This document shows positions 1 to 64,000 of a stretch of 64,000 bases of DNA, in pieces. The DNA is from Spiroplasma endosymbiont of Diplazon laetatorius (GTDB taxonomy: Bacteria > Bacillota_I > Bacilli_A > Mycoplasmatales > Mycoplasmataceae), in the NCBI RefSeq assembly GCF_964019625.1, contig NZ_OZ026458.1, positions 620,001 to 684,000 on the forward strand, given 5' to 3'. Under the pieces are notes generated by a model. It did no database searches. It was given only the letters and a program-made list of their open reading frames with translations, and was not told where the DNA came from. Numbering within the stretch: the stretch's first letter is position 1; every line of letters starts with the position of its first letter. Position numbers and translations under genes: made by a program.

Positions 1-406
1 CTATCAGAGTAGGATTATTAAGAGAATTAGTTCCCAATCTTATTTTTGCCTTTTTTCGAGAAATAAAACTTATAATTTCTAAATCAGCTTCTTCTATGAA
101 ATAAGCAGAATCATTAATAGAAGGCACAAAAGAGACTCCAAACTTGTATTTTCCCTGCTCTATAAAACCATTTACATAGCCTTCAATAAAAATTGAGTCA
201 TCTCTAAAATATTGCTTAGTAACTTTTAAAATAACCATTATATTTGAAGAAGATATTTTCAACATTGAATTTATACCATTAATTTCAATAATATCACCTT
301 TACTTGTTAAACTATATTTTGCCATTTCCTCTTTTTTTAATGTTTTTAATATTTTTATATTAACAATGTTGTTATGAACAAAACTCACTTCTCCTATTTT
401 AATCAT
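1..406 (-). CDS. HerA-like ATPase, N-terminal part (cut by window edge)
   Basis: The frame opens at ATG 404-406 (MIKIGEVSFVHNN...) and runs off the left edge, so about 135 residues are visible. The visible part is beta-rich (GDIIEINGI, IFIEGYVNG, KYKFGVSF), as expected for the HAS-barrel that precedes the RecA-like core of HerA ATPases. No Walker motif falls in the window. The start overlaps the end of the SIR2 gene by 8 nt, indicating translational coupling. HerA is inferred mainly from this neighbour: SIR2-HerA pairs are a known antiphage architecture in which an NADase and an ATPase assemble together. The ATPase motifs remain unseen. Confidence 0.6.
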   Translation of the reverse strand, partial: MIKIGEVSFVHNNIVNIKILKTLKKEEMAKYSLTSKGDIIEINGINSMLKISSSNIMVILKVTKQYFRDDSIFIEGYVNGFIEQGKYKFGVSFVPSINDSAYFIEEADLEIISFISRKKAKIRLGTNSLNNPTLI

Positions 407-1508
407 TATTTTCAATTTCTCCAGCTCTATTTGAATTGTAGAAAAAAATATCCATCATTTTTTTCATAGCATCTATTGGTGTTGACTCACAAATATAAAT
501 ATTTTTATATCCTTTCCATTCATAAAATTCACTTTCAGAATATGAAAAAATAATTATTATTAAATCATTGTTTCTTTGTGATGAAGTGATTATTATATCT
601 TTTATATGTTCGTCACTCAAACTAGTGCCTATAACAAAAAGTATATTTTTATTATTATATATTGATGATTTAAAAAATTGTTGCATTGAAAAAATGTGAT
701 TCTGAAATACATCTAGGTATTTATCACTTGTGGGCATTACCATCGCTCTATCTAAATTATCTTCTTTATCAAAAAAACCCTTCCTTACAATTTTTCTTTT
801 CTCTTGATCATTAACCCAATCTATAGAACCATGAATTTTTACAAGATTTATTAAATTTTCCTTTTTACCATCTTTTTCAAATGTGTTATTAAATTCATTT
901 GCATTAAAGACCCTATTAATTTTGCCTTCAAATCCGTCATTATATTGCAGACCCAACTCATCAAACTTAAATTCACAGAATAAGTCATAATTTAAATTAA
1001 AAATATTAATTTTTTTATTTATATTTTTATGACTATTAAAATCAAAGTTTTCTTGAAATGACTTAATTAGATAGGATAAATTACTATAAAAGTCCATTAC
1101 TTTTTTTTGATTATCAGATTCATATCACTTAAGTGGTTTATTTATTATTTCAATTATGCTTTTTTTTAAATTATTTATAAATTCAAAATTTAATTCTTCT
1201 TTCTTTTTCAAATGATCTATAAAATTTTCTATTTGAGTTATGTTCAGAAAACCATTTTCAAATTTAAAGCTAGAGTTTTTATCTAATTCATTTATAAAAT
1301 CTAAATTAGGATAATATTTTTTTAATAATTTGTTAATTTCCAAAGAAAAATCAGACATTATTGGAAAACCCAAATAATTTTCATTTTCCTTATAGTAGGA
1401 ACAACCAGAACCTAATAAAAAATTAATATTATAGTTAGATATTATTTTTGCAACTTTATTAAGATAATCATCCTTTAAGTTTTTTTCATAGTTTTTATTT
1501 TCTTCCAT
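399..1508 (-). CDS. SIR2-like NAD-dependent hydrolase of a SIR2/HerA defence pair
   Basis: A 369-aa protein once TGA (1125-1127) is read as Trp128. SIR2 landmarks are visible: the nucleotide-binding GSGCS at about residues 33-37 after a hydrophobic strand, NYD at about 173-175, the catalytic-type HGSIDW (His about 226) and a late FVIGTSLSDEHI segment typical of SIR2 domains in prokaryotic defence proteins. In that family SIR2 acts as an NADase that depletes NAD+ when triggered. A strong SD (GGAGGGG) lies inside the end of the upstream gene, 12 nt before the ATG, which directly follows the upstream stop. The next gene overlaps by 8 nt, so the three genes look like one transcript. Confidence 0.82.
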
Positions 1509-2573
1509 TTAAAAACTTACCCCCTCCAAGAAATCCAACATCAATATTTGTCAATTTCTTCATAATCTCTCTCTATGTTTTTTAATATCTTCTACTTTAT
1601 TTAAGATAGTTCTTTCATCAGATTCTATTCCTTCAATTGACTTTTGCACAATTCCTTTAAAAGTCTCTAATGAGTTTAGTTTTCAAGTGTTAAATTGTTC
1701 AAAAGACTCATTGTTATCTGTTTTATCTCTTAAATTAGACTCTATTAATATTAATTTTCTAACCATAGAACAAACAAATACAAAACTATCAGGATCTGCT
1801 ATTAAAATATTTTTGTTTCTTTGAGAAACTAAAAATGGTACTTTAAATTTCTCGCTTGTGCTTGTTGCCACAAGTATTGCATAATTAGCACCTTCTTTTG
1901 CCATATCTTCTGTTAATTTAGGCTCTCAAGTGTCTTTTCACTCACCATTTTTACATTCAAAAACAATTTTTCCTAAGTCCTTATCTTTATCTTTTACTAT
2001 TTGTAAAAAGTCAGCTTTAGTTCCTGTTCTTGTTATTTTATTAACTTCATCACCAGTAGAAGAAGCTATTTTTCTTAATTCTAATTCAACTTCATTTTCT
2101 CAGTTTTCACCTTTTGTTTTATTGTTTAGAATTCTATTTGTAGCGTTGGCTACTTTTAAATCAGTTATTTCAGCTTCTTTTGTTGAAATAACTGATTCAT
2201 ATTTTGTTTTAAGTTCTAACTCTAATTGATTTAAAAGTAATTTATTATTACTTTCTAATTGAATTTTAAGTGTTTCTAACTTTTGTGAATTAATTAAATC
2301 ACTGTTTGAAATATCACTTTTTAATTTAGCAATTGTCTTTTCTAACTCTGAAATTTCACTTTGTTTATTTAATTCAACTTGTTTTTTTTCAGAATCCATT
2401 TTTAACTCAAATTCTTTCTTTAAAATTTGAGTTAGTTTTTGCTCAATATCTCTTTCAATCTCTTTTTGTAAGTGTTCTTTATATTTAATAACACTTTCAG
2501 TATCTCTGTTTCCTAATGTTAAAAGATCTATTTCTTCTTTACATTTAGGACAATTAATTATTAGTTTTTCCAT
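1509..2573 (-). CDS. DUF2130-type protein with PD-(D/E)XK-like motif
   Basis: A 354-aa protein with internal TGA-Trp codons. It begins with a short CPKC element (about residues 9-12) and continues as a long Lys/Glu-rich coiled coil (about 25-155). The C-terminal half resembles the DUF2130 family. The segment KADF...IVFECKN places Asp188, Glu206 and Lys208 in a D-x(n)-E-x-K pattern like the restriction-endonuclease fold, so a nuclease activity is plausible but unproven. Its TAA abuts the SIR2 ATG, so it is probably co-transcribed with the SIR2/HerA pair. DUF2130 genes also occur alone in many bacteria, so membership in the defence system is inference. Confidence 0.65.
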
Positions 2574-2788
2574 ATAATTCCTCTTTTCTTTTTATTTAAG
2601 GAATTAGAACTTAATTTTTTTAAAGTTAAGCGATTGCGTATCAAGAACAATTTATCTATCAACTTCAATATAACCTTTGGAATATAAATTATATACACCA
2701 ATATTTATACTAACCATAAAAAAGAAAAAGAAAAGCAATTTTTATATTTTTAATAAAATATAACCATTGCTCTTAATTTTTTATTAAT

Positions 2789-3189
2789 TTAACTATGCAT
2801 ATGCATTAGAAAGTTTTGAAAACTAATTCTTTCTTTTTCAGACTTTGTAAACTGTTTATAATACTTTGTTACAAAATCAGTTCTTCTCATCGCTTCATAT
2901 AAAGCAATTGAACAATTCAAAACTCCTTTAATATTAATTTTCTAAAAACTCTATGACATTTGTCAATTAACCTATCTGCTGTTGAATTAGATCTTGTAAT
3001 TTGTTTTTTAAGTCTAGGATCAATAAACTCTACAGTATCAAAGTATTTACCTCTGGAGTCATGTCTAAATGCACTTTCACCAAGTTTTTGTTGAAGAAAA
3101 GCAAAAAACAAAGGTGTGTATCTAAATTTTTTAAAAGTCGCACCTTTATAAAATAAAAGATAAAACACAATAAAAGTTGGTCCATCCAT
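2789..3189 (-). pseudogene. hypothetical protein with a probable frameshift
   Basis: The upstream part starts at ATG 3187-3189 (MDGPTFIVFYLL...) behind a GGGG-containing leader and reads well to about 2945. There the frame is lost near an AAAA run. The other frame continues as KINIKGVLNC...TKYYKQFTKS...LMHMHS to TAA 2789-2791, with a protein-like composition that matches a natural C-terminus. One deleted A would join them into about 134 aa. Either the gene is dead or the base is variable or miscalled. I do not recognise the family. The 215 nt downstream hold only a short interrupted frame (MVSINIGVYN...) and no clear gene. Confidence 0.4.
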
Positions 3190-3261
3190 TTTTTACCCCA
3201 AAAAATAATTTCAATATAAAAAATATAACAAAAAAAGAACTCCTCAAATAAGGAATTTTTA

Positions 3262-4863
3262 TTATACATAATTGCGTTTGTAATAAATAAAAGTTGATCC
3301 AACCAAAATTAAAACATTTAAAACGCTATATCCAATATACAAAGCATTTACATTCACTATTTCAGTTATTTCATCTTCATTTATATATACATTTAATGTT
3401 TGAGAAAAAATTTCATTTCTGTCATATAATGCTTGAATTTCTGACATATTTGAATATGTCTTACCATAAAACAAAAGGTTTACGTGAACTAAAGGGTTAA
3501 ATCGAACATATGTTTTTAATCTATTCAAAAAATGATAATAGTTGTTTTTTTCTTGCTCATCTTTAAAAACACTAAAAGCATTTGTATCAATATAGTTATT
3601 AATTACTAAATTAGATGAAAAGTATCTATAAAAATAATATTGTTCTCAATTATCTTGATATCTTTCCAACACTTCTTTTTGAAATTCCACATTATGAGCT
3701 GTTTTGCCATAATCAATTCCATATTTATTATTAATTAAGTTTATAAATGGTAAGGTAGAATTCAAAGCATCATATACAAAATTATCCACACTTGATTTAA
3801 CTGCTTTTTTTAATTCTTTAAAATTTAAGTTAGCTTTGTTTAAATTTTTAGAAATTATTTCAAAGTATTCTTTTTGATCAAATCCATGATCTTGTTGTAA
3901 AATACTTTTAAACTCACTCTCTTCAATCTTTGTTGTATTTGTTTTGTAAAAATAATTTATTTCTTTTATAAGATTTGCAAATTGTGGAAATTCATTTTTA
4001 AACTCACTATTTTCAGCAATATTAAATCCTTCATTTCAAAATAAAGGTCCTTGAATAAATAATTCTATTGGAGATAGGTTATAAGTTTTCATAATTTTTT
4101 CATCAAAAATGTTTAAATAGTTATCCCCACTTTTAATTTCATTTATTAATGAATTAGCTTCATATAATAATTTCTTTGATAAATTATCTTTTTCAACTTT
4201 ATTTTTAAAATTTTGATTATTTTCAAACTCAACATTTTTTTTTAAGAATAAATTCTTATTTTCATAAAATCTGTCATCACTTATATTTGAAATCATTAGA
4301 AATCCTGATATTAGATTTAAAACAAAAAATATAAATATTATTAAGTTAGAAATGGATATTGATATACCAAAATTAAAAATAGATATCAAGAATAAAGATA
4401 TAGAAAAAGTTAATAAAGAACTAAATAAATAGTATTGTAGGCTTGTTCAAAAATATCTTTGCATTAATATATTTTTATTTGAAATTAAATAAAAAATTGA
4501 ATTAAATAAAATTATAAACAAAAATATAGATACTATCATTATAGTAATAATAAATAATCTACTTAATATTATTTCCTTATATTTATAACCATTTCTTCTT
4601 TCTAAACTGATCAAATTATTATTTTTCTGTTTATTAAATAATTTTGAAGTAAGAAAAATAACGTAACTAGAAAACAATATAGTGTTTAAAGAAATAAATA
4701 AATTGTGTCCTGTTCTACTACCACCAGATGAAATATCATTTAAAAGTAAAGCCACGATAGAAAAAATAAAATATAAAGATATTATAGAGACAATAAAAAT
4801 TATATTTTTAATATCTTTTAATGTTATTAGAAATAAATTTTTAAATAATAAATTAATTTTCAT
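3262..4863 (-). CDS. ABC transporter membrane protein (permease)
   Basis: 533 aa after joining frames at TGA 4447-4449 and others. There are about five hydrophobic segments in the first 200 residues, then a large hydrophilic, probably extracytoplasmic domain (about 200-490), and a last membrane helix near the C-terminus (ALYIGYSVLNVLILVGSTFIYY region). This layout fits an ABC permease with a big loop, as in export or immunity systems rather than nutrient importers. The start overlaps the ATPase gene by 11 nt, so the pair is translationally coupled. The substrate cannot be read from the sequence; the small secreted protein encoded just upstream is the obvious candidate partner. Confidence 0.75.
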
Positions 4864-5614
4864 TTTTAAAAATTCCTTTCATTTTTAATTCAATATCTTT
4901 ATCCATACTTTTTTTATTTTCATCCTCTTCATCAAAAATATATTTGTGATATATTTTTTTTATGTCATCTTCTTTTTTCAATTCATGATTATAAACTATC
5001 TGTCCTTCTTTAAAAATTACAACATGATCTATAAAAGTTTTTATTTCATCTATTAAATGAGAAATAATAATTAAAGTTTTGTTTTTTTCTTTTAATAAAG
5101 AAAATATTTTAAATAATATAACTTTATTTTTTTCATCTAAATTTGCAGTTGGCTCATCAAAAAATATTATTTCAGGATCTAATATTAACATTATAAAAAG
5201 TGTTAGCTTCTTTTTTTCTCCAGCTGATAATTTTTTAATTAATGTATTTTTGTATTTTTTATAATCAAATAATCATTCCAACTTTAAAATGTAATCATTT
5301 ATGTTTTTTCTAAAACCAGATATACCTAAATAATATTTTAAATATTCACTAACCTTTAAATCAATTGGCAGCTCGTTATTTTCTGTAAAAAAATACATAT
5401 TTTTATATTCTTCTTTTGATATTTCCTTACCATTTAAAGTTATTTTTCCAGAGTTTATTTTGTATTCATTAAATAAAGTTTTTATAAAAGTAGTTTTGCC
5501 AGCTCCGTTTTGACCAAGAATAGCATATGTAACTTTATTCTTAAAAGATAAATTTATGTTATTTAGTATTGTTTTATTCTTTATTGATTTGTTTAAATTT
5601 CTTACTTCTATCAT
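4853..5614 (-). CDS. ABC transporter ATP-binding protein
   Basis: 253 aa. Walker A GQNGAGKT (about 34-41), signature LSAGEKKKL, Walker B IIFFDEPTA and the switch His (IIISH) are all present, so the ATPase should be functional. An acidic, Lys-rich tail follows the core. It sits between the secreted-protein gene (5-nt gap upstream) and the permease (11-nt overlap), forming a three-gene operon. The motif pattern is that of drug, peptide or bacteriocin-type exporters. Confidence 0.9.
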
Positions 5615-5619
5615 ATTTT

Positions 5620-6255
5620 TTAAAGAACTCTTTCTGAGAAAATAATATTTTCATGTCAAGTCGAAACTATAGCTGCATGCTTATAAACAGATCCACCTTT
5701 TCACCAAACAATACCAGTATATTTAACTCCAATAATAATTTTTTCATCATTTATTTTAAAGTTTATGTCAACTTTAACTTTAGCTTTATGTGTATTTGAA
5801 TATTCTTCAAATAAATTTATATAATTACCATCATAAATAATATTTGAATTTTTTGAATATGAATTAAATTCAGATAACTTATCTCCTTCTTTACTTCATC
5901 CATTTTTGCTATCAAATAAGTTATATCTTGTTTCAAAATTTAAGACAAAACTTCTATATTTATTTTGAAAGTCAGATGAGTTTCTTGTGTATTTAGTTGT
6001 ATCAATAGTTAGTAAGGTTGTTGAATAATTATAATCTTCTCATTTATTTGCTTTAGAATAATTAGTGCCATAATCTTTTTGAAAATCTTCACCAATAGCT
6101 TTCTCATTTCTGGAATCTACATATATTCATTTTTTATTTTCATAATTATCAGATTTTAAACTTATTTCATCATAATTAATATAATTATCAGTTATCAAAA
6201 GTGGACCACTTGAGGATAACGATAATATTGACAATAATTTTATTGAATTTATCAT
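5620..6255 (-). CDS. secreted or membrane-anchored protein next to an ABC transporter
   Basis: 211 aa when six or so TGA codons are read as Trp, so a standard-code ORF search breaks it. ATG 6253-6255 is preceded by AAAAAAGGAGAAAATT, a good SD. The N-terminus (MINSIKLLSILSLSSSG) is a plausible signal peptide without a lipobox Cys. The mature part is Tyr/Asn/Lys-rich, beta-like, with Trp-Trp near the end (GIVWWKGGS). I do not recognise the family. Only 5 nt separate it from the ATPase gene, so it is probably the substrate, toxin or accessory factor of that transporter. Confidence 0.7.
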
Positions 6256-6346
6256 AATTTTCTCCTTTTTTAAATATTACTCTCTATACTAATTTCACTA
6301 AAAATAAAAATAAATAAAAAAAAATATTTTACTAATGTAAAATATT

Positions 6347-7639
6347 TTAATTCTTAACTTCTGATCTTGGAGAAATGTTTCCTTGAGCTGTTTTTTCATT
6401 CCCACCACCCTTGATTATGTAATCAGGGTGATCTTTCATTCTTTCAATTGCACTTATTGAGCAATTAGATTTACAAAAGAAGTAATTTGAATCTTCTACA
6501 ACAATTTCAACATATGAGTTTGGATTGTTTTTTAAGACTAAATCAGCTACAAAGTTGCAGTGCTTGTTGTCAATTTCTTTTTCTTTTATATAAAAGGTAT
6601 TATTTTCTCCAGTTACACTCGGTTTCATTTCACTGTAAGTTTTAAATAATCTATCTTTTATTTTAGAATCAATTATTTGATTATATTTATTAAGTGCTTC
6701 TCTTAATTTGGTGATGTGCATTTTTACCTTAATAAAATTAGTTCAAAGATTTTTATCTAATTTTGGTAATTTACTTGGAATTTGTTTTAAGTAGAATGCT
6801 AATTCTTCATGAAATCCAAACTCATCAATACAATCAAGTAATTTTTTATGCATTGTTCCCATTTCTTCAAACTCTAAATGTATAGCTTGTCTGTGTTCTT
6901 TTGCAATTAGATTATGATCTGTTTTTGCATAGAATCTATATATATTGCTTCCTTTAGTTTCAAAGTTATATATTAAAAATTCTTGTATTAGAGGTAATGC
7001 AAGAACATGTGTTCCGCTACACAATTGTCTTGATACACCTTCAAATTCAACTATTCTCAAATCACCTTCAAGTTCTTTTTCATTAAACTCAATTGAAAGG
7101 TTATATACTTCTTTTGCAGTTTTAGCATCAACTATCATTTCTTTTTTTAATGCTGGAGTTGCTATTTTTTCAGCAACTATTCTGTTTAATTCATAGATTT
7201 TTTCTCAATCCATTTTTTCATCAATTTGCATATCTATTCTTAAACCCTTGTCATCATTAAAGTAACCTTTTCCAACACTTGTTGGATAAAGTTCTCTAAT
7301 AGTGTCAAATAATAAGTGTGCAGCACTGTGGTTAGCACTTATTAAATCTCTTCTGCTTCTATCAATTTTAGCTTTTACTTGTGAACCAACTTGAATATCT
7401 TTTATTAATTCAACTTTGTGAACAACTTGATCATCACTTATATTTAAACCAAGTACTTGATATTCATTTCCCTCAAAGATAATTACTCCTTTATCTTCTA
7501 CTTGTCCAGCAGACTCTGGAAAAAATACAGTTTCTTCAAGGTACATTAAAGTAAATGTATCTTTATTTACAAATTCTTTTACTTTTGTTTCTACTTCAAA
7601 CAATTCATAGCCTTTAAAATTTTTTAACATTTCTTTCAC
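6347..7639 (-). CDS. alanyl-tRNA editing protein (AlaRS-like, AlaX type with DHHA1-like tail)
   Basis: 430 aa, joined through two TGA-Trp codons. The N-terminal domain (FFPESAGQVEDKG) and the zinc-binding editing site (NHSAAHLL at about 103-110 and CSGTH at about 207) match the editing domain of AlaRS and free-standing AlaX proteins. The C-terminus ends with GGGNEKTAQG, a DHHA1-type signature. No class II synthetase core is present, so this is a trans-editing hydrolase that deacylates mischarged tRNA(Ala), not the synthetase. It is transcribed divergently from the restriction endonuclease gene across a 150-nt promoter region. Confidence 0.85.
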
Positions 7640-7698
7640 CTCTTAAAAAATACATTTAAATTATATAAAATTTTGAAGATATTTTAAATAATTTAAAT

Positions 7699-7761
7699 GT
7701 TCTATTTAAGTTAATAAAAAATTAATATAGTCCTTAAATAGAACTTATTTTCCTCTATAAT
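7699..7761 (+). promoter_or_regulatory. promoter of the endonuclease gene with a 12-bp inverted repeat
   Basis: GTTCTATTTAAG (7699-7710) is perfectly repeated in inverted order as CTTAAATAGAAC (7733-7744). A TATAAT -10 lies at 7756-7761, placing the right arm over the expected -35 (7733-7738, 17-bp spacer). This is the layout of a repressor operator or of a cruciform. It could also act on the divergent tRNA-editing gene. The downstream SD is AAGAGGAAA. Confidence 0.55.
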
Positions 7762-7789
7762 CAATAAGTAAAGAGGAAACTTAAATATC

Positions 7790-9124
7790 ATGGATGACAA
7801 ACAATATGAACAAGATTTATTAAAAGTCTTTGAAACAGCACAAAAAGCAAAAGGAAAAACTTTAAGAGAATTGGCAGGTTCTGATTTAGATAGAATCAGA
7901 TACTTTCATAATAAAGATAAAATTAAACATGTGCTTCAGCAAGCAGTATTTAACATACCCTTAATGAGTAAAGTAGATTATACTTTTGAAGATCTTCAAT
8001 TAGAACTAAAACCTGTTGCTTTAAAAAGAAACAAATATGACGAACTAATCGTAAAAGAACGTTTAGTATTGAACGATATTTACTATGATGAAATAGTAAA
8101 TGAAACATTTAAAGATTCAAAGTTTATGTATAAAAATCAATTACTTTTAATCATGACATATGTACATGATTATGAAAAAGACTTTTTAGACTTTGAAATA
8201 CGCGATGCTTTTATAATAGATATTTCAAGACAAAAGGAATTTTACTTAATAGTAAATGATTGAAACGCTATTCAAGAAAGAGTAAAACGTGGTAAAGCTG
8301 AAGAATTGAATGAAGGATTTACTAAAATCCTATCTGCTTCAACTAGAAGTCAAAGTAGAATTGATTTAAAAAAACAACCCTACTCAAATGTACTTGCTAG
8401 ATTTAGAAGTTATTCATTTAACACTAACTTCTTAAAAGAAATCATTTCAAGACATAAAAATAAAGTTGAATATATCAAAGAAATATTTAATGAAGTTGAA
8501 GTAAAAGATGTAGTTGATTTTAAAAATGAACAAATTGAAGAATATATGAAAAGTATTGTCGGAACCGACATTACAAACTATACTGAATCTAAGGCCAATC
8601 AGAAACATCAAATGGCTTTTGAAAACTTCTTAAAAGAAAACAATTCAGACTTATATGATTTTCTAAAAGTTACAAACTTTAAGTTAATGCATAAATTAAC
8701 TGATAACTCTAACTTACAAGAACAAATAGCAACTAACTATGAGTTAGATCCATTTGAAATAATGAATGATGAGTTTGAAGAAAGTACATTCTATCAAGAT
8801 ATAATTTTGAAAAACTACTTGGTAATTATGATTGAAAAAGATACAAACAAAGTTTTAAACTATAAGTTATTTAGTTTAAATGATAAAGATATAAAAAATG
8901 CTCAATTAGTTTTCTATAATACCAAAAAAGAAATTGAAAGATTTATAAGTGAAGAAAAAACAGATAATTCAGAGCCAAAATTTACTAAAACTAAAGATAA
9001 TTTATCAATCAGCTTAAGAAAAAGCAAGAAAAATGAATCAGCAGTTTATAAAGTAAGTGGTAGAAAATTTAAATTGCCAGCTTATGAATTTGTAATTAAC
9101 AAAAATGTTATATTCGATAAATAA
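7790..9124 (+). CDS. Sau3AI/MutH-family type II restriction endonuclease
   Basis: 444 aa through one TGA-Trp. The N-terminal half carries the MutH/Sau3AI catalytic pattern: Asp68, then Glu72-Leu-Lys74 in EDLQLELKPV, followed by the conserved KERLVLN-like segment. The N-terminus GKTLRELAG also fits. The C-terminal half (about 190-444) corresponds to the second, DNA-binding domain of Sau3AI-like enzymes. Family members cut at GATC. No methyltransferase gene adjoins it, and GATC is common in the window, so protection must come from elsewhere or the enzyme is silent. It is one of the few plus-strand genes and ends in a hairpin terminator. Confidence 0.82.
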
Positions 9125-9150
9125 AAAATAGCACTAGGTGCTATTTTTTT
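9124..9150. terminator. hairpin terminator between convergent genes
   Basis: AAAAATAGCAC-TAG-GTGCTATTTTTTT forms an uninterrupted stem with T/A tails on both sides. It lies between the endonuclease gene and the convergent lipoprotein gene and can serve both. Confidence 0.85.
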
Positions 9151-9181
9151 GTATTTGTAAAACTAAATATATTAATTTATA

Positions 9182-10063
9182 TTATTCTGATAATTTTTCA
9201 ATATTTAATGTTAAAGTACCTTCAACTAAAGTTGAGCTTCCTTTTGCTGTAATTGTAATGTTTCCAGCTGTTTGGTTAGTTGCTTCAGTTTTTTTGATTT
9301 CAACATCATTAGCTTCAGAAATTGTTGATAATCCATCAACTTCTTTTAAAGCATCAATTACATTTTGGTTTGTTGTATCATTTGTTGCAGTAAATCCTGT
9401 TAATTTAACTTCTGATAGTTTAATTTTAGTTACTTCTAATTTAGCAATTTCTAATTTTAGACTATTTTTTACTAATTTTGAAGAATCTTTTGCTGTAATT
9501 GTAATGTTTCCAGCTGTTTGGTTAGTTGCTTCAGTTTTTTTGATTTCAACATCATTAGCTTCAGAAATTGTTGATAATCCATCAACTTCTTTTAAAGCAT
9601 CAATTACATTTTGGTTTGTTGTATCATTTGTTGCAGTAAATCCTGTTAATTTAACTTGTGCTAGATCTTTCAATTCTTGAACTTTTTCTTTAGCCTTAAC
9701 AGTTACACTAACTGAATCTATTTCAGTTGTTGATGTGGCCCCTTTAGATTTAAATAAAACTTTAACTGATTCTTTAATATCTTTTTCAGTTAATTTATCT
9801 TCAGTAGTTGAAATTGTTAATGTTGTTGTTCCTGCTTTAATTTCTTTAACAGCAACTGTTAAAACAGTGCCTTCAACTAATTTAGTTGTTACTGTTCCAC
9901 CATCTGTGATTTTGTCTGATTTAACAGTAATATCTTTTGATAATTCACCAACTTTTAAAGTAACACTTAAATCTGATGTTTTTTCTCCACCACAAGCAAC
10001 AACTGTTGCACTTGTTGTAGCAAATAAACCAGCTGCTCCTAATAATCCTAATAATTTTTTCAT
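9182..10063 (-). CDS. spiralin-like surface lipoprotein with an internal duplication
   Basis: 293 aa. The start is ATG 10061-10063 with the SD GGAGG 6 nt upstream; an earlier alternative start lacks an SD. The signal peptide ends in a lipobox (ATTSATVVAC), predicting a lipid-anchored Cys24 or so. The mature protein is Thr/Lys/Val-rich, low in aromatic residues and beta-like, as in spiralin and other abundant Spiroplasma surface lipoproteins. Two units beginning KLTGFTATNDTTNQNV lie in tandem in the C-terminal half. A role in adhesion or host contact is possible but not shown. Confidence 0.8.
   Translation of the reverse strand: MKKLLGLLGAAGLFATTSATVVACGGEKTSDLSVTLKVGELSKDITVKSDKITDGGTVTTKLVEGTVLTVAVKEIKAGTTTLTISTTEDKLTEKDIKESVKVLFKSKGATSTTEIDSVSVTVKAKEKVQELKDLAQVKLTGFTATNDTTNQNVIDALKEVDGLSTISEANDVEIKKTEATNQTAGNITITAKDSSKLVKNSLKLEIAKLEVTKIKLSEVKLTGFTATNDTTNQNVIDALKEVDGLSTISEANDVEIKKTEATNQTAGNITITAKGSSTLVEGTLTLNIEKLSE
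9241..9657 (-). repeat. 171-bp perfect direct repeat inside the lipoprotein gene
   Basis: 9241-9411 and 9487-9657 appear identical over 171 bp (period 246 bp, in frame). This is a recent duplication or gene-converted pair, able to recombine and change protein length. Confidence 0.85.
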
Positions 10064-10199
10064 ATATCCTCCATACTTTTTTGAAGTACCTGACACACAT
10101 TTATTCAAGTATGTATAGATTATAAATCCAAATAATAATTTTAATTTGTTTATATGAAACTAAAAAAAAATTTAAGCAAGTAAAACAATATTTTTAATT

Positions 10200-10246
10200 A
10201 AAAAAAAAAAAAAAATACATCTTCATGTGCTAAGATGTATTTTTAA
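10200..10246 (-). terminator. bidirectional hairpin with a 16-A run
   Basis: TACATCTT (10216-10223) pairs with AAGATGTA (10232-10239). It is flanked by A16 (10200-10215) and by TTTTT, so it terminates the minus-strand gene that ends at 10243. Confidence 0.75.
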
Positions 10247-10656
10247 AAATTAATTTTTTGTCTATTTAATATTTTACTTTTAACTGTCATGTTTTCTCCA
10301 CAACCATTTATAAATAACCTAACAAAGTTTAAAGTTATTTTTCTTTGTCTTGGTTTTGCATTAACAACAAAACAAACTATATTATTTGATCCAATTATTA
10401 CATCTTTAGTTTCTTCAAAAAATACTTTTATTCTATCAAAATCTTGAATACCTAAGCTGTTTGTAACCAATCAAGATGGATCACCTTTTATCACTTCTTG
10501 ATTATTACTTCTTTTTAAGACTTTACCTTTTGAAATAAAACCTTCTTTTATTAAAGAAAGAAAGTCTTCTGCTTTTTTTCACTTTACAAAAGTTAGTTTT
10601 CTTCTTTTTAATTTAAATTCATTTAAATCAAGAAAAACTTCACTTGCAGCAGTCAA
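10243..10656 (-). CDS. hypothetical cytoplasmic protein
   Basis: 137 aa from TTG 10654-10656, placed 7 nt after GGAGGGG; there is no in-frame ATG nearby. Two TGA-Trp codons are used (KWKKAEDF, PSWLVTN). The protein is Lys/Phe-rich with no signal peptide or membrane helix. The family is not recognised. It stands alone with its own terminator. Confidence 0.6.
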
Positions 10657-10788
10657 AATGAACCCCTCCTTTTCATTAAACTGTTATAAGTCATTTAAAA
10701 ATAACTTATAATGATTATAAATTTATGAAAAAAATTTAAATCAAAATAATTGAAAATTAAAAAGGGTTTTAAAATATAAAATTCGTTT

Positions 10789-10820
10789 AAAAAATAGAGG
10801 AATTATTCCTCTATTTTTTC
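10789..10820 (-). terminator. hairpin terminator overlapping the 3' end of the SemiSWEET gene
   Basis: AAAAAATAGAGG (10789-10800) and CCTCTATTTTTT (10808-10819) form the stem. The stop codon of the gene lies in the loop region. Confidence 0.8.
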
Positions 10821-11321
10821 TTCTAATATTTCAACTTGTTCTTCAAGTTCTTCAACTTGTTCTTCAAGTTCTTCTACATTCTCTTCTAGTTTTTCAATTT
10901 CTTTTTGCATGCTTATGATTTCTTCACTTAAAAGTTCATTTTCATTTTGTATTTCAACTACAGACATTTCTTCTAAATTTTCATTTATTTTTTTGTCTTT
11001 TTTAAGTCTATTTAAAGTTACTTTATCTTTTATTTTATTTGAAATAATAAAGATTAAGATAAATAATGAAGCTGCCATTGCAGCTAAATTAGCACAACCA
11101 ACTTGTAAGTCTGGTGTTTCTTTTGTAAAGAACGCATAACAAGTTCATATACATGCATTTAAAAATGTTAAGAAAAACATTATAGGAGAAAGAGATTTAG
11201 TGTTTTTAGTTACACAAACTTTTACCACTTGTGGCAACAACATTGAGAAACTTGTTGCAAAACCAATTCAACCAAGAATTGTTCCAGCAAGAATTCTTGC
11301 TTCATCAGTTAAAAGTAGCAT
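10803..11321 (-). CDS. SemiSWEET/PQ-loop membrane protein with acidic coiled-coil tail
   Basis: 172 aa. Residues about 10-95 hold three hydrophobic helices with the PQ motif (SMLLPQVVKV) followed by KNTKSLSP, the signature of bacterial SemiSWEET sugar transporters, which work as dimers of three-helix units. SemiSWEETs usually end soon after helix three. Here about 75 more residues follow, ending in a heptad-like Glu-rich repeat (EELEEQVEELEEQVE), a predicted coiled coil that could drive oligomerisation. The substrate is not deducible. It stands alone with a hairpin terminator. Confidence 0.75.
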
Positions 11322-11376
11322 ATATAAAACCCCCTAACTTTTTTATCTTAACAAATAAGTTTTGGGTGGTCAAATT

Positions 11377-11514
11377 TTAACAATTGTAATTTGTAATTGA
11401 CTCGTTCGTTTTATAATCTAAATTATTTACTTTATTATTTTCAAAAAAAGCTGTTTTTGTTGGAACATAAGCTAAATTTAAACATAACACTAAACTTAAT
11501 ATTAATTTTTTCCT
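11377..11514 (-). pseudogene. remnant of a small exported peptide
   Basis: The open frame reads RKKLILSLVLCLNLAYVPTK... and ends at TAA 11377-11379. It looks like a signal peptide plus about 25 residues, but no ATG, GTG or TTG start is in frame. It lies directly downstream of the plectrovirus-associated frame at 11536-11844, so it may be a decayed phage gene. Confidence 0.3.
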
Positions 11515-11535
11515 AAATAATTCCTTTCTATTTTT

Positions 11536-11844
11536 TTATATTATTTCCATGTCATTTTCTAATTCTAATTCATAGATAACCTTAACTGGTTTTATTGGAG
11601 TTGAAGGATTTGTAGTTTCTATTTTTTGATAAATATCAATCAAACTTTCTTCTATTTCATAATAAAGATCATTATAATCACTATTGTTTTTAGTAATTTT
11701 TTCTTGTTTTAAAATATCATTAATTGTTTGAACTCAAATTGGATCATCATATCTAGAACTAATTCCTGTTTCATGTGATTTTTGAATCAGTATATTAATA
11801 TTATCTATAGTATTTTTTGTTACTAAAAATTGTAATTTTTTTAT
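11536..11844 (-). CDS. small ORF of the mobile region, start unclear
   Basis: The frame gives about 102 residues (KLQFLVTKNTIDN...ELENDMEII), acidic, with one TGA-Trp. An SD-like GAAAGAAGG sits just upstream, but the first in-frame codons are GTA/TAT/ATA, so either ATA 11842-11844 is used or the true start is lost. It follows the roughly 115-bp module shared with 21031-21150. The family is unknown. Confidence 0.4.
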
Positions 11845-11849
11845 ATATA

Positions 11850-11975
11850 CCTTCTTTCTATTTTACCTGGGGAAAATTTAATAATGATAAATAAAAAAAA
11901 CTAGCAGCTACTAGTAAACAAAAATATTAATTTAAACAAAAAAATAGAGTCCTATCGCTGCTAGTGCTCTATTTA
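11850..11975 (-). repeat. copy 1 of a ~115-bp intergenic module (with terminator)
   Basis: It shares long identical stretches with 21031-21150: GGAAAATTTAATAA..ATAAATAAAAAA, CTAGCAG..CTAGT, ATATTAATTTAAACAAA, ATAGAGTCCTA and GTGCTCTATTTA. On the minus strand AAATAGAG...CTCTATTTTTTT forms a terminator, followed by a near-palindrome ACTAGCAGCTACTAGT and then an SD-like site. Confidence 0.7.
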
Positions 11976-11983
11976 CCTCAAGT

Positions 11984-12030
11984 AAGGCGACTTGCTTCGC
12001 AAGTGCGCCCGTAAGCACGCTACGCGTGCT
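11984..12030. repeat. GC-rich double hairpin element
   Basis: ACTTGC-TTC-GCAAGT (11990-12004) and AGCACGC-TAC-GCGTGCT (12014-12030) stand next to each other in otherwise AT-rich DNA. Both stems are perfect. There is no coding frame here. It resembles a palindromic mobile or REP-like element or a protein-binding site. Confidence 0.6.
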
Positions 12031-12054
12031 ACACAACGTTAAATAAATATTAAC

Positions 12055-12090
12055 AAAAAAAACACAAAACATAAAGTTTTTGTGTTTTTT
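12055..12090 (-). terminator. hairpin terminator after the short lipoprotein gene
   Basis: AACACAAAA pairs with TTTTTGTGTT, with flanking A/T tracts, directly after the TAG at 12091-12093. Confidence 0.75.
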
Positions 12091-12402
12091 CTATTCTATA
12101 TTAAAAATTAATTTATTTAAATACTTATTAAATCATTCTTTAGTACCAATTAAATTAGGATAATATTTTTGAGGACTATTTTTAAAAAATAAATATAAAC
12201 TAATATCTGTACCACCTTGAATACCACCATATAACTTAAAATCTTTAACAGTTGTTTTATCAACAGTATCAACATAATTATTTCTCATGTCTCTTATTTC
12301 AACCATATTAGTACTAATATTTTTATCATTACAAGACACAACAACAGCACTAGAGACAGGAACTAAACTTATAGCCCCAAATAAAGATAATAATTTTTTC
12401 AT
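12091..12402 (-). CDS. short lipoprotein in the plectrovirus region
   Basis: 103 aa. SD AAAAGGAGAAAA precedes ATG 12400-12402. The signal peptide MKKLLSLFGAISLVPVSSAVVVSC ends in a lipobox Cys. The remaining 80 residues (FKLYGGIQGG..., FNKYLNKL) have no recognised domain. It sits immediately downstream of the phage structural gene, so it may be phage-carried cargo or a truncated host lipoprotein. Confidence 0.65.
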
Positions 12403-12580
12403 AATTTTTTCTCCTTTTTAAAAGAATAACAAAAAAATACCTTAATTAAAAGGTATTAATATTAGTATTTTTGAAAAAAAATTCTTTAAATTTCATTAGC
12501 TATTTTTTAACATGTTCCAGGAAGCATTTAAAATAAATCAATGTTTATGGTAAATTTTAAAAAATACATTGGAATATTTT

Positions 12581-14050
12581 CTAAAATATTTTACCCAATG
12601 CAATAGCTATTGCCAATGTAATAATAGAATAAACCATTAAGGAAAAAGTAACGTTAAAAGCAAATAAATTTTGAATAGATTTTAATAACTCTGTTGTACC
12701 AACTAAAGACTGAATTAAAGGTCCTGTAATCTTATTAAAACCTGTAAAATCTAAAACAGTGTTTATTAAATATATTCCAGCATTAGTAACACAACCAAAA
12801 AGATTAGTTAAAGAACATGTCATATATGGAATATTAAAATTTCCACTGGGATTTTGAACTACATTATTTCAGTCATTAGAATTGTAAATAGTAAAATTTA
12901 AATCTCTTAAAATTATATTTTTAATTCTATCTGTTGAATTACTATTAAATCCTAAAATTGTAGAAAATGAATTAAAACCTTTTATTTGCTCTTTAATTTT
13001 ATAATTTACTAATTCAATATCAGGTATATTAGTATTAGAAGAACCAGTGGAATAGTCAAAAATAGAACTTTTACTATTTAAAAATTGATAATAATTTTGA
13101 TTAGAATCATAAATAATGTTTGAAATATTATCATATTTAGCTTGAAAACTAAAAGGTAAAACTTCATTTCCTTCTACCATTCTTTTATCCATATTTACTA
13201 ACAATCCTTTTGGATAAAGGTTAAAACCATTTTTTATAAAAATATTGTAATTAATAAAATGCTTTTTTAAAACAGTACTATAAGGCATATTCATAATAAC
13301 ATTTGTATCTGGATCTAAATCAAAAATAAACTGAACTAAATTTCTATAAAAACTATTAAAAAGATTAATAATTTCATTAATATTATATTCCTGGTTTAAT
13401 TTATACTTATCAAAAAACTTATTTAAAGCATTTTCAAAATCAAAATTAAAAACTAATCTAGAACTATTGAAACTATATGGACTTTGATTTTCAATTAAGG
13501 GAGTAAATAAAACATTAAAAAAATCATAATAAATATTTTCTTTCCCAGAACCACCAATAACTTTAAATTCAAATTTTTTATTATTAACAACATCTAATAA
13601 ACTAAATTTATCTTTATAAATTTGAAATGAAAAATACTCTTTATCTTTAATTAATAAATCCAAATCATAAAAACTATCACTACTTAATTGGATATAAAAA
13701 TAAAGAACTCATTTTTTAACTCAATAATTAGTATTATCACTATTAATAGAACTAGAATTAAATCAAGTACTAATATCGTTAAAATCTTTTAATGGAGTTA
13801 AACCAATAGAAAAAGCATAATTTTTAGGGTTTATACCTTGATTAAAAAAATCAGACCTTAACATTAATTGAGATTGAACATCATATTTACCAACTTCTTC
13901 ATAAGAAATATTTTCAGGATGAACAGAAGCAAAAGTATTAATTTCATTAATTACTCTATTTCTAACTCCTATTTTAGTACCAACATCTAAAGTTAATGGC
14001 AATGCTGAAAATAAAGATACTATAAAACTAAAGAAAATTGAAAAAAACAT
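12581..14050 (-). CDS. plectrovirus ORF1-like structural protein
   Basis: 489 aa, joining three frames across TGA-Trp codons. Start ATG follows AAGGAGTGATT. The N-terminus has a signal-like hydrophobic stretch (MFFSIFFSFIVSLFSALPL). The central part is Asn/Ser/Tyr-rich, and a C-terminal membrane helix (NVTFSLMVYSIITLAIAIALG) closes it. Size, layout and sequence character match the large ORF1 protein of Spiroplasma filamentous phages (SpV1 group), thought to be a minor coat or attachment protein. The frame is intact, in contrast to other phage genes nearby. Confidence 0.7.
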
Positions 14051-14061
14051 ATAATCACTCC

Positions 14062-14280
14062 TTATCCACAATAAACCTTCATTTTACAACAAGTACATAT
14101 ATCTTTATATGGTGCTGCTAAATGTTGACAATCGCAATTATTACATAAACATAAATTTTTATATCTTTGATATTTTGAAATACTTTCATTTGAACGACAA
14201 CTATATTTTAATGTATATGATTGTTGTTGAGCTTTATTATAACAATCATTACAAAATTGATTAATTTTTATTCATGGCAT
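14062..14280 (-). CDS. cysteine-rich small plectrovirus-region protein
   Basis: 72 aa from ATG 14278-14280 (SD AAAGAAG). Eleven Cys residues, several in CxC or CxxC pairs (FCNDC, CLCNNCDC, CTCCKMK), suggest a zinc-binding protein. It ends 11 nt before the ORF1 start, whose SD lies in the gap. A 17-T run (14305-14321) stands just upstream. Not assigned to a known family; a phage regulatory role is a guess. Confidence 0.55.
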
Positions 14281-14922
14281 ATATTCAACTTCTTTCTTAA
14301 CTTGTTTTTTTTTTTTTTTTTGATAAATTTAAATTGGTATTATTTTTTGTGAAGAGGAAATAGTACTAAAAGCACTATTTATAGTGTTTTTTTTGTTTTA
14401 GTTGGTAAATCTTGTGCTTTTTTTATTTTTATTTATGGTAGGTTTTTAGGCGGTAATTTCTAGGTGCTTTTTTCATTTAAACTGCTTATTTTTTAAAATC
14501 AGAGATAAGCAATTTAACTATATATTTAATCTAAATATATTTATATCGTAGGAAAAATATCTATTGCCACAAATTTAACTTTTTTATAATTAAAAATTAT
14601 AAATTGCCAGGAAAGTTAAATATAAATATTTTTTAGTTACTATAGTAAAACTATAGATACAATTTTAAAATTTTTTAAATATCTTAAAATTGTGAAGAGA
14701 AATTTAATAATTTAATTTTTAAGGCATTTAAAAAACCTTAAACTTTTAATAACATTTTTTTATCATTAATCACAACCCTTCTTGCTTATATACTTTTATG
14801 GACCTATAAAGATACATAAAATAACACACAAACAAATTTTAACTTTATAAGCCCGTAAAAATATATAAGCTCTTAAATAACATTTTTTTAATAACGGCAA
14901 ATGGCGCTAAGGCGCTGGGTAA
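14281..14922. other. long non-coding region of the plectrovirus, probable replication origin area
   Basis: 642 nt without a credible gene. It contains a T17 tract (14305-14321), a hairpin CACTAT-TT-ATAGTG with T8 (about 14379-14397, terminator-like on the plus strand), a dyad TTAAGG...CCTTAA near 14719-14741, two copies of TGTGAAGAG(G/A)AA (14348, 14691) and a GC-rich patch with a direct repeat GGCGCT (about 14903-14917). Rolling-circle phages keep their origins in such intergenic regions; the exact nick site is not identifiable by eye. Confidence 0.5.
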
Positions 14923-15864
14923 CTAATTTATAACTAAACCTTTTTTGTTTAAAATAATATCTTGTTCATGTTCTTTTATTTTTTCCCTACCTTTTTTCAT
15001 TCAATATGAATATTTATCAGGTAAATAAGTAGCATAACCATCAATTATTGCCTGCCTCATTTTTATAGCTATATGAATATATGGATCTAAATCAACTTCA
15101 AAATCAAAAATTTTTAATCTATCACAAACTAAACCAAATAAAAAATCACATTTACTGCTTAATTTAAACAAATATAAATTTTCTGTTTTAACCATAAATT
15201 GAGTTAAATCATTAGGATTAATATTTAATACTCCAATTTTAGTTTTAGGATTAGAACAATTACTACTAAAATGATAAGACTTGATATTTAAATCATATTT
15301 ATTTAAATCTTTTGAGTCCAATTTATTTACTTTACTCATATATTTAGATAAATATTTAACTACTTTTTTTCTTCCTGTTGTTCCACCTTTTACTTTAACA
15401 TTTCAATTAATACCATGAGGTCAATAAGTAAGAATTATAGAGTTAGGAATATATACATTTAATATTATGTGGAAATGAACTGCTCCACGTTTTTGATATT
15501 CATATATAGATACATATTTTAATTCTTGGTTTTTACGAAATTTAGATCGCTTTTCGCTATAAAATCAATATTTTAATTTTTGAAAAAATAACTTTAAATC
15601 ATATTTAGCTTGTTTAATATCTTGCATATTTTTTGCATAAGTGAGAGTAAGAAATGATAATGTTTTTTGGTTATAAAAGTTATGAAATGATTTTCTAATA
15701 AATCTACCTTTACTGCGAATTTTACTATTATTTAATTTTTCTTTATTTTTACCAGTATTTTTAACACCACCCTTATTACGCAAATTACTCTCATAACTAC
15801 TTAAAGGCAATATACTAGTCCTTACCATATCTCCATAATAAGTCTTTGAACAATAATATTCCAT
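14923..15864 (-). CDS. plectrovirus rolling-circle replication initiator (HUH family)
   Basis: 313 aa with TGA-Trp codons. The three Rep motifs are visible in order: motif 1 FLTLTYA, motif 2 RGAVHFHIIL with the HxH metal site, and motif 3 KVVKYLSKYMSK carrying the nicking Tyr. This is the Spiroplasma plectrovirus ORF2-type Rep, which nicks the phage origin to start rolling-circle replication. The SD AAAAAGGAG precedes ATG 15862-15864. The frame is intact, so replication could still be possible. Confidence 0.82.
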
Positions 15865-15974
15865 AAATAAAAAAACTCCTTTTTAAAGAGTTTCAATCAA
15901 CATTATAAAATAATAAAGCAGTATTAATACTATTAATTAATAATAATTAAAAATAACTACTATTTAAGTTTTAA

Positions 15975-15993
15975 TGTGAAGAGAAACTTAATA
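15975..15993 (+). repeat. third copy of the TGTGAAGAGAAA motif
   Basis: TGTGAAGAGAAACTTAATA here matches 14691-14709 (TGTGAAGAGAAATTTAATA) and partly 14348-14361, all in the same orientation. The two best copies flank the rep gene, which suggests an origin or regulatory iteron. Confidence 0.5.
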
Positions 15994-16083
15994 TTTATCT
16001 AATTAAAGAATAACATAATAATCAATTATTAAGCAATTCTTTTCTTCCGTTGTGTTATTTTATTAAATTAAGTATAACATACG

Positions 16084-16257
16084 TTACACTTTTTTATTTA
16101 TTATTGATAGAATTAATATACCTAAAACAAAAAATGCAGGAATTATTCAATCCTGTATATTAAATATGATTATAAATAAATACATTATATTTAATATTAT
16201 AAATGCAATTTTCAAAGTAAATGGTAATAAATTAAATTCCATTGATTCTATCTCCAT
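16084..16257 (-). CDS. small plectrovirus-type membrane protein
   Basis: 57 aa from ATG 16255-16257, or 52 aa from ATG 16240-16242, which has GGAG 9 nt upstream. Two hydrophobic helices (LKIAFIILNIMYLFIIIF and WIIPAFFVLGILILSII) dominate. Small two-helix proteins encoded upstream of rep are typical of filamentous phages of Spiroplasma. It could be a coat or accessory membrane protein. Confidence 0.5.
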
Positions 16258-16635
16258 ATTTTTTAAATTTATTTAATCCTTCAATTATAGAAATTGATTT
16301 TTTTATGATTAGAATAATTGTATAGTGCAAATTTTAATAAATTAATATTCTTTTGATGATCTAAATAAATAGAAATAGCAATTTAAAAAAACTATAATTT
16401 GTTTTTATATAATTTATGCTTTTATATCATTTTTATAATATTTTAAAACAATTTTAAATATTTATATTGAGTTGATTTTTTTTAAACATAATTATCAATA
16501 TTTATATCTTTTAATCCATTGATTATTTCTTTTTAAAACATTTATTTATATAAATATTTTATAACATATGTAAGAAAATTATATTCATTAAGATTTTCGT
16601 AAATAAAAAATAATTTAAATATGAAAAATTATTTT
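16258..16635. other. AT-rich non-coding stretch ending in the rmuC terminator
   Basis: Almost pure A/T with stops in all frames. At about 16601-16642 AAATAAAAAATAATTT...AAATTATTTTTTATTT forms a long AT-only hairpin that overlaps the end of rmuC and probably terminates it. Nothing else was seen. Confidence 0.6.
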
Positions 16636-17778
16636 TTATTTAACTAATTTTTCATATTTGTTTCTTAAAGATTTTTCCTTAATTTTTATCTGTCCGTAAT
16701 GTTTAGTCATTTCTTCAATTGATTTAAACAATTTATTCATTTCTTCATCGTAGTTATCAATATATTTAATAATTTTACCTAAACCATCAATTTTTTTGTC
16801 GTATTGATTTATATTATCAAATAAACTCATGTACTTATCAATTGATTCAATTATTGCTATAAGAGTACTTGGCCCAGCAATAATAACCTTACTGTTAAAA
16901 GCCTTATCAATTATTTTAGGCATTGAATTAATATAAGAGAAAATTCCCTCACTAGGAACAAACATAATAGAATATACAGTTTTGTCTTCTTCACTTACAT
17001 ATTTAGAGGTTTCTTTAACCCTTTCTAAAACATGCTCTTTAAATTCTGCTTCTTTTTTCTTAAACTCATCACTTGTAATTTCATAATTTAAAAGACTTTG
17101 ATAAGCATTAAAAGGAAATTTAGAATCTACAGGTATGTTTACAAATTTACTTCCATCACCTTTAATGAATAAGTCAACAACAAGTCCCTTTCCTTCATCT
17201 TTTTTTATTAATTTGTATTGTCTTTCATAAATTAAATTATTATTTTTATTTATCCCTGTAATGTTTGTAAGTATTCTCTCTAATAAATATTCCCCAGCCT
17301 TACCTGCTTTATTATTTTGGCTAAGTAAATTATCTAATTTAAAAACTTTTTCTCTAACTTCAATAATTGGAGCTGATTGCTCGGTAACTTTTGTAAGCAT
17401 TTCTCTAACTTCTTTATTTTTTAAATTCATTTTTTCTTCAGTTGATTGAGTTTGTTTTAAAATGAAATCTCTAACACTTTCACCTAAGTTATTCATACCT
17501 TCAACATTTGATGTTGCATTTTTCAATACCATTTCTTTTAAAGATTGTTCAAAATTATTAAGTTTTTCATTGCTGGTATTACTTAAATTATTAATATATT
17601 CTTTTAACTGAGCATCGGATCTGACATTAACCTCAGAGAGCTGTGCTTGAAAAATTTCAAGGTCTCTTTTATCAACACCTTCTACTTTAATATTATTTTT
17701 TTTAAATAAAAATAATATTATTAAAATAACGCAAAGAATTATAAGAAGTGTTAATAATACTAATATTATTATTTCCAT
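16636..17778 (-). CDS. rmuC: RmuC-family DNA recombination protein
   Basis: 380 aa without internal stops. An N-terminal membrane helix (about 1-25) is followed by a coiled-coil region (about 40-150) and the conserved RmuC nuclease-like core: GKAGEYLLERIL, VDLFIKGDG, IPVDSKFPF, then VYSIMFVPSEGIF and KVIIAGPSTLIAII. RmuC is a PD-(D/E)XK-related protein that limits recombination at inverted repeats. Its ATG overlaps the TAA of a 29-codon ORF (TAATG), and plectrovirus sequences lie on both sides. Confidence 0.88.
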   Translation of the reverse strand: MEIIILVLLTLLIILCVILIILFLFKKNNIKVEGVDKRDLEIFQAQLSEVNVRSDAQLKEYINNLSNTSNEKLNNFEQSLKEMVLKNATSNVEGMNNLGESVRDFILKQTQSTEEKMNLKNKEVREMLTKVTEQSAPIIEVREKVFKLDNLLSQNNKAGKAGEYLLERILTNITGINKNNNLIYERQYKLIKKDEGKGLVVDLFIKGDGSKFVNIPVDSKFPFNAYQSLLNYEITSDEFKKKEAEFKEHVLERVKETSKYVSEEDKTVYSIMFVPSEGIFSYINSMPKIIDKAFNSKVIIAGPSTLIAIIESIDKYMSLFDNINQYDKKIDGLGKIIKYIDNYDEEMNKLFKSIEEMTKHYGQIKIKEKSLRNKYEKLVK

Positions 17779-17867
17779 TATGATTTCACCAACATACTTT
17801 TAAACTTATCCATTCATTTTATTAAAAAAATATAAAAACAAGCATTTTTATAATTAAATTCATTCAC
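17778..17867 (-). CDS. 29-residue plectrovirus-type micro-ORF coupled to rmuC
   Basis: GTG 17865-17867, preceded by GGAGGAAGGAATT, opens a frame reading VNEFNYKNACFYIFLIKW and ending KSMLVKS. Its TAA overlaps the rmuC ATG by one base. It has one TGA-Trp. The very strong SD supports translation; a leader-peptide role for rmuC or a leftover phage gene are both possible. Confidence 0.5.
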
Positions 17868-18504
17868 AATTCCTTCCTCCGTCTTTCTCTATTCTCTTTT
17901 AATTCCCTAATTTCTTTTTCTAATTCAAGTATTCTTTTTTCTTTTTCAAGAGACTCAATTTTATTAATCTCTGGTTGTTTATTTTCATTTAAAATAGCTA
18001 ACTCGTATACTTCTTGTAATTATTCTACAGTTTTCTTTTTCTGTCAAATCTTAATGTAGTTATTTTTAATATCTTCTAATTTTTGTAACTTAATTTTATT
18101 TAATTCTGGCTCTAAAATTTTTAATTCCTCATAACTACACAAATTAACTTGAATAGTTTTACCATTTAAACTTAAATAAGATTGATCTAGAAGAGAGTTA
18201 AACTTAGAGTTTAACTCTTCTAGTAAATCATCAATATATTTAAAGACTATTATTTCAAACATTTTATAAGAATTAGAATTAATACTTAATCTTGTGTCTT
18301 TACCAAGAAAACTATTTATTAAATCAGAAACTCTATACGAAAGATCTAAATCTTTAAATTTTTCTTCTTTTTCAATTTTTAACTGTGCTTTCTCTTTTAA
18401 TTTCTGAATATTTTTTCTTTCATCTTCTTTTAACATTTTTGAATATTGTCTTTGTTCTGCTGTAGGAACTCCTAGCAACCAACCAACTCTCTAAATATTG
18501 ACAT
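17822..18504 (-). pseudogene. plectrovirus protein gene broken by frameshift and stop
   Basis: ATG 18502-18504 has a good SD (AAAGGAATTTTAAT) and encodes MSIFRELVG. One base is then missing, and the next frame continues LLGVPTAEQRQYSKMLK... for about 150 residues. TAA 18020-18022 interrupts it, yet the same frame runs on as LQEVYELAILNENK... with a coiled coil (EKEKRILELEKEIREL) to TAA 17822-17824. Restoring the lost base and the stop gives one protein of about 227 aa. It is charged and helical; the exact phage function is unknown. Confidence 0.6.
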
Positions 18505-18543
18505 ATTAAAATTCCTTTCTTTAATATTTAAACTTATTATAAT

Positions 18544-18573
18544 AAAAAAGTATGTATTAAACATACTTTTTTA
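18544..18573. terminator. bidirectional hairpin terminator
   Basis: AAAAAAGTATGT-ATTA-ACATACTTTTTT forms a perfect stem with A/T tails. Confidence 0.8.
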
Positions 18574-18760
18574 TTATTCTTTAGTTTTATTATTCTTATT
18601 TACTTTTGATAATAAATTTGCTTGTCTTTTTTCTAAAATATTTTGTCTTTTGACTAATTTAAATATTTTTTTAATATTTTTGTTTTCTATTCCTAAAACT
18701 CTATTAGATCTAAAAGATTTATAATCATAATAAAAGGAAGTTAGAATATGTCAAATTGCG
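18574..18760 (-). pseudogene. C-terminal remnant of a basic phage-like protein
   Basis: The frame reads AIWHILTSFYYDYKSFRSNRV... and ends KVNKNNKTKE at TAA 18574-18576. It is closed upstream by TAA with no start. The composition is Lys/Asn-rich. It partly overlaps the plus-strand Cys-rich micro-ORF. Probably a decayed plectrovirus gene. Confidence 0.35.
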
Positions 18761-18864
18761 TTTTATCTTGTCATGCATGTCAATGTTCATGTCAAGGAAC
18801 TGGAAGTAATCATAAATTTAAGGATTGTAAACACAATTTTTCAGGTAATAATATCAAAAAATAA
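18748..18864 (+). CDS. 38-residue cysteine-rich peptide
   Basis: SD AAAAGGAAG stands 8 nt before ATG 18748-18750. The peptide has six Cys, mostly in the first half (MSNCVLSCHACQCSCQGTG), and a basic tail. It is followed by a hairpin and T run (about 18870-18900). The Cys spacing suggests metal binding. A comparable micro-ORF lies at 33834-33935. Confidence 0.55.
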   Translation: MSNCVLSCHACQCSCQGTGSNHKFKDCKHNFSGNNIKK

Positions 18865-19294
18865 TATTAAAAAAATACTCTAAAAATAGTGTTTTTTTTA
18901 ATTCAACTTCATAAATACCTTTACACATTTTTAATTTAAATTCTTTATTTTTAAATTTTGCCATATTTTTATCTTTTAGTTTCCTAATTTTGTTTCAAGT
19001 ATTTTAATTTTATTGATTTATATCTGTTTTGATTTAATATTTCTTGATCAATTTCTTCAGTTATTTTAATCTGTTTTTTCTTTTAAATTTTTACATATTT
19101 TTGATAAACTTTATCTAATAAATATTCATTTTTTAAAAGTATCTATAAGATTAGCAAATATATAAATAGTTATAATGTTCTATAAAAATTTTTTATAGAT
19201 TTAATTATAATTTAAAATTAAGACTATTTTTTGTAAAGTATGTATAATTTCTTTAAGATTTATTTTTAATATATCTTAAAGAAAGGATTCATAT
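18865..19294. other. non-coding stretch with decayed frames
   Basis: AATACT...AGTGTT plus T7 (about 18875-18898) is a terminator for the micro-ORF. Between 18900 and 19090 the minus strand carries scraps such as MAKFKNKEFKLKMCKGIY and QIKITEEIDQEILNQNRYKS, each closed by stops. Upstream of 19295 is the promoter region of the membrane protein gene. No intact gene seen. Confidence 0.5.
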
Positions 19295-19729
19295 ATGAAA
19301 AATATAAAAATATCTTGATTATCAATGACAATAAGTTTTTTAGTTTTAACATTATTTTCAATATTAATGTTCTTTTTAAAACAAAATACTTTGCAACTAT
19401 TTGGATGATTTTCTGCAAGTAGTTTTCCTGGTAATCAAATTAAAATTTGAGCAATTTTATTAATGACTTTTTCTATCTTAGGATTAGTTGTTTCTATATT
19501 GATGATTGCTTTAAATTTCAAAGATATTGATAGTCTAAATAAAATTGCAACTTATGCACATATTTTAGTTGCATTAGTTATTCTGTTTGTGGTTTTAATG
19601 TTTATAATTTCAGCTATAATGTCAAAAACAAATCAAACTACGCCAATCATTATACTTTCATTATCAGCAATTGCTGGTAGTGCTGTGATTGGAACTACAG
19701 CATGAGTTGCTAAAGAAGAATTAATGTAA
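19295..19729 (+). CDS. four-helix membrane protein
   Basis: 144 aa with four TGA-Trp codons. SD AAAGGATT precedes ATG 19295-19297. Four hydrophobic segments are visible (SMTISFLVLTLFSILMFF, IWAILLMTFSILGLVVSIL, ILVALVILFVVLMFIISA, TPIIILSLSAIAGSAVIG) with short charged links. The family is unknown. It stands alone, with a terminator at 19733-19772. Confidence 0.65.
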
Positions 19730-19732
19730 GAA

Positions 19733-19772
19733 ATAAAATAAAAAAAGAGAATAATTTTCTCTTTTTTTATTA
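19733..19772 (+). terminator. hairpin terminator
   Basis: AAAAAAAGAGAAT-AATTTTCTCTTTTTTT follows the stop codon directly. A second hairpin, GAGCATTTT...AAAATGCTC, lies at about 19869-19890. Confidence 0.7.
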
Positions 19773-19851
19773 TGCCTTTTAAAAATTTTGTATTCATGTA
19801 AACTTTTTTGAAAATAACTTTTCAAGTTTTTTAATAAGCTCATACTTATTA

Positions 19852-20062
19852 TTATTTATAAAAAAATGAGCATTTTAAAAAATGCTCTAAAAGATTATAT
19901 TCTTCAATCTTACATAAAAAGTCATTTATATAAGTTTTTCATTTTTTAGTTTTAAAAATCATATAATTTGGCATATAGATACAAGAAAAGATATTATCAA
20001 CTTCTTTTATATCAATTTTTGACTGTGGTAAAAAGTAAGGGGGTAATGAACTTATTAATTAA
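19852..20062 (-). pseudogene. unidentified gene fragment
   Basis: An open frame without a start reads SSLPPYFLPQSKIDIKEVDN... and PNYMIFKTKKWKTYINDF to TAA 19852-19854. The composition looks protein-like, but the frame is truncated upstream by TAA. It lies downstream of the relaxase remnant and may be another plasmid-derived scrap. The rest of 19773-20104 holds nothing recognisable. Confidence 0.3.
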
Positions 20063-20104
20063 TTTTGTTTAAATGAATATCTTTAAAAGTTCCAAAATTT
20101 AGTC

Positions 20105-21023
20105 TAATTTTTGTTTTAATTGATTAGAAAATAATTCAATTTTATTAATTGAATTATTTTTACTTTTATTAATATCTACATAAATTTGTTTTGCATCTTT
20201 TCATGAAGTATTTACATTATTAGAAAATTGATCTCATGATATTGCAAATTTTTCTCTTAAATTATGTTGACTTTCTAAAAATCTAGAATTATATTTTTGC
20301 TGATTTTTGATATTTATATCTAATCTGGCTCTAAACTCAGCTTTAGAATAAAAAATACCATTTTGTTTTCAAACTCTTCTTCTTTTGGGTTTGCCTTACT
20401 TATTTTAAACCTTATTTTTATTGCTATCTAAAACATATTAATAAATTGTAGGTTCCTTTTAAAAAAAACCCCAAGTGAATATTATTATCTGTATTTGTAT
20501 ACATTGAAAAAAATCAATTTACTTTTTCAAAGTCCATACCATTGTCACTAAAAAAACTTTTAAGTTCAATGTTTAATGATTTTTGAACTTTTTCAGGATT
20601 ATAAAGATTGTTCTCTTTAATAAAATCATCTGAAAAAGAGATAATAGCATCTCAAAAAACTTGCTTATCATCTAAATTTTTCATATCTTTTCTTAATTCT
20701 TTTACTTCTTCTATAATCATTAGTCATTTTTTTCAATAAATTCCAGTACTCTTAAAGTTTTTGTTAATTTCTTCAAGCATTTTATTATATTTAAATTTTT
20801 ATTCTCTTGAACCAGTTCTTAAATTATCTAATAGTTTTACTTGTTCATCATCAATATCTAGATTAAAAACAGCATCAGGTCTAGAAATATAGTTTAAATA
20901 ATCTCTAGACCTATAATAATTATCTCTAGACTTTTTAATCTTATTTATTACCTCTTTTGTTAATGGATCAATTGGTTGATTAAAATTTAAATTTTTAAAA
21001 ATAACTCCAGGAGTTATTTTCAT
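20105..21023 (-). pseudogene. MobL-type relaxase, broken
   Basis: ATG 21021-21023 has the SD GAAAGGAAAA. The N-terminus (NYYRSRDYLNYISRPDAV) and a central block (FWDAIISFSDDFI, VNWFFSMYTNTDNNIHLGFF) resemble MobL/relaxase proteins of Firmicute and Spiroplasma plasmids. TAA 20799-20801 is in frame. After LGFFLKGT the frame is lost and resumes as KPKRRRVWKQNG...LKQKLD, ending at TAA 20105-20107. The usual HIH metal motif reads NIH. The gene is dead but marks former plasmid or ICE integration. Confidence 0.6.
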
Positions 21024-21030
21024 AGTTTTC

Positions 21031-21150
21031 CTTTCTATTTTCCCCAAGGAAAATTTAATAAAGATAAATAAAAAACTAGCAGTTGCTAGTTACTAAAATA
21101 TTAATTTAAACAAAAAAATAGAGTCCTAGCGCTGCCAGTGCTCTATTTAC
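21031..21150 (-). repeat. copy 2 of the ~115-bp intergenic module
   Basis: Counterpart of 11850-11975. On the minus strand AAATAGAGCACTGGCAGCGCTAGGACTCTATTTTTTT is a terminator for the kinase remnant, followed by the dyad ACTAGCA-GT-TGCTAGT and the SD of the relaxase gene. Confidence 0.7.
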
Positions 21151-21179
21151 ATTATAAATTTAATAACACATAAATGTAA

Positions 21180-21812
21180 TTAAGAATTGAAGATAGAGAT
21201 GAAAGTCTTCTCTAATTCTTCGATATTTTCAAATCTTTCTTTCATACCTTTATTAATAAAATTAATTATCTTTTCATTATTAATTTCAATAATATTTGTT
21301 TTACTAGTTACTAAAAATATTAAATTATTAGTAAATGAATATAACTCATGTTTTAAATCATAATTTTTAAAACAATCTACCAATAATGAAGGATCATTAA
21401 ATGAATCCTTCATTATTGTATTTATACTAGTTTGCTCAATTGTTGGTACTTTAACTAATCCAAAATCTGATATCTTTAATAATGGAAAACTATCATAGTC
21501 TTTTATTAAAATATTTTTAGGAGGTAAATCTCTATTAAATAATTATTTAAAAGGAATATATTTAACTCCTTTAATTAATTGAATTCCCATAAGTTTTCTA
21601 TATTCTAAAGATAAGTCTGGATATTTTTTCAAATAATTTTCGAGATTATAGTCAAGATACTCCATAATATAACTATTTTCTTCTTCTAAATAAGAATAAA
21701 CTTTAATAATATAAGGAGAATTTAATTCTTTTAAAGTCTTAAATTCTATTTTAAATCCTTCAATTTCTTTTTCATCTAATTCTTTTTTTGTTTTTTTAGG
21801 TATAGAGCACAT
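21180..21812 (-). pseudogene. Ser/Thr protein kinase remnant
   Basis: One frame runs from MCSIPKKTKKELDEK to FISIFNS with TAA (21543-21545) in the middle. Before it is a hinge-like part (IIKVYSYLEEENSYIMEYL); after it come NRDLPPKNILI (HRD loop with His changed to Asn) and ISDFGLVK (DFG). The Gly-rich loop and the Lys of the N-lobe are missing. It was a eukaryote-like kinase, now inactive. It lies just downstream of the HNH/Z1/MORC cassette and may once have belonged to it. Confidence 0.65.
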
Positions 21813-21953
21813 ATATGTGCAAAATGTTTAACTGCGTATTTACAGATAACTTAAATCACCTTTAATTTCTTAATCTAAATAAAAACTGCTTTTTATAGCA
21901 TTTTTTTTATATTTAATTGATTTATTTTCTACCCACTTATTTTTATCCTCGAT
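21813..21953. other. short gap after the defence cassette
   Basis: 141 nt, AT-rich, no gene. AAAAACTGCTTTTTATAGCATTTTTTTT around 21885-21910 could form a weak hairpin ending the cassette. Confidence 0.3.
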
Positions 21954-22787
21954 TTAAACGAATTCAAATAGTTCATCTACATTATCCTTAATTTTATCTC
22001 CATTACTTTTCTGAATACCATATGTAGTCTCATAGTTTCTTATAATTTTTTTAATACCACCTTCGCCAAAAAATGATTTGAATTCCTTACTCTTAATTTT
22101 TTCATTGAATAATTTAGTAATTATTTCATCTCTATCTTCTGATAAATGTATAGCTCTGTGACACTCTGGACATAAGGCTATTAAATTATAGTAATTATCC
22201 AAATTTATATCATAATCAATTTGAACTTTTTCATTATAAGGAATAAAATGATGAACTTCAAAATACATTTTTCTATCAGAAAACTTTATAAAAGTTTTAT
22301 TTTTTAAACAACTTTCGCAATGACTAACTTCTTTTAAATAATCATCTATTATTTTTTTATTCCTAACCATTTTTATTGTTGTAATCTCTTTCAAATCTTT
22401 CTTGGGATTGTATTTTTTTAGTTTATAGTTTTTTGTTCTTCAACTCTTATATCATTCCTCAGAAAATGAACTAGTATTTCCATTAAACTTGCTCTTTTTA
22501 AAGAACTCATCCATTATATTTACTTGAAGACTTGTTTTACCTTTTAATCCTGCTTTCGGTAATCCACATCAAACTCTAAATAAATAATGTATATTATCTA
22601 TTTTAAAAGATCAAGATTCTTTTGTCCTAACATTAAAATCTTCAACATTATTTAATATATATTCCATAATTTCTTTTCGAACAAATTTCAGAGGCATATT
22701 ATAGTCTATATATTTAAAGAAAGCTTCCACACAGACATATTCATCTCTATATGTTCAAGCAACCCTTATTTTTTTAACCTCTTGCAT
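21954..22787 (-). CDS. HNH endonuclease, last gene of the MORC/Z1 cassette
   Basis: 277 aa with TGA-Trp codons. The HNH domain lies in the second half: CESC (about 157-160), EVHHFIPYN with His179-His180, and CPECHRAIH (about 206-214), so two zinc pairs and the HNH core are complete. The N-terminal 130 residues (VAWTYRDEYVCVEAFFKYIDY...) have no known domain and may recognise DNA. It overlaps the Z1 gene by 14 nt, so the two are translationally coupled. The second HNH protein of the cassette shares the EVHHFIPYN core. Confidence 0.82.
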
Positions 22788-24894
22788 AACCTTCAACCTC
22801 TATCCCAGGAAAGTAAACATTATATGCTAATTGCTCATTTGGCAATTTCTCTCCATTTTTTTTGAATCTTATTTTATAAATGACAATAAGAATTTTATCT
22901 TCATTAGATGAATATTTTTGAAGATTTGAATCACCAAAATATTTATCTTCATCAAATTTTTCATCACTTCTTTTACCAGCAGCAGAAAGAGTGAATATAT
23001 CTTTTTCACCATGTAAGGTACGTACTTGCTCATCTTGATCTGATCTGATTAAGATTGTTTTAACTTTCTTAGTTTTATAGTTTTTACCTTTTAGTAACTG
23101 AGAGTAATCAACGTCAATTTTGTTTAGAATAAATTGTTCAATATTCTCGTTTTTTGAGAACTCTTCTCAATCTGCATATTCAATATATTTACTATTAACA
23201 CTTTTACCATAAATTTCTTCTCTACCTTCAGTTCTAAGTTTTGACTCGTAATCTCATTCTAAGTTATTTGTATCATGAAATATATTTTGTGTTTGTCACT
23301 TTTTGATACATATGTATCTTGTTTTAATTACATTTGGTCTTGTTATTCTCTCCTCTTTTGGCAAAGAAAACAATAAATTACCAAGAAAAGTGTCTATATC
23401 TGTATCTCCAGCTTCAAATTGCTCAAGTTCCTGTCATAATTTTTCTTCTAAATTAGCAATCATAAGGTACATTTCCTTTAAAGGTTCGGTGGTGAAAATC
23501 TTTATATAATCTAATATTTTTTTTCTATAACCAAATCATCTAGCTCTTTGTAAAACAGTATCTGCATTATTTTTATTTGCTATTCTAGTTATGTAAGTTA
23601 CAATTAAATTTTCCAAAGTAACCCCTCGCTGTAGCAAATCAGAACCAATATATATAATGTAATTATCCTCTATTTCTTGTATTTTAAGCGCATCTTTCGT
23701 TCCGTTTATTAAACGAATATGAACTTCACCAAGTATATCTTTGAACTTTTGAATAAATTCTTTATCTTCCTGATTTGAAAAATCTAATTCCCTATTAAAG
23801 AGCATTCTAAATCCTTCATTTATAAAGTCTTTAAACATAAGAAAATCTATGTCTTGTTCATCTTGAGAATATTCCCTATATTCACTAAGCATTTTGTTTA
23901 GTTGACTTCTTATTGTTGACTGTTTTTTAGTTACTCTTTCAATATGAATAAGCATTTCATATTTTTTTAGTGGTGTGCCTTTTTTTAAATGATCAATGAT
24001 ACAACACAAAAAATATGATATAGATCTTTTCAATGAATCTGGAGATTCCATTTCATATCTTTCATCTTCAAACAATTCTCCATTGATGTCATTTATTATC
24101 TCAATATATTTATTCGTTTCGCTTAAGTGGAATTCTTCTAGACCACAGTATCCTTTTCCTGGTTTAGTTAATTTAATAAATTTAGGAGAAAGTAACTCTT
24201 GTTTTTCAAGAAGCAAATTGGCATAAGGTGTCGCAGTAACTGTAAGATAGGCAAAATTTTTTAAGTTTTTAGTAAGCTCTGTAACTTGCTTATTTATTTT
24301 TGTTTGTTCCTTACCTTTTTCTCTTTTTGTAAAATTACCATCCAAACTAGCTTGATCACCTTCATCATCAATAATAAGCACTTTTCTCTTGTCAAAAATA
24401 TCCTTATTTTTAATTATTGAATTAATAGTTTTTTCCAGGTGTTTTATTTGTTTTAAAATAGTTACGATTGCCTTTTTGTTTTCTTCTGGATCAAAAAAAT
24501 TGGCATCAGATCCTTCTGTTATATTTTCAGGTTTATCAAATATTTCCGTTTTAAAAACCTTACTTAATTGTTTTATTTCACCTTTTCTTTTGAAATTACC
24601 AAAAACCTCCTTTGCTCTTATAAAGTTCTGTTTAAGCAAAGTTTTGTCTCAACCACCAAGGATAATAACAGTATCAAATCCCCTTTCAAAAGCAACAGAA
24701 ATAACTCCTAAAAAATTTGAAGTTTTTCCAGACTGTACCTTTCCAACGATAACTCCAACATTATTTTTTGTAATTAAGTTATCATCTATACACTCACCAA
24801 CAATGTCTTGAGCTTTTTCAAGAATTTCTAATGTTCCTTCTTCTCCAATTTTTGGAATATAAACTTTTTTAAAGTTACTTATAAAATCACTCAT
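22774..24894 (-). CDS. Z1-domain helicase-like ATPase
   Basis: 706 aa joined across TGA codons. Walker A GKVQSGKTSN (about 51-60), the DEXD-like IIDDEGDQAS (about 174-182), the helicase motif III-like TVTATPYA (about 218-225) and a late GSDLLQRGVTLENLIV...QRARWFGYR block match Z1-domain proteins, superfamily II-like ATPases found next to MORC/MutL-type ATPases and DNA methyltransferases. It should move on or remodel DNA in the cassette. The gap to the MORC gene is 11 nt; the end overlaps the HNH gene. Confidence 0.85.
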
Positions 24895-24905
24895 TTTAAT
24901 ACCTC

Positions 24906-26543
24906 TTAGTTATTTTCAATATAGTTTAATAGATAACTATTAATTACTTTTGTTATTTTTAATGGGTCAACTTTTGAATCTATTGACTCAGTTCTTAATT
25001 TGATAATTGCAGCAACGTATGCAAAAGAGAAAGTCTTAATAAATATTATAAAATCAGGCATTTCTGTATAAGGTTTAAAGAACTGGTGTTCTATGTGAAT
25101 AACAACTTCAAAATAACCTTTTGCATCATCAATTCTTTTTATAGTTATTCAGTCTTTTGGTTTTTGGTTATCATCTATAGTCATTTTTAGTTTTTTGCCT
25201 TTTTCCAAATACATTATATTGTCTAATTCTTTTACACTTTCTTCTCTATCGTCATTAACTTTTTTTTGGTTACCATCAAATTCATGTGATGCTAGTTCAT
25301 ATTCTTTCTTATTGTTTGCACTTATTATTTTCTGTACATCATTTCCAAGCATTTTCATAATTTGATCATTAGAGTTTTTTATTTCGTTAGAAGATATTTT
25401 AGATATAGGAGATGGTTCAACTTTTCTCAAAATCATAGATCAAGATTTTAATTTTGCTGTTTCTCTAGCTATAAAATTTTTAAACGCATCCTCTAAACCA
25501 TCATCTCAACTAAATCCATCTTTAGCTTGATTTGCAGGGAAAGTGTCTAAATCTAATTCCCCATATAGTCTTTGATATGAGAAACTACTTTGATCACCAA
25601 ACACTTCTTTAGGTCTATAGTTATTTTCAAAACCACCTATAATTGCTCTACCTCTTCTGAAAAGTGTAAATCCTGCTTTACTTCTTGAACCTTCCTTACG
25701 AATACCCACAAATCCCTTGACCGGATATATTTCTCCTTCAAATTCAAAAGATCCATCAATAGTTTTTGTACAGACTGTAGGTCTTACTATTCCTTCAATT
25801 TCACCAGGTTGAACAACTCTGGGTTCGACATCTTCAAATTTCAATGCTGGAACAAGAGATAATTTTTCATATTCAATACCACTATAATCCATCATTTTTT
25901 TATCTTTTAACTCTGCATAAACTATTTGAATATCATTACTCCTTATGTCTCTTCTATATATACCAGTTAACAAATTAACAAGATTTTCTTTTTGATTTTT
26001 TGTCCTTATTGGTTTATTCAAATTTTCTAAAGTGATTTTTGTATAGTGTTTTGAGGTTATTTCGTCTTCTACATCAATAGGTATAAAATCAGGACTTTCT
26101 TTAGAAATTTTCTCAATATCCATTACAACTCTATATTTTTTTTTCGATCCTAATTTAGAAGACTCAACTGTTCATTTATCACTAAATCAAGTGGCCGCAG
26201 TTTTTAAACCCATTCCAAATTCGTTTCTACCACCTTTATTTTTAGGTGGTTTACCAAGTATTACAGCTCTTTTAAAGTTTTCCAATTCCATACCGTAAGC
26301 GTTGTCAACTATTTGCAAAGTAGAATCTTTACCAGAATTAGTATAAAGAATATAAATCTTTAATTTATATTCTTTATCATTATTTTTATAGTACTGTTGG
26401 ATCTCAGCTTTTTTTTCAAAAAAACTTGCCGTTGAGTTGTCCACGAATTCAGCTAATGCATATGGTTGTGTATAACTCAACCTTTTATATGTGGCATATA
26501 TACTTGTGTCTGGTCTAAAGTCTAATTCATATTTATTTTCCAT
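24906..26543 (-). CDS. MORC/MutL-like GHKL ATPase
   Basis: 545 aa. The GHKL ATP-binding motifs are clear: ALAEFVDNS (Glu32, Asn36), IVDNAYGM (Asp80...Gly84) and GGRNEFGMGLKTAA (about 104-116). A following domain contains RRGRAIIGG and KPIRTKNQK, like the S5/transducer part of MutL and MORC proteins, and the C-terminus is partly coiled (about 430-480). Prokaryotic MORC homologues clamp DNA on ATP binding and are known from predicted restriction-like systems. The SD AGGAATAATT precedes ATG 26541-26543. Confidence 0.83.
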
Positions 26544-26551
26544 AATTATTC

Positions 26552-27619
26552 CTAACCCCTTTTAAATAAGTCTTGATATCATTTTATCAGTTTTTCTATA
26601 TTATATTCAGGATAGACATCTTTAAATTCATCTGTAACTATTTTTTCCGCTATATCTCTTATAAGTTTTTCTTGTTCCTCTTTTGAAGAAAGGTGTATTT
26701 TTTTATGACAATTAGGACATAGAGTTACTAAATTGATTTTTGAGTCTAGTGTTTTTATAAAATTCATTTGTGTCTTGTTGTTATAAGGTATAAAATGGTG
26801 AACCTCAAAATACTGAATTAATTCATTTTTTTTAGTGAAAGTAGACTTTGTTGAACAAGCTCTACAAAATTGATTTGCAATCAAAAAATCAGAAACTATT
26901 TTGCTATCTCTTTTAAGTTTATTATTGTAATCCACACTCATAATATTTTTCTGATCAAAGTCCTCAATAGATTCTTCAATTAATTTTACATAATCAAAAA
27001 AATCATCATTTTCTATATCCTCAAAATTTTCAATTACATTTTTTTTGTTTGTAATTACGTTACCACTTAAGTAAGCATCAATAAGAACTTCTAAATTTTT
27101 TGAAAATATTGTTCCCTTATGATCGACAAAAAATTCAATATTAGTGTTTTTTAAAACAAAGTTGCATATATCTTCATAACTAACTCAATAAGATGAATAA
27201 CTTTGATCTTTTTTATTTGAATTATTTTTATATCTTTTTATAAATTCACTTATATCGGAAGTAATAAAAAATAAAGTTTCCTCACCTATATTCAAAAGAG
27301 CAAAATAAGAATTTATAGAATTATCTTCAAAAAGTTTCTTTTTAACTTGAAATCTCTTATTGCTATTTCCAAATATACCTGAGTTTTTTAGATAAACAAT
27401 ATTAATAAAGTAATTTTTATTTTGAAATTCAAATTTTAAATAGTTTTCAGATAACTTTTTAGAGTCAGATTTAAAATTAAGAGTACTCATTTTAACTCTT
27501 TTATATAATGATTTTATAAATATGTCAAAAAAAACTCTTGATTTTTTTTGTCTTTCATCAAATACATTTACATTTTCTTCAATTTCTAAACCATCTACTA
27601 TATTTTTATAAATTCCCAT
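26552..27619 (-). CDS. HNH endonuclease with a distinct N-terminal domain
   Basis: 355 aa; the frame from MGIYKNIVDG continues through TGA-Trp145 into the HNH part. The C-terminal HNH domain has CRAC (about 252-255), EVHHFIPYN (His274, His275) and CPNCHKKIH (about 301-309). The N-terminal 220 residues (FDERQKKSRVFFDIFIKSLYKR..., FVDHKGTIF) are not recognised and could be a target-recognition domain. It lies between the methyltransferase (13-nt gap) and the MORC ATPase (8-nt gap), so it is likely the restriction nuclease of the cassette. Confidence 0.8.
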
Positions 27620-27632
27620 TTAATTTTGTCCC

Positions 27633-28916
27633 CTAACTTCAAAAATTATTTAATATATAAATGATTAATTGTTTCACAACATTTATATTTATTGAGTTTC
27701 CAAATTGTTTTTGAGTAATAAAGTCATGTCTCTGCGAACGTCCAAATAATTCTGAATAAGATTTAAAACCTAAATCAATATCTTCATCTCTAATTTTATA
27801 GAAATTTTGTAATTTCCCAGTTTCATTAGGAGTTAAATATCTTCACTTTTTTCTATTATCATCAAATATCAAAGGTGTTTGTACCATTGCAACAAGAGTT
27901 GGAAAATCTTCTTTTCTTCTGCATCTAATACCAGACTGTCTCAATTGAATAAAAGAGTTTTTTATGTCAAAATTTCCAATACCTGCTTGTCACTCAAATT
28001 TTTTTTCTCTAGCTTGTCATTCATCTACATTATATTTTTTTCTTCATTTATTAATATATGTTGAATTATCATCATATACTTCCCACATATCTCTAAAGTA
28101 TTTCTTCCTTCATTCAGAAATAGTGCTGTTATTAAGTATTTTTTTTCTTTCAACTATATTTGTAAATAAATAATCAAATCATATAACAGGCATAGTTCTT
28201 CCTTTTGGCGGTTTTACATTTTTTAAAAACTCTCCCCATGCCTCTATTGCTATTTTTACTTTTTCTTCTACTAAACCATAGTAAAATTCATCTACGTTTT
28301 TTTCTACTATTTCATTACTAAAGTATTTTATTTCCGAATATGGTTTAGGTGAATCTATAAACTCTTTATTTTCAACCAAATCTTTTCTAACACCAAGAAT
28401 ATATACTCTTTCTCTTTTTTGAGGTACCCCTATTTGTGTAGCAGATATTACGACAGGTTTTTCAGTTGTTAAATAACCCAAATCATTAATAGTATTAATA
28501 ATAGTATTAAATGTTTCACCATTATTATGCTTTACAAGATGTTTAACATTCTCAAGTATAAAATACTTTGGTTTTTTTATTGATAATATTTCTGCTATTT
28601 CAAAAAAAAGAGTCCCTCTAATTTGATCTAAAAAACCCATTTTTTTCCCTGCATTTGAAAATGTTTGACAAGGAAAACCTGCAAATAAAAAATCATGATC
28701 TTCTATATCACTTTTTTTAACGTCTCTAATATTTATTATTTCATCTATATTGTAATTAAAGTTTATTGAATATACTTTTTTTGCATAATCATCTATTTCA
28801 CTTACAAATACACATTTTGGATTATTTTTTTTGTCAATTTCTTTTAAGGCTGCTTTTAAAGCATAATGAAATCCACCAATTCCAGCAAAAAGATCTATAA
28901 ATTTAACTTCTTTCAT
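27633..28916 (-). CDS. DNA (cytosine-5)-methyltransferase, active-type
   Basis: 427 aa with many TGA-Trp codons after residue 245. The C5-MTase motifs are complete: I IDLFAGIGGFHYAL (about 7-20), IV GFPCQTFSNAG with Cys83, VI LENVKHL (about 121-127), VIII QKRERVYILG, and X QFGNSINVNVV near the C-terminus, with a target-recognition region between VIII and X. It modifies cytosine within an unknown site. It is the first gene of the five-gene cassette, preceded by an SD-like GCGAGG and a TATTAT-type promoter. Confidence 0.9.
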
Positions 28917-29042
28917 AAAAACCTCGCTTTTTTAATAATAAAGTTTTTTTTATATTATTACAAGCCTTTTAATGAAAAAAATACTATGTTTTCTCCAAAT
29001 TAAATAACATTATATTTTTACAATAAAAAAATATAGATTTCT

Positions 29043-29897
29043 CTACATTTCACAACATCCTAATAAAGTTGAATCCTCTAGATCAATAGCAAATTCAAAA
29101 TTAGTTTTATAAAAAATATCTTCTGTTGTTTTTCAAACTTTTTCCATAATTTGTTCAACAAAGTCTTGGTTTTTCATAGCAACACTTCCACCAATTACTA
29201 TGATTTCTGGATTTAAAAAGTAAATTGAAGAAGATATTAAACTAACTAATTTTTCTTCAATATCTTTAAAGAAACTATTAACTATTTCATTTTCTTTTGA
29301 TTTGTATAATTCAAAAGCTTGGTGAGTATCAATTACTTGTACTCCAAGTTTATTTAATTGTAAACAAATGTTTTTGCCACTTGCTTGAAACTCTATTCCA
29401 CTTCTTTGCACATTTTCACTGTTTCAAATCGGAAGTGCATTTGCTATTTCAAGTGCAGTTCCACTATATCCAGAAAAGATTTTGCCTTCACTTACAAAAC
29501 CAGCTCCAATTCCTGTTGAAATTGTAAAGTATAAAAGTGAATGTAAATCTTTTCTTATAGTATATTGACCTAAAGCAGCTACATTTCCATCATTGTTTAT
29601 TTTTACATTTTCTACATTAAATAAATCTTTAAATTCTTGTAAAACACATTTTTGATTTCAATCAGGTAAATTATAAGTTATTAAAATGGTTCCAGTTTTT
29701 AAGTCTAATGGTCCAGGACAACAAACACCAATATAGTCTATTGAATGGTTTCAAGAATCAACTGTTTCTTTTATTTCTTGTAAGTTTTTTTTCATGTTAT
29801 TTCCATCAGTATCAATAACTTTTTTGTTTATTATTTTGTTATTGTCTATTAATGCAAATCTTATTGAAGTTCCACCAATATCAACAGCTAATTTCAT
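29043..29897 (-). CDS. ROK-family sugar kinase-like protein
   Basis: 284 aa. The N-terminal phosphate motif DIGGTSIRFAL (about 5-15), INNDGNVAALGQ with the catalytic-type Asp, and STGIGAGFVSEGK are those of ROK kinases (glucokinase, fructokinase, N-acetylmannosamine kinase). The ROK zinc site (GHxxx...CxCGxxGCxE) is missing: the region reads EIANALPIWNSENVQRSG. Loss of the zinc motif leaves substrate specificity open. It starts 19 nt after the methyltransferase gene and ends near a weak hairpin. Confidence 0.75.
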
Positions 29898-29916
29898 ATT
29901 TGTTAAGTCCTTCCTA

Positions 29917-30651
29917 TTATTTTTTAAATATAAATGTAATTGTTTTTACATTTAAGTTTATCTTACTTCCATAAATAATTATAAATGTACCATCTTTAAA
30001 TCCTTTTGAAGAAAGGATTTCACAAAATTCTTGTGTTCCATATCAAGATAATTTAAATTCTTGGCTTTCTTGCAATTGATCACCTATAAAATAATCAATT
30101 TGATTAATTGTGTATTGTTCTACTCAATTAATTTCTTTTGCTAAGTTTTTAACAACTATTTGTTTATTATTTATTGTATGAGTAAACTCATGAAAACTTC
30201 CTGATTTGAATTCTATTGGAAGTATTAAATCAATTATAAGAGTTCCATTATTAGTTAAAGATGTATAAAAGTTTTCTAAAACTTTTAAAGCTTTTTGTCT
30301 TGATTCTAATAAGTTAAAACTTGCATTAGGAACTATTATATATTCATAAGTATCTTCACTTACATATTTTTCTAAATCATCACAAATTAAGTCGGCTTGT
30401 AAGTTTTCTTTTTCTAAGTTTTCTTTACAAATATCTATCATTTCTTGAGATTTGTCTATTCCAACTATGTCTACTTTGTATTTTAATAAAGGTATAAATA
30501 ACCTTCCATTTCCAACTCCAGCTTCAAGAACTTTTCCTTCTATTGGAAGTAATTGAGATTTGTAAAATTCAAGATCTTTGTCAATACTTGTTCCTGGAGG
30601 TTTTGTTGAGTTGTATATTAAACTGCTTATTTTCTTGTAATGATTTTCCAT
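29917..30651 (-). CDS. class I SAM-dependent methyltransferase
   Basis: 244 aa. The SAM-binding motif is VLEAGVGNGRL (about 40-50), followed by VGIDKSQEMI and YEYIIVPNASFNLL, as in small-molecule or protein methyltransferases of the UbiE/SmtA type. The C-terminal part (VEQYTINQIDYFIGDQ) is a beta-rich cap. The substrate is unknown. It begins 15 nt after the degenerate C5-MTase gene and runs into the ROK gene, so the three form an operon. Confidence 0.8.
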
Positions 30652-30666
30652 AGGGTTTTCCTTTTA

Positions 30667-31827
30667 TTATTTGTATTCAAAAAGTTTTTCAAGTATTTTT
30701 TCAACTACAGTTACATTAACTGTATTTTTTAATTGTTTATAAGCTTGTTTGATGTTTTTGTTTATTTGAAAGTCTTCTGGAAGACTAGCTAATCTTGAAC
30801 ATTCTCTTAAAGTTAATCTTCTTTTAAAAGGTCCATAAATTGGAACTTCTGAAATAGTGTTTGTTGTTTGAACAACATTTGGCTTTTGAATTTTAATACC
30901 AGAAGCTTTAATTTGAATTAATCCATCATAAATATTTTTGATATCTGTATTTGATTTTCAATCAAGTTTTCTATAAGAAGATTTATTTCTTAATATGTCA
31001 TAGTTTTTAGCCAATCAAGAATCAACAAACTTAATATTTTTAATATATAAATCTTTGTTTTTGTTAATTACACTTTGTTTTGATAAAGGCATTTGTTGAA
31101 CTATTCTACTTGCTGTTTTAAAATAATCAATTCATATTGGAAAATCAACATTTTCCATATTTACGTTTTTTTTAAATTCATTTCAAGCATCTAAAATAAT
31201 TTTTTCATTAGGTGTTATTTCATATGTTTTAAAATCAAATTCATCTGAGTTATTAAATATGTTTTCAATACTATTCTTTTTCTTTGAAACTTTTCTTTTA
31301 AAGTTAATTTCTAAACTATTTTCTTTCACAAATTCTTTTTTAATTTCAACAACATAAGAACTTACCTTTGCATAAGGTATTCCAAAATGATGAGGACTTA
31401 AAAGTAATGGCTTTTCAGTTGTTACATATCCTAATTTTTTAAAGATTGATTTTAATTCTTTTCAAGTATTTCCTTTTTCATTAACTGCTAAGTTTTTAAT
31501 GTTTTCAAATAAGAAATATTTAGGACTTTTAGCTTCAATAACTTTTGTCATTTCAAATAATAAGTCAGTATCACTGTATTCATATCAGCTTTTTTCTGTT
31601 GTTTTATTAAATGTTTTCGAAGGAAGAGAACATAAAAGAATATCGTGATCTGGTATTTCTTTTACATTTATGTTTCTAATATCCTTACTTGCAGTTATTC
31701 CAAAGTTCTTTTTATAAGTTTCTAAGCTATAACTGTTTTTTTCACAACTTCAAACACATTCACCATCAAATTTTTTCATTGCATAATTAAATGAACCAAT
31801 TCCTGAAAATAAATTTATAAATTTCAT
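30667..31827 (-). CDS. C5-methyltransferase homologue lacking catalytic residues
   Basis: 386 aa, open throughout under code 4, starting at ATG 31825-31827 behind GGGGGTACTT. The fold is recognisable: FINLFSGIGSFNYAM (motif I), PKYFLFENIKNL (motif VI), and a C-terminal KNTVNVTVV (motif X). But motif IV reads LPSKTF (Ser70 in place of the catalytic Cys, Lys in place of Gln), and motif VIII reads FGIPYAKVSSYVV without the Q-R-R residues. It cannot methylate by the known mechanism. It is paralogous to the active enzyme at 27633 (shared IW-DY and DHD segments). A DNA-reading or inhibitory role is possible. Confidence 0.75.
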
Positions 31828-31891
31828 AAGTACCCCCATTTAGTTTTACACCTCTATTATTTAATCACTAATTAGTGGGTTTTGTATCAAA

Positions 31892-31922
31892 AAAAGAAAA
31901 AACCCAATATAGATTAGGTTTT
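31892..31922 (-). terminator. hairpin terminator
   Basis: AAAACCCAAT-ATAG-ATTAGGTTTT with flanking A/T runs, at the end of the gene that stops at 31926. Confidence 0.6.
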
Positions 31923-31925
31923 AGT

Positions 31926-32204
31926 TTATTTAATAATCTTGTTTTTTGACATTAACAATAAGTGTTCATTGTTATTATCTAGTTTCTTGCAAAATATCGG
32001 ACCTGCTGCTTTGATTTTTACCCCTAGTCTTTCAGTTAACTCTTCAAATTCCATTTCATCCAAGTTTTCATAAGTTTCATCTATGTTTTCAACCAATAGA
32101 TAAGGATCATCAAATGCATCAAGCATTTTTATATCATTGATAAGATTGTTACTAATGTTAATTTCAATCCTTTGATATATGTACAATTTTTTTCCTTCTT
32201 TCAA
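31926..32204 (-). CDS. hypothetical acidic protein, start uncertain
   Basis: 92 aa from TTG 32202-32204 (KEGKKLYIYQRIEINIS...). The same frame is open 9 codons further upstream (IAPDDAWVALL) to a TAA, without ATG or an SD. The 5' end may be truncated. The sequence is Asp/Glu-rich (DETYENLDEMEFEELTE), with no recognised domain. It lies alone between hairpins. Confidence 0.45.
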   Translation of the reverse strand: MKEGKKLYIYQRIEINISNNLINDIKMLDAFDDPYLLVENIDETYENLDEMEFEELTERLGVKIKAAGPIFCKKLDNNNEHLLLMSKNKIIK

Positions 32205-32282
32205 TAATGCTACTCATGCATCATCTGGTGCTATTTAAATAACACCTTACTTAAATTATAATTGATTAAATGCTATATAAAA

Positions 32283-32312
32283 TAAAAAACCAACATAAAG
32301 TTGGTTTAAATA
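32283..32312. terminator. hairpin terminator
   Basis: AAACCAAC-ATAAA-GTTGGTTT, just after the stop of the ASCH gene on the minus strand. Confidence 0.8.
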
Positions 32313-32315
32313 TAA

Positions 32316-32687
32316 CTATTTTATATATACAAATGATTGCGGGGCACAAGATACTCCAAAATCTTCCAATTCTCTAGGTTCTTCAAATTCTATATACTCA
32401 TCGATTTCATAAGCTATTGCTTTATTTTTATTCTGATAATAATGGTAATAAAAATTTTTGTCCACTCCAGAAAATTCCTTTGTAAATTTTCAGATATTTT
32501 TTGGTGTATCTATGTGTATCTTACCTATTTTTGCTATTCCAACAACTTTAGAAACAGGTGCAGTAGCGTATACAAAAATTTCGCTTGGGCTGTACTTTCT
32601 TGCTTCAACTTTTCTAAACTCGAACCTTTTATTACCGCTTTTAATATTTTCTATATGTTCACTATGTATTGACATTAAAATTTTCAT
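32316..32687 (-). CDS. ASCH-domain (PUA-like fold) protein
   Basis: 123 aa. The start MKILMSIHSEHIENIKSG with KRFEFRK and the strand FVYATAPVSKVVGIAKI are the signature of ASCH-type domains, which bind RNA or modified nucleotides. The rest is acidic with a short C-terminal tail. It overlaps the preceding GNAT/PUA gene by about 26 nt, so the two are coupled and may cooperate in RNA or tRNA metabolism or as a toxin-like module. Confidence 0.65.
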
Positions 32688-33750
32688 GATTTTTCAACCT
32701 CTCTAAAATTAGTTTATGAATAAGTTCTTTATCTTTAATTGCGAATGCAGGTAAATATAATAATTCAGGTCATATTCCCATTTCTTTTAATGATGAATGA
32801 TTAATAATTTTTCCTTCCCCAAAAGAGAATATATGAAAAAATTTAATTATTATTTTTCTTTCAGAATTGAATTGTTCTTCTAATTCTTTCATTGTAAAAA
32901 CTGAAGTATTACCAACTAATTTTAATCATTCATTTAATAACATTTTTCTTCCATCATAAACCTCAGAAACTATACCAATTCCAGTTACAACTGATTTATA
33001 AGTTTTTGGAGCAATATCACTAATTCTATATTCTAGCAAGAAGTCTCCGCTCTTCGGCAATGAAGCATATTGTATTTTTGTAATGTAAGTTTTACTTATA
33101 CTTATTGAAGAAACGTTAAACTCCTTAGCTTTATTATCAACATTATACAACTTATTGTTAGGTAATAATTTATCGTGATAATTGCTTTCCAAAGGTATTA
33201 AATAATAATCTGAGTCTTTTTATAAATCCCAAATAGGTTGATTGAAATATCATTTATAATTTTTTTTAACTGTATCCATTTTTTGATCAGTAAATTTCGA
33301 CATAACTATTTCATTATTTTTAACACCTGTTTCAATAAATCCTCAAGATTCTAGTACATTATATAATATTTTTTGTTTTTCCTTAAAAAGAGTAACATAA
33401 GCTTCATTAATATTATTATTTTCCATTTCTGAAAAAATTATATTTATGATCGCCTCTGATAATCTTTGAGATTTTATTGAATCATCAATTTTTAATGTAG
33501 ATATTTTTATTCTCTTGCCTATTATTTGCTTAGGTTCAATATCTTCTTCTATTTCATACTTTATTTGCAACATCAAAAATGCTTTAATGTTTTGAAAATC
33601 ATCAAACTTTACATAAGCTTCACAATCTTCGGAAGCTTTTTTGTTAAATCAACTTTCAAAGTCCATTTTTCCATAATCATTTCTAAGAGTATCAAAAAAT
33701 ATATCACTCAGTTTTAAATCTTTTAATTTTATTTTTTTTAAAATTTCCAT
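32662..33750 (-). pseudogene. GNAT-like/PUA-like protein gene with in-frame TAA
   Basis: One frame runs from ATG 33748-33750 (or 33757-33759) to TAG 32662-32664, but TAA 33220-33222 splits it into an N-terminal part of about 176 aa (acetyltransferase-like: NINEAYVTLFKEKQKILYNVLESWGFIE) and a C-terminal part of about 185 aa (PUA/EVE-like strands LLEYRISDIAPKTYKSVVTGIGIV). The reading is continuous on both sides of the stop, as if WDL-(stop)-KDSDYYLIP came from one substitution. It is either a recent pseudogene or two proteins, the second starting at TTG 33190-33192. The N-terminal start has no strong SD. Confidence 0.5.
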
Positions 33751-33833
33751 TTTTCTCATTATTTTCTATTTTATATATTTTAACATGTGTAATTTAAATT
33801 TAATTAATAATCAAATCCAATTTTAAGTTGATA

Positions 33834-33935
33834 TTATCCGTGATTAGTATCAGTTGAACACATTTGGCATTCAGAACAGTTATCATCGTATTGACATCCA
33901 CAGTTGCAATCTTTGCAATCTTTGTTACATTCCAT
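33834..33935 (-). CDS. 33-residue Cys-rich metallothionein-like peptide
   Basis: ATG 33933-33935 with the SD GAAAGGAAGTGG. The peptide MECNKDCKDCNCGCQYDD... has eight Cys in CxxC and CxC spacing and ends STDTNHG. It is too short for standard gene calls. Metal binding (zinc or copper) is the natural guess. It lies 54 nt upstream of no coupled gene; mtnN begins on the other side. Confidence 0.6.
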   Translation of the reverse strand: MECNKDCKDCNCGCQYDDNCSECQMCSTDTNHG

Positions 33936-33988
33936 ACTATTCCACTTCCTTTCAACTATATTTTATTCCTTTTAAAAGAAATATTTTT

Positions 33989-34642
33989 TTACTTTAAATG
34001 TTGCAATAAAATTTCACTTATCTTAACACTACCTTGTTGTAGTATTTGGCTAAATTGTAATTCATTACATCCATTATCAATGTGATCACTTATTACTTTA
34101 AGAGATATTAAAGGTCTTTTAAAGATATGTGCTGCTTGGTAAAATCCAAAACACTCCATATCAAATACTGTAATATTTTCACTTAAAGGTTTTATTATTT
34201 TGTTTATTTGATCGTGTGAATTTATAAAAGTATCACTTGAACAAATATCTACTCTTTTATATTCATTAAATGAATCCAAAAGTTCTTTGTTTGAAGTATA
34301 GAATGGTTCCATACCAGGAATTTGTCCTAATTTATAACCAAATCCAGTTGCATCAGCATTTCCTAAATATGAGTTTTCAACAACAACTGGTTCTAATAAA
34401 GATAATTGTTGTGAAAATGTACCAACTAACCCTGCATTTATAAACAAGTCAATTTCATTTTTTGCATTTACATATGCAAAACAAGTTGATGCATTTATTA
34501 ATCCTACTTTTGATATTGCTATATAAATATTGTCTTTTTTATATATTTCAAAACTTTCATTTTCTAATAATTCAGCATTAAGCTCATCAATAAGTGCTTG
34601 AGCTTCTTCTTTCATGGCAAATAAAATAGCATAATTTTTCAT
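33989..34642 (-). CDS. mtnN: 5'-methylthioadenosine/S-adenosylhomocysteine nucleosidase
   Basis: 217 aa, the usual length for the family. MKNYAILFAMKEEAQAL starts with the conserved Glu of the N-terminus, KVGLINAS and INAGLVGTF form the nucleoside site, VFDMECFGFYQ holds the Met-Glu pair and LISLKVISDHID the catalytic Asp. It recycles toxic by-products of SAM reactions, cleaving adenine. It begins 4 nt after nadD-yqeK, so they share an operon. Confidence 0.9.
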   Translation of the reverse strand: MKNYAILFAMKEEAQALIDELNAELLENESFEIYKKDNIYIAISKVGLINASTCFAYVNAKNEIDLFINAGLVGTFSQQLSLLEPVVVENSYLGNADATGFGYKLGQIPGMEPFYTSNKELLDSFNEYKRVDICSSDTFINSHDQINKIIKPLSENITVFDMECFGFYQAAHIFKRPLISLKVISDHIDNGCNELQFSQILQQGSVKISEILLQHLK

Positions 34643-34646
34643 TATA

Positions 34647-35747
34647 TTAATTTTCCCCTTTTACTCAATAGTTATAAGATTCTATAAGTGATTTACCTAT
34701 AGAATCAAGTGAATGTTTATTAATAGCCACTTCATATTGATTTTTTAACAGTTCTTTAAATCCTGTTAGTAAATCAGATTTAACAAGTGCTCTAAGGTTC
34801 TCAACACCTTCATAGGTTCTTTCTGCAGATATTTTATCTGCACAAAAAACAATCATATCTAATACTGTCATATCTTTCGATCCGACAGTATGATTATAAA
34901 CTGCATTTATTATTTCTTTATCACTAAATAATCAATCTTTTTCTAAATGATATGCTCCTACAAATGAATGTCATACTGGAGAAGGTTCATTTAAAAGTTC
35001 TTTATTGTTTTGTTCTAAGCAAGATATCATATCTTGTTCACTTCAGCGTTTTACAACATCATGAAGTGTTCCTGCTATTTGAGCTTTGTTTAAATCAACA
35101 TTATTTAGTCTGGCAAGTTCCATTGCCATTTGTCCAACATTTAATGAATGAAAGTATCTTTTTTCATCCATTTTACTTTCTACTCTTTCGTGTAAATACA
35201 TTAAATTATTATTTACATAATCATTTACTTCTTTTATTTGTAAATGTAAGTCTTCTAAGTTTCTAATTTTTGTTGAACTTAAGTGATTGTTTTCAAATTC
35301 AAATGTTTCTAAATTATATTTAGAAACAATATCTTGGTTAAAGTCTTTTGTTCTTAAAAAGACTTTAAAGTCTAACTCTTCTATTAATTGTTCAAAGTGA
35401 TCTCATTTTTCAAAGTTATCTAATTGATCAGAGCCCATAATAAATGAGAAGTTTAGTTCAGGGTATTTTGATTTAAAATACTTAACAGTATCATATGTAA
35501 AACTTGAAGTTTGTTTAGATATTTCATAAGTTTCAATTTTTACATAATCTAAATCTTTGGTTGCAAGTTTTAACATTTCTAATCTTTGTGTAACACTTGA
35601 AGTTGAAAGTGCTTTAAAAGGATTAACATATGCAGGTACAACTCAAACTTCATCAAAGTTTAAGTTTAACTTACAGCTTTTAATTATGTTTATATGATCT
35701 GTATGGACAGGATCAAAACTTCCTCCAAATAAAGCTATTCTTTTCAT
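34647..35747 (-). CDS. nadD: fused nicotinate-nucleotide adenylyltransferase and YqeK-type HD phosphohydrolase
   Basis: 366 aa, about the sum of NadD (190) and YqeK (180). The NadD part begins IALFGGSFDPVHTDH (nucleotidyltransferase motif) and contains SSTKIRN. The HD part contains RYFHSLNV, TLHDVVKRW and CADKISAERTYE, matching YqeK, an HD-domain Ap4A hydrolase. Such fusions are usual in Mollicutes. NadD makes deamido-NAD from NaMN and ATP. It follows the HAD gene by 6 nt. Confidence 0.88.
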
Positions 35748-35753
35748 TTTCTT

Positions 35754-36611
35754 TTATCCCTTACTAATAAGTTCTTTAACGTATTTTCCAACACCATTGT
35801 CATCAATGTGGTCAATTACTTTTCAAGCAACTTCTTTTAAATTTTCAACAGCATTTCCTACAGCAATACCAAATGGTAATTCACTTACCATTTCCATATC
35901 ATTGTTATTATCTCCTATTACATGAATATGGTTTATATCAACATTCATTATTTCAGCTCATTTTTTAATACCACTAGCTTTGTTTACACCTTTTGGCATT
36001 GCATCAACTAAAATTCTTGATTGAATTATTGTTGAAGGATGGTATAGGTTTTTTGACTCTAAGTAATCTTTTAAGTCTTGTGCTTTTTGAGTTTCAGTTT
36101 CACAATCAAGTGAATACATTAACTTAACTGCTCTGTGAACGTCATTTTTAACATCTTCAATTAATTGATGATAATCTTCATAAAGTATAAATTCTGGTTG
36201 ACAGTCATCTGGATAATGACCGTAAAGCTCTTTATAAGCTTTAACTCTTTCTGCACTTGTAAGTGCACATAAAGTTGTTGCTGTATATAAAGAAACATCT
36301 AAACCATGCTCTATTGAGTAGTTTAAAAGCTCTAAAACCACTTCTTTGTCCATTAAGTGTTCATAATAAACTTCTCAAGTTACAGGGTTTGTAATAGCTC
36401 CCCCATTTGAACTTATAACAGGTAAAGTTACATTTAACTGTTTAATGTAATACTTCATGTTTTGAAAAGCTCTTCCAGTAACTATGAAGAAATTATTGTT
36501 TGTTTGTTTTTGATATTCAAGAATATCATTTACTGTTTCATCAAGGATTTTAAAGTCACTGTTCTTTACAACAGTTCCATCTAAATCACTTCCAATATAA
36601 GGTAATTTCAT
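35754..36611 (-). CDS. Cof-type HAD-IIB family hydrolase
   Basis: 285 aa from ATG 36609-36611 with the SD GGAGGATATAAG; a longer frame upstream lacks an SD. HAD motifs: I GSDLDGTVV (nucleophile Asp about 9), II IVTGR (Thr about 52), the cap domain, then IV IGDNNNDMEM. Cof-type phosphatases act on sugar phosphates or cofactors such as FMN or PLP. It opens the HAD-nadD-mtnN operon. Confidence 0.88.
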
Positions 36612-36645
36612 AATCTTATATCCTCCAAAAATAATTTTACAAGAT

Positions 36646-36698
36646 AATAAAAAAATAACCACATTTGATTAATTGAAAGTGGTTATTTTTTATAAATA
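36646..36698. terminator. hairpin terminator overlapping the end of the 577-aa gene
   Basis: AAAAAATAACCAC...GTGGTTATTTTTTA brackets the stop codon at 36683 on the minus strand. Confidence 0.8.
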
Positions 36699-38416
36699 TA
36701 ACTGTTTGTAAAGTATTCCATTGTAGAGATACCAACAACGTGAACTGTAAAGTCATTTACTTTAACTTTTGGAATAGCATTTAAAATATCATTAATAAAC
36801 ACAATTCCTTCTACTTTAACATTTTCTTCATCTTCAAATTTAACACCCATTTTTCTCATTTGTTTTTTAATTTTCTTAATGTCTTTCATTATGACACTAA
36901 AACTTCTTGAAAAAATTGAAGGTATTATCTTAGAACTTATTGCATAAGTGTCTATTGTTCTTTTTGCATTTAGTCAATCTATATTTTCAACTGAATAAAA
37001 GTTTGTAAGTACAAACAATAATCTGTTTAAAGCTGGATCATATAAAACACAATCTGTTAAAGGGTTTTGTTGTGTATGATTTTTACTTTCAGCAAAGAAT
37101 TGGATTTCATTTGGATCAAATGCTTTCATAACTCCAAATCGTTTTTCAACTTTTTTAAGTTGATCATTTAATATTGGGTTGTAATCAACTTTAAGTCTTG
37201 CATTAAATTTCTTAGATAATTCTTTGTCAAAGAAATGATATTCTTTTTGCATTTGATATGACATTCAAACGAATTCAGGATAAGCTATTAACAATCTATT
37301 TCCTTTTTGATCTTTAAAATTAAATAAAGGTTTTTTGTAAATAACATCATATAAGTCATCTACTTTTGCAGTTTTATATTCTTCTTTTTCTAAATTTAAT
37401 GAACAATATTCAATTATAAAGTCTAATTCTTCTTTTGTATAAATCTTATCTGTTGCAGTTGAAGCTTCAGTGAAAAGAGAATTTGCAAGTTCATCATATG
37501 TATAGTAAGAGAAATTTAAATAAATTTCTTTTATAACATCAGCTACATAAAAGTATTGATTTAAGTTAACTGTTCCAACCAACATTAAGTCTTTATAATA
37601 TTCTCTAATTTGGTTTTCAATAGTTATATAGTAAGGTTCTAAACTTCAACCTCTAAAGTCTTCTACTGTATCGATTCTTTTTGCATTTTCTTGTTCAAAA
37701 CCAACTTCATTAAAGATATGATCATAGTCCATTGGTGAAAGTACATTACTGTTGAATTTAGGATAAAGTCTTTTTGAATCATCATATTTAAATTTGTAAT
37801 CACTTAAGTCACAAGAAAATTTAATATAAGTGTACATTCACATAAATAAGAAAATATCTTTATAAGCTTCAAGTGAATAATAATCTTTGTCTATGTATTC
37901 ATCCATGTTTGAAAGAATACTGTAGGTTTCTGTATTTTGATCCATAAAGAAAATACCAAATGTTGAAAGTGTTTCATAGTATTCTTTTAAACTCTTTTTG
38001 TAAATTTTATAGTTAAACTTTTCATTAAAAAATTTAAATACCCTTAAATTAACATTATAAATAAGCTTGTTTATTGTAGATAATAGAACATATTCTTGTG
38101 AAACTAATCTTGCTCCTAAAAAAACAACACTTGTAAATAAAGCTTTAGCTACTCTTTTTTCAGAGTCATTTTTTACTTTTACAAATTTTTTAGTTTCTTT
38201 ATTATAAGTATGATTTGTATAGAAAGTGTATCTTTCCATAATTCTTTGATAAATATTGTTTTTAAGTTCGTGCATATTGTTTTCATACTTTTTAAACAGT
38301 AAAAAGACATTTTCTAAATCTTCACCTTTTATACCAAAGTAATCAAAGTAGTTTAGTTTATCTTCAAAATCATAAAAGCCGTTTTTACCAGCTATCTTAT
38401 TAAAGTGTTTTTCCAT
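36683..38416 (-). CDS. large hypothetical protein (577 aa)
   Basis: Five fragments join through TGA-Trp codons into one frame. The start is MEKHFNKIAGKNGFYDF at ATG 38414-38416, behind AGAGGTGCTTA; five extra upstream codons lack an SD. There is no signal peptide and no long hydrophobic helix. The protein is Tyr/Phe/Lys-rich with repeated YYDxL-like segments and a basic region (KKIKKQMRKMG) near the C-terminus. I do not recognise the family. It may be a Spiroplasma-specific cytosolic protein. Confidence 0.6.
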
Positions 38417-38485
38417 TAAGCACCTCTTCAAAACATTAAGTATATTATACTCTTTTTTAGCTCTTATTTATACCCCCACAGATAA

Positions 38486-38512
38486 CAAAAGCACACTAGA
38501 TGTGTGCTTTTA
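38486..38512 (-). terminator. hairpin terminator after the zinc-ribbon gene
   Basis: AAAGCACAC-TAGAT-GTGTGCTTT, a perfect stem. Confidence 0.85.
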
Positions 38513-38755
38513 AATACTCTTATACTCTTTCAATAAACAATCCTCGCAATAGTTTTTAATGCGATTTAATTGACTTAAAGTTATGTATTTTGACTTATTA
38601 TTACATGTATCACAGTTAACTTTATCATTGTTTGTAAGTTGTGCATTTAATTCCTTTATTGCACACTCCTTACAAGTAAGAGTAATTGTGTTTAATTGAT
38701 TTACTTTTTTAAGATCTGCTGGTTTTTTACAAGTAGAACAAATATATTCTTTCAT
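38510..38755 (-). CDS. zinc-ribbon protein with four CxxC pairs
   Basis: 81 aa: YICSTCKKP, LTCKECAIK, VNCDTCNNK and NYCEDCLLK each carry a CxxC, spaced so that two zinc ribbons form. The halves look like an internal duplication (C..C...L(T/S)..N..C..C). Probably a nucleic-acid-binding regulator. Its transcript begins with a long structured leader (38890-39045). Confidence 0.65.
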   Translation of the reverse strand: MKEYICSTCKKPADLKKVNQLNTITLTCKECAIKELNAQLTNNDKVNCDTCNNKSKYITLSQLNRIKNYCEDCLLKEYKSI

Positions 38756-38892
38756 TTTTTCACTTCTCTTCTAATAATTTAATTATATTCAAAAAAACAC
38801 TATATATAAGGAATATTTGAACAATATTTTCAATTTTTTTATTAAAAAAAAATAAAAATAAATTGATTTTTCAATTTTTTTTTGATATATTA

Positions 38893-39045
38893 ATTAATGT
38901 CCTTTTGGACGCGACTATGACGATTAAACTATGTATCGCAGTTACATCACTTATCTGCGGTAAATTCATTCTTTAATTCAATATAACATCCTTTCTTTCG
39001 ATAAGGTCACTCTTATATATGTCATAGTCATTAAGTGACCTTTCA
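38893..39045 (-). ncRNA. candidate structured RNA leader
   Basis: GGTCACT (39005-39011) pairs with AGTGACC (39034-39040). The loop segment GTCATAGTC (39021-39029) is complementary to GACTATGAC (38913-38921), a possible long-range or kissing helix. CGCAG/CTGCG (38937-38941/38955-38959) and GTCC-TTTT-GGAC (38899-38910) form two more stems. The composition is richer in G+C than the surroundings. It lies between a terminator and the zinc-ribbon gene. It does not match a riboswitch class I know. Confidence 0.45.
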
Positions 39046-39167
39046 TTACTCATTCATATCTTTTTAATTATTAGCAAATCAATTACATATGCGAAAGCAT
39101 GATTAATAATATATAAAAAAAAATACGCTTACCCTAAAAGCGTATTTTTTTCGTCTATTTTTACTTT
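39046..39167 (-). terminator. intergenic stretch with terminator of the 211-aa membrane protein gene
   Basis: AAATACGCTT-ACCCT-AAAAGCGTATTT at about 39119-39152 is the terminator. The remaining bases are AT-rich, with TATATATTATTAA as a possible promoter for the structured leader. Confidence 0.7.
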
Positions 39168-39803
39168 TTAATATTTGTTTCTTTTTCTATATAAAGGAGC
39201 TGTCATTCAAATATGAATAAACATAAATATCATAGGCATGAATGCTTGTCCTATTCAATAAATTTCAGCCTGATATTTTGTAGGTAAAACATTTATTGTG
39301 TTATTTCCTTGAAATTTTGCAAATAATATATTTGAGTTCATAATTGATACTCAAGCAATTGCAAGTCCAACAAAACTTAGTATTAATAATTTCGAAGTTA
39401 TATCAACAGTTTTAGCTTTTTTGAATCCTCTTCAAATAAATAAGTTTATAAAACTTAAAAATATTAATACACATTGAATTGACATCATAGCTATTATTAT
39501 TCCATCTAGTTTGAAAGCCTTTTCTTTGATGTTAGGTGAAATAACATTTCCTGGATTTACTTGATTATTTAAAATTTCAAATAATCTTGCAGTTTGTCCG
39601 AAAGGAACTATTCATTTGCCATTATTTGGATCTAAAATAAGATCTGTTTCATGGTTAAAGTTTAAACCTTTAAAGATAATTGTTACTCCCAAATCACTTG
39701 ATTGATATTCAAAACCTAGTAAGCAAAAGTATAAAAAGAAGTAAGCTAAGACAAGAATATTTATAATAAGTAAAGCGTATTTGGCTGGTAGTCTGAAGTT
39801 CAT
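39168..39803 (-). CDS. integral membrane protein (four predicted helices)
   Basis: 211 aa with many TGA-Trp codons. Helices at about 8-30, 100-125, 137-158 and 180-203; an extracytoplasmic loop of about 65 residues lies between the first two. The C-terminus is basic (YRKRNKY). The family is unknown. It stands alone between the surface-protein gene and its own terminator. Confidence 0.6.
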
Positions 39804-39854
39804 ATCTTAACCCTCTTTTTTTTCCTTTAAATATTTTACTAAAAAACAAAGAAA

Positions 39855-39878
39855 AAACCAACTAAATAGTTGGTTTAA
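39855..39878 (-). terminator. hairpin terminator after the surface protein gene
   Basis: AAACCAACT-AAAT-AGTTGGTTT, a perfect stem. Confidence 0.85.
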
Positions 39879-39924
39879 AAGTATTAATTAGATAGAAAGA
39901 AGAAACCGAGTCTTCTGTTTCTGG

Positions 39925-42900
39925 TTAACTCTCTTTTTCAGTTACAGTTATTTCAACACTTCCAGTATAAACTTCTTCATCAATTGATTTAATAGAAATA
40001 TCACTTCCACTAATTACAACTTCTACTTTAGTTACATCTAAACTTGAGTTAGCTGCTTTAACTGCTGCTAAAATAGCTGCTTTATCTTTACCTTTTCCTG
40101 AATCAACTTCAATTTGAGTATTTTTTATAACAGTTGATAATTCAACTGCATTTGAAGAAGATTTTTCAGTTACAGTTATTTTAACGCTTCCAGTATAGAC
40201 TTCTTCATCAGTTGATTTAATAGAAATGTCATCTCCATCAATTACAACTTCTACTTTAGTTTCATCTAAACTTGAGTTAGCTGCTTTAACTGCTGCTAAA
40301 ATAGCAGTTTTATCTTTACCTTTTCCTGAATCAACTTCAATTTTAGTATTTTCTATAACAGTTGATAATTCAACTGCATTTGAAGAAGATTTTTCAGTTA
40401 TAGTTATTTTAACGCTTCCAGTATAGACTTCTTCATCAGTTGATTTAATAGAAATGTCATCTCCATCAATTACAACTTCTACTTTAGTTTCATCTAAACT
40501 TGAGTTAGCTGCTTTAACTGCTGCTAAAATAGCAGTTTTATCTTTACCTTTTCCTGAATCAACTTCAATTTTAGTATTTTCTATAACAGTTGATAATTCA
40601 ACTGCATTTGAAGAAGATTTTTCAGTTACAGTTATTTTAACGCTTCCAGTATAGACTTTTTCATCAGTTGATTTAATAGAAATGTCATCTCCATCAATTA
40701 CAACTTCTACTTTAGTTACATCTAAACTTGAGTTAGCTGCTTTAACTGCTGCTAAAATAGCAGTTTTATCTTTACCTTTTCCTGAATCAACTTCAATTTT
40801 AGTATTTTCTATAACAGTTGATAATTCAACTGCATTTGAAGGTTTAGTAACATTTGCAGAAATTTCAAATGAAACGTCATCATTTTCTTTAATTTTATAA
40901 CCAACAGCTGCTTTTACACTAACTATAAAAGTTTTTATCTCAGTTGCATATGTTTCACTATTCTTCAATGAAACGTCACTTATTTCAAGTCCTTGATCAA
41001 GTTCTACTGTTGCTATTTTTGTTTTAGCATCTTCATCATTTTCAAACTCTTTATCTTTAACAAACGCTTCTAGTGAAGATTTTACATTTTTTGTTGAAAC
41101 CTCTTTAAGGTCTTTAGAAACAGTAACTGTGAACTCAACATCTTCTGCACCTTTATAAGAAAGAGTTATTTTTGTTGAACCTTCAGATACTCCTGTAATA
41201 GAAAGACTATTTTCGTTAAGTTTAACTGTTGCTATTTTTTCATCACTTGAAGTTGCTGTTAATTCAACTCCATCATCTGGGTTTTCAACAGTTATATCTA
41301 AAGAAGTAGTTTTTTCAGTTTCAACACTAGTATTTCCTGGATTTTTAATTACAGGAGCCACTATTATGTTTGCACTAACATAGAAAGTTTCTGAATCTTT
41401 ACCACTTTCTAATACATAATTTTCATCTAGAGGTTTAATTACAACATCAAATTTTTGAGGATTTAATCCAAATGTTTTTGAAGGTGTAACACTATCTATT
41501 TTTAAACCTGTATCTAAAGTTGTATCTTCAATAACTTTTTGAGCTAATTCAACAGTTGTAAATTTTAAATTTTTAACTGAATTATCTAATTTATCTTGAA
41601 CTTCTTTTGTAGAGATCTTTGTTGGTTCTTTAGGTTTTTGAACTTTTGCAGTAACCTTGTAAGGACCTACGGCATCTTCGCTTTCAAATTTGTATTTATT
41701 AGTATCAGATAATTTTATGAATACATTAAATTTAATATTTTCAATTTCTTCTGAAGCAAATGTTGTTTCATTATCTAATTCAACTTTATCTACTAATATT
41801 CCTTCATTACTGAATTTTGTTGCCTTTATAGCACTAATTGCTGCGTTATTATCTTTATATTCTTCTTTTAAAGTACTTTGTATATCACTTTGTACTTTAT
41901 CTGTTTTTACAGTAATTAAAGCAGCTTGTGCAGTAAGTTTAAATGATTGAGTATTTTCTCCATATGTGATTACAACATCAATTGAACCAGTTTTTGTTAT
42001 TTTTAAAAGTACTCCTGTTTTTCCTTCATAATCATCTGTTCATTCACCAGTTGCACTTCCACTAACTTTAACAGTTGGAGTTCCTAAACCTTTTTTGGCT
42101 TTTATTTTAACTTCTACAAAGTAGTCATCTCCAACCCTTGGAGGAGTTGAAGGTAATTTAGGTTTACCAATAGGATTTGCATTTGCTATGAAGTGATCAT
42201 ATGCAAAGTAACCTCCAACACCAACTCCAGCAATTAAAGTAATTGAAGCTAAACCAATCATAAGGTTTCTAAATCCCTTACCTCTTGGTTTTTCAGATCT
42301 AGAAATTTTAATTTCTTTTTTAGAAACTTTTTCTTCTTTTCTAGGTCTTCTTTCTTCTCTATATTCTTCTTCGTATGTATCTTCTCTTCTTCTTGAGTCT
42401 TTTTCATATGAGTCTCTTCTGTCATAATCTCTATCATCTCTTCTTGAAGATTCTCTTCTGTCATAATCTCTATTGTCTCTTCTAGAAGATTCTCTTCTTG
42501 GAGAATAGTCTTTACTGTTTGAAAGAATAGATTTTAAAATACTGATTTCTTCTAAAACTTCTTTCTTATCTTCCAAAACTCAATCAATTTTTTTACTCAA
42601 TTCTCTAATTTGATTTTCAATTGAAGAATTAATTTGAGAATTATTAAAGTTATTATTATTGTTATTGTTATTGAAATTTTGATTGTTGTTTTGGTTATTG
42701 TGGTTGCAAGAATTATTGTTTGACCCATGACATGAATTGTGACCATTACATGAATGACCGTGTGAATGTCCTTGATTCATTAAAGGTAAATTAAAGAATT
42801 GTCCATAACTTTGAGGTGTTGCAACATTCAATCCTTGTGCTGTTTGTATATATGCAGCTGCATCAACTAAACGTGAAAATTTTGCCACAATTAAATTTGA

Positions 42901-42951
42901 GAATGAATTAACAACACAATACATTCCATCAATAATATTTATAAAATACAT
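39925..42951 (-). CDS. large surface protein: cytoplasmic N-domain, one membrane helix, repeat ectodomain
   Basis: 1008 aa, one frame through TGA-Trp codons. Start ATG 42949-42951 (MYFINIIDGMY) has GGAGGG 7 nt upstream; an ATG nine codons earlier lacks an SD. Order: a small N-terminal domain (1-45) shared with the next upstream gene; a His/Asn-rich linker (GHSHGHSCNGHNSC, poly-N); an Arg/Asp/Glu-rich stretch (RRESSRRDNRDYDRR); a membrane helix (LMIGLASITLIAGVGVGGYF); then an ectodomain with a BIG2-like Ig module (LSITGVSEGSTKITLSY) and four 76-aa repeats. There is no signal peptidase site, so the N-terminus is inside. Likely an adhesin linked to an internal structure. Confidence 0.75.
39940..40835 (-). 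repeat. four tandem 228-bp repeats in the surface protein gene
   Basis: Units of 76 codons (NAVELSTVIENTKIEVDSG..., ending VTEKSS) are near-identical. The second and third units differ by very few bases, the outer ones slightly more. Recent expansion is likely, and length variation by slippage or recombination is expected. Confidence 0.85.
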
Positions 42952-43086
42952 GTAAGAGCCCTCCAGTAAATTAGCCATTTTTACTTTTATTTAAATAAAT
43001 TATATCATACTTTTTAAGTTTTTTTGAAAGATATATATTATAAACAAACTTTCATAAAATTACTAGTATATTTAAAATTTAATACA

Positions 43087-43116
43087 TAAAAAAACCCAAT
43101 TAATATTGGGTTTAAG
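43087..43116 (-). terminator. hairpin terminator
   Basis: AAAAAAACCCAAT-TAAT-ATTGGGTTT, just after the stop at 43139-43141. Confidence 0.8.
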
Positions 43117-43138
43117 ATATTTTTTAAAATAATTTAAT

Positions 43139-43669
43139 TTAAACAGCTATGTATTTAGATGTTTTATTTTTCATTATTGTCTTTAAAAGTTTTTCTTCTT
43201 TTATTTTTTTTGTTTTAATGTTTATAAAACTTTTTATATCAGTATTTAATTTTGATAATTGTTTGAAAGTTTCTTCTTCTTTTTCTAAAGCTAATTGTAA
43301 TTCTAATTGTTTTTGCTGTTCTTCTTGCTCTAATTTAAGTTTTAACAATTCTTCTTCATTTTCTTCTGTAGTCGAAACTACTTCTTCAATATTTTCGATT
43401 TCTTTTTCTTCATTAAAATCTTCTTCTTCGTGAATTTGATCATTTGCTGATTGATTATTATTTATTAAAGCTTCTGATTTTCAATTGCTTGGTGCTAGTA
43501 GTTTAGAGTTATTAAATTTTGAAGTATCTTGTTCATTTAGTATTAAAAGTCCATTAAGAGAAGATACAAATGCTTTAGCATCTTCTAAATTAGAAAATTG
43601 TGCTATTAAAAAATTATCTTTTACATTATATACAGAGTAAAGGTTGTTTAATAAGTTAATGTAATACAT
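43139..43669 (-). CDS. paralogue of the surface protein N-domain with coiled-coil tail
   Basis: 176 aa. SD AAGAAGGGG precedes MYYINLLNNLYSVYNV. The first 42 residues align with the N-terminus of the 1008-aa protein (MY-IN, NLIAKFS/FLIAQFS, L-DA-A). The rest is an acidic, Gln/Glu-rich coiled coil (EELLKLKLEQEEQQKQLELQL) with a basic end. No membrane helix. It could be a cytosolic partner that meets the surface protein through the common domain. Confidence 0.6.
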
Positions 43670-43737
43670 ATAAACACCCCTTCTTTTTTAATATTTATTA
43701 CTATGATTATATCACAATCCCAACATAGCTAAAATAC

Positions 43738-43766
43738 AAAAGAACCCATCATAGCAGGTTCCTTTT
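43738..43766 (-). terminator. hairpin terminator of the 754-aa lipoprotein gene
   Basis: GAACC-CATCATAGCA-GGTTC with TTTTT on the minus strand side. Confidence 0.65.
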
Positions 43767-46030
43767 TACTCTTCTAACTGAGCATTATAATCTGGATTAT
43801 TAATGTTTTTAGAAACATATTCTTTTCAATAAGCATCAATATATTCAGCTCAATCATCTGTCATTTTGAATCTGAATAAGAATCCATCATATTTTCTTGC
43901 TGGTTGTTCTCATCAACTATGGATATTATTCAACTCATCTTGAGTATCTAAAGTTTTACCAAAGACATTTATTGTTCCTCCAAATATAAATTGACTTAAC
44001 GATGAATTTCAAGTTACACCCAAACCTTTTCTGTAAATGAATTCTCTTGCAGGTGAATCATATTTACTTTGGAAGTCATTTGTTATTAAATTAATTTCTT
44101 TTTGTTTTAATAAATCTGCAAAAGCAATATCATCGTCTGCTTTTGAAAAATCACTAGAAGATTTTTTTGAGAAGTCTAAACTTACATTTTTATTATGTAT
44201 TTCTAAATTCCCTTTTTCATCATATCCAAATATTTCATATATTTTTTTATCTGCATATTTATTTAACAATGCAGCCATATGATAAATTCTTCATGAATCA
44301 TGATTTATATTTTGAGAAACCTGATTTGGATCCAATTCAATAGCTTCTTTAAGTTTATTTAACATTAAAGTTTCAGCATTAACTTTTGAAGGAGCTAAGT
44401 TTGTAGTTTCTATTCCTAAAACATCTAATTCAATTCTATTTTTTTGTGTAAATTGATATTGTTCTAAAACATTATAAGCTCTTTGCGATGATGAAAGTCT
44501 TTGTCCTAAAAACACATTTCTAAATCCCTTATCAGAGATATAATCTTGAGGACTTCTAGAATCATCTGGAGAGTATCATTGTTTTTCTGAACCAGTTATT
44601 GGTGTTGATTTAGATCAATAGTAAACTTTGAATTTATAAGTTGAATCAAAACCAAAGTCAAAATAATCTTGTTGACTAGAAAGTAAACTATCATAGTTAT
44701 TTCCTGTTTTATAAAGGTTTGTATTTAATTGACCAACTGAAAAATCAGTTTGACCAGAGTTTGCATCATTTACATTTCTTGAATCATTCATAACTTCTTT
44801 GAATAAATCTGTAAAACTAGTTTTTGAAATAGTATTAAATTCACAATCTTCATTCTTTATTTGATTTAACATAACCAAAAAATTATTCATTAAAGTTTTG
44901 TTTGTTCAACTACTTTTTAAAAGTTTACTAACTTGTTGTATTAGTGAATTTATCATAGATTCAACTAATAAGTCAGCTTCATTTAATTCATCTTTTGTAA
45001 ATAGTGATGTTCCACTTTCATCTTTTAAGTTATGTCTATCAATTGCTTGAGATAACATAACTGTATAAATTTGATTTTTGATTATTGTATTTATTTCTGA
45101 GTTTTTTAAACCTTCTCCCAAGTAGATTGGATTGTTTAAAAGATAATCATTTAATGCTTTTTCAATTTCTTTTTTAGAGTTTTGTAAAATCATATTTCCA
45201 AAATCCAAAGTTATTATTTTATTATTAACAAAGTCAGTTGCACTTGGAGAGTAGTTGAAAATTCCAGGAGGAACTTTTGATGGTGAAGAAGATAATATTT
45301 CATCTAATCTAAATAAGCTAGATGAGTTTGCATAACCTTGATAAATCGCTCCCTTAAAAAAATCTGTTTCAGTTACTTGAGCATTTGGAGGATTGTTTTC
45401 ATCATAATCCCCTCTTATTCCTTCTTTATTTGAATTTTCTAAATCAATTGAACCATTTTCATCTGCAAGAACTTTTCTATTTATATTTATTCTTGCATAA
45501 ACTGGATCTTCAACTCCATTTCAACCAAGTTTATCTTTATCTAAAAAAGTAACTGATAATGATCAATCTTTGTTTTTAAATTTCATTCAACCACTAACGT
45601 TGTTGAAAAGATTTAAACTTGAAGTAGGATTATTAACCAATTCTTTAATACTTCACTGTGATTGTCATGTTAATTTATTTGCAATTCAAGCATATCCAGG
45701 AACTTTTGAAGAAACTTCATTTAAAAATTGATTAGACATTATATAAACACCTAAACTTTTTTTAATAACCCCACCATTTGGACTATTTGAAATTAATTCT
45801 TCCAACCCTAAAGCTTTAATGATTTTATCGATATCTTCATCACTTGTTAAAGAGTTTATACGAACACCACTAGAAACTAGTTGTTGTTCTGTTAAGTTTT
45901 GAATTGATAAAATCTTTTCTTCATCAGAAAAGTTTATTGACATATCAAGTCCACCATTACAAGCAACAGCAGTGGTTGCTGAAAAAACAGACAAACTTAA
46001 TGCTCCTAAAAATGAACATAATTTTTTCAT
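43766..46030 (-). CDS. large lipoprotein
   Basis: 754 aa; about a dozen TGA-Trp codons split it under the standard code. The signal peptide MKKLCSFLGALSLSVFSATTAVAC ends in a lipobox. The mature protein is hydrophilic, Asn/Ser/Asp-rich, with no transmembrane segment and no clear repeats; it belongs to the large Spiroplasma-type lipoproteins of unknown function. SD AAGGATGTTA precedes the ATG. The membrane protein upstream ends 34 nt before it, so they are probably an operon. Confidence 0.75.
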
Positions 46031-46063
46031 AACTTAACATCCTTTCAAATTTATTTTATTATA

Positions 46064-46810
46064 CTACTCATCATCTTGTTGTTGATTATTTCTTTTTCTA
46101 TTAGCTTTTGCTTCAAGTTTTTGAAGTTTTAATTCACGTTTTAATTCTTTTCTTCTTTCTCTTCAAGCAGATATTTGATCAAGTACTTTTTGTATCTGTC
46201 TTCCAACTCAACAAAGAGCCATTCAAAATACTCAAGCAAGAATTATTGTTGAAAATACACACCCTACACCATAGTAAAGAAAAGCACTTACTCCAGCAAC
46301 TCTTTCTACAAAGTCATCACTAAATGCTCCAGAAATTGCTCCAAAAGCTTGATTTGGAAGAATTCCTCCTCCACCCATATAAGTTAATAAACCAGGTATT
46401 AAAGTAAAAGTAACTGCCAATATTGAAAAGTGAATAAATTTAGTTCAATAAAGATATTTATCTTTTGGTACATCAATATATTTATCACTTAACTTTTCTT
46501 GAATAAATCAATTAGCAAAAGTGAAATATAAAAATGGAATTATTGGAATTATTGGAATATATCCTATTATTGTTGCTGCAAAGATGAAACCCTGAGAAGA
46601 GTTTGGCTCATCTCTTGATTCTGCAAGAAGAAAAAATAAACCTTTAAATCAATAATAGAATCCACCTCTGTTATGTTGCACAACATATGATAACGTTAGC
46701 ATAAACATTTGAAATGCAAATAAACAAGCTATTATAAATACCATTCAAAACATTCTATATAGTCTTTTATATGGTTTTAATCTAATTAAAAATTTACTAA
46801 ATCGTTTCAT
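46064..46810 (-). CDS. polytopic membrane protein with basic C-terminal tail
   Basis: 248 aa. Four hydrophobic helices at about 22-45, 75-97, 125-148 and 180-207, then a charged helical tail (RRKELKRELKLQKLEAKANRK) ending in QQQDDE. Start ATG 46808-46810. The family is not recognised. It is divergent from ispH and followed closely by the lipoprotein gene; a membrane complex of the two is possible. Confidence 0.6.
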
Positions 46811-46930
46811 ATTATCGCTCCATAGTAATATTTTAAAGGAAAATAACCCCTATTAATTGTTAAAAAGTAAAAAAATACTTTATTATTTTATGTCTTTTAG
46901 ATAGTAAAATAAATATTGCGAGGTGTTTTT

Positions 46931-47815
46931 ATGAATGTTATAAAAGTAAGTCCAAGAGGTTTTTGTCTTGGAGTTGTTAAATCAATAAAAATGGCAAAAG
47001 ATGCAGTTAAAATGTATCCTGATAAACAAATATATATGATAGGTCTTTTAGTTCATAACAAGATAATAGTAAATGAATTAGAAGAATTAGGTATAACTGC
47101 AATAGATGATTGAAAAAAATCTCGCTTAGACATCATAAAAACAATACCTAAAGGTAGTGTTGTTATATTTTCAGCTCATGGAACAGATCCAAAAGTAGTA
47201 AAAGCAGCTGAAGAATTAGAATTAATAGTTGTTGATACAAAATGTGAATGAGTTTTAGAAACAGAAGAAGTAATAGAAAAGTATTTAAAACTTGGTTTTG
47301 ACATTATATTCATAGGAAAACACCATCACCCAGAAACAATTGCTTTAACTAGTTTAGATGAAAACAAAATTCATTTAGTAACAAATTTAGAAGAAGTTGA
47401 ACAATTAGAAATAACAAATACAGATGTATTTATTACAAACCAAACAACACTTTCAATAATAGATACTGAATTAATTTATAAAAAGGTCCAAGAGAAATAT
47501 CCAAATGTAGTTTATAAAAACGATATTTGTGAAGCTACACTCGTAAGACAACAAGCAGTTTTAGATTTAGATCCAAATCAAATTGATTTATTATATGTTG
47601 TTGGAGATGAGAGAAGTAATAATACTTTAAAATTAGTTGAGTTAGCTCAAAACAAAGGTATAAGAACAATAAGAATAAACAGAAAAGAAGAAATCAATTT
47701 AGATGACTTAAATGGAGTTGAAACAGTAGCAGTAACTGCCGGAGCTTCTACTTCAAGTATTATTCAAAATCAATTTATAAAATATTTAGAAGAATTAAAA
47801 AACGAAACTAACTAG
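46931..47815 (+). CDS. ispH: 4-hydroxy-3-methylbut-2-enyl diphosphate reductase
   Basis: 294 aa from ATG 46931-46933, preceded by GCGAGGTG. The three cluster Cys are at 12 (RGFCLGV), 105 (TKCEWV) and 200 (NDICEAT); SAHGTDP, GKHHHPET and TNQTTLS complete the IspH signature. It is the last step of the MEP isoprenoid pathway, a [4Fe-4S] enzyme. Many mycoplasmas lack this pathway, while several spiroplasmas keep it. Its stop lies inside a hairpin shared with the convergent gene. Confidence 0.93.
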
Positions 47816-47826
47816 TTTCGTTTTTC
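47799..47826. terminator. shared hairpin terminator for convergent genes
   Basis: AAAAACGAAACT-AACT-AGTTTCGTTTTT. Both the ispH TAG and the TAG of the opposite gene lie in the hairpin. Confidence 0.85.
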
Positions 47827-48158
47827 TCTTTTGTTGTATCGTATTTTGATTTAGCAATAATGAATAATACTCCACTGGGAATATTTCCTATAATAAATGA
47901 TAATACAATAGATAAAATTGAAGGTGCTTTTTTCTTTTTATATTTTCTTATCAATATAAATAAGCCTAAAATTTCTAAAACCATAATTGATACAGTTGTA
48001 CCACCTATTGCACCAATAGTTCTTTCATTAACGTTTTCTTTATTAATAAATACTGTAATAAAACCAATAAAAGCAATAGTTAGGTATATTGCTTTAACAA
48101 CTATTCCGGCAAAGAAATATTTCTTTGATTTTTTAAATTTTATAAATTGATTTCTAAA
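47808..48158 (-). CDS. small membrane protein following nif3, start codon unclear
   Basis: About 110 residues in the same frame as nif3, beginning right after its TAA. Three hydrophobic helices (YFFAGIVVKAIYLTIAFIGFI, TTVSIMVLEILGLFILI, ILSIVLSFIIGNIPSGVLFI) and basic links are clear, so the frame is coding-like. No in-frame ATG, GTG or TTG precedes helix one. ATA 48141-48143 or stop-codon readthrough would be needed. The family resembles small DUF4064-like membrane proteins. Confidence 0.5.
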   Translation of the reverse strand, partial: FRNQFIKFKKSKKYFFAGIVVKAIYLTIAFIGFITVFINKENVNERTIGAIGGTTVSIMVLEILGLFILIRKYKKKKAPSILSIVLSFIIGNIPSGVLFIIAKSKYDTTKEKNETS

Positions 48159-48953
48159 TTATAAAACTATAAATGAGTTTTTAATATCAAATGCACTTAT
48201 TTTTACTTCATCACCGAAAGTTTTTAATAATTTATTTTCTAAGTCATCAATAAAGTGATTTTCCATATAATGACCTAAAGTTAACATATCCATGTTATTT
48301 TGATCTGCATAAAGTCATTCACTTCATTTAGCTTCACCAGTTACAAAAAATGTATTTTGTAACTGTAAGTCCATCATAGTTGATGCCCCACTACCTGGTG
48401 TTAAATAAATTCTGTCAATTTCTTTTTCTAAATCAGATTTTCTAGTTAACAATGATTGTTGTTTTCCGAAAACAAATTTTAGTTTTTCAACAGCTTCTTG
48501 TAAACTAATAGATCTTAATAATTTTATTTTGTAACCTTCATTGAAAGTTCCTACTTTATCAACACTCTTAACATTTAATTGTGTTTCAAGTAAATCTATA
48601 ATGTTTTGTTTATCACTATTGTCATAATTTGTGTGAATTGAAAATAATTGAATTTCATTTTCAATACATAAATCATAAATTTCTTTTTTAGCTAAGTTTT
48701 TCATCTCATCTTCTAAATCTAAGAATAAGAATGGATGTCTACTGATAACAAAGTTTGATTTGTTTTCAATTGCATAATTTATAACTTCTTTAGTTACATC
48801 AAGACAAACAACTACATGTTCTACTTCATCTTGACTTTCTAAGTTATAAACTTCTTCAAGTTGCAACCCAACTTTGTCTCACTCAGCTGCGTTTTTTTGT
48901 GGGAATACATCGTTTAAATAATTAATCAATGCATTGGCTTTAATTTTATTCAT
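48159..48953 (-). CDS. Nif3-like dinuclear metal-centre protein
   Basis: 264 aa with TGA-Trp codons. Metal-binding landmarks of the Nif3/YbgI family: RHPFLF, SIHTNYD, GSGASTMMD and TGEAKWSEWLYAD followed by GHYMENHFI. Function in bacteria is unsettled; it is annotated as GTP cyclohydrolase I type 2 homologue. It overlaps trmK by 8 nt, the standard trmK-nif3 pairing of Firmicutes. Confidence 0.88.
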
Positions 48954-49641
48954 TAATTAAAGTTCTCCTTTTTAATAATTTACTAATTTCTTTTTTTCTT
49001 TTTAATGTAGCTTTATAATTTTTATCCTTTTTAGGAATTTGTTGCAATAGATTAAAAAGTTTTTCTTCTTCTTCTAATCATTTTTGTAAGAATAATTTAT
49101 TCTTTTCATCTTTAATTAGTAATGGACCAAATAAAATATCATTTCTGTTTTTTATTTTAGTACCAGCAAATTTATTTATTTTAATAATTTCATAAATAAT
49201 TTTGTTATCTTCAACTATTATTTCTTTTTCTACAAGATATTTTTTATCTTTAGTTCATTGTCTAATTGGTTCTAAACTTGTGTTTGAAGCAATTATGTAT
49301 GAATAAATATTTTCATTATCTTTTTTTAGAATATCTAAAATAGAAGTTGAACCCATTCCTGCAATAATACAAGAATCTAATTTTATTTTGTTTGGTATTG
49401 TTCATTCTATACCGTCTGCTAATATTGTTTCTACTTTATCTGCAACACCAAATGATGCCAGATTATTTTTTGCAACATTAAGTGGACCTAGTGCCACATC
49501 TGTTGCATATATTTTTTTTGCTTTACCATCTTTAGCTAAGTAAATTGGAAGATAAGCGTGATCAGTTCCTATATCAGCAACCACTTCACCTTCTGTTATT
49601 AAACTTGCTAACGAAAATAAGCGAGGAGTTAAAAAACTCAA
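48946..49641 (-). CDS. trmK: tRNA (adenine(22)-N1)-methyltransferase
   Basis: 231 aa. LTPRLFSLASLI at the start, the SAM motif VADIGTDHAYLPIYLA (about 22-37), ILADGIEW and CIIAGMGSTSI are typical of TrmK (YqfN), which methylates A22 of certain tRNAs. The C-terminus is a Lys-rich coiled coil. The gene starts one base after the rpoD stop. Confidence 0.9.
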
Positions 49642-49642
49642 A

Positions 49643-51028
49643 TTATCCTTTAAAGAAATCTCTTAAAGCTTTTGCTTTAGGATTTGATGCAGATGGTTTG
49701 AATTTTCTAATTGTTTTTGCTTCAATTTGTCTAATTCTTTCTCTTGTAACTTTTAGTTCTTTACCAACTTCTTCTAAAGTTTTTGGTGAATCATATTTTG
49801 AAAGATGTAATTGAATCATTGGATTCTTGTATTTTTGAATTTTTTCAATTGATGTATCATAGTGAATATCTAAATCAGCAATTGATTGTTTTAATTCTTC
49901 ATAACTATCATCATCACATTCTTGTGCAAGTCTTACTAAAGTTCTTAATTTAGTTGGTAAGATACCAAATCTCATTCTAACAACTTTTTCTTCTCTTGGT
50001 GCAAGTATGTCACTGAATACTTCATCAATAACTTCTCTTAAAGCTTCTTTTTCTGCATATTCATCTGGAGATGAAATATCTTTATCTTCAACAAAGTCTC
50101 CAAAGTGAGTATCATCTTCATCACCAAATGGTTTTTCTAAACTAACTGGTTCAATTGATAATTTTTTAATTTCAATAACTTTTTGTGGAGTAATTCCTTT
50201 TCCAAAAGTTTTTGCAATTTCTTTTGATGTAGGTTCTCTTCCTAACTCTTGAGTTAATTGTCTTTCAATTCTTGTAAGTTTATTAATTGTTTCAACCATG
50301 TGAACTGGAATACGAATTGTTCTAGCTTGGTCAGCAATAGCTCTTGTGATTGCTTGACGAATTCATCATGTTGCATAAGTTGAGAATTTGAATCCTTTTT
50401 TGTAATCAAATTTATCAACAGCTTTCATTAAACCAATGTTTCCTTCTTCAATTAAGTCTGCAAAGTCTAATCCTCTGTTTAAATGTTTTCTTGCAACAGA
50501 AATAACAAGTTTTAAGTTAGAAGTAATTAATTTATCTCTACCTTCTTTTGCAATTTCTGGATCTGAATCTTCTAACATTTTTGCATATTCAACTTCTTCA
50601 TCTTTTGTTAAGATTTTTGATGATCCAATTTGGTTAAAGTAAGATTTAATAATATCTTGAATTTTTGTTTCATTACTAATTCCACCAACTCTATATTTAA
50701 CTGGAGTATTGTTTTCATTAGCTTTCTTTAAATCTTTTCTTTCTTTATCTCTTTTTCTGAATTCACCTTCAAGTTCATCAGCATCATCATCTGATTCTTC
50801 TTCGTCTTCTTCATCTTCTTCGATAAAGTCATCTGTAAAGTTAACTTCTCTTTTTGCTAATTCATCAAATAAAGCTGAAATTTCTTCTTCATCTATATCT
50901 TGGAATTTTTTGAAAATAACTTCTTGAATTTCTTCTTGAGCTATTTCATTATCATTTTTGTCTAAGTAATTTCAAAGATATTCTTTGAATTCTTCCATTG
51001 TTTCAAATTTTTTTAAATTTAATGCCAT
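49643..51028 (-). CDS. rpoD: primary sigma factor RpoD/SigA
   Basis: 461 aa with TGA-Trp in region 2 (FSTYATWWIRQAI). Residues 1-115 are an acidic N-terminal extension ([17 protein letters not shown]). Region 2 ([30 protein letters not shown]), region 3 (KEIAKTFG) and region 4 with the helix-turn-helix [22 protein letters not shown] are present. An unusual roughly 55-residue insertion (about 358-414) separates the conserved MRFGIL from [10 protein letters not shown]. The ATG overlaps the dnaG stop (TAATG). Confidence 0.94.
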
Positions 51029-52983
51029 TATTGTTTTCTCCTTTTATCATAGATTTTATTTCTATCTTTTAATAATTGTTCAATGTGCTCTGCAAATTGA
51101 ATTTTTAATTCTTTATCATTTGTAGAATTCATTTTATCATTGAAGATTTTTATTTCATCTTCAATGTTATAAAGTTCTATTGCATCAAAACAATCTTCTA
51201 CACCTCTTGGTGAAAGTGTTTTTTGTAATGATGAGAAATGTCTATTTTTAATTTCATATATGTACTCACAATATTTTGTTCCAACTTCTTTTAAATCATT
51301 TGCGATTTGTTCTCAGTTATGACCAAAATATTTATTTTCTTTATATTGATCAATTATGAAGTTCAGTATTTTTTTAACTCCAACATTCTCAATTGTATTT
51401 ATTTTTTTCATTAATTCATCTTTTAATGAATCATCTTCTAATAAGTTTCAAATCAATGCAGCTTCTGCAAAGTTTTTTGAATTCTTAATGTTAATGTTTT
51501 GAACTTTTACTTCTGCAATTTTATTTTTCTTAACAGTTTCATAAGCATACTCTGGTATTTCAAAGTTAGACTCATCTTCGTTTACATAACTGTTCATCAT
51601 TCTATTTATGTACTCTTCATTATTATTTGAAAAGTCTTGAACATATTCTTCTTGATAAATGTTTTGTTCAACTTGAACTGGTGTTGGTTTTACTTTTCCC
51701 TTAGCTTGATCAAAGTTTTTTCTAATTGTACTTCTTTCAAGTTTTGTTATTTCACTTAAGTTCATAATTGTTGAATCAATTATGCTTTCGTTACTTTCAT
51801 ATTTTAATATTGAAATAACTTGTTCAACAAACTCACTTACTTTAATTGAGTTTGTTACATCTAAGTCTTTTGAAAAATATTTAGTTGCAAAGTTTGCAGG
51901 GTGAATTGAATTTTCAATCATTTGATTAATTAAATTCTTTTCTCCAGCTTTTACAAGTTCATCAGGATCTTTTCCTGTACTGTTTTCAATAATTGTTACA
52001 TCAATTCTTTTTTCTAATAAGAATTGAGAAATTTTCATAGCTGCATTTACTCCAGCTTTATCTCCGTCTAAAAATAATTTATATCTTTTAGCTACTTTTG
52101 AGAAAAGTCTTAAGTGATATTCACTCATACTTGTTCCCATGATTGCCACAGTATTTTTTATATCAATAGATTCTAAACTTATTACATCCATAAAACCTTC
52201 TAGAATAATAATTTCATTTTTTATTCTAGCTTCTTTTTTTGCATGATCAAAGTTATAAGCAAGTTGTGATTTTTTAAATATTAAACTCTCACTACTGTTT
52301 TTATATTTTGGAGATTCATTTGAATCAATTACTCTTCCAGAAAATCCAATTATATTTCCTTCTTCATCAGTTATTGGAAATATCAATCTATTTTCAAATG
52401 CACAATTATGGTCAATACCATTTTTATAAACTATTTGTGAATCAAAAATATCTTCTTTTGAAAATCCTAGTTTGATTAAGTAATCATAAACTTTTACTTT
52501 GTTAGGACAAAAACCTATTTTAAATCTTTCAATTTCTGCTTCAGTTATTTTTCTTTCTTTTAAATAATTTCTTGCATTAGTTGATAATGAAGAAATTAAT
52601 AATCCATTAAAGAAATCAGCTGCAGCTTTATTTATATTAAATAAAATACTTTCTTTTGAATTGTATTTAGGTTTATCTTCAAAATCTTTTAAGCCATCTA
52701 TTTTAATTTTTAAATCATTTGCAATTAAAGATAGAGCTTTAAAGAAAGTGGTGTTATTAAATTCTTGTACAAAGGTAATAACATTTCCACCAGTTCCACA
52801 AACAAAACATTTAAATATTTTTTTGTCTGGTGAAACATTCATTGAGGGATCTGAATCATCATGGAAAGGACAAACAGAAACATAGTTTCTTCCTTTCTTT
52901 TGAAGATCAATATACTTGCCAATTACATCAACGATGTTGGCTTTACTTAAAACTAGATCAATTTGTTGTTGTGAGATTGCCAA
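51028..52983 (-). CDS. dnaG: DNA primase
   Basis: 651 aa. The zinc-binding domain has CPFH...CFVCG (about 38-62), the TOPRIM core has ILEGFMDVISL and LFLDGDKAG, and the middle RNAP-basic part has NRLIFPITDEEGNIIGFSGR. A C-terminal helical domain, including TGA-Trp codons, should bind the replicative helicase. It makes RNA primers at the fork. It forms the glyS-dnaG-rpoD series, with a 16-nt gap after glyS. Confidence 0.95.
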
Positions 52984-52999
52984 GCTTACCCCTCCTTAC

Positions 53000-54367
53000 T
53001 TAAATTAGTTTTGTTAATAAGTATTCTTTAAGTTTTATAATTTCAATTCTTTCTTGTTCCATTGTGTCTCTGTTTCTTACAGTTACACAATTATCATTTT
53101 CAGTATCAAAGTCTACAGTTACACATAAAGGAGTACCAATTGCATCTTGTCTTCTGTAACGTTTTCCAATGTTTCCTGTTTCATCGAAAGTTGCATCAAA
53201 GTCTAATAATAATTCTTTGTAAAGTTCATTAGCTTTTTCTTTTTGTTGTTTTTGTAATGGCATAATAGCAACTGAGTATGGAGCAAGTTTGTAAGGAAGT
53301 TTCATTACAACTCTTTCACCATTTTCTAATTGTTCTTCTACATAACTTTGACAGAATATAGCCAATAATAATCTTTCAACTCCAACACTTGGTTCAATTA
53401 CGTGAGCTAAGTATTTTTCATTTGTTTCTGGATCTAAATAAGTTAAATCTTGTGAAGAATGAGTTTGATGTTGATTTAAATCAAAATCACTTCTATGAGC
53501 AATACCTCATAACTCTCCTCTTCCAAATGGGAAATCAAATTCTATATCAACTGTTCTTTTTGCATAGTGAGCTAATTCATCTTTGTCATGTTCTCTTATT
53601 GAATAGTTTTGTGTATCAATAAGAACAACTTTTTCTAAGAAGAATTTTACTCTTTCAAGTCAGTATTCAAATCAATCATTTGAATCATTTGGAGAGAAGA
53701 AGAATTCTAATTCCATTTGTTCAAATTCTCTTGTTCTAAAAATAAAGTTACCAGGAGTAATTTCATTTCTAAATGATTTACCTATTTGACCAATTCCAAA
53801 AGGAAGTTTTTTTCTTAAAGCTCTTTGAGAATTTTTGTATTGTACAAAAATACCTTGTGCTGTTTCTGGTCTCAAGTAAACTGTTGAAGCTTCATCTTCA
53901 ACTACACCTTGATTTGTTTTAAACATTAATGTGAATTGTCTAATATTTGTAAAATCATTAGCATCACATTTAGGACAATTAATACCTTTTTCCTTAATGA
54001 AGTTTTCTATTTCTTCATTAGTTCATCCCCCAACATTCATGTCAGTGAATTTCTCTTCAATTAATTTGTCTGCTCTAAAACGTGATTTACATTTTTTACA
54101 GTCAATTAATGGATCATTAAAGTTTCCTAAGTGACCTGAAGCTTGTCATACTTTAGGATTTAATATAATTGATGAATCCAAACCAATGTTATATTCATTT
54201 CTTCTAACAAAGAAGTCTCATCATAGTTTTTTTAATTTGTTTTTAACTTCAGCTCCTAATGGACCATAATCTCAAGAATTAGCAAGTCCACCATAGATTT
54301 CTGAACCTTGAAATACAAATCCTTGTGATTTCAAGTGCGAAATTAGTTTTTCTATTTCTACTTTCAT
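53000..54367 (-). CDS. glyS: glycyl-tRNA synthetase (dimeric class II)
   Basis: 455 aa, normal for the alpha2 type. ATG 54365-54367 has AGGAGAAAACT upstream. [12 protein letters not shown] and DYGPLG at the start, a zinc-like pair ([15 protein letters not shown]), motif 2 [25 protein letters not shown] and motif 3 [13 protein letters not shown] are all recognisable; the anticodon-binding domain closes the protein. A hairpin with T tail lies between recO and this gene. Confidence 0.94.
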
Positions 54368-54382
54368 AGTTTTCTCCTAGCA

Positions 54383-54470
54383 ATAAAAAATGCAAACTTC
54401 GAGTTTGCATATATCGAGATACTTAGCGATTTTCCTACATTAACGACACCTTGTCAATACACTATAAGTG
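54383..54470 (-). promoter_or_regulatory. glyS leader with terminator-like hairpin
   Basis: TGCAAACT-CGA-AGTTTGCATTTTTT (about 54385-54413) is a textbook terminator placed 20 nt before the glyS SD. Upstream on the minus strand are the hairpin ACACT-TAT-AGTGT, a GACA-AGG-TGTC stem and TTGACA (54452-54457) or TATAGT elements that could be promoter parts. No T-box consensus (TGGNACCGCG) is seen. Either recO ends here and glyS has a very short promoter, or this is an attenuator or small RNA. Confidence 0.5.
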
Positions 54471-55253
54471 TTATTTATATTTCTTAGCTTCTTTTTCGTT
54501 AACATTCAAAGCAACAGTGTCTTTTAAGAGTTTAATTGGTCCCATATAAAAACCAAGTGCATGTTCAAAATGATCAACTATTATATTGTGTAAAACTATT
54601 AAATCAGTGTAATGATACTTTTGTTCAACGTTAAAGTATATTGTTTTTCTGTTTATATTAGATAAAACCTTAATAAAAGATTCAGGTTGTACTTTTTCAC
54701 CAGGTCATAAACATCTAGCACAAATAAAGCCATTTTCAGTGTATTCAAATCTTACTATTGGAAAAGTAGATTTTTTACATCTAACACAACCTTTTATTCT
54801 AAATGGTTGAATTGATTCTTGGATTAAATAAGCTAGAAAAAATAAGTAGTTTATAAATGAGTTTCTATTATCATTTATATTTTCTAGACAAAATGTAAGC
54901 ATTTTAAATATCTTATAGTTCTTATTGCTTATTTGATCAATTTGATCTAATACTTTAAACATAATAGAACCATAAACATAGTTATTATAGTTTTGAGCTA
55001 TTTTAAAGTAATCTCTTTTTAAAACACCTGTTTTTAGTTTACTTAACTTATCTTCTCTTCTAGCTTTAAATATTTCAAAATCACTTAAACTAAAAGTTTG
55101 AATAGAATACTTATTTTTTGATGTTGATTTATTAACACCAGGAGCTATAAATGATGTTTTACCAAATTGCTTGCTAAAAACCTTAACAATTTTGGCATAA
55201 TCATCAAAATCTGTTGATTCCATAACTACAGCATTTATTTTTGTTGCTCCCAT
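54471..55253 (-). CDS. recO: DNA repair protein RecO
   Basis: 260 aa. The N-terminal OB-fold (AVVMESTDFDDYAKIVKVFSKQFGKTSFIAPGV), a helical core, and the zinc ribbon CVRCKKS...GFICARC (about 158-180) match RecO, which loads RecA and anneals strands with RecR. It follows era by 9 nt with the SD AGGTGAAAT. Confidence 0.88.
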
Positions 55254-55262
55254 TTATTTCAC

Positions 55263-56165
55263 CTAATAACTATCTTTATCGTATCCTAATTGTTTTATTA
55301 ATGAAGCAGATCTTCTTCATTTTTCTTTTGTTTTAACAAAAAGTTCTAAATAGAATTGTTTATCAAATAAAGCTTCTAATTTTTCTCTTGATTTAATACC
55401 AATTGATTTTATTTTAGCCCCTTTATTTCCAATAATTATTCCCTTTTGACTTTGTTTTTCACATATTATTGAAGCTATGACTTTAATAATATCTTTTTTC
55501 TCTTCAAATTTGTCTATTAAAATAGCAACTGAATGAGGTATTTCTTGTTCTGTTTGTAAAAGAATTTCTTCACGAATAATTTCTCTTATTAAAAAACGTT
55601 CTGGTTGGTCTGTGAATGTTTCATCAGGATAAAATTTAATACCAGTTTCTGGTAAAGTATTTTTAATTTCATCTAAAAGAACTTGTAAATTACTTCCCAT
55701 TGTAGATGAAACTGTTGAGATTTTTTCAAATTTAAAATCTTGTTGTTTTCATTCTTTTATTCTAGTTTCTAATCTTTCGTTATTTACTAAATCGCTTTTA
55801 GTAATAACTAAAAATACAGGAACATCTCTTTCTTTTAAAGCATTTAAAATGAATTTGTCATTATCTCCAATAAATTCATCTGCAGGAGCTAAGAATAAAA
55901 TAATATCTACTCCTTTTGTTGATGAAAGAGCTACTTTATTCATAAATCTTCCTAATTCGTGTTGTGCTTTGTGAACACCTGGAGTGTCAACAAAAATATA
56001 TTGAGCATCATCATGAGTCAATATTCCATTTATTCTGTTTCTAGTAGTTTGAGCTTTGTCTGTAACAATAGAAACTTTTTTTTCTAATAAAGTATTTAGT
56101 AAAGTTGATTTACCAACATTAGGTCTACCAATAATACTAATAAATCCTGATCTAATTTTTTCCAA
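55263..56165 (-). CDS. era: GTPase Era
   Basis: 300 aa. G1 GRPNVGKST (about 13-21), the G2 region QTTRNRINGI, G3 DTPGVH, G4 TKSDLV and G5-like STVSS precede a C-terminal KH domain (KQSQKGIIIGNKGAKIKSIG). It acts in 30S ribosome assembly by binding the 16S rRNA 3' end. It heads the era-recO pair. Confidence 0.95.
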
Positions 56166-56176
56166 TTTTTTATCTC

Positions 56177-57325
56177 CTAAACAGTATCTTCTGATTCTTT
56201 TATTTTTTCTTCGTTATCTCTTTCTTCTAAATATTGTTCAAAGTCATCTTCTCCCTCGAACATATTTAAAACAACTGCCTTTATTTCTTCTCTATCTTTT
56301 ATTGTTCAAGTATATCTTATAGCAGAGTTCATAGAAAGAACTCAAGGTATAAGCATGATTAAATATAAGTAGAAGTATCATAATCCACTTTGTCATGCAA
56401 CATTTTGGACCATATAAAGTCCATAAGTTATAAAACCAAATAAGAATATTTGATTTGTTCAATAGAAAAATAAACTTCAACTATTGTATGGTACTACATA
56501 TGCAGATAAAAAGATAATATATCCAGCAACAAGTATGACATATTTTGCAGCATTGAAATCTGTTCTTGCAAAAATATCCATTAAATGAAATACACTAGCT
56601 GTAAGTATTAAGAATCAACCTGTTGTTATCATTAATTTTCTTGCTTTAATTTCACCTGGTGTTACTCAAGTTTTAAATATAAATCCGTTTTCTCTATCTT
56701 CTGTTTTTCTATAACGTTCAACTCTCATTCATTCTCTATTTCACATGTTTACATCATAAAATATTGATTTTAAAGGTAAATAAGAGAAAATAGCTACAAA
56801 TATAGCAAATATTCATATTCATTGAGTTCTTAAAACAGTAAGCATTTCAGAAATATCACTGAATTTATGTAAAAGACCAACTCAGTCTAATACAAATAAG
56901 AAACTTCCGTAAAGCAGTGCTTCGGATATATATAAAGTATTAAAAATAGCTGTAAATATTGTCGTTCCCTTGGACATAGTCATATTTAACATAACTATCA
57001 AAACACAAGACATAATGAAAACATGATAAATTTGAATAGCCATAAATGTATTTAAAACATTTATTTGATCTTGATACAATCAAAGTTCTTCTGGATTAAT
57101 AGCATTTACAGGATCATTCATATGTGATTGAACAATTAATCTTGCATAAAGAAAAAATGCTATTCATATTGCTTGGATAGGCATTGTATATACAACTTTA
57201 CAACAAGCTCTTAATCTAGAAATATAATCACCTTCTGAAACCATCTTTACATGTTGAGATCTTAAAAATCTCTTTGTAAATGTTTCACCAAGTTTACCTT
57301 TTACAAGCAAGCTAGTTTTTTTCAT
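56177..57325 (-). CDS. multi-pass membrane protein
   Basis: 382 aa with numerous TGA-Trp codons. The N-terminus is basic (KKTSLLVKGKLGETFTKRFLR). About seven to eight hydrophobic helices are spread from residue 45 to 340, and the tail is acidic (EGEDDFEQYLEERDNEEK). No transporter motif is recognised. It lies 32 nt after a second membrane protein gene and just before era. Confidence 0.6.
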
Positions 57326-57357
57326 GTTTTCACCACCTTTTCAATTAAATACAATTA

Positions 57358-58029
57358 CTATTTAAAGAATATATTAATAACTATTAAGAAGAATCCTACA
57401 AAAGGAGCTCCACAAGATATTCAATAAACAAGTTTATAGTCTTTTCAAACCTTTTCTTTCTTGGTTAAATTTATTTGCCTAACTTCATCATTAATTACTG
57501 TTTTTACTTTTGTAAATTCACTGTATTTTGTAAGTACAGAAATACCTGCAGAACATACAAATAAAACTCAAATTGAAACTATTCCAGATTCAGGTTTCAT
57601 TTTTGTCATATCAAATAATCATTCAAATAAATCTGCATAAGAACCACCAACAATAACTAATAAAGTTATTATTCAAACTCAAGTGTGTAATCAAGCTTTT
57701 TTTCTAATAGAGTTATGGATATGTCTTTTTGCAAATAATTCATTAAAGTATCAAACTACTTCTCTAGAGTTATATTCCATAGCTCCTCTAAAGATTGTTT
57801 TTGCATAATCTATATCTGTATAAAGTTTTCTTTTATTAACACCAGTTAATTTAGATATTTTTAAGTCATATTTCATTTTTTCAAATAACTTTTCTCCATC
57901 AACTCTAGTGTGGAGTCTTTGATTTAATATTTTTCTCTGTATTCCAGAAAAAATTAGAGGAGAAATTACTATTATTACTAAACCAATTGCTGCTAGCACA
58001 TCAGTTACTATAGTTTGAAGTGTTATCAT
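57358..58029 (-). CDS. membrane protein with three helices
   Basis: 223 aa. Helix one at about 9-30 (VLAAIGLVIIVISPLIFSGI), a basic cytosolic segment (about 31-115), then helices at about 118-138, 148-168 and 198-222. TGA-Trp codons are frequent. Not recognised; probably co-transcribed with the 382-aa membrane protein that follows. Confidence 0.6.
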
Positions 58030-58061
58030 ATTCTTTTCTCCTTTTAATCTCTAAAATTATA

Positions 58062-58091
58062 TAAAAAAACTAGGTAAAAACCTAGTTTTGT
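58062..58091 (-). terminator. hairpin terminator
   Basis: AAACTAGGT-AAAA-ACCTAGTTTT, at the end of the 243-aa gene. Confidence 0.85.
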
Positions 58092-58822
58092 TACATATAA
58101 TTTTCTTCAATAAACTTGTGGTATTCTTTTGATTTAACAATTCAAAAGTTTGTAAGTGTTTTGAAGTATTCACATTCCATTCATTCAGATTTTTTTGTTC
58201 TCATAATTTCACCATATAACAAGTTTGATATAGGAAACATTTCAAGCATTTCAAAATATCTATTTGGGAATGAAACTGCAGGTCCAAAATTATTGAATAT
58301 TAAAACCATTTGCATAAAGAATCAACAGAATAATTGTGTATTAGAACCAAAAGTACCTTTTACATAATTTTCATGTATAAAAGCTGAAATTTCAGTAATG
58401 ATTTCATCAGGTGTTTTTAAACCTTCTAACTTCATTAACATTTCACGCATTGCTTTATATACATCATTATCTTCACTTTTATCTGAAAATAAATCATAGA
58501 CACTGGCGTCTTTATTTAAAATTAAATAAAGATCTTTATAGTCAGAAACATGACAATGAGGGTAATCTCATCCATTTTCTTCCATTTCTTTAACTTTTGC
58601 TAAAATTATTCTTCTCACTTCAATTCAAGCATCAACTAACATTATTGTATTTTGATTCTTGATTTTAACTATTTCTTCTTCATCAAAGCCTAAAACTTTT
58701 GATTCAATATAAGTATAAACTTCAGCTAGAGAACAATCCCCACCCATAAGTTTTAAACAGTTAAATGTATGATCGGCCCCTACTCCGATTCAAAAATTAT
58801 CGTTTTCATAAAATTTTTTCAT
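58091..58822 (-). CDS. hypothetical protein, paralogue A
   Basis: 243 aa, opening MKKFYENDNFWIGVGADHTFN. It shares FY-ND-FW----GAD and length with the next upstream gene, so the two arose by duplication. It is acidic with many aromatic residues and no membrane segment. Family unknown. Its ATG lies 17 nt after the stop of paralogue B. Confidence 0.6.
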
Positions 58823-58839
58823 AATAAGCACACTTCCTT

Positions 58840-59559
58840 TTAAACAGAATATCTTTCTTTATCATAATGAGAAAATTGTTCTATTTTATCTTTAAACATT
58901 GATACAAGTTGTCTAAATTCTTTACACAACGCAAAATTTTTTGAGTTATTAGTTTTTGCATATACAATTACTTTTTGATGTAATTCAATAACAGCTTCAA
59001 GTTCTAATCTATCTTCAAACACAACAATACCGTGTCCCCTTGATATCATAGCTGTTTCGACCAATCAAAATAAATATTTAAAAGTCATATCCCCTAAGTA
59101 ATCATGAGCAGTTAAATCATATGCTGCTGCTAGTAAATATTCAATAAGCGAATCGAAAGTTTCCACAATGGTCAATTTAGAAATTATTCGTTCCAATTTT
59201 GTTAAAAATTCTCTACTATTTTCACTATAACCTTTAAACATTTCAACATATTTAGCTTCAGGATCAATTAATTTGTAAAGAGCTACAAATTCATCTAACA
59301 GAAGAACATCAACTCTTCTTGAAAATTTCTTTTCAAATTCTTTTATTTTTAAGACCATATCTCTAACTATGTTTCAAGCTTTAATATAATTTATAACTTC
59401 TTGTCCGAAATCATCAACAGCTTCTGGATCCAAATATTCTTTTTCGGCCATAAGCTCAAATATCTCGTCTTTAGATGTTTTGACATTAATCCAATTAAGA
59501 AACGAAGTTAAATAATCGGCACCCTTTTCATTTCAAAAATCATCATTTCTATAAAACAC
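58840..59559 (-). CDS. hypothetical protein, paralogue B
   Basis: 239 aa from GTG 59557-59559, with AGGGGTG just upstream; it opens MFYRNDDFWNEKGADYL. Soluble, acidic and helical, with TGA-Trp codons. Same family as paralogue A. It follows cdd by 11 nt, within an operon that also includes dgkA and ybeY. Confidence 0.6.
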
Positions 59560-59570
59560 TTTGACACCCC

Positions 59571-59981
59571 TTAATCGTTTATGTTTTTACTTGTAAATGC
59601 ATATGGTAAAAAGTCTTTTACCTCAAATGAATCAATAAATTCATTTTTATTATAAACCCAAACTTCTTGATTTTCTAAAAGTAATTCAAAAAGTGTTTGT
59701 CTACAAGTACCACAAGGTGATCCAAATCCTTCTGAATCAGTATATAAAGCAACAAGTTCAACATCATTTTTGTTGTAACCTTGAGCTATCATTTGTGGAA
59801 GTGCTGATCTTTCAGCACATATTGTTGGATTATATGCTGCATTTTCAACATTAACCCCTTTTATTGTGTGTCCATCTTTTAAGTAAACTATACAAGAAAC
59901 TCTAAAGTTTGAGTAAGGAGCATAGGCTCTTTCTCTAAGTTCTTTTAAGTCTTCAAATACTTTGTTTTTATCTAAATTCAT
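59571..59981 (-). CDS. cdd: cytidine deaminase
   Basis: 136 aa from ATG 59979-59981 (SD GAGGATATTAAAA); a start five codons earlier is less likely. Zinc motifs: NVENAAYNPTICAERSA (Cys and catalytic Glu) and SPCGTCRQTL. Pyrimidine salvage enzyme. It follows dgkA. Confidence 0.93.
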   Translation of the reverse strand: MNLDKNKVFEDLKELRERAYAPYSNFRVSCIVYLKDGHTIKGVNVENAAYNPTICAERSALPQMIAQGYNKNDVELVALYTDSEGFGSPCGTCRQTLFELLLENQEVWVYNKNEFIDSFEVKDFLPYAFTSKNIND

Positions 59982-59995
59982 TTTTAATATCCTCA

Positions 59996-60406
59996 CTAAC
60001 TAAATAGTTGACCTATAGTCTCTATTAGTTTGGGTAAATATATAAGAAATCCGATAACAACTGATAACAATGCATTAATAATACTTGCTGCTGCACAGAT
60101 ATCTTTTATTTTCTTGGCTTGGATATTATATTCAAAACTTAATAAATCAACGAAGTTTTCAATTGAAGTATTAACAAATTCAAAACCAGTTAAAACACCA
60201 ATTGTAAGTATCACTATTGATCACTCAATAGTGCTTAAACCTATTCAAATACCTAAACCAATTGCAAAGATAACTATTATTAAATAAACAATTAAAGTAG
60301 ATTCTTCTTTAAAAGCAGTAAATATACCTCTTGCTGCATTAGCAAATTTGTTCTTTACTCTCGTACCAACTTTAGTCTTTTTCTTAATGTCGTTTTTCTT
60401 TGCCAT
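59996..60406 (-). CDS. dgkA: undecaprenol/diacylglycerol kinase family protein
   Basis: 136 aa. A basic N-terminus (KKNDIKKKTKVGTRVKNKF) precedes ARGIFTAFKEE and three helices. GFEFVNTSIENFVDLL carries the E-xx-NT-x-IE-xx-VD active-site motif. It phosphorylates membrane lipids; in wall-less Mollicutes, diacylglycerol is the more likely substrate. It usually neighbours ybeY and cdd, as here. Confidence 0.85.
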
Positions 60407-60472
60407 ATAGTTACACCTTTTTTTCTGCTCTATTATTATACTTTAATTAACTTTTAATTTGCAAGTTATAAA

Positions 60473-60498
60473 AAAATGCCTAATAAGGCATTTTATAT
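60473..60498 (-). terminator. small hairpin at the ybeY end
   Basis: AAAATGCCT-AAT-AAGGCATTTT overlaps the stop codon of ybeY on the minus strand. Confidence 0.7.
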
Positions 60499-60953
60499 AC
60501 TATATTTTGCTTTTCTAAAATAGAATCTGTTAAAGAAAACATTTCATCAGCTTCTTTTTCATTTGTTTCATGGTCATATCCAAGAATATGCAATAATCCG
60601 TGAACAAATAATCAAGCCATTTCTTCTTTGATTGTATGATTATATTTTTGAGCCTTATTGTTTGCTTCACTAAATGTTATGAAAATATCTCCAATTTCTC
60701 TAAAATCTAATTGTTCATAAATACCAAAATCATCGTCTATTGGAAAAGAAATAACATCTCCAACATAATCTTTTTGTCTATATTCATTATTAATAGCTCT
60801 TGATTTAGCTTCATCTATAAAATTAACAGATAAACTAAGACTTTGATCTATTTTAAGAACTTCTTTTGTTGAAGTTAATAAATTATAGTAAAGTTCTTCA
60901 TATTCTTTTAATTGTTCTTGGGTTTCATAAACAAAGTCTAGTGAATCATTCAT
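60480..60953 (-). CDS. ybeY: endoribonuclease YbeY (rRNA maturation factor)
   Basis: 157 aa. The zinc motif HGLLHILGYDH (about 118-128), with GDVISFP (about 65-71) and GDIFIT, identifies YbeY, a single-strand RNase for 16S 3'-end processing and 70S quality control. One TGA-Trp precedes the motif. Confidence 0.93.
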
Positions 60954-60971
60954 AGTTATCTCCTATTTAAT

Positions 60972-61349
60972 CTAGAAAATATTTGATAAAAGATAAGATA
61001 AAAGAGATATCTTTTCTCCATATATCAATACATGGTTTACTGGATATTTAATGCTTCCAATATTGTTTATTCCAATTTTTATTAATGAATTAGAATACTC
61101 AAGTTTAGAAGAGTCCACAAACATGTTTCCTTGATTAGTTTCTAAAATTATATAATCAATTAAACTGATATTCAAATTTTTATCACTTAACAAATAAAGA
61201 TCTGTATTAACTATTCCATTATCATCAATATATTCTTGTAAATATAATGAACCTAAAAATACTTGCTGTTTTTTTATTACACATAAAATAATAATTACAA
61301 AAATAAGAGATATTAAAAGTATATATAAAGTTTTTATATCTTTTTTCAT
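60972..61349 (-). CDS. membrane-anchored accessory protein of the ABC exporter
   Basis: 125 aa with one N-terminal helix (LYILLISLIFVIIILCVI) and a beta-like extracytoplasmic part (YLLSDKNLNISLIDYIILETNQGN, PVNHVLIYGEK). The ATG overlaps the end of the exporter gene, so it is coupled. It resembles a very short adaptor (HlyD-like) but lacks the long helical hairpin; the role is inferred from position only. Confidence 0.5.
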   Translation of the reverse strand: MKKDIKTLYILLISLIFVIIILCVIKKQQVFLGSLYLQEYIDDNGIVNTDLYLLSDKNLNISLIDYIILETNQGNMFVDSSKLEYSNSLIKIGINNIGSIKYPVNHVLIYGEKISLLSYLLSNIF

Positions 61350-63379
61350 TAAATTACCTCAACTTTCTTTTCAAAGAAATTAGAGTATGCAATATCATGA
61401 TCACACATTACAATTAAACTATTTCGTTTATAATTCATAAAAGCTTTAAATAAATAATAGGCAGTATGTTTATCAACATTACTTAGCGGTTCATCAATTA
61501 GATATAGGTCTTTTTCTGTAAAAAATAGACTTATAAAATTTATTATTTGTCTTTGACCCTTACTTAAGTTAGAACCATTATCAATTAAGTTTTTTTCTAA
61601 AGCAATATTATTTCTTTCTAAAATTTCTAGTAAATGTAAATCTTCTAACAATTTAAAATCAACTTTATTTTTAAATTGTTGAATATTTTGTCATACTGTT
61701 CCATTAAATAAATAATCATATTGACCTAAATATATGATTTTGTTTTTAAATGTATTTTCTTCTATTTCTTTTAATTCAGATTTATCGTTTATTAATATTT
61801 GACCTTCATAACTTTTAAAGTGACCAGAAAGTATTTTTAACAATGTTGTTTTACCACTTCCACTCTTACCATGGATAAAAGTATTTTTGTCCACCATGAA
61901 ATTAAAATCTTTTAAAAGACAATTATCACTTTTATATTTATATAAACTTTTTATCTCAATTTTTTTAATTGAGTCTATTTTAATTTGCTCTACATCAGTT
62001 TCTTTGTCTTGTATAAAAATAAAATTTAATGATTTATCAGCTATAAATATTTCTTGTAAATCTAAAATGAAATTCGTTACATTAGAAAAGAAAATATTTA
62101 TATAACTACTTACTGATGTATAAAACAATAAGTCAGGCATAGTAAATTTGTTTTTATTTATATATATTACAGATATGTAAAATATTAAATAGAAAAACAT
62201 TTTGTTTAATGTTGAAAATACAAAGTTAGATTTATTATCTAAATCAAATATATTTTTACTTTCTTTGATTGTAGATTCAAAGTTTTTATAACTACCAGAC
62301 TTTATTTCATTTTCAATATTTTTAAATTTAATTTCTTCAAAACCATCAATCATTTCTCTATAACTTAAGGAAAACTCTATTATTTTTCTTTCTCTTTTTA
62401 ATTTAAACTCTTTCATTAAATAAAATAATCCAATAGATAATGTTATACAAATTAAATTTTGTATCAGAACCAAAGTTAATATAAATGGAGATATTATTAT
62501 TAAAAACAATGAAGACATTAAAAATAAAATGAAACCCAAAGGTAAGCTAATAAATGTTTGAGTTATAAACTCAGATAAAATATTTATATATGTTAGTTTT
62601 TTGACTCACTCCTCTTTAGAAGAAGAGTTAAATTTTTCTATATCTAAATTTAATAATTTATTTTTATAAAACATATAAATATTTTTACTTATTTTATTTT
62701 TTATTCTATATATTATTTTATTAATAAAATACGATACCGTTATTTGAACAAAGAATAAAAAAATAAAAACTAAAAATATAGTTCGCATAGTTTTTGAATC
62801 ATTTATGTTTATATTTTTCATATAAATTTTTATAAAGTTATTGCTAATCAAAATTAAAATATTAATTAAAAAAGAAACACAAAAAATTAAAGTAACTTCT
62901 TTTTTGAAAACTTTGATAAAGTTAAATCAATTCAAAATATTTTTATTCTTGAACTTTATTTTTTCAAAAGATCTAGTTATAGAAAGATAACCCTGATATA
63001 TTTTTTCAATATCTTTTAAATCAACTCAGTGCAAATCATTTTTATTAGGATCTGCTATCAATAACATATCTTTTTTTCTTTTATAAGCGATTATAAAATG
63101 TTCTAGATTATTTTCATTAACAGCACTTAAAACTATTGGATTTGTTATTTCTAAATCAGTTAATTCTTGAAAGCTGCAAGCATAAGAAATAAATTCAACT
63201 TTATAGTTATTTAATAAATTTTCTATTTCATAAAAATTCAACATATCATCATTTAAAGAGTTTTCAAACTTTATTTCTTCAATACCAAAATTTTTATTAT
63301 GATAATAATTTATTAACATTGTTGAAACAGCAATACCACAATCATTTTCACCTTTTTGTTTCACAAACTTATAAGTCAT
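61349..63379 (-). CDS. peptidase-containing ABC exporter (bacteriocin type)
   Basis: 676 aa in one frame through TGA codons. Start ATG 63377-63379 follows GGGTGACAATA. Residues 1-125 are a C39 peptidase: QKGENDCGIAV with Cys14, LEHFIIAY with His94, and LIADPN with Asp110. A six-helix transmembrane domain follows (about 145-440), then the ATPase: Walker A GKSGSGKTT, signature NLSKGQRQII, Walker B LYLIDEPLS and switch CDHD. Such exporters cut double-glycine leaders while exporting peptides. No obvious leader-peptide gene was seen nearby. Confidence 0.85.
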
Positions 63380-63406
63380 TATTGTCACCCAAAATAATAA
63401 TCGCCA

Positions 63407-63436
63407 CAAAAAAAAGTTAAATTAAAATTTAACTGC
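63407..63436 (-). terminator. hairpin terminator after rimP
   Basis: AGTTAAAT-TAAA-ATTTAACT with a T run (minus strand), overlapping the rimP stop. Confidence 0.7.
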
Positions 63437-63907
63437 GAATCTAATAAATTCGATATCGTCTCATTTCAATTTAACTTTTTTAGGTCTTCCTTTAATAAAG
63501 AAGTTGAATATAAATTCTTCTCCACTTATTTCAGTTAAGTTTCCTGAAAATTCATTAAATGTTTCAATTGGTTGTTTTACTTTCAAGAAGAAGTAACTAC
63601 CTTTATTATTTTTTAAAACTTCTTGAGTCTTTACAACTCTTTCAGCTCCTGCACTTGCAACTTCAAGAATATAAGGTTCTTTAAGTTCTTCTATTCCATC
63701 TAGAAAAGCCGATACTTCTTCATTTGCCCTTATAAGCAAATCAAAGTCCATATTCTTTTTAGTTACATCTTTGTTTTCAACCAGCACTTGTAGTACAGTT
63801 GATTCAAAATCATTTACTATATTTAATTCATATAGTAAAAAATCACACCCAATAAGAATATCTTTTATATTATCTGAATACTTGCTTTTAACAATTTCTA
63901 ATGACAT
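63422..63907 (-). CDS. rimP: ribosome maturation factor RimP
   Basis: 161 aa. ILIGCDFLLYELNIV, VLQVLVEN, the acidic motif NEEVSAFLD and ILEVASAGAERVVKT correspond to RimP, which aids 30S assembly. In most Firmicutes and Mollicutes nusA follows; here a terminator and the peptide exporter come next, so the usual rimP-nusA link is broken or the gene moved. The last 93 nt of the window hold its promoter region only. Confidence 0.85.
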
Positions 63908-64000
63908 AGCTACCTCTTTTATAGAATAATTTTATATCATTTTAACTAGATAAATAAAAAAAGATAATGATTTTCATTTAGAAATTAAATGAAAGTTGTT

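What the first reader, a model, noticed from the sequence alone, without database searches (positions are those of the whole stretch)
21954..28916. Five-gene MORC-Z1-HNH-C5 methyltransferase cassette
The genes C5-MTase, HNH protein, GHKL/MORC ATPase, Z1 ATPase and second HNH protein run on one strand with gaps of 8-13 nt and one 14-nt overlap. All key motifs are intact (PCQ, EFVDNS/DNAYGM, GKVQSGKTS/DDEGD, two HNH sites). MORC-Z1-MTase neighbourhoods have been predicted as restriction-like systems, but this version with two HNH nucleases sharing a core is compact and complete. Suggested logic: the MTase marks self DNA, MORC clamps, Z1 translocates, and HNH cuts unmodified DNA.
Basis: partly seen in the sequence, partly recalled or inferred. 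Interest (0 to 1): 0.85.

Follow-up and report, generated by a model that had tools for sequence, protein, structure and literature searches.

The report
MORC-Z1 restriction system with HNH nucleases
A Spiroplasma chromosome carries an intact five-gene defence set, of a type predicted in 2008 but, as far as I could find, never tested, in which the usual cutting enzyme has been replaced by two enzymes of a different family: a natural experiment in swapping the blade of an ATP-driven DNA-restriction machine.

Summary
Read with genetic code 4, the minus strand of 28916-21954 encodes an intact C5-methyltransferase, HNH1, MORC ATPase, Z1 helicase-like ATPase and HNH2, with gaps of 13, 8 and 11 nt and one 14-nt overlap. 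Another species of the genus has the same five genes in the same order, with dN/dS 0.14-0.23. In 60 genomes of the family, HNH1 occurs in 7; in all 7 it lies directly 5' of MORC-Z1 with a C5-MTase in the same gene run. HNH2 is present in 4 of 7, so the core is four genes and HNH2 is accessory.

MORC and Z1 carry the exact motifs by which Iyer et al. (2008) defined a MORC + Z1-type helicase class of predicted restriction systems. That class uses a PD-(D/E)XK nuclease (DUF4420); none is present in the seven HNH genomes. HNH-type MORCs form one clade among DUF4420-type ones, so one HNH takeover is likely. A closely similar MTase serves both nuclease types.

The cassette sits at a site where related species carry other restriction systems. 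Best reading: an ATP-dependent restriction-modification system, a new nuclease variant of a known predicted kind. No function has been tested. A conserved dead C5-MTase lies nearby.

The parts
27633..28916 (-). C5-cytosine DNA methyltransferase, 427 aa, catalytic PCQ intact
   Evidence: PF00145 2.8e-64; closest solved relatives M.HhaI 1.5e-43; 71% identical orthologue L034
26552..27619 (-). HNH1, 355 aa: N-terminal domain (about 25-190) with PD-(D/E)XK-like predicted fold but no conserved acidic residues; C-terminal McrA-like zinc-ribbon HNH domain
   Evidence: PF01844 1.5e-6; A2 profile to EcoKMcrA 6ghc 3.7e-9; AF2 pLDDT 75; VIA-align Z 10.4 to 6ghc (91 residues, rmsd 2.0) at 228-333 and Z 8.1 to Hjc (105 residues, rmsd 3.4) at 28-189
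24906..26543 (-). MORC-family GHKL-S5 ATPase, 545 aa
   Evidence: PF13589 8.5e-15; MORC-specific S5 motif GFTLFRRGRAI and EFVDN box
22774..24894 (-). Z1-domain SF2 helicase-like ATPase, 706 aa
   Evidence: PF10593 1.6e-38; PADLOC Helicase_II 6.7e-44 over 10-528; Walker A, DDEGD, DTVLQRARWFG intact
21954..22787 (-). HNH2, 277 aa: different N-terminal domain plus HNH core shared with HNH1; accessory
   Evidence: PF01844 9.5e-8; 40% identity to HNH1 over 132 aa; present in 4 of 7 loci
28917..29042 (-). 126-bp gap between ROK gene and MTase; the only sizeable non-coding gap on the 5' side of the cassette and its likely promoter region
   Evidence: coordinates; one weak promoter-like match at 28963-28935, not above shuffled background

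Best explanation
The cassette is an ATP-dependent restriction-modification system of the MORC + Z1 class predicted by Iyer et al. in 2008, in which HNH nucleases have replaced the usual DUF4420 PD-(D/E)XK nuclease. Likely working: the MTase puts 5-methylcytosine on its target sequence in the host chromosome. A restriction complex of HNH1, MORC and Z1 (with HNH2 where present) finds unmodified targets on incoming DNA. HNH1's N-terminal restriction-enzyme-like domain probably binds DNA rather than cutting it. MORC closes on DNA in an ATP-dependent way and holds or loops it. The Z1 ATPase moves or remodels the complex along DNA, as proposed for the N-protein of CglI/NgoAVII, and the HNH domain then cuts. 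HNH2 may supply the second strand cut or a second specificity. Shown here: gene content, intact motifs, co-conservation, purifying selection, nuclease replacement, hotspot location. Inferred: all biochemical steps.
For: Domain assignments and intact motifs. MORC and Z1 match the defining motifs of Iyer's MORC family and third helicase type, in which cytosine methylases are frequent partners. HNH1 in 7 of 60 family genomes, always directly 5' of MORC-Z1 with C5-MTase in the same run. Sister systems in the order and class are C5-MTase, MORC, Z1 and DUF4420. DUF4420 absent from all seven HNH loci and genomes. HNH-type MORCs are one clade (97/97) with a DUF4420-type neighbour. dN/dS 0.14-0.23 for all five genes. 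The 3' side of the ROK gene carries a restriction system in all 8 close species looked at. HNH core relatives in other species sit beside C5-MTases as simple pairs. The CglI N-protein (Z1) needs ATP hydrolysis and works with a C5-MTase.
Against: No activity of any kind has been measured. No target sequence is known. The PD-(D/E)XK-like fold of HNH1's N-terminus rests on a model built from 7 sequences (pTM 0.52) and middling Z-scores, so its role is uncertain. That domain shows no profile-level kinship with DUF4420. The cassette is patchy (7 of 60 genomes), which fits restriction systems but also any mobile accessory genes.
Confidence: 0.75

Rival explanations
1. Modification-dependent (type IV-like) action: the McrA-like HNH proteins cut DNA carrying foreign or wrong-context methylation, and the MTase has another role.
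For: The HNH core's best solved relative is EcoKMcrA, and PADLOC's best HNH hit is a methyl-directed enzyme model.
Against: The likeness covers the HNH domain only, and a C5-MTase is in the run in all seven loci. The sister class with the same MORC, Z1 and MTase uses another nuclease. HNH cores of this kind also pair with C5-MTases as ordinary two-gene systems. A methylated-DNA cutter beside an active C5-MTase would risk self-damage.
Confidence: 0.1
2. Two overlapping systems: MTase plus HNH proteins form a plain type II pair that happens to be interleaved with a separate MORC-Z1 pair of other function.
For: C5-MTase plus HNH pairs exist on their own in the same family and at the same chromosomal site. 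The MTase tree does not follow the MORC tree.
Against: HNH1 full-length orthologues occur only directly next to MORC, in 7 of 7. In the loci examined whose MORC belongs to this clade, a nuclease and usually a C5-MTase lie alongside. Gaps of 8-13 nt and an overlap point to one operon.
Confidence: 0.1
3. Host chromosome function (epigenetic or DNA-topology regulation) rather than defence.
For: MORC proteins in eukaryotes act on chromatin; C5-MTases can be orphan regulators (general knowledge).
Against: Patchy presence (7 of 60), accompanying nucleases, and placement in a site that swaps whole restriction systems between species.
Confidence: 0.05

Closest known systems
MORC + Z1-type SFII helicase restriction-modification class of Iyer, Abhiman and Aravind 2008 (C5-MTase, MORC, Z1, novel RE-fold nuclease, DUF4420)
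   Same: True MORC motif, Z1 helicase motif DThhQxuRhFG, C5-MTase, one operon; MTase up to 75% identical between the two nuclease types
   Different: No DUF4420; one or two HNH proteins instead, with HNH1 placed directly 5' of MORC. In the text of that paper HNH is reported with SWI2/SNF2-type operons and with paraMORC1, not with the Z1 type (its Figure 2 could not be read here).
CglI and NgoAVII restriction-modification systems (C5-MTase, PLD-B3 R-protein, DEAD-Z1 N-protein)
   Same: C5-MTase plus Z1 SF2 ATPase; our Z1 protein matches the PADLOC type II helicase model over 520 residues
   Different: CglI is described as three genes without MORC; its nuclease is PLD with a B3 domain, here HNH
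MZA anti-phage system (MzaB GHKL ATPase, MzaC Z1 protein)
   Same: GHKL ATPase and Z1 protein together; weak MzaB and solid MzaC similarity
   Different: Scores are far below the MzaB and MzaC family cut-offs (21.9 of 850; 148 of 1500); no other Mza protein found; has its own MTase and HNH nucleases
Hymenobacter cellulosilyticus plasmid locus (NZ_CP095048: dcm, ATP-binding protein, Z1, HNH endonuclease)
   Same: C5-MTase, MORC-like, Z1 and an HNH gene in one run
   Different: Its HNH is not detectably related to HNH1 or HNH2 and Z1 appears split, so it looks like an independent or decaying case

Membership tests
MORC family (Iyer 2008) | GHKL ATP-binding motifs | tested here: met
   EFVDN, DNAYGM and GRNEFGMGLKTAA conserved
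MORC family (Iyer 2008) | S5-domain motif GhXhhpXXRhl, which separates MORC from paraMORC | tested here: met
   GFTLFRRGRAI; found in all 17 loci examined, in 17 of 3400 shuffles
MORC + Z1-type restriction class (Iyer type 3) | SFII helicase with DThhQXuRhFG motif | tested here: met
   DTVLQRARWFG
MORC + Z1-type restriction class (Iyer type 3) | partner nuclease of RE fold with E-D-ExK motif (DUF4420) | tested here: not met
   PF14390 absent from G000 and the six other HNH1 genomes and from the seven loci with a local profile; HNH proteins instead. Hence filed as a variant, not a plain member
MORC + Z1-type restriction class (Iyer type 3) | restriction of unmodified DNA | not testable with these tools
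   needs experiment
CglI/NgoAVII type | R-protein with PLD nuclease and B3 domain | tested here: not met
   no PLD or B3 Pfam hit in any of the five proteins
CglI/NgoAVII type | Z1-containing SF2 ATPase with C5-MTase | tested here: met
MZA | MzaB and MzaC at family cut-off | tested here: not met
   21.9 bits against 850, 148 against 1500
Type IV McrA-like | HNH domain of the McrA kind | tested here: met
   6ghc E 3.7e-9; Z 10.4 over 91 residues, rmsd 2.0
Type IV McrA-like | domain that reads modified DNA | tested here: inconclusive
   no Pfam domain in either N-terminus; the predicted fold of HNH1's N-terminus is RE-like, HNH2's model is too poor

The most novel reading that the evidence does not exclude
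The HNH-type system is a distinct machine in which a catalytically silent restriction-enzyme fold in HNH1 reads or holds the DNA while two paralogous HNH domains (HNH1 and HNH2) each cut one strand under control of a MORC clamp and a Z1 motor. The nuclease was swapped while the methylation target stayed the same, which would mean that target recognition lies in the shared ATPase subunits rather than in the nuclease.
Probability: 0.2. Interest if true: 0.7.

Novelty: new variant of a known kind. Interest (0 to 1): 0.52.

Why it matters
Prokaryotic MORC proteins have been tied to restriction by gene neighbourhood since 2008, and they are the relatives of the eukaryotic chromatin MORCs, yet I found no tested example of this class in the literature available here. 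This compact, intact set, with close DUF4420-type sister systems that use a closely similar methyltransferase, allows a direct test: what do MORC and Z1 do, and which subunit reads the target? Any system in which the cutting enzyme was exchanged while the methyltransferase and ATPases stayed is well suited to answer that.

Tried and rejected
(1) HNH1's N-terminus as a decayed DUF4420: hhalign of the HNH1 and DUF4420 alignments gave probability 0.1, E 0.58, so kinship is not supported beyond the broad RE-like fold. The conserved lysine (K78) is there, but the residue two before it is Y, Y, Q, K, P, E, N in the seven orthologues, so a working PD-(D/E)XK site is unlikely. (2) B3-like recognition domain in HNH1, as in R.CglI: no such match listed, but an unlisted family is not excluded. 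(3) HNH2 structure: AF2 pLDDT 50, structural matches not informative. (4) GTDB-wide pattern scan for HNH1 gave only Spiroplasma sp. TIUS-1 and one weak contig; that scan needs exact short patterns and is not proof of absence. (5) Full-length HNH1 outside the family: none in 392 phylum genomes, where matches outside the family covered mainly the HNH half. (6) Promoter and terminator scans gave no more than shuffled sequence. (7) Solved structures for MORC and Z1: no significant sequence match. (8) The second C5-MTase (31827-30667) as part of the cassette: rejected, because it is syntenic in species that lack the cassette and is absent in G020, which has it.
Full report
Observation. With TGA read as Trp (code 4), the minus strand from 28916 to 21954 holds five intact ORFs: C5-MTase (427 aa), HNH1 (355), MORC (545), Z1 (706) and HNH2 (277). 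The gaps are 13, 8 and 11 nt and the last pair overlaps by 14 nt. With code 11 the frames are broken. Pfam, PADLOC and NCBIfam scans confirm each family. The genome is a single 979-kb contig with one Z1 match; a spiralin-domain protein in the window fits Spiroplasma.

Motifs. The MTase has PCQ, ENV, the QxRxR region and GNS. MORC has EFVDN, DNAYGM and GRNEFGMGLKTAA. Z1 has GKVQSGKT, DDEGD, TATP and DTVLQRARWFG. Both HNH proteins have two CxxC knuckles and HH...N...H. HNH1 and HNH2 share only their last 130 residues (40% identity, E 4e-26; profile comparison 99.9% probability), and their N-termini differ.

Co-conservation. Z1 occurs in 61 of 298 genomes of the order. I fetched the surroundings of 40 of these loci and read their gene order. 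Locus L034, in another species of the genus, has the same five genes in the same order. L043 (Spiroplasma sp. TIUS-1) has HNH1-MORC-Z1-MTase-HNH2; L042 has all five in another order; L035, L037 and L051 lack HNH2. A profile search for HNH1 in 60 genomes of the family finds full-length orthologues in 7, each directly 5' of MORC-Z1. HNH2 is found in 4 of the 7. All five genes evolve under constraint between the window and L034 (dN/dS 0.14 to 0.23; synonymous sites are near saturation, so the ratios are rough).

What it derives from. Iyer et al. 2008 (PMC2292703) predicted restriction systems built on MORC. Their third type has a helicase with the motif DThhQXuRhFG together with an RE-fold nuclease, and such neighbourhoods often hold a cytosine methylase. 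Our MORC carries their MORC-specific motif GhXhhpXXRhl exactly (GFTLFRRGRAI) and our Z1 protein carries the helicase motif exactly (DTVLQRARWFG), so the ATPases belong to that class. Outside the family the operon is C5-MTase, MORC, Z1, DUF4420 (L106-L110, and in Mollicutes L044-L046). In the seven HNH genomes DUF4420 is not found, either in the loci or genome-wide. The eight family genomes that do have DUF4420 have no full-length HNH1; with these small numbers that disjointness alone is not significant, but the locus-level replacement is clear. One Mollicute locus (L065) has a NO VEIN C-terminal-domain protein in place of either.

Trees. HNH-type MORCs form one clade (97/97) with DUF4420-type neighbours, which fits one nuclease takeover (L047, the nearest neighbour, is grouped with the DUF4420 type by alignment only; its own Pfam scan was below threshold). 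Z1 agrees with weak support. The MTase does not follow: the MTase of HNH-type L051 is 72-75% identical to those of L044 and L047, while their MORCs are 33-38% and their Z1s 27-33% identical. The region between motifs VIII and X, which holds the target-reading part in C5-MTases (established knowledge), is also conserved between the two types (60-66%). The two nuclease types therefore probably protect the same or very similar sequence. This is an inference and would put target recognition outside the nuclease, or require both nucleases to read the same site.

Where the HNH came from. The HNH core is closest to EcoKMcrA among solved structures. In the same family and in other genomes of the phylum, relatives of this core sit beside C5-MTases as simple pairs (L113, L115, L142-L144, L171, L173). 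A plausible source is therefore a local type II pair. The AF2 model of HNH1 (pLDDT 75, pTM 0.52, 7 sequences) gives its N-terminal domain a fold resembling Holliday-junction resolvases and other PD-(D/E)XK enzymes (Z 8.1 to Hjc over 105 residues, rmsd 3.4, followed by many of the same kind at Z 6-7). The acidic residues are not conserved, so the domain is more likely to bind than to cut. Z near 8 is not strong, and no sequence kinship with DUF4420 could be shown.

Location. The ROK-kinase gene at 29043-29897 and a PQ-loop gene at 10803-11321 are conserved neighbours. Between them, or directly 3' of ROK, eight close species carry different restriction systems: the MORC-HNH cassette (window, G020), a PLD-ResIII helicase with C5-MTase and a third large gene (G103, G057, G109; the helicase was family-scanned in G103 and G057, where the third gene is GmrSD; G109 rests on equal gene sizes and the MTase match), a C5-MTase plus a 376-aa protein with a sub-threshold HNH match (G037), and a C5-MTase/HNH pair with a Z1 system downstream (G070, G091; in G091 a GHKL ATPase and DUF4420 are identified). 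This is a restriction-system exchange site and supports the defence reading.

Mechanism. CglI/NgoAVII, a C5-MTase system with a Z1 ATPase, needs N-R protein interaction and heavy ATP hydrolysis, and its authors propose translocation (PMC4267653). Iyer et al. proposed that MORC loops DNA between recognition and cleavage sites. Combining these, the likely order is recognition of unmodified target, ATP-driven clamping by MORC and movement by Z1, then HNH cleavage. All of this is inference. HNH2's accessory status suggests that HNH1 alone suffices.

Verdict. A real, intact, co-conserved system; a new nuclease variant of a predicted but, as far as the papers held here show, untested class. An HNH pairing on a Hymenobacter plasmid, with an unrelated HNH protein, shows that HNH partners are not unique to Spiroplasma. 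The literature search covers open-licence papers only.

Noticed in passing
window 30667-31827 (-); orthologues L126:11137-12297 and L127:10889-12049: A second, full-length C5-MTase whose catalytic PCQ is PSK (PPK and PEK in two other species), with motif VIII and X residues also altered. It is syntenic with a SAM-methyltransferase and ROK gene, 74-79% identical, dN/dS 0.20-0.24: a catalytically dead C5-MTase kept by selection. Function unknown; a DNA-binding regulator is one guess.
   Followed up: partly
window 11322-29042, and the matching sites in L126, L127, L034, L170-L173: The site 3' of a conserved ROK gene holds a restriction system in all eight close species looked at, of at least four different kinds: a restriction-system exchange hotspot.
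   Followed up: partly
window 14923-15864 and 20424-20780: A rolling-circle-type Rep protein (REP_ORF2-G2P 1.1e-20) and a fragment with weak MobL relaxase similarity lie between the cassette and the far border of the variable region: likely remains of a mobile element.
   Followed up: no
window 21543-21812: 89-aa protein-kinase fragment (Pkinase 5.8e-7, just under the curated cut-off) downstream of HNH2; the neighbouring short ORFs have no convincing family match, so it is probably a broken gene.
   Followed up: no
window 32316-33192: Two genes matching PADLOC candidate defence families PDC-M11B (6.6e-40) and PDC-M11A (2e-23, only the C-terminal half of the model). A second PDC-M11B homologue lies near a Z1 system in L063.
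   Followed up: no
L065:1296-2621: C5-MTase, MORC and Z1 with a NO VEIN C-terminal-domain protein in place of DUF4420 or HNH: a third nuclease-slot variant.
   Followed up: no
L149:6617-12770: Hymenobacter plasmid with C5-MTase, MORC-like, Z1 (apparently split in two frames) and an unrelated HNH_2 protein in one run.
   Followed up: partly
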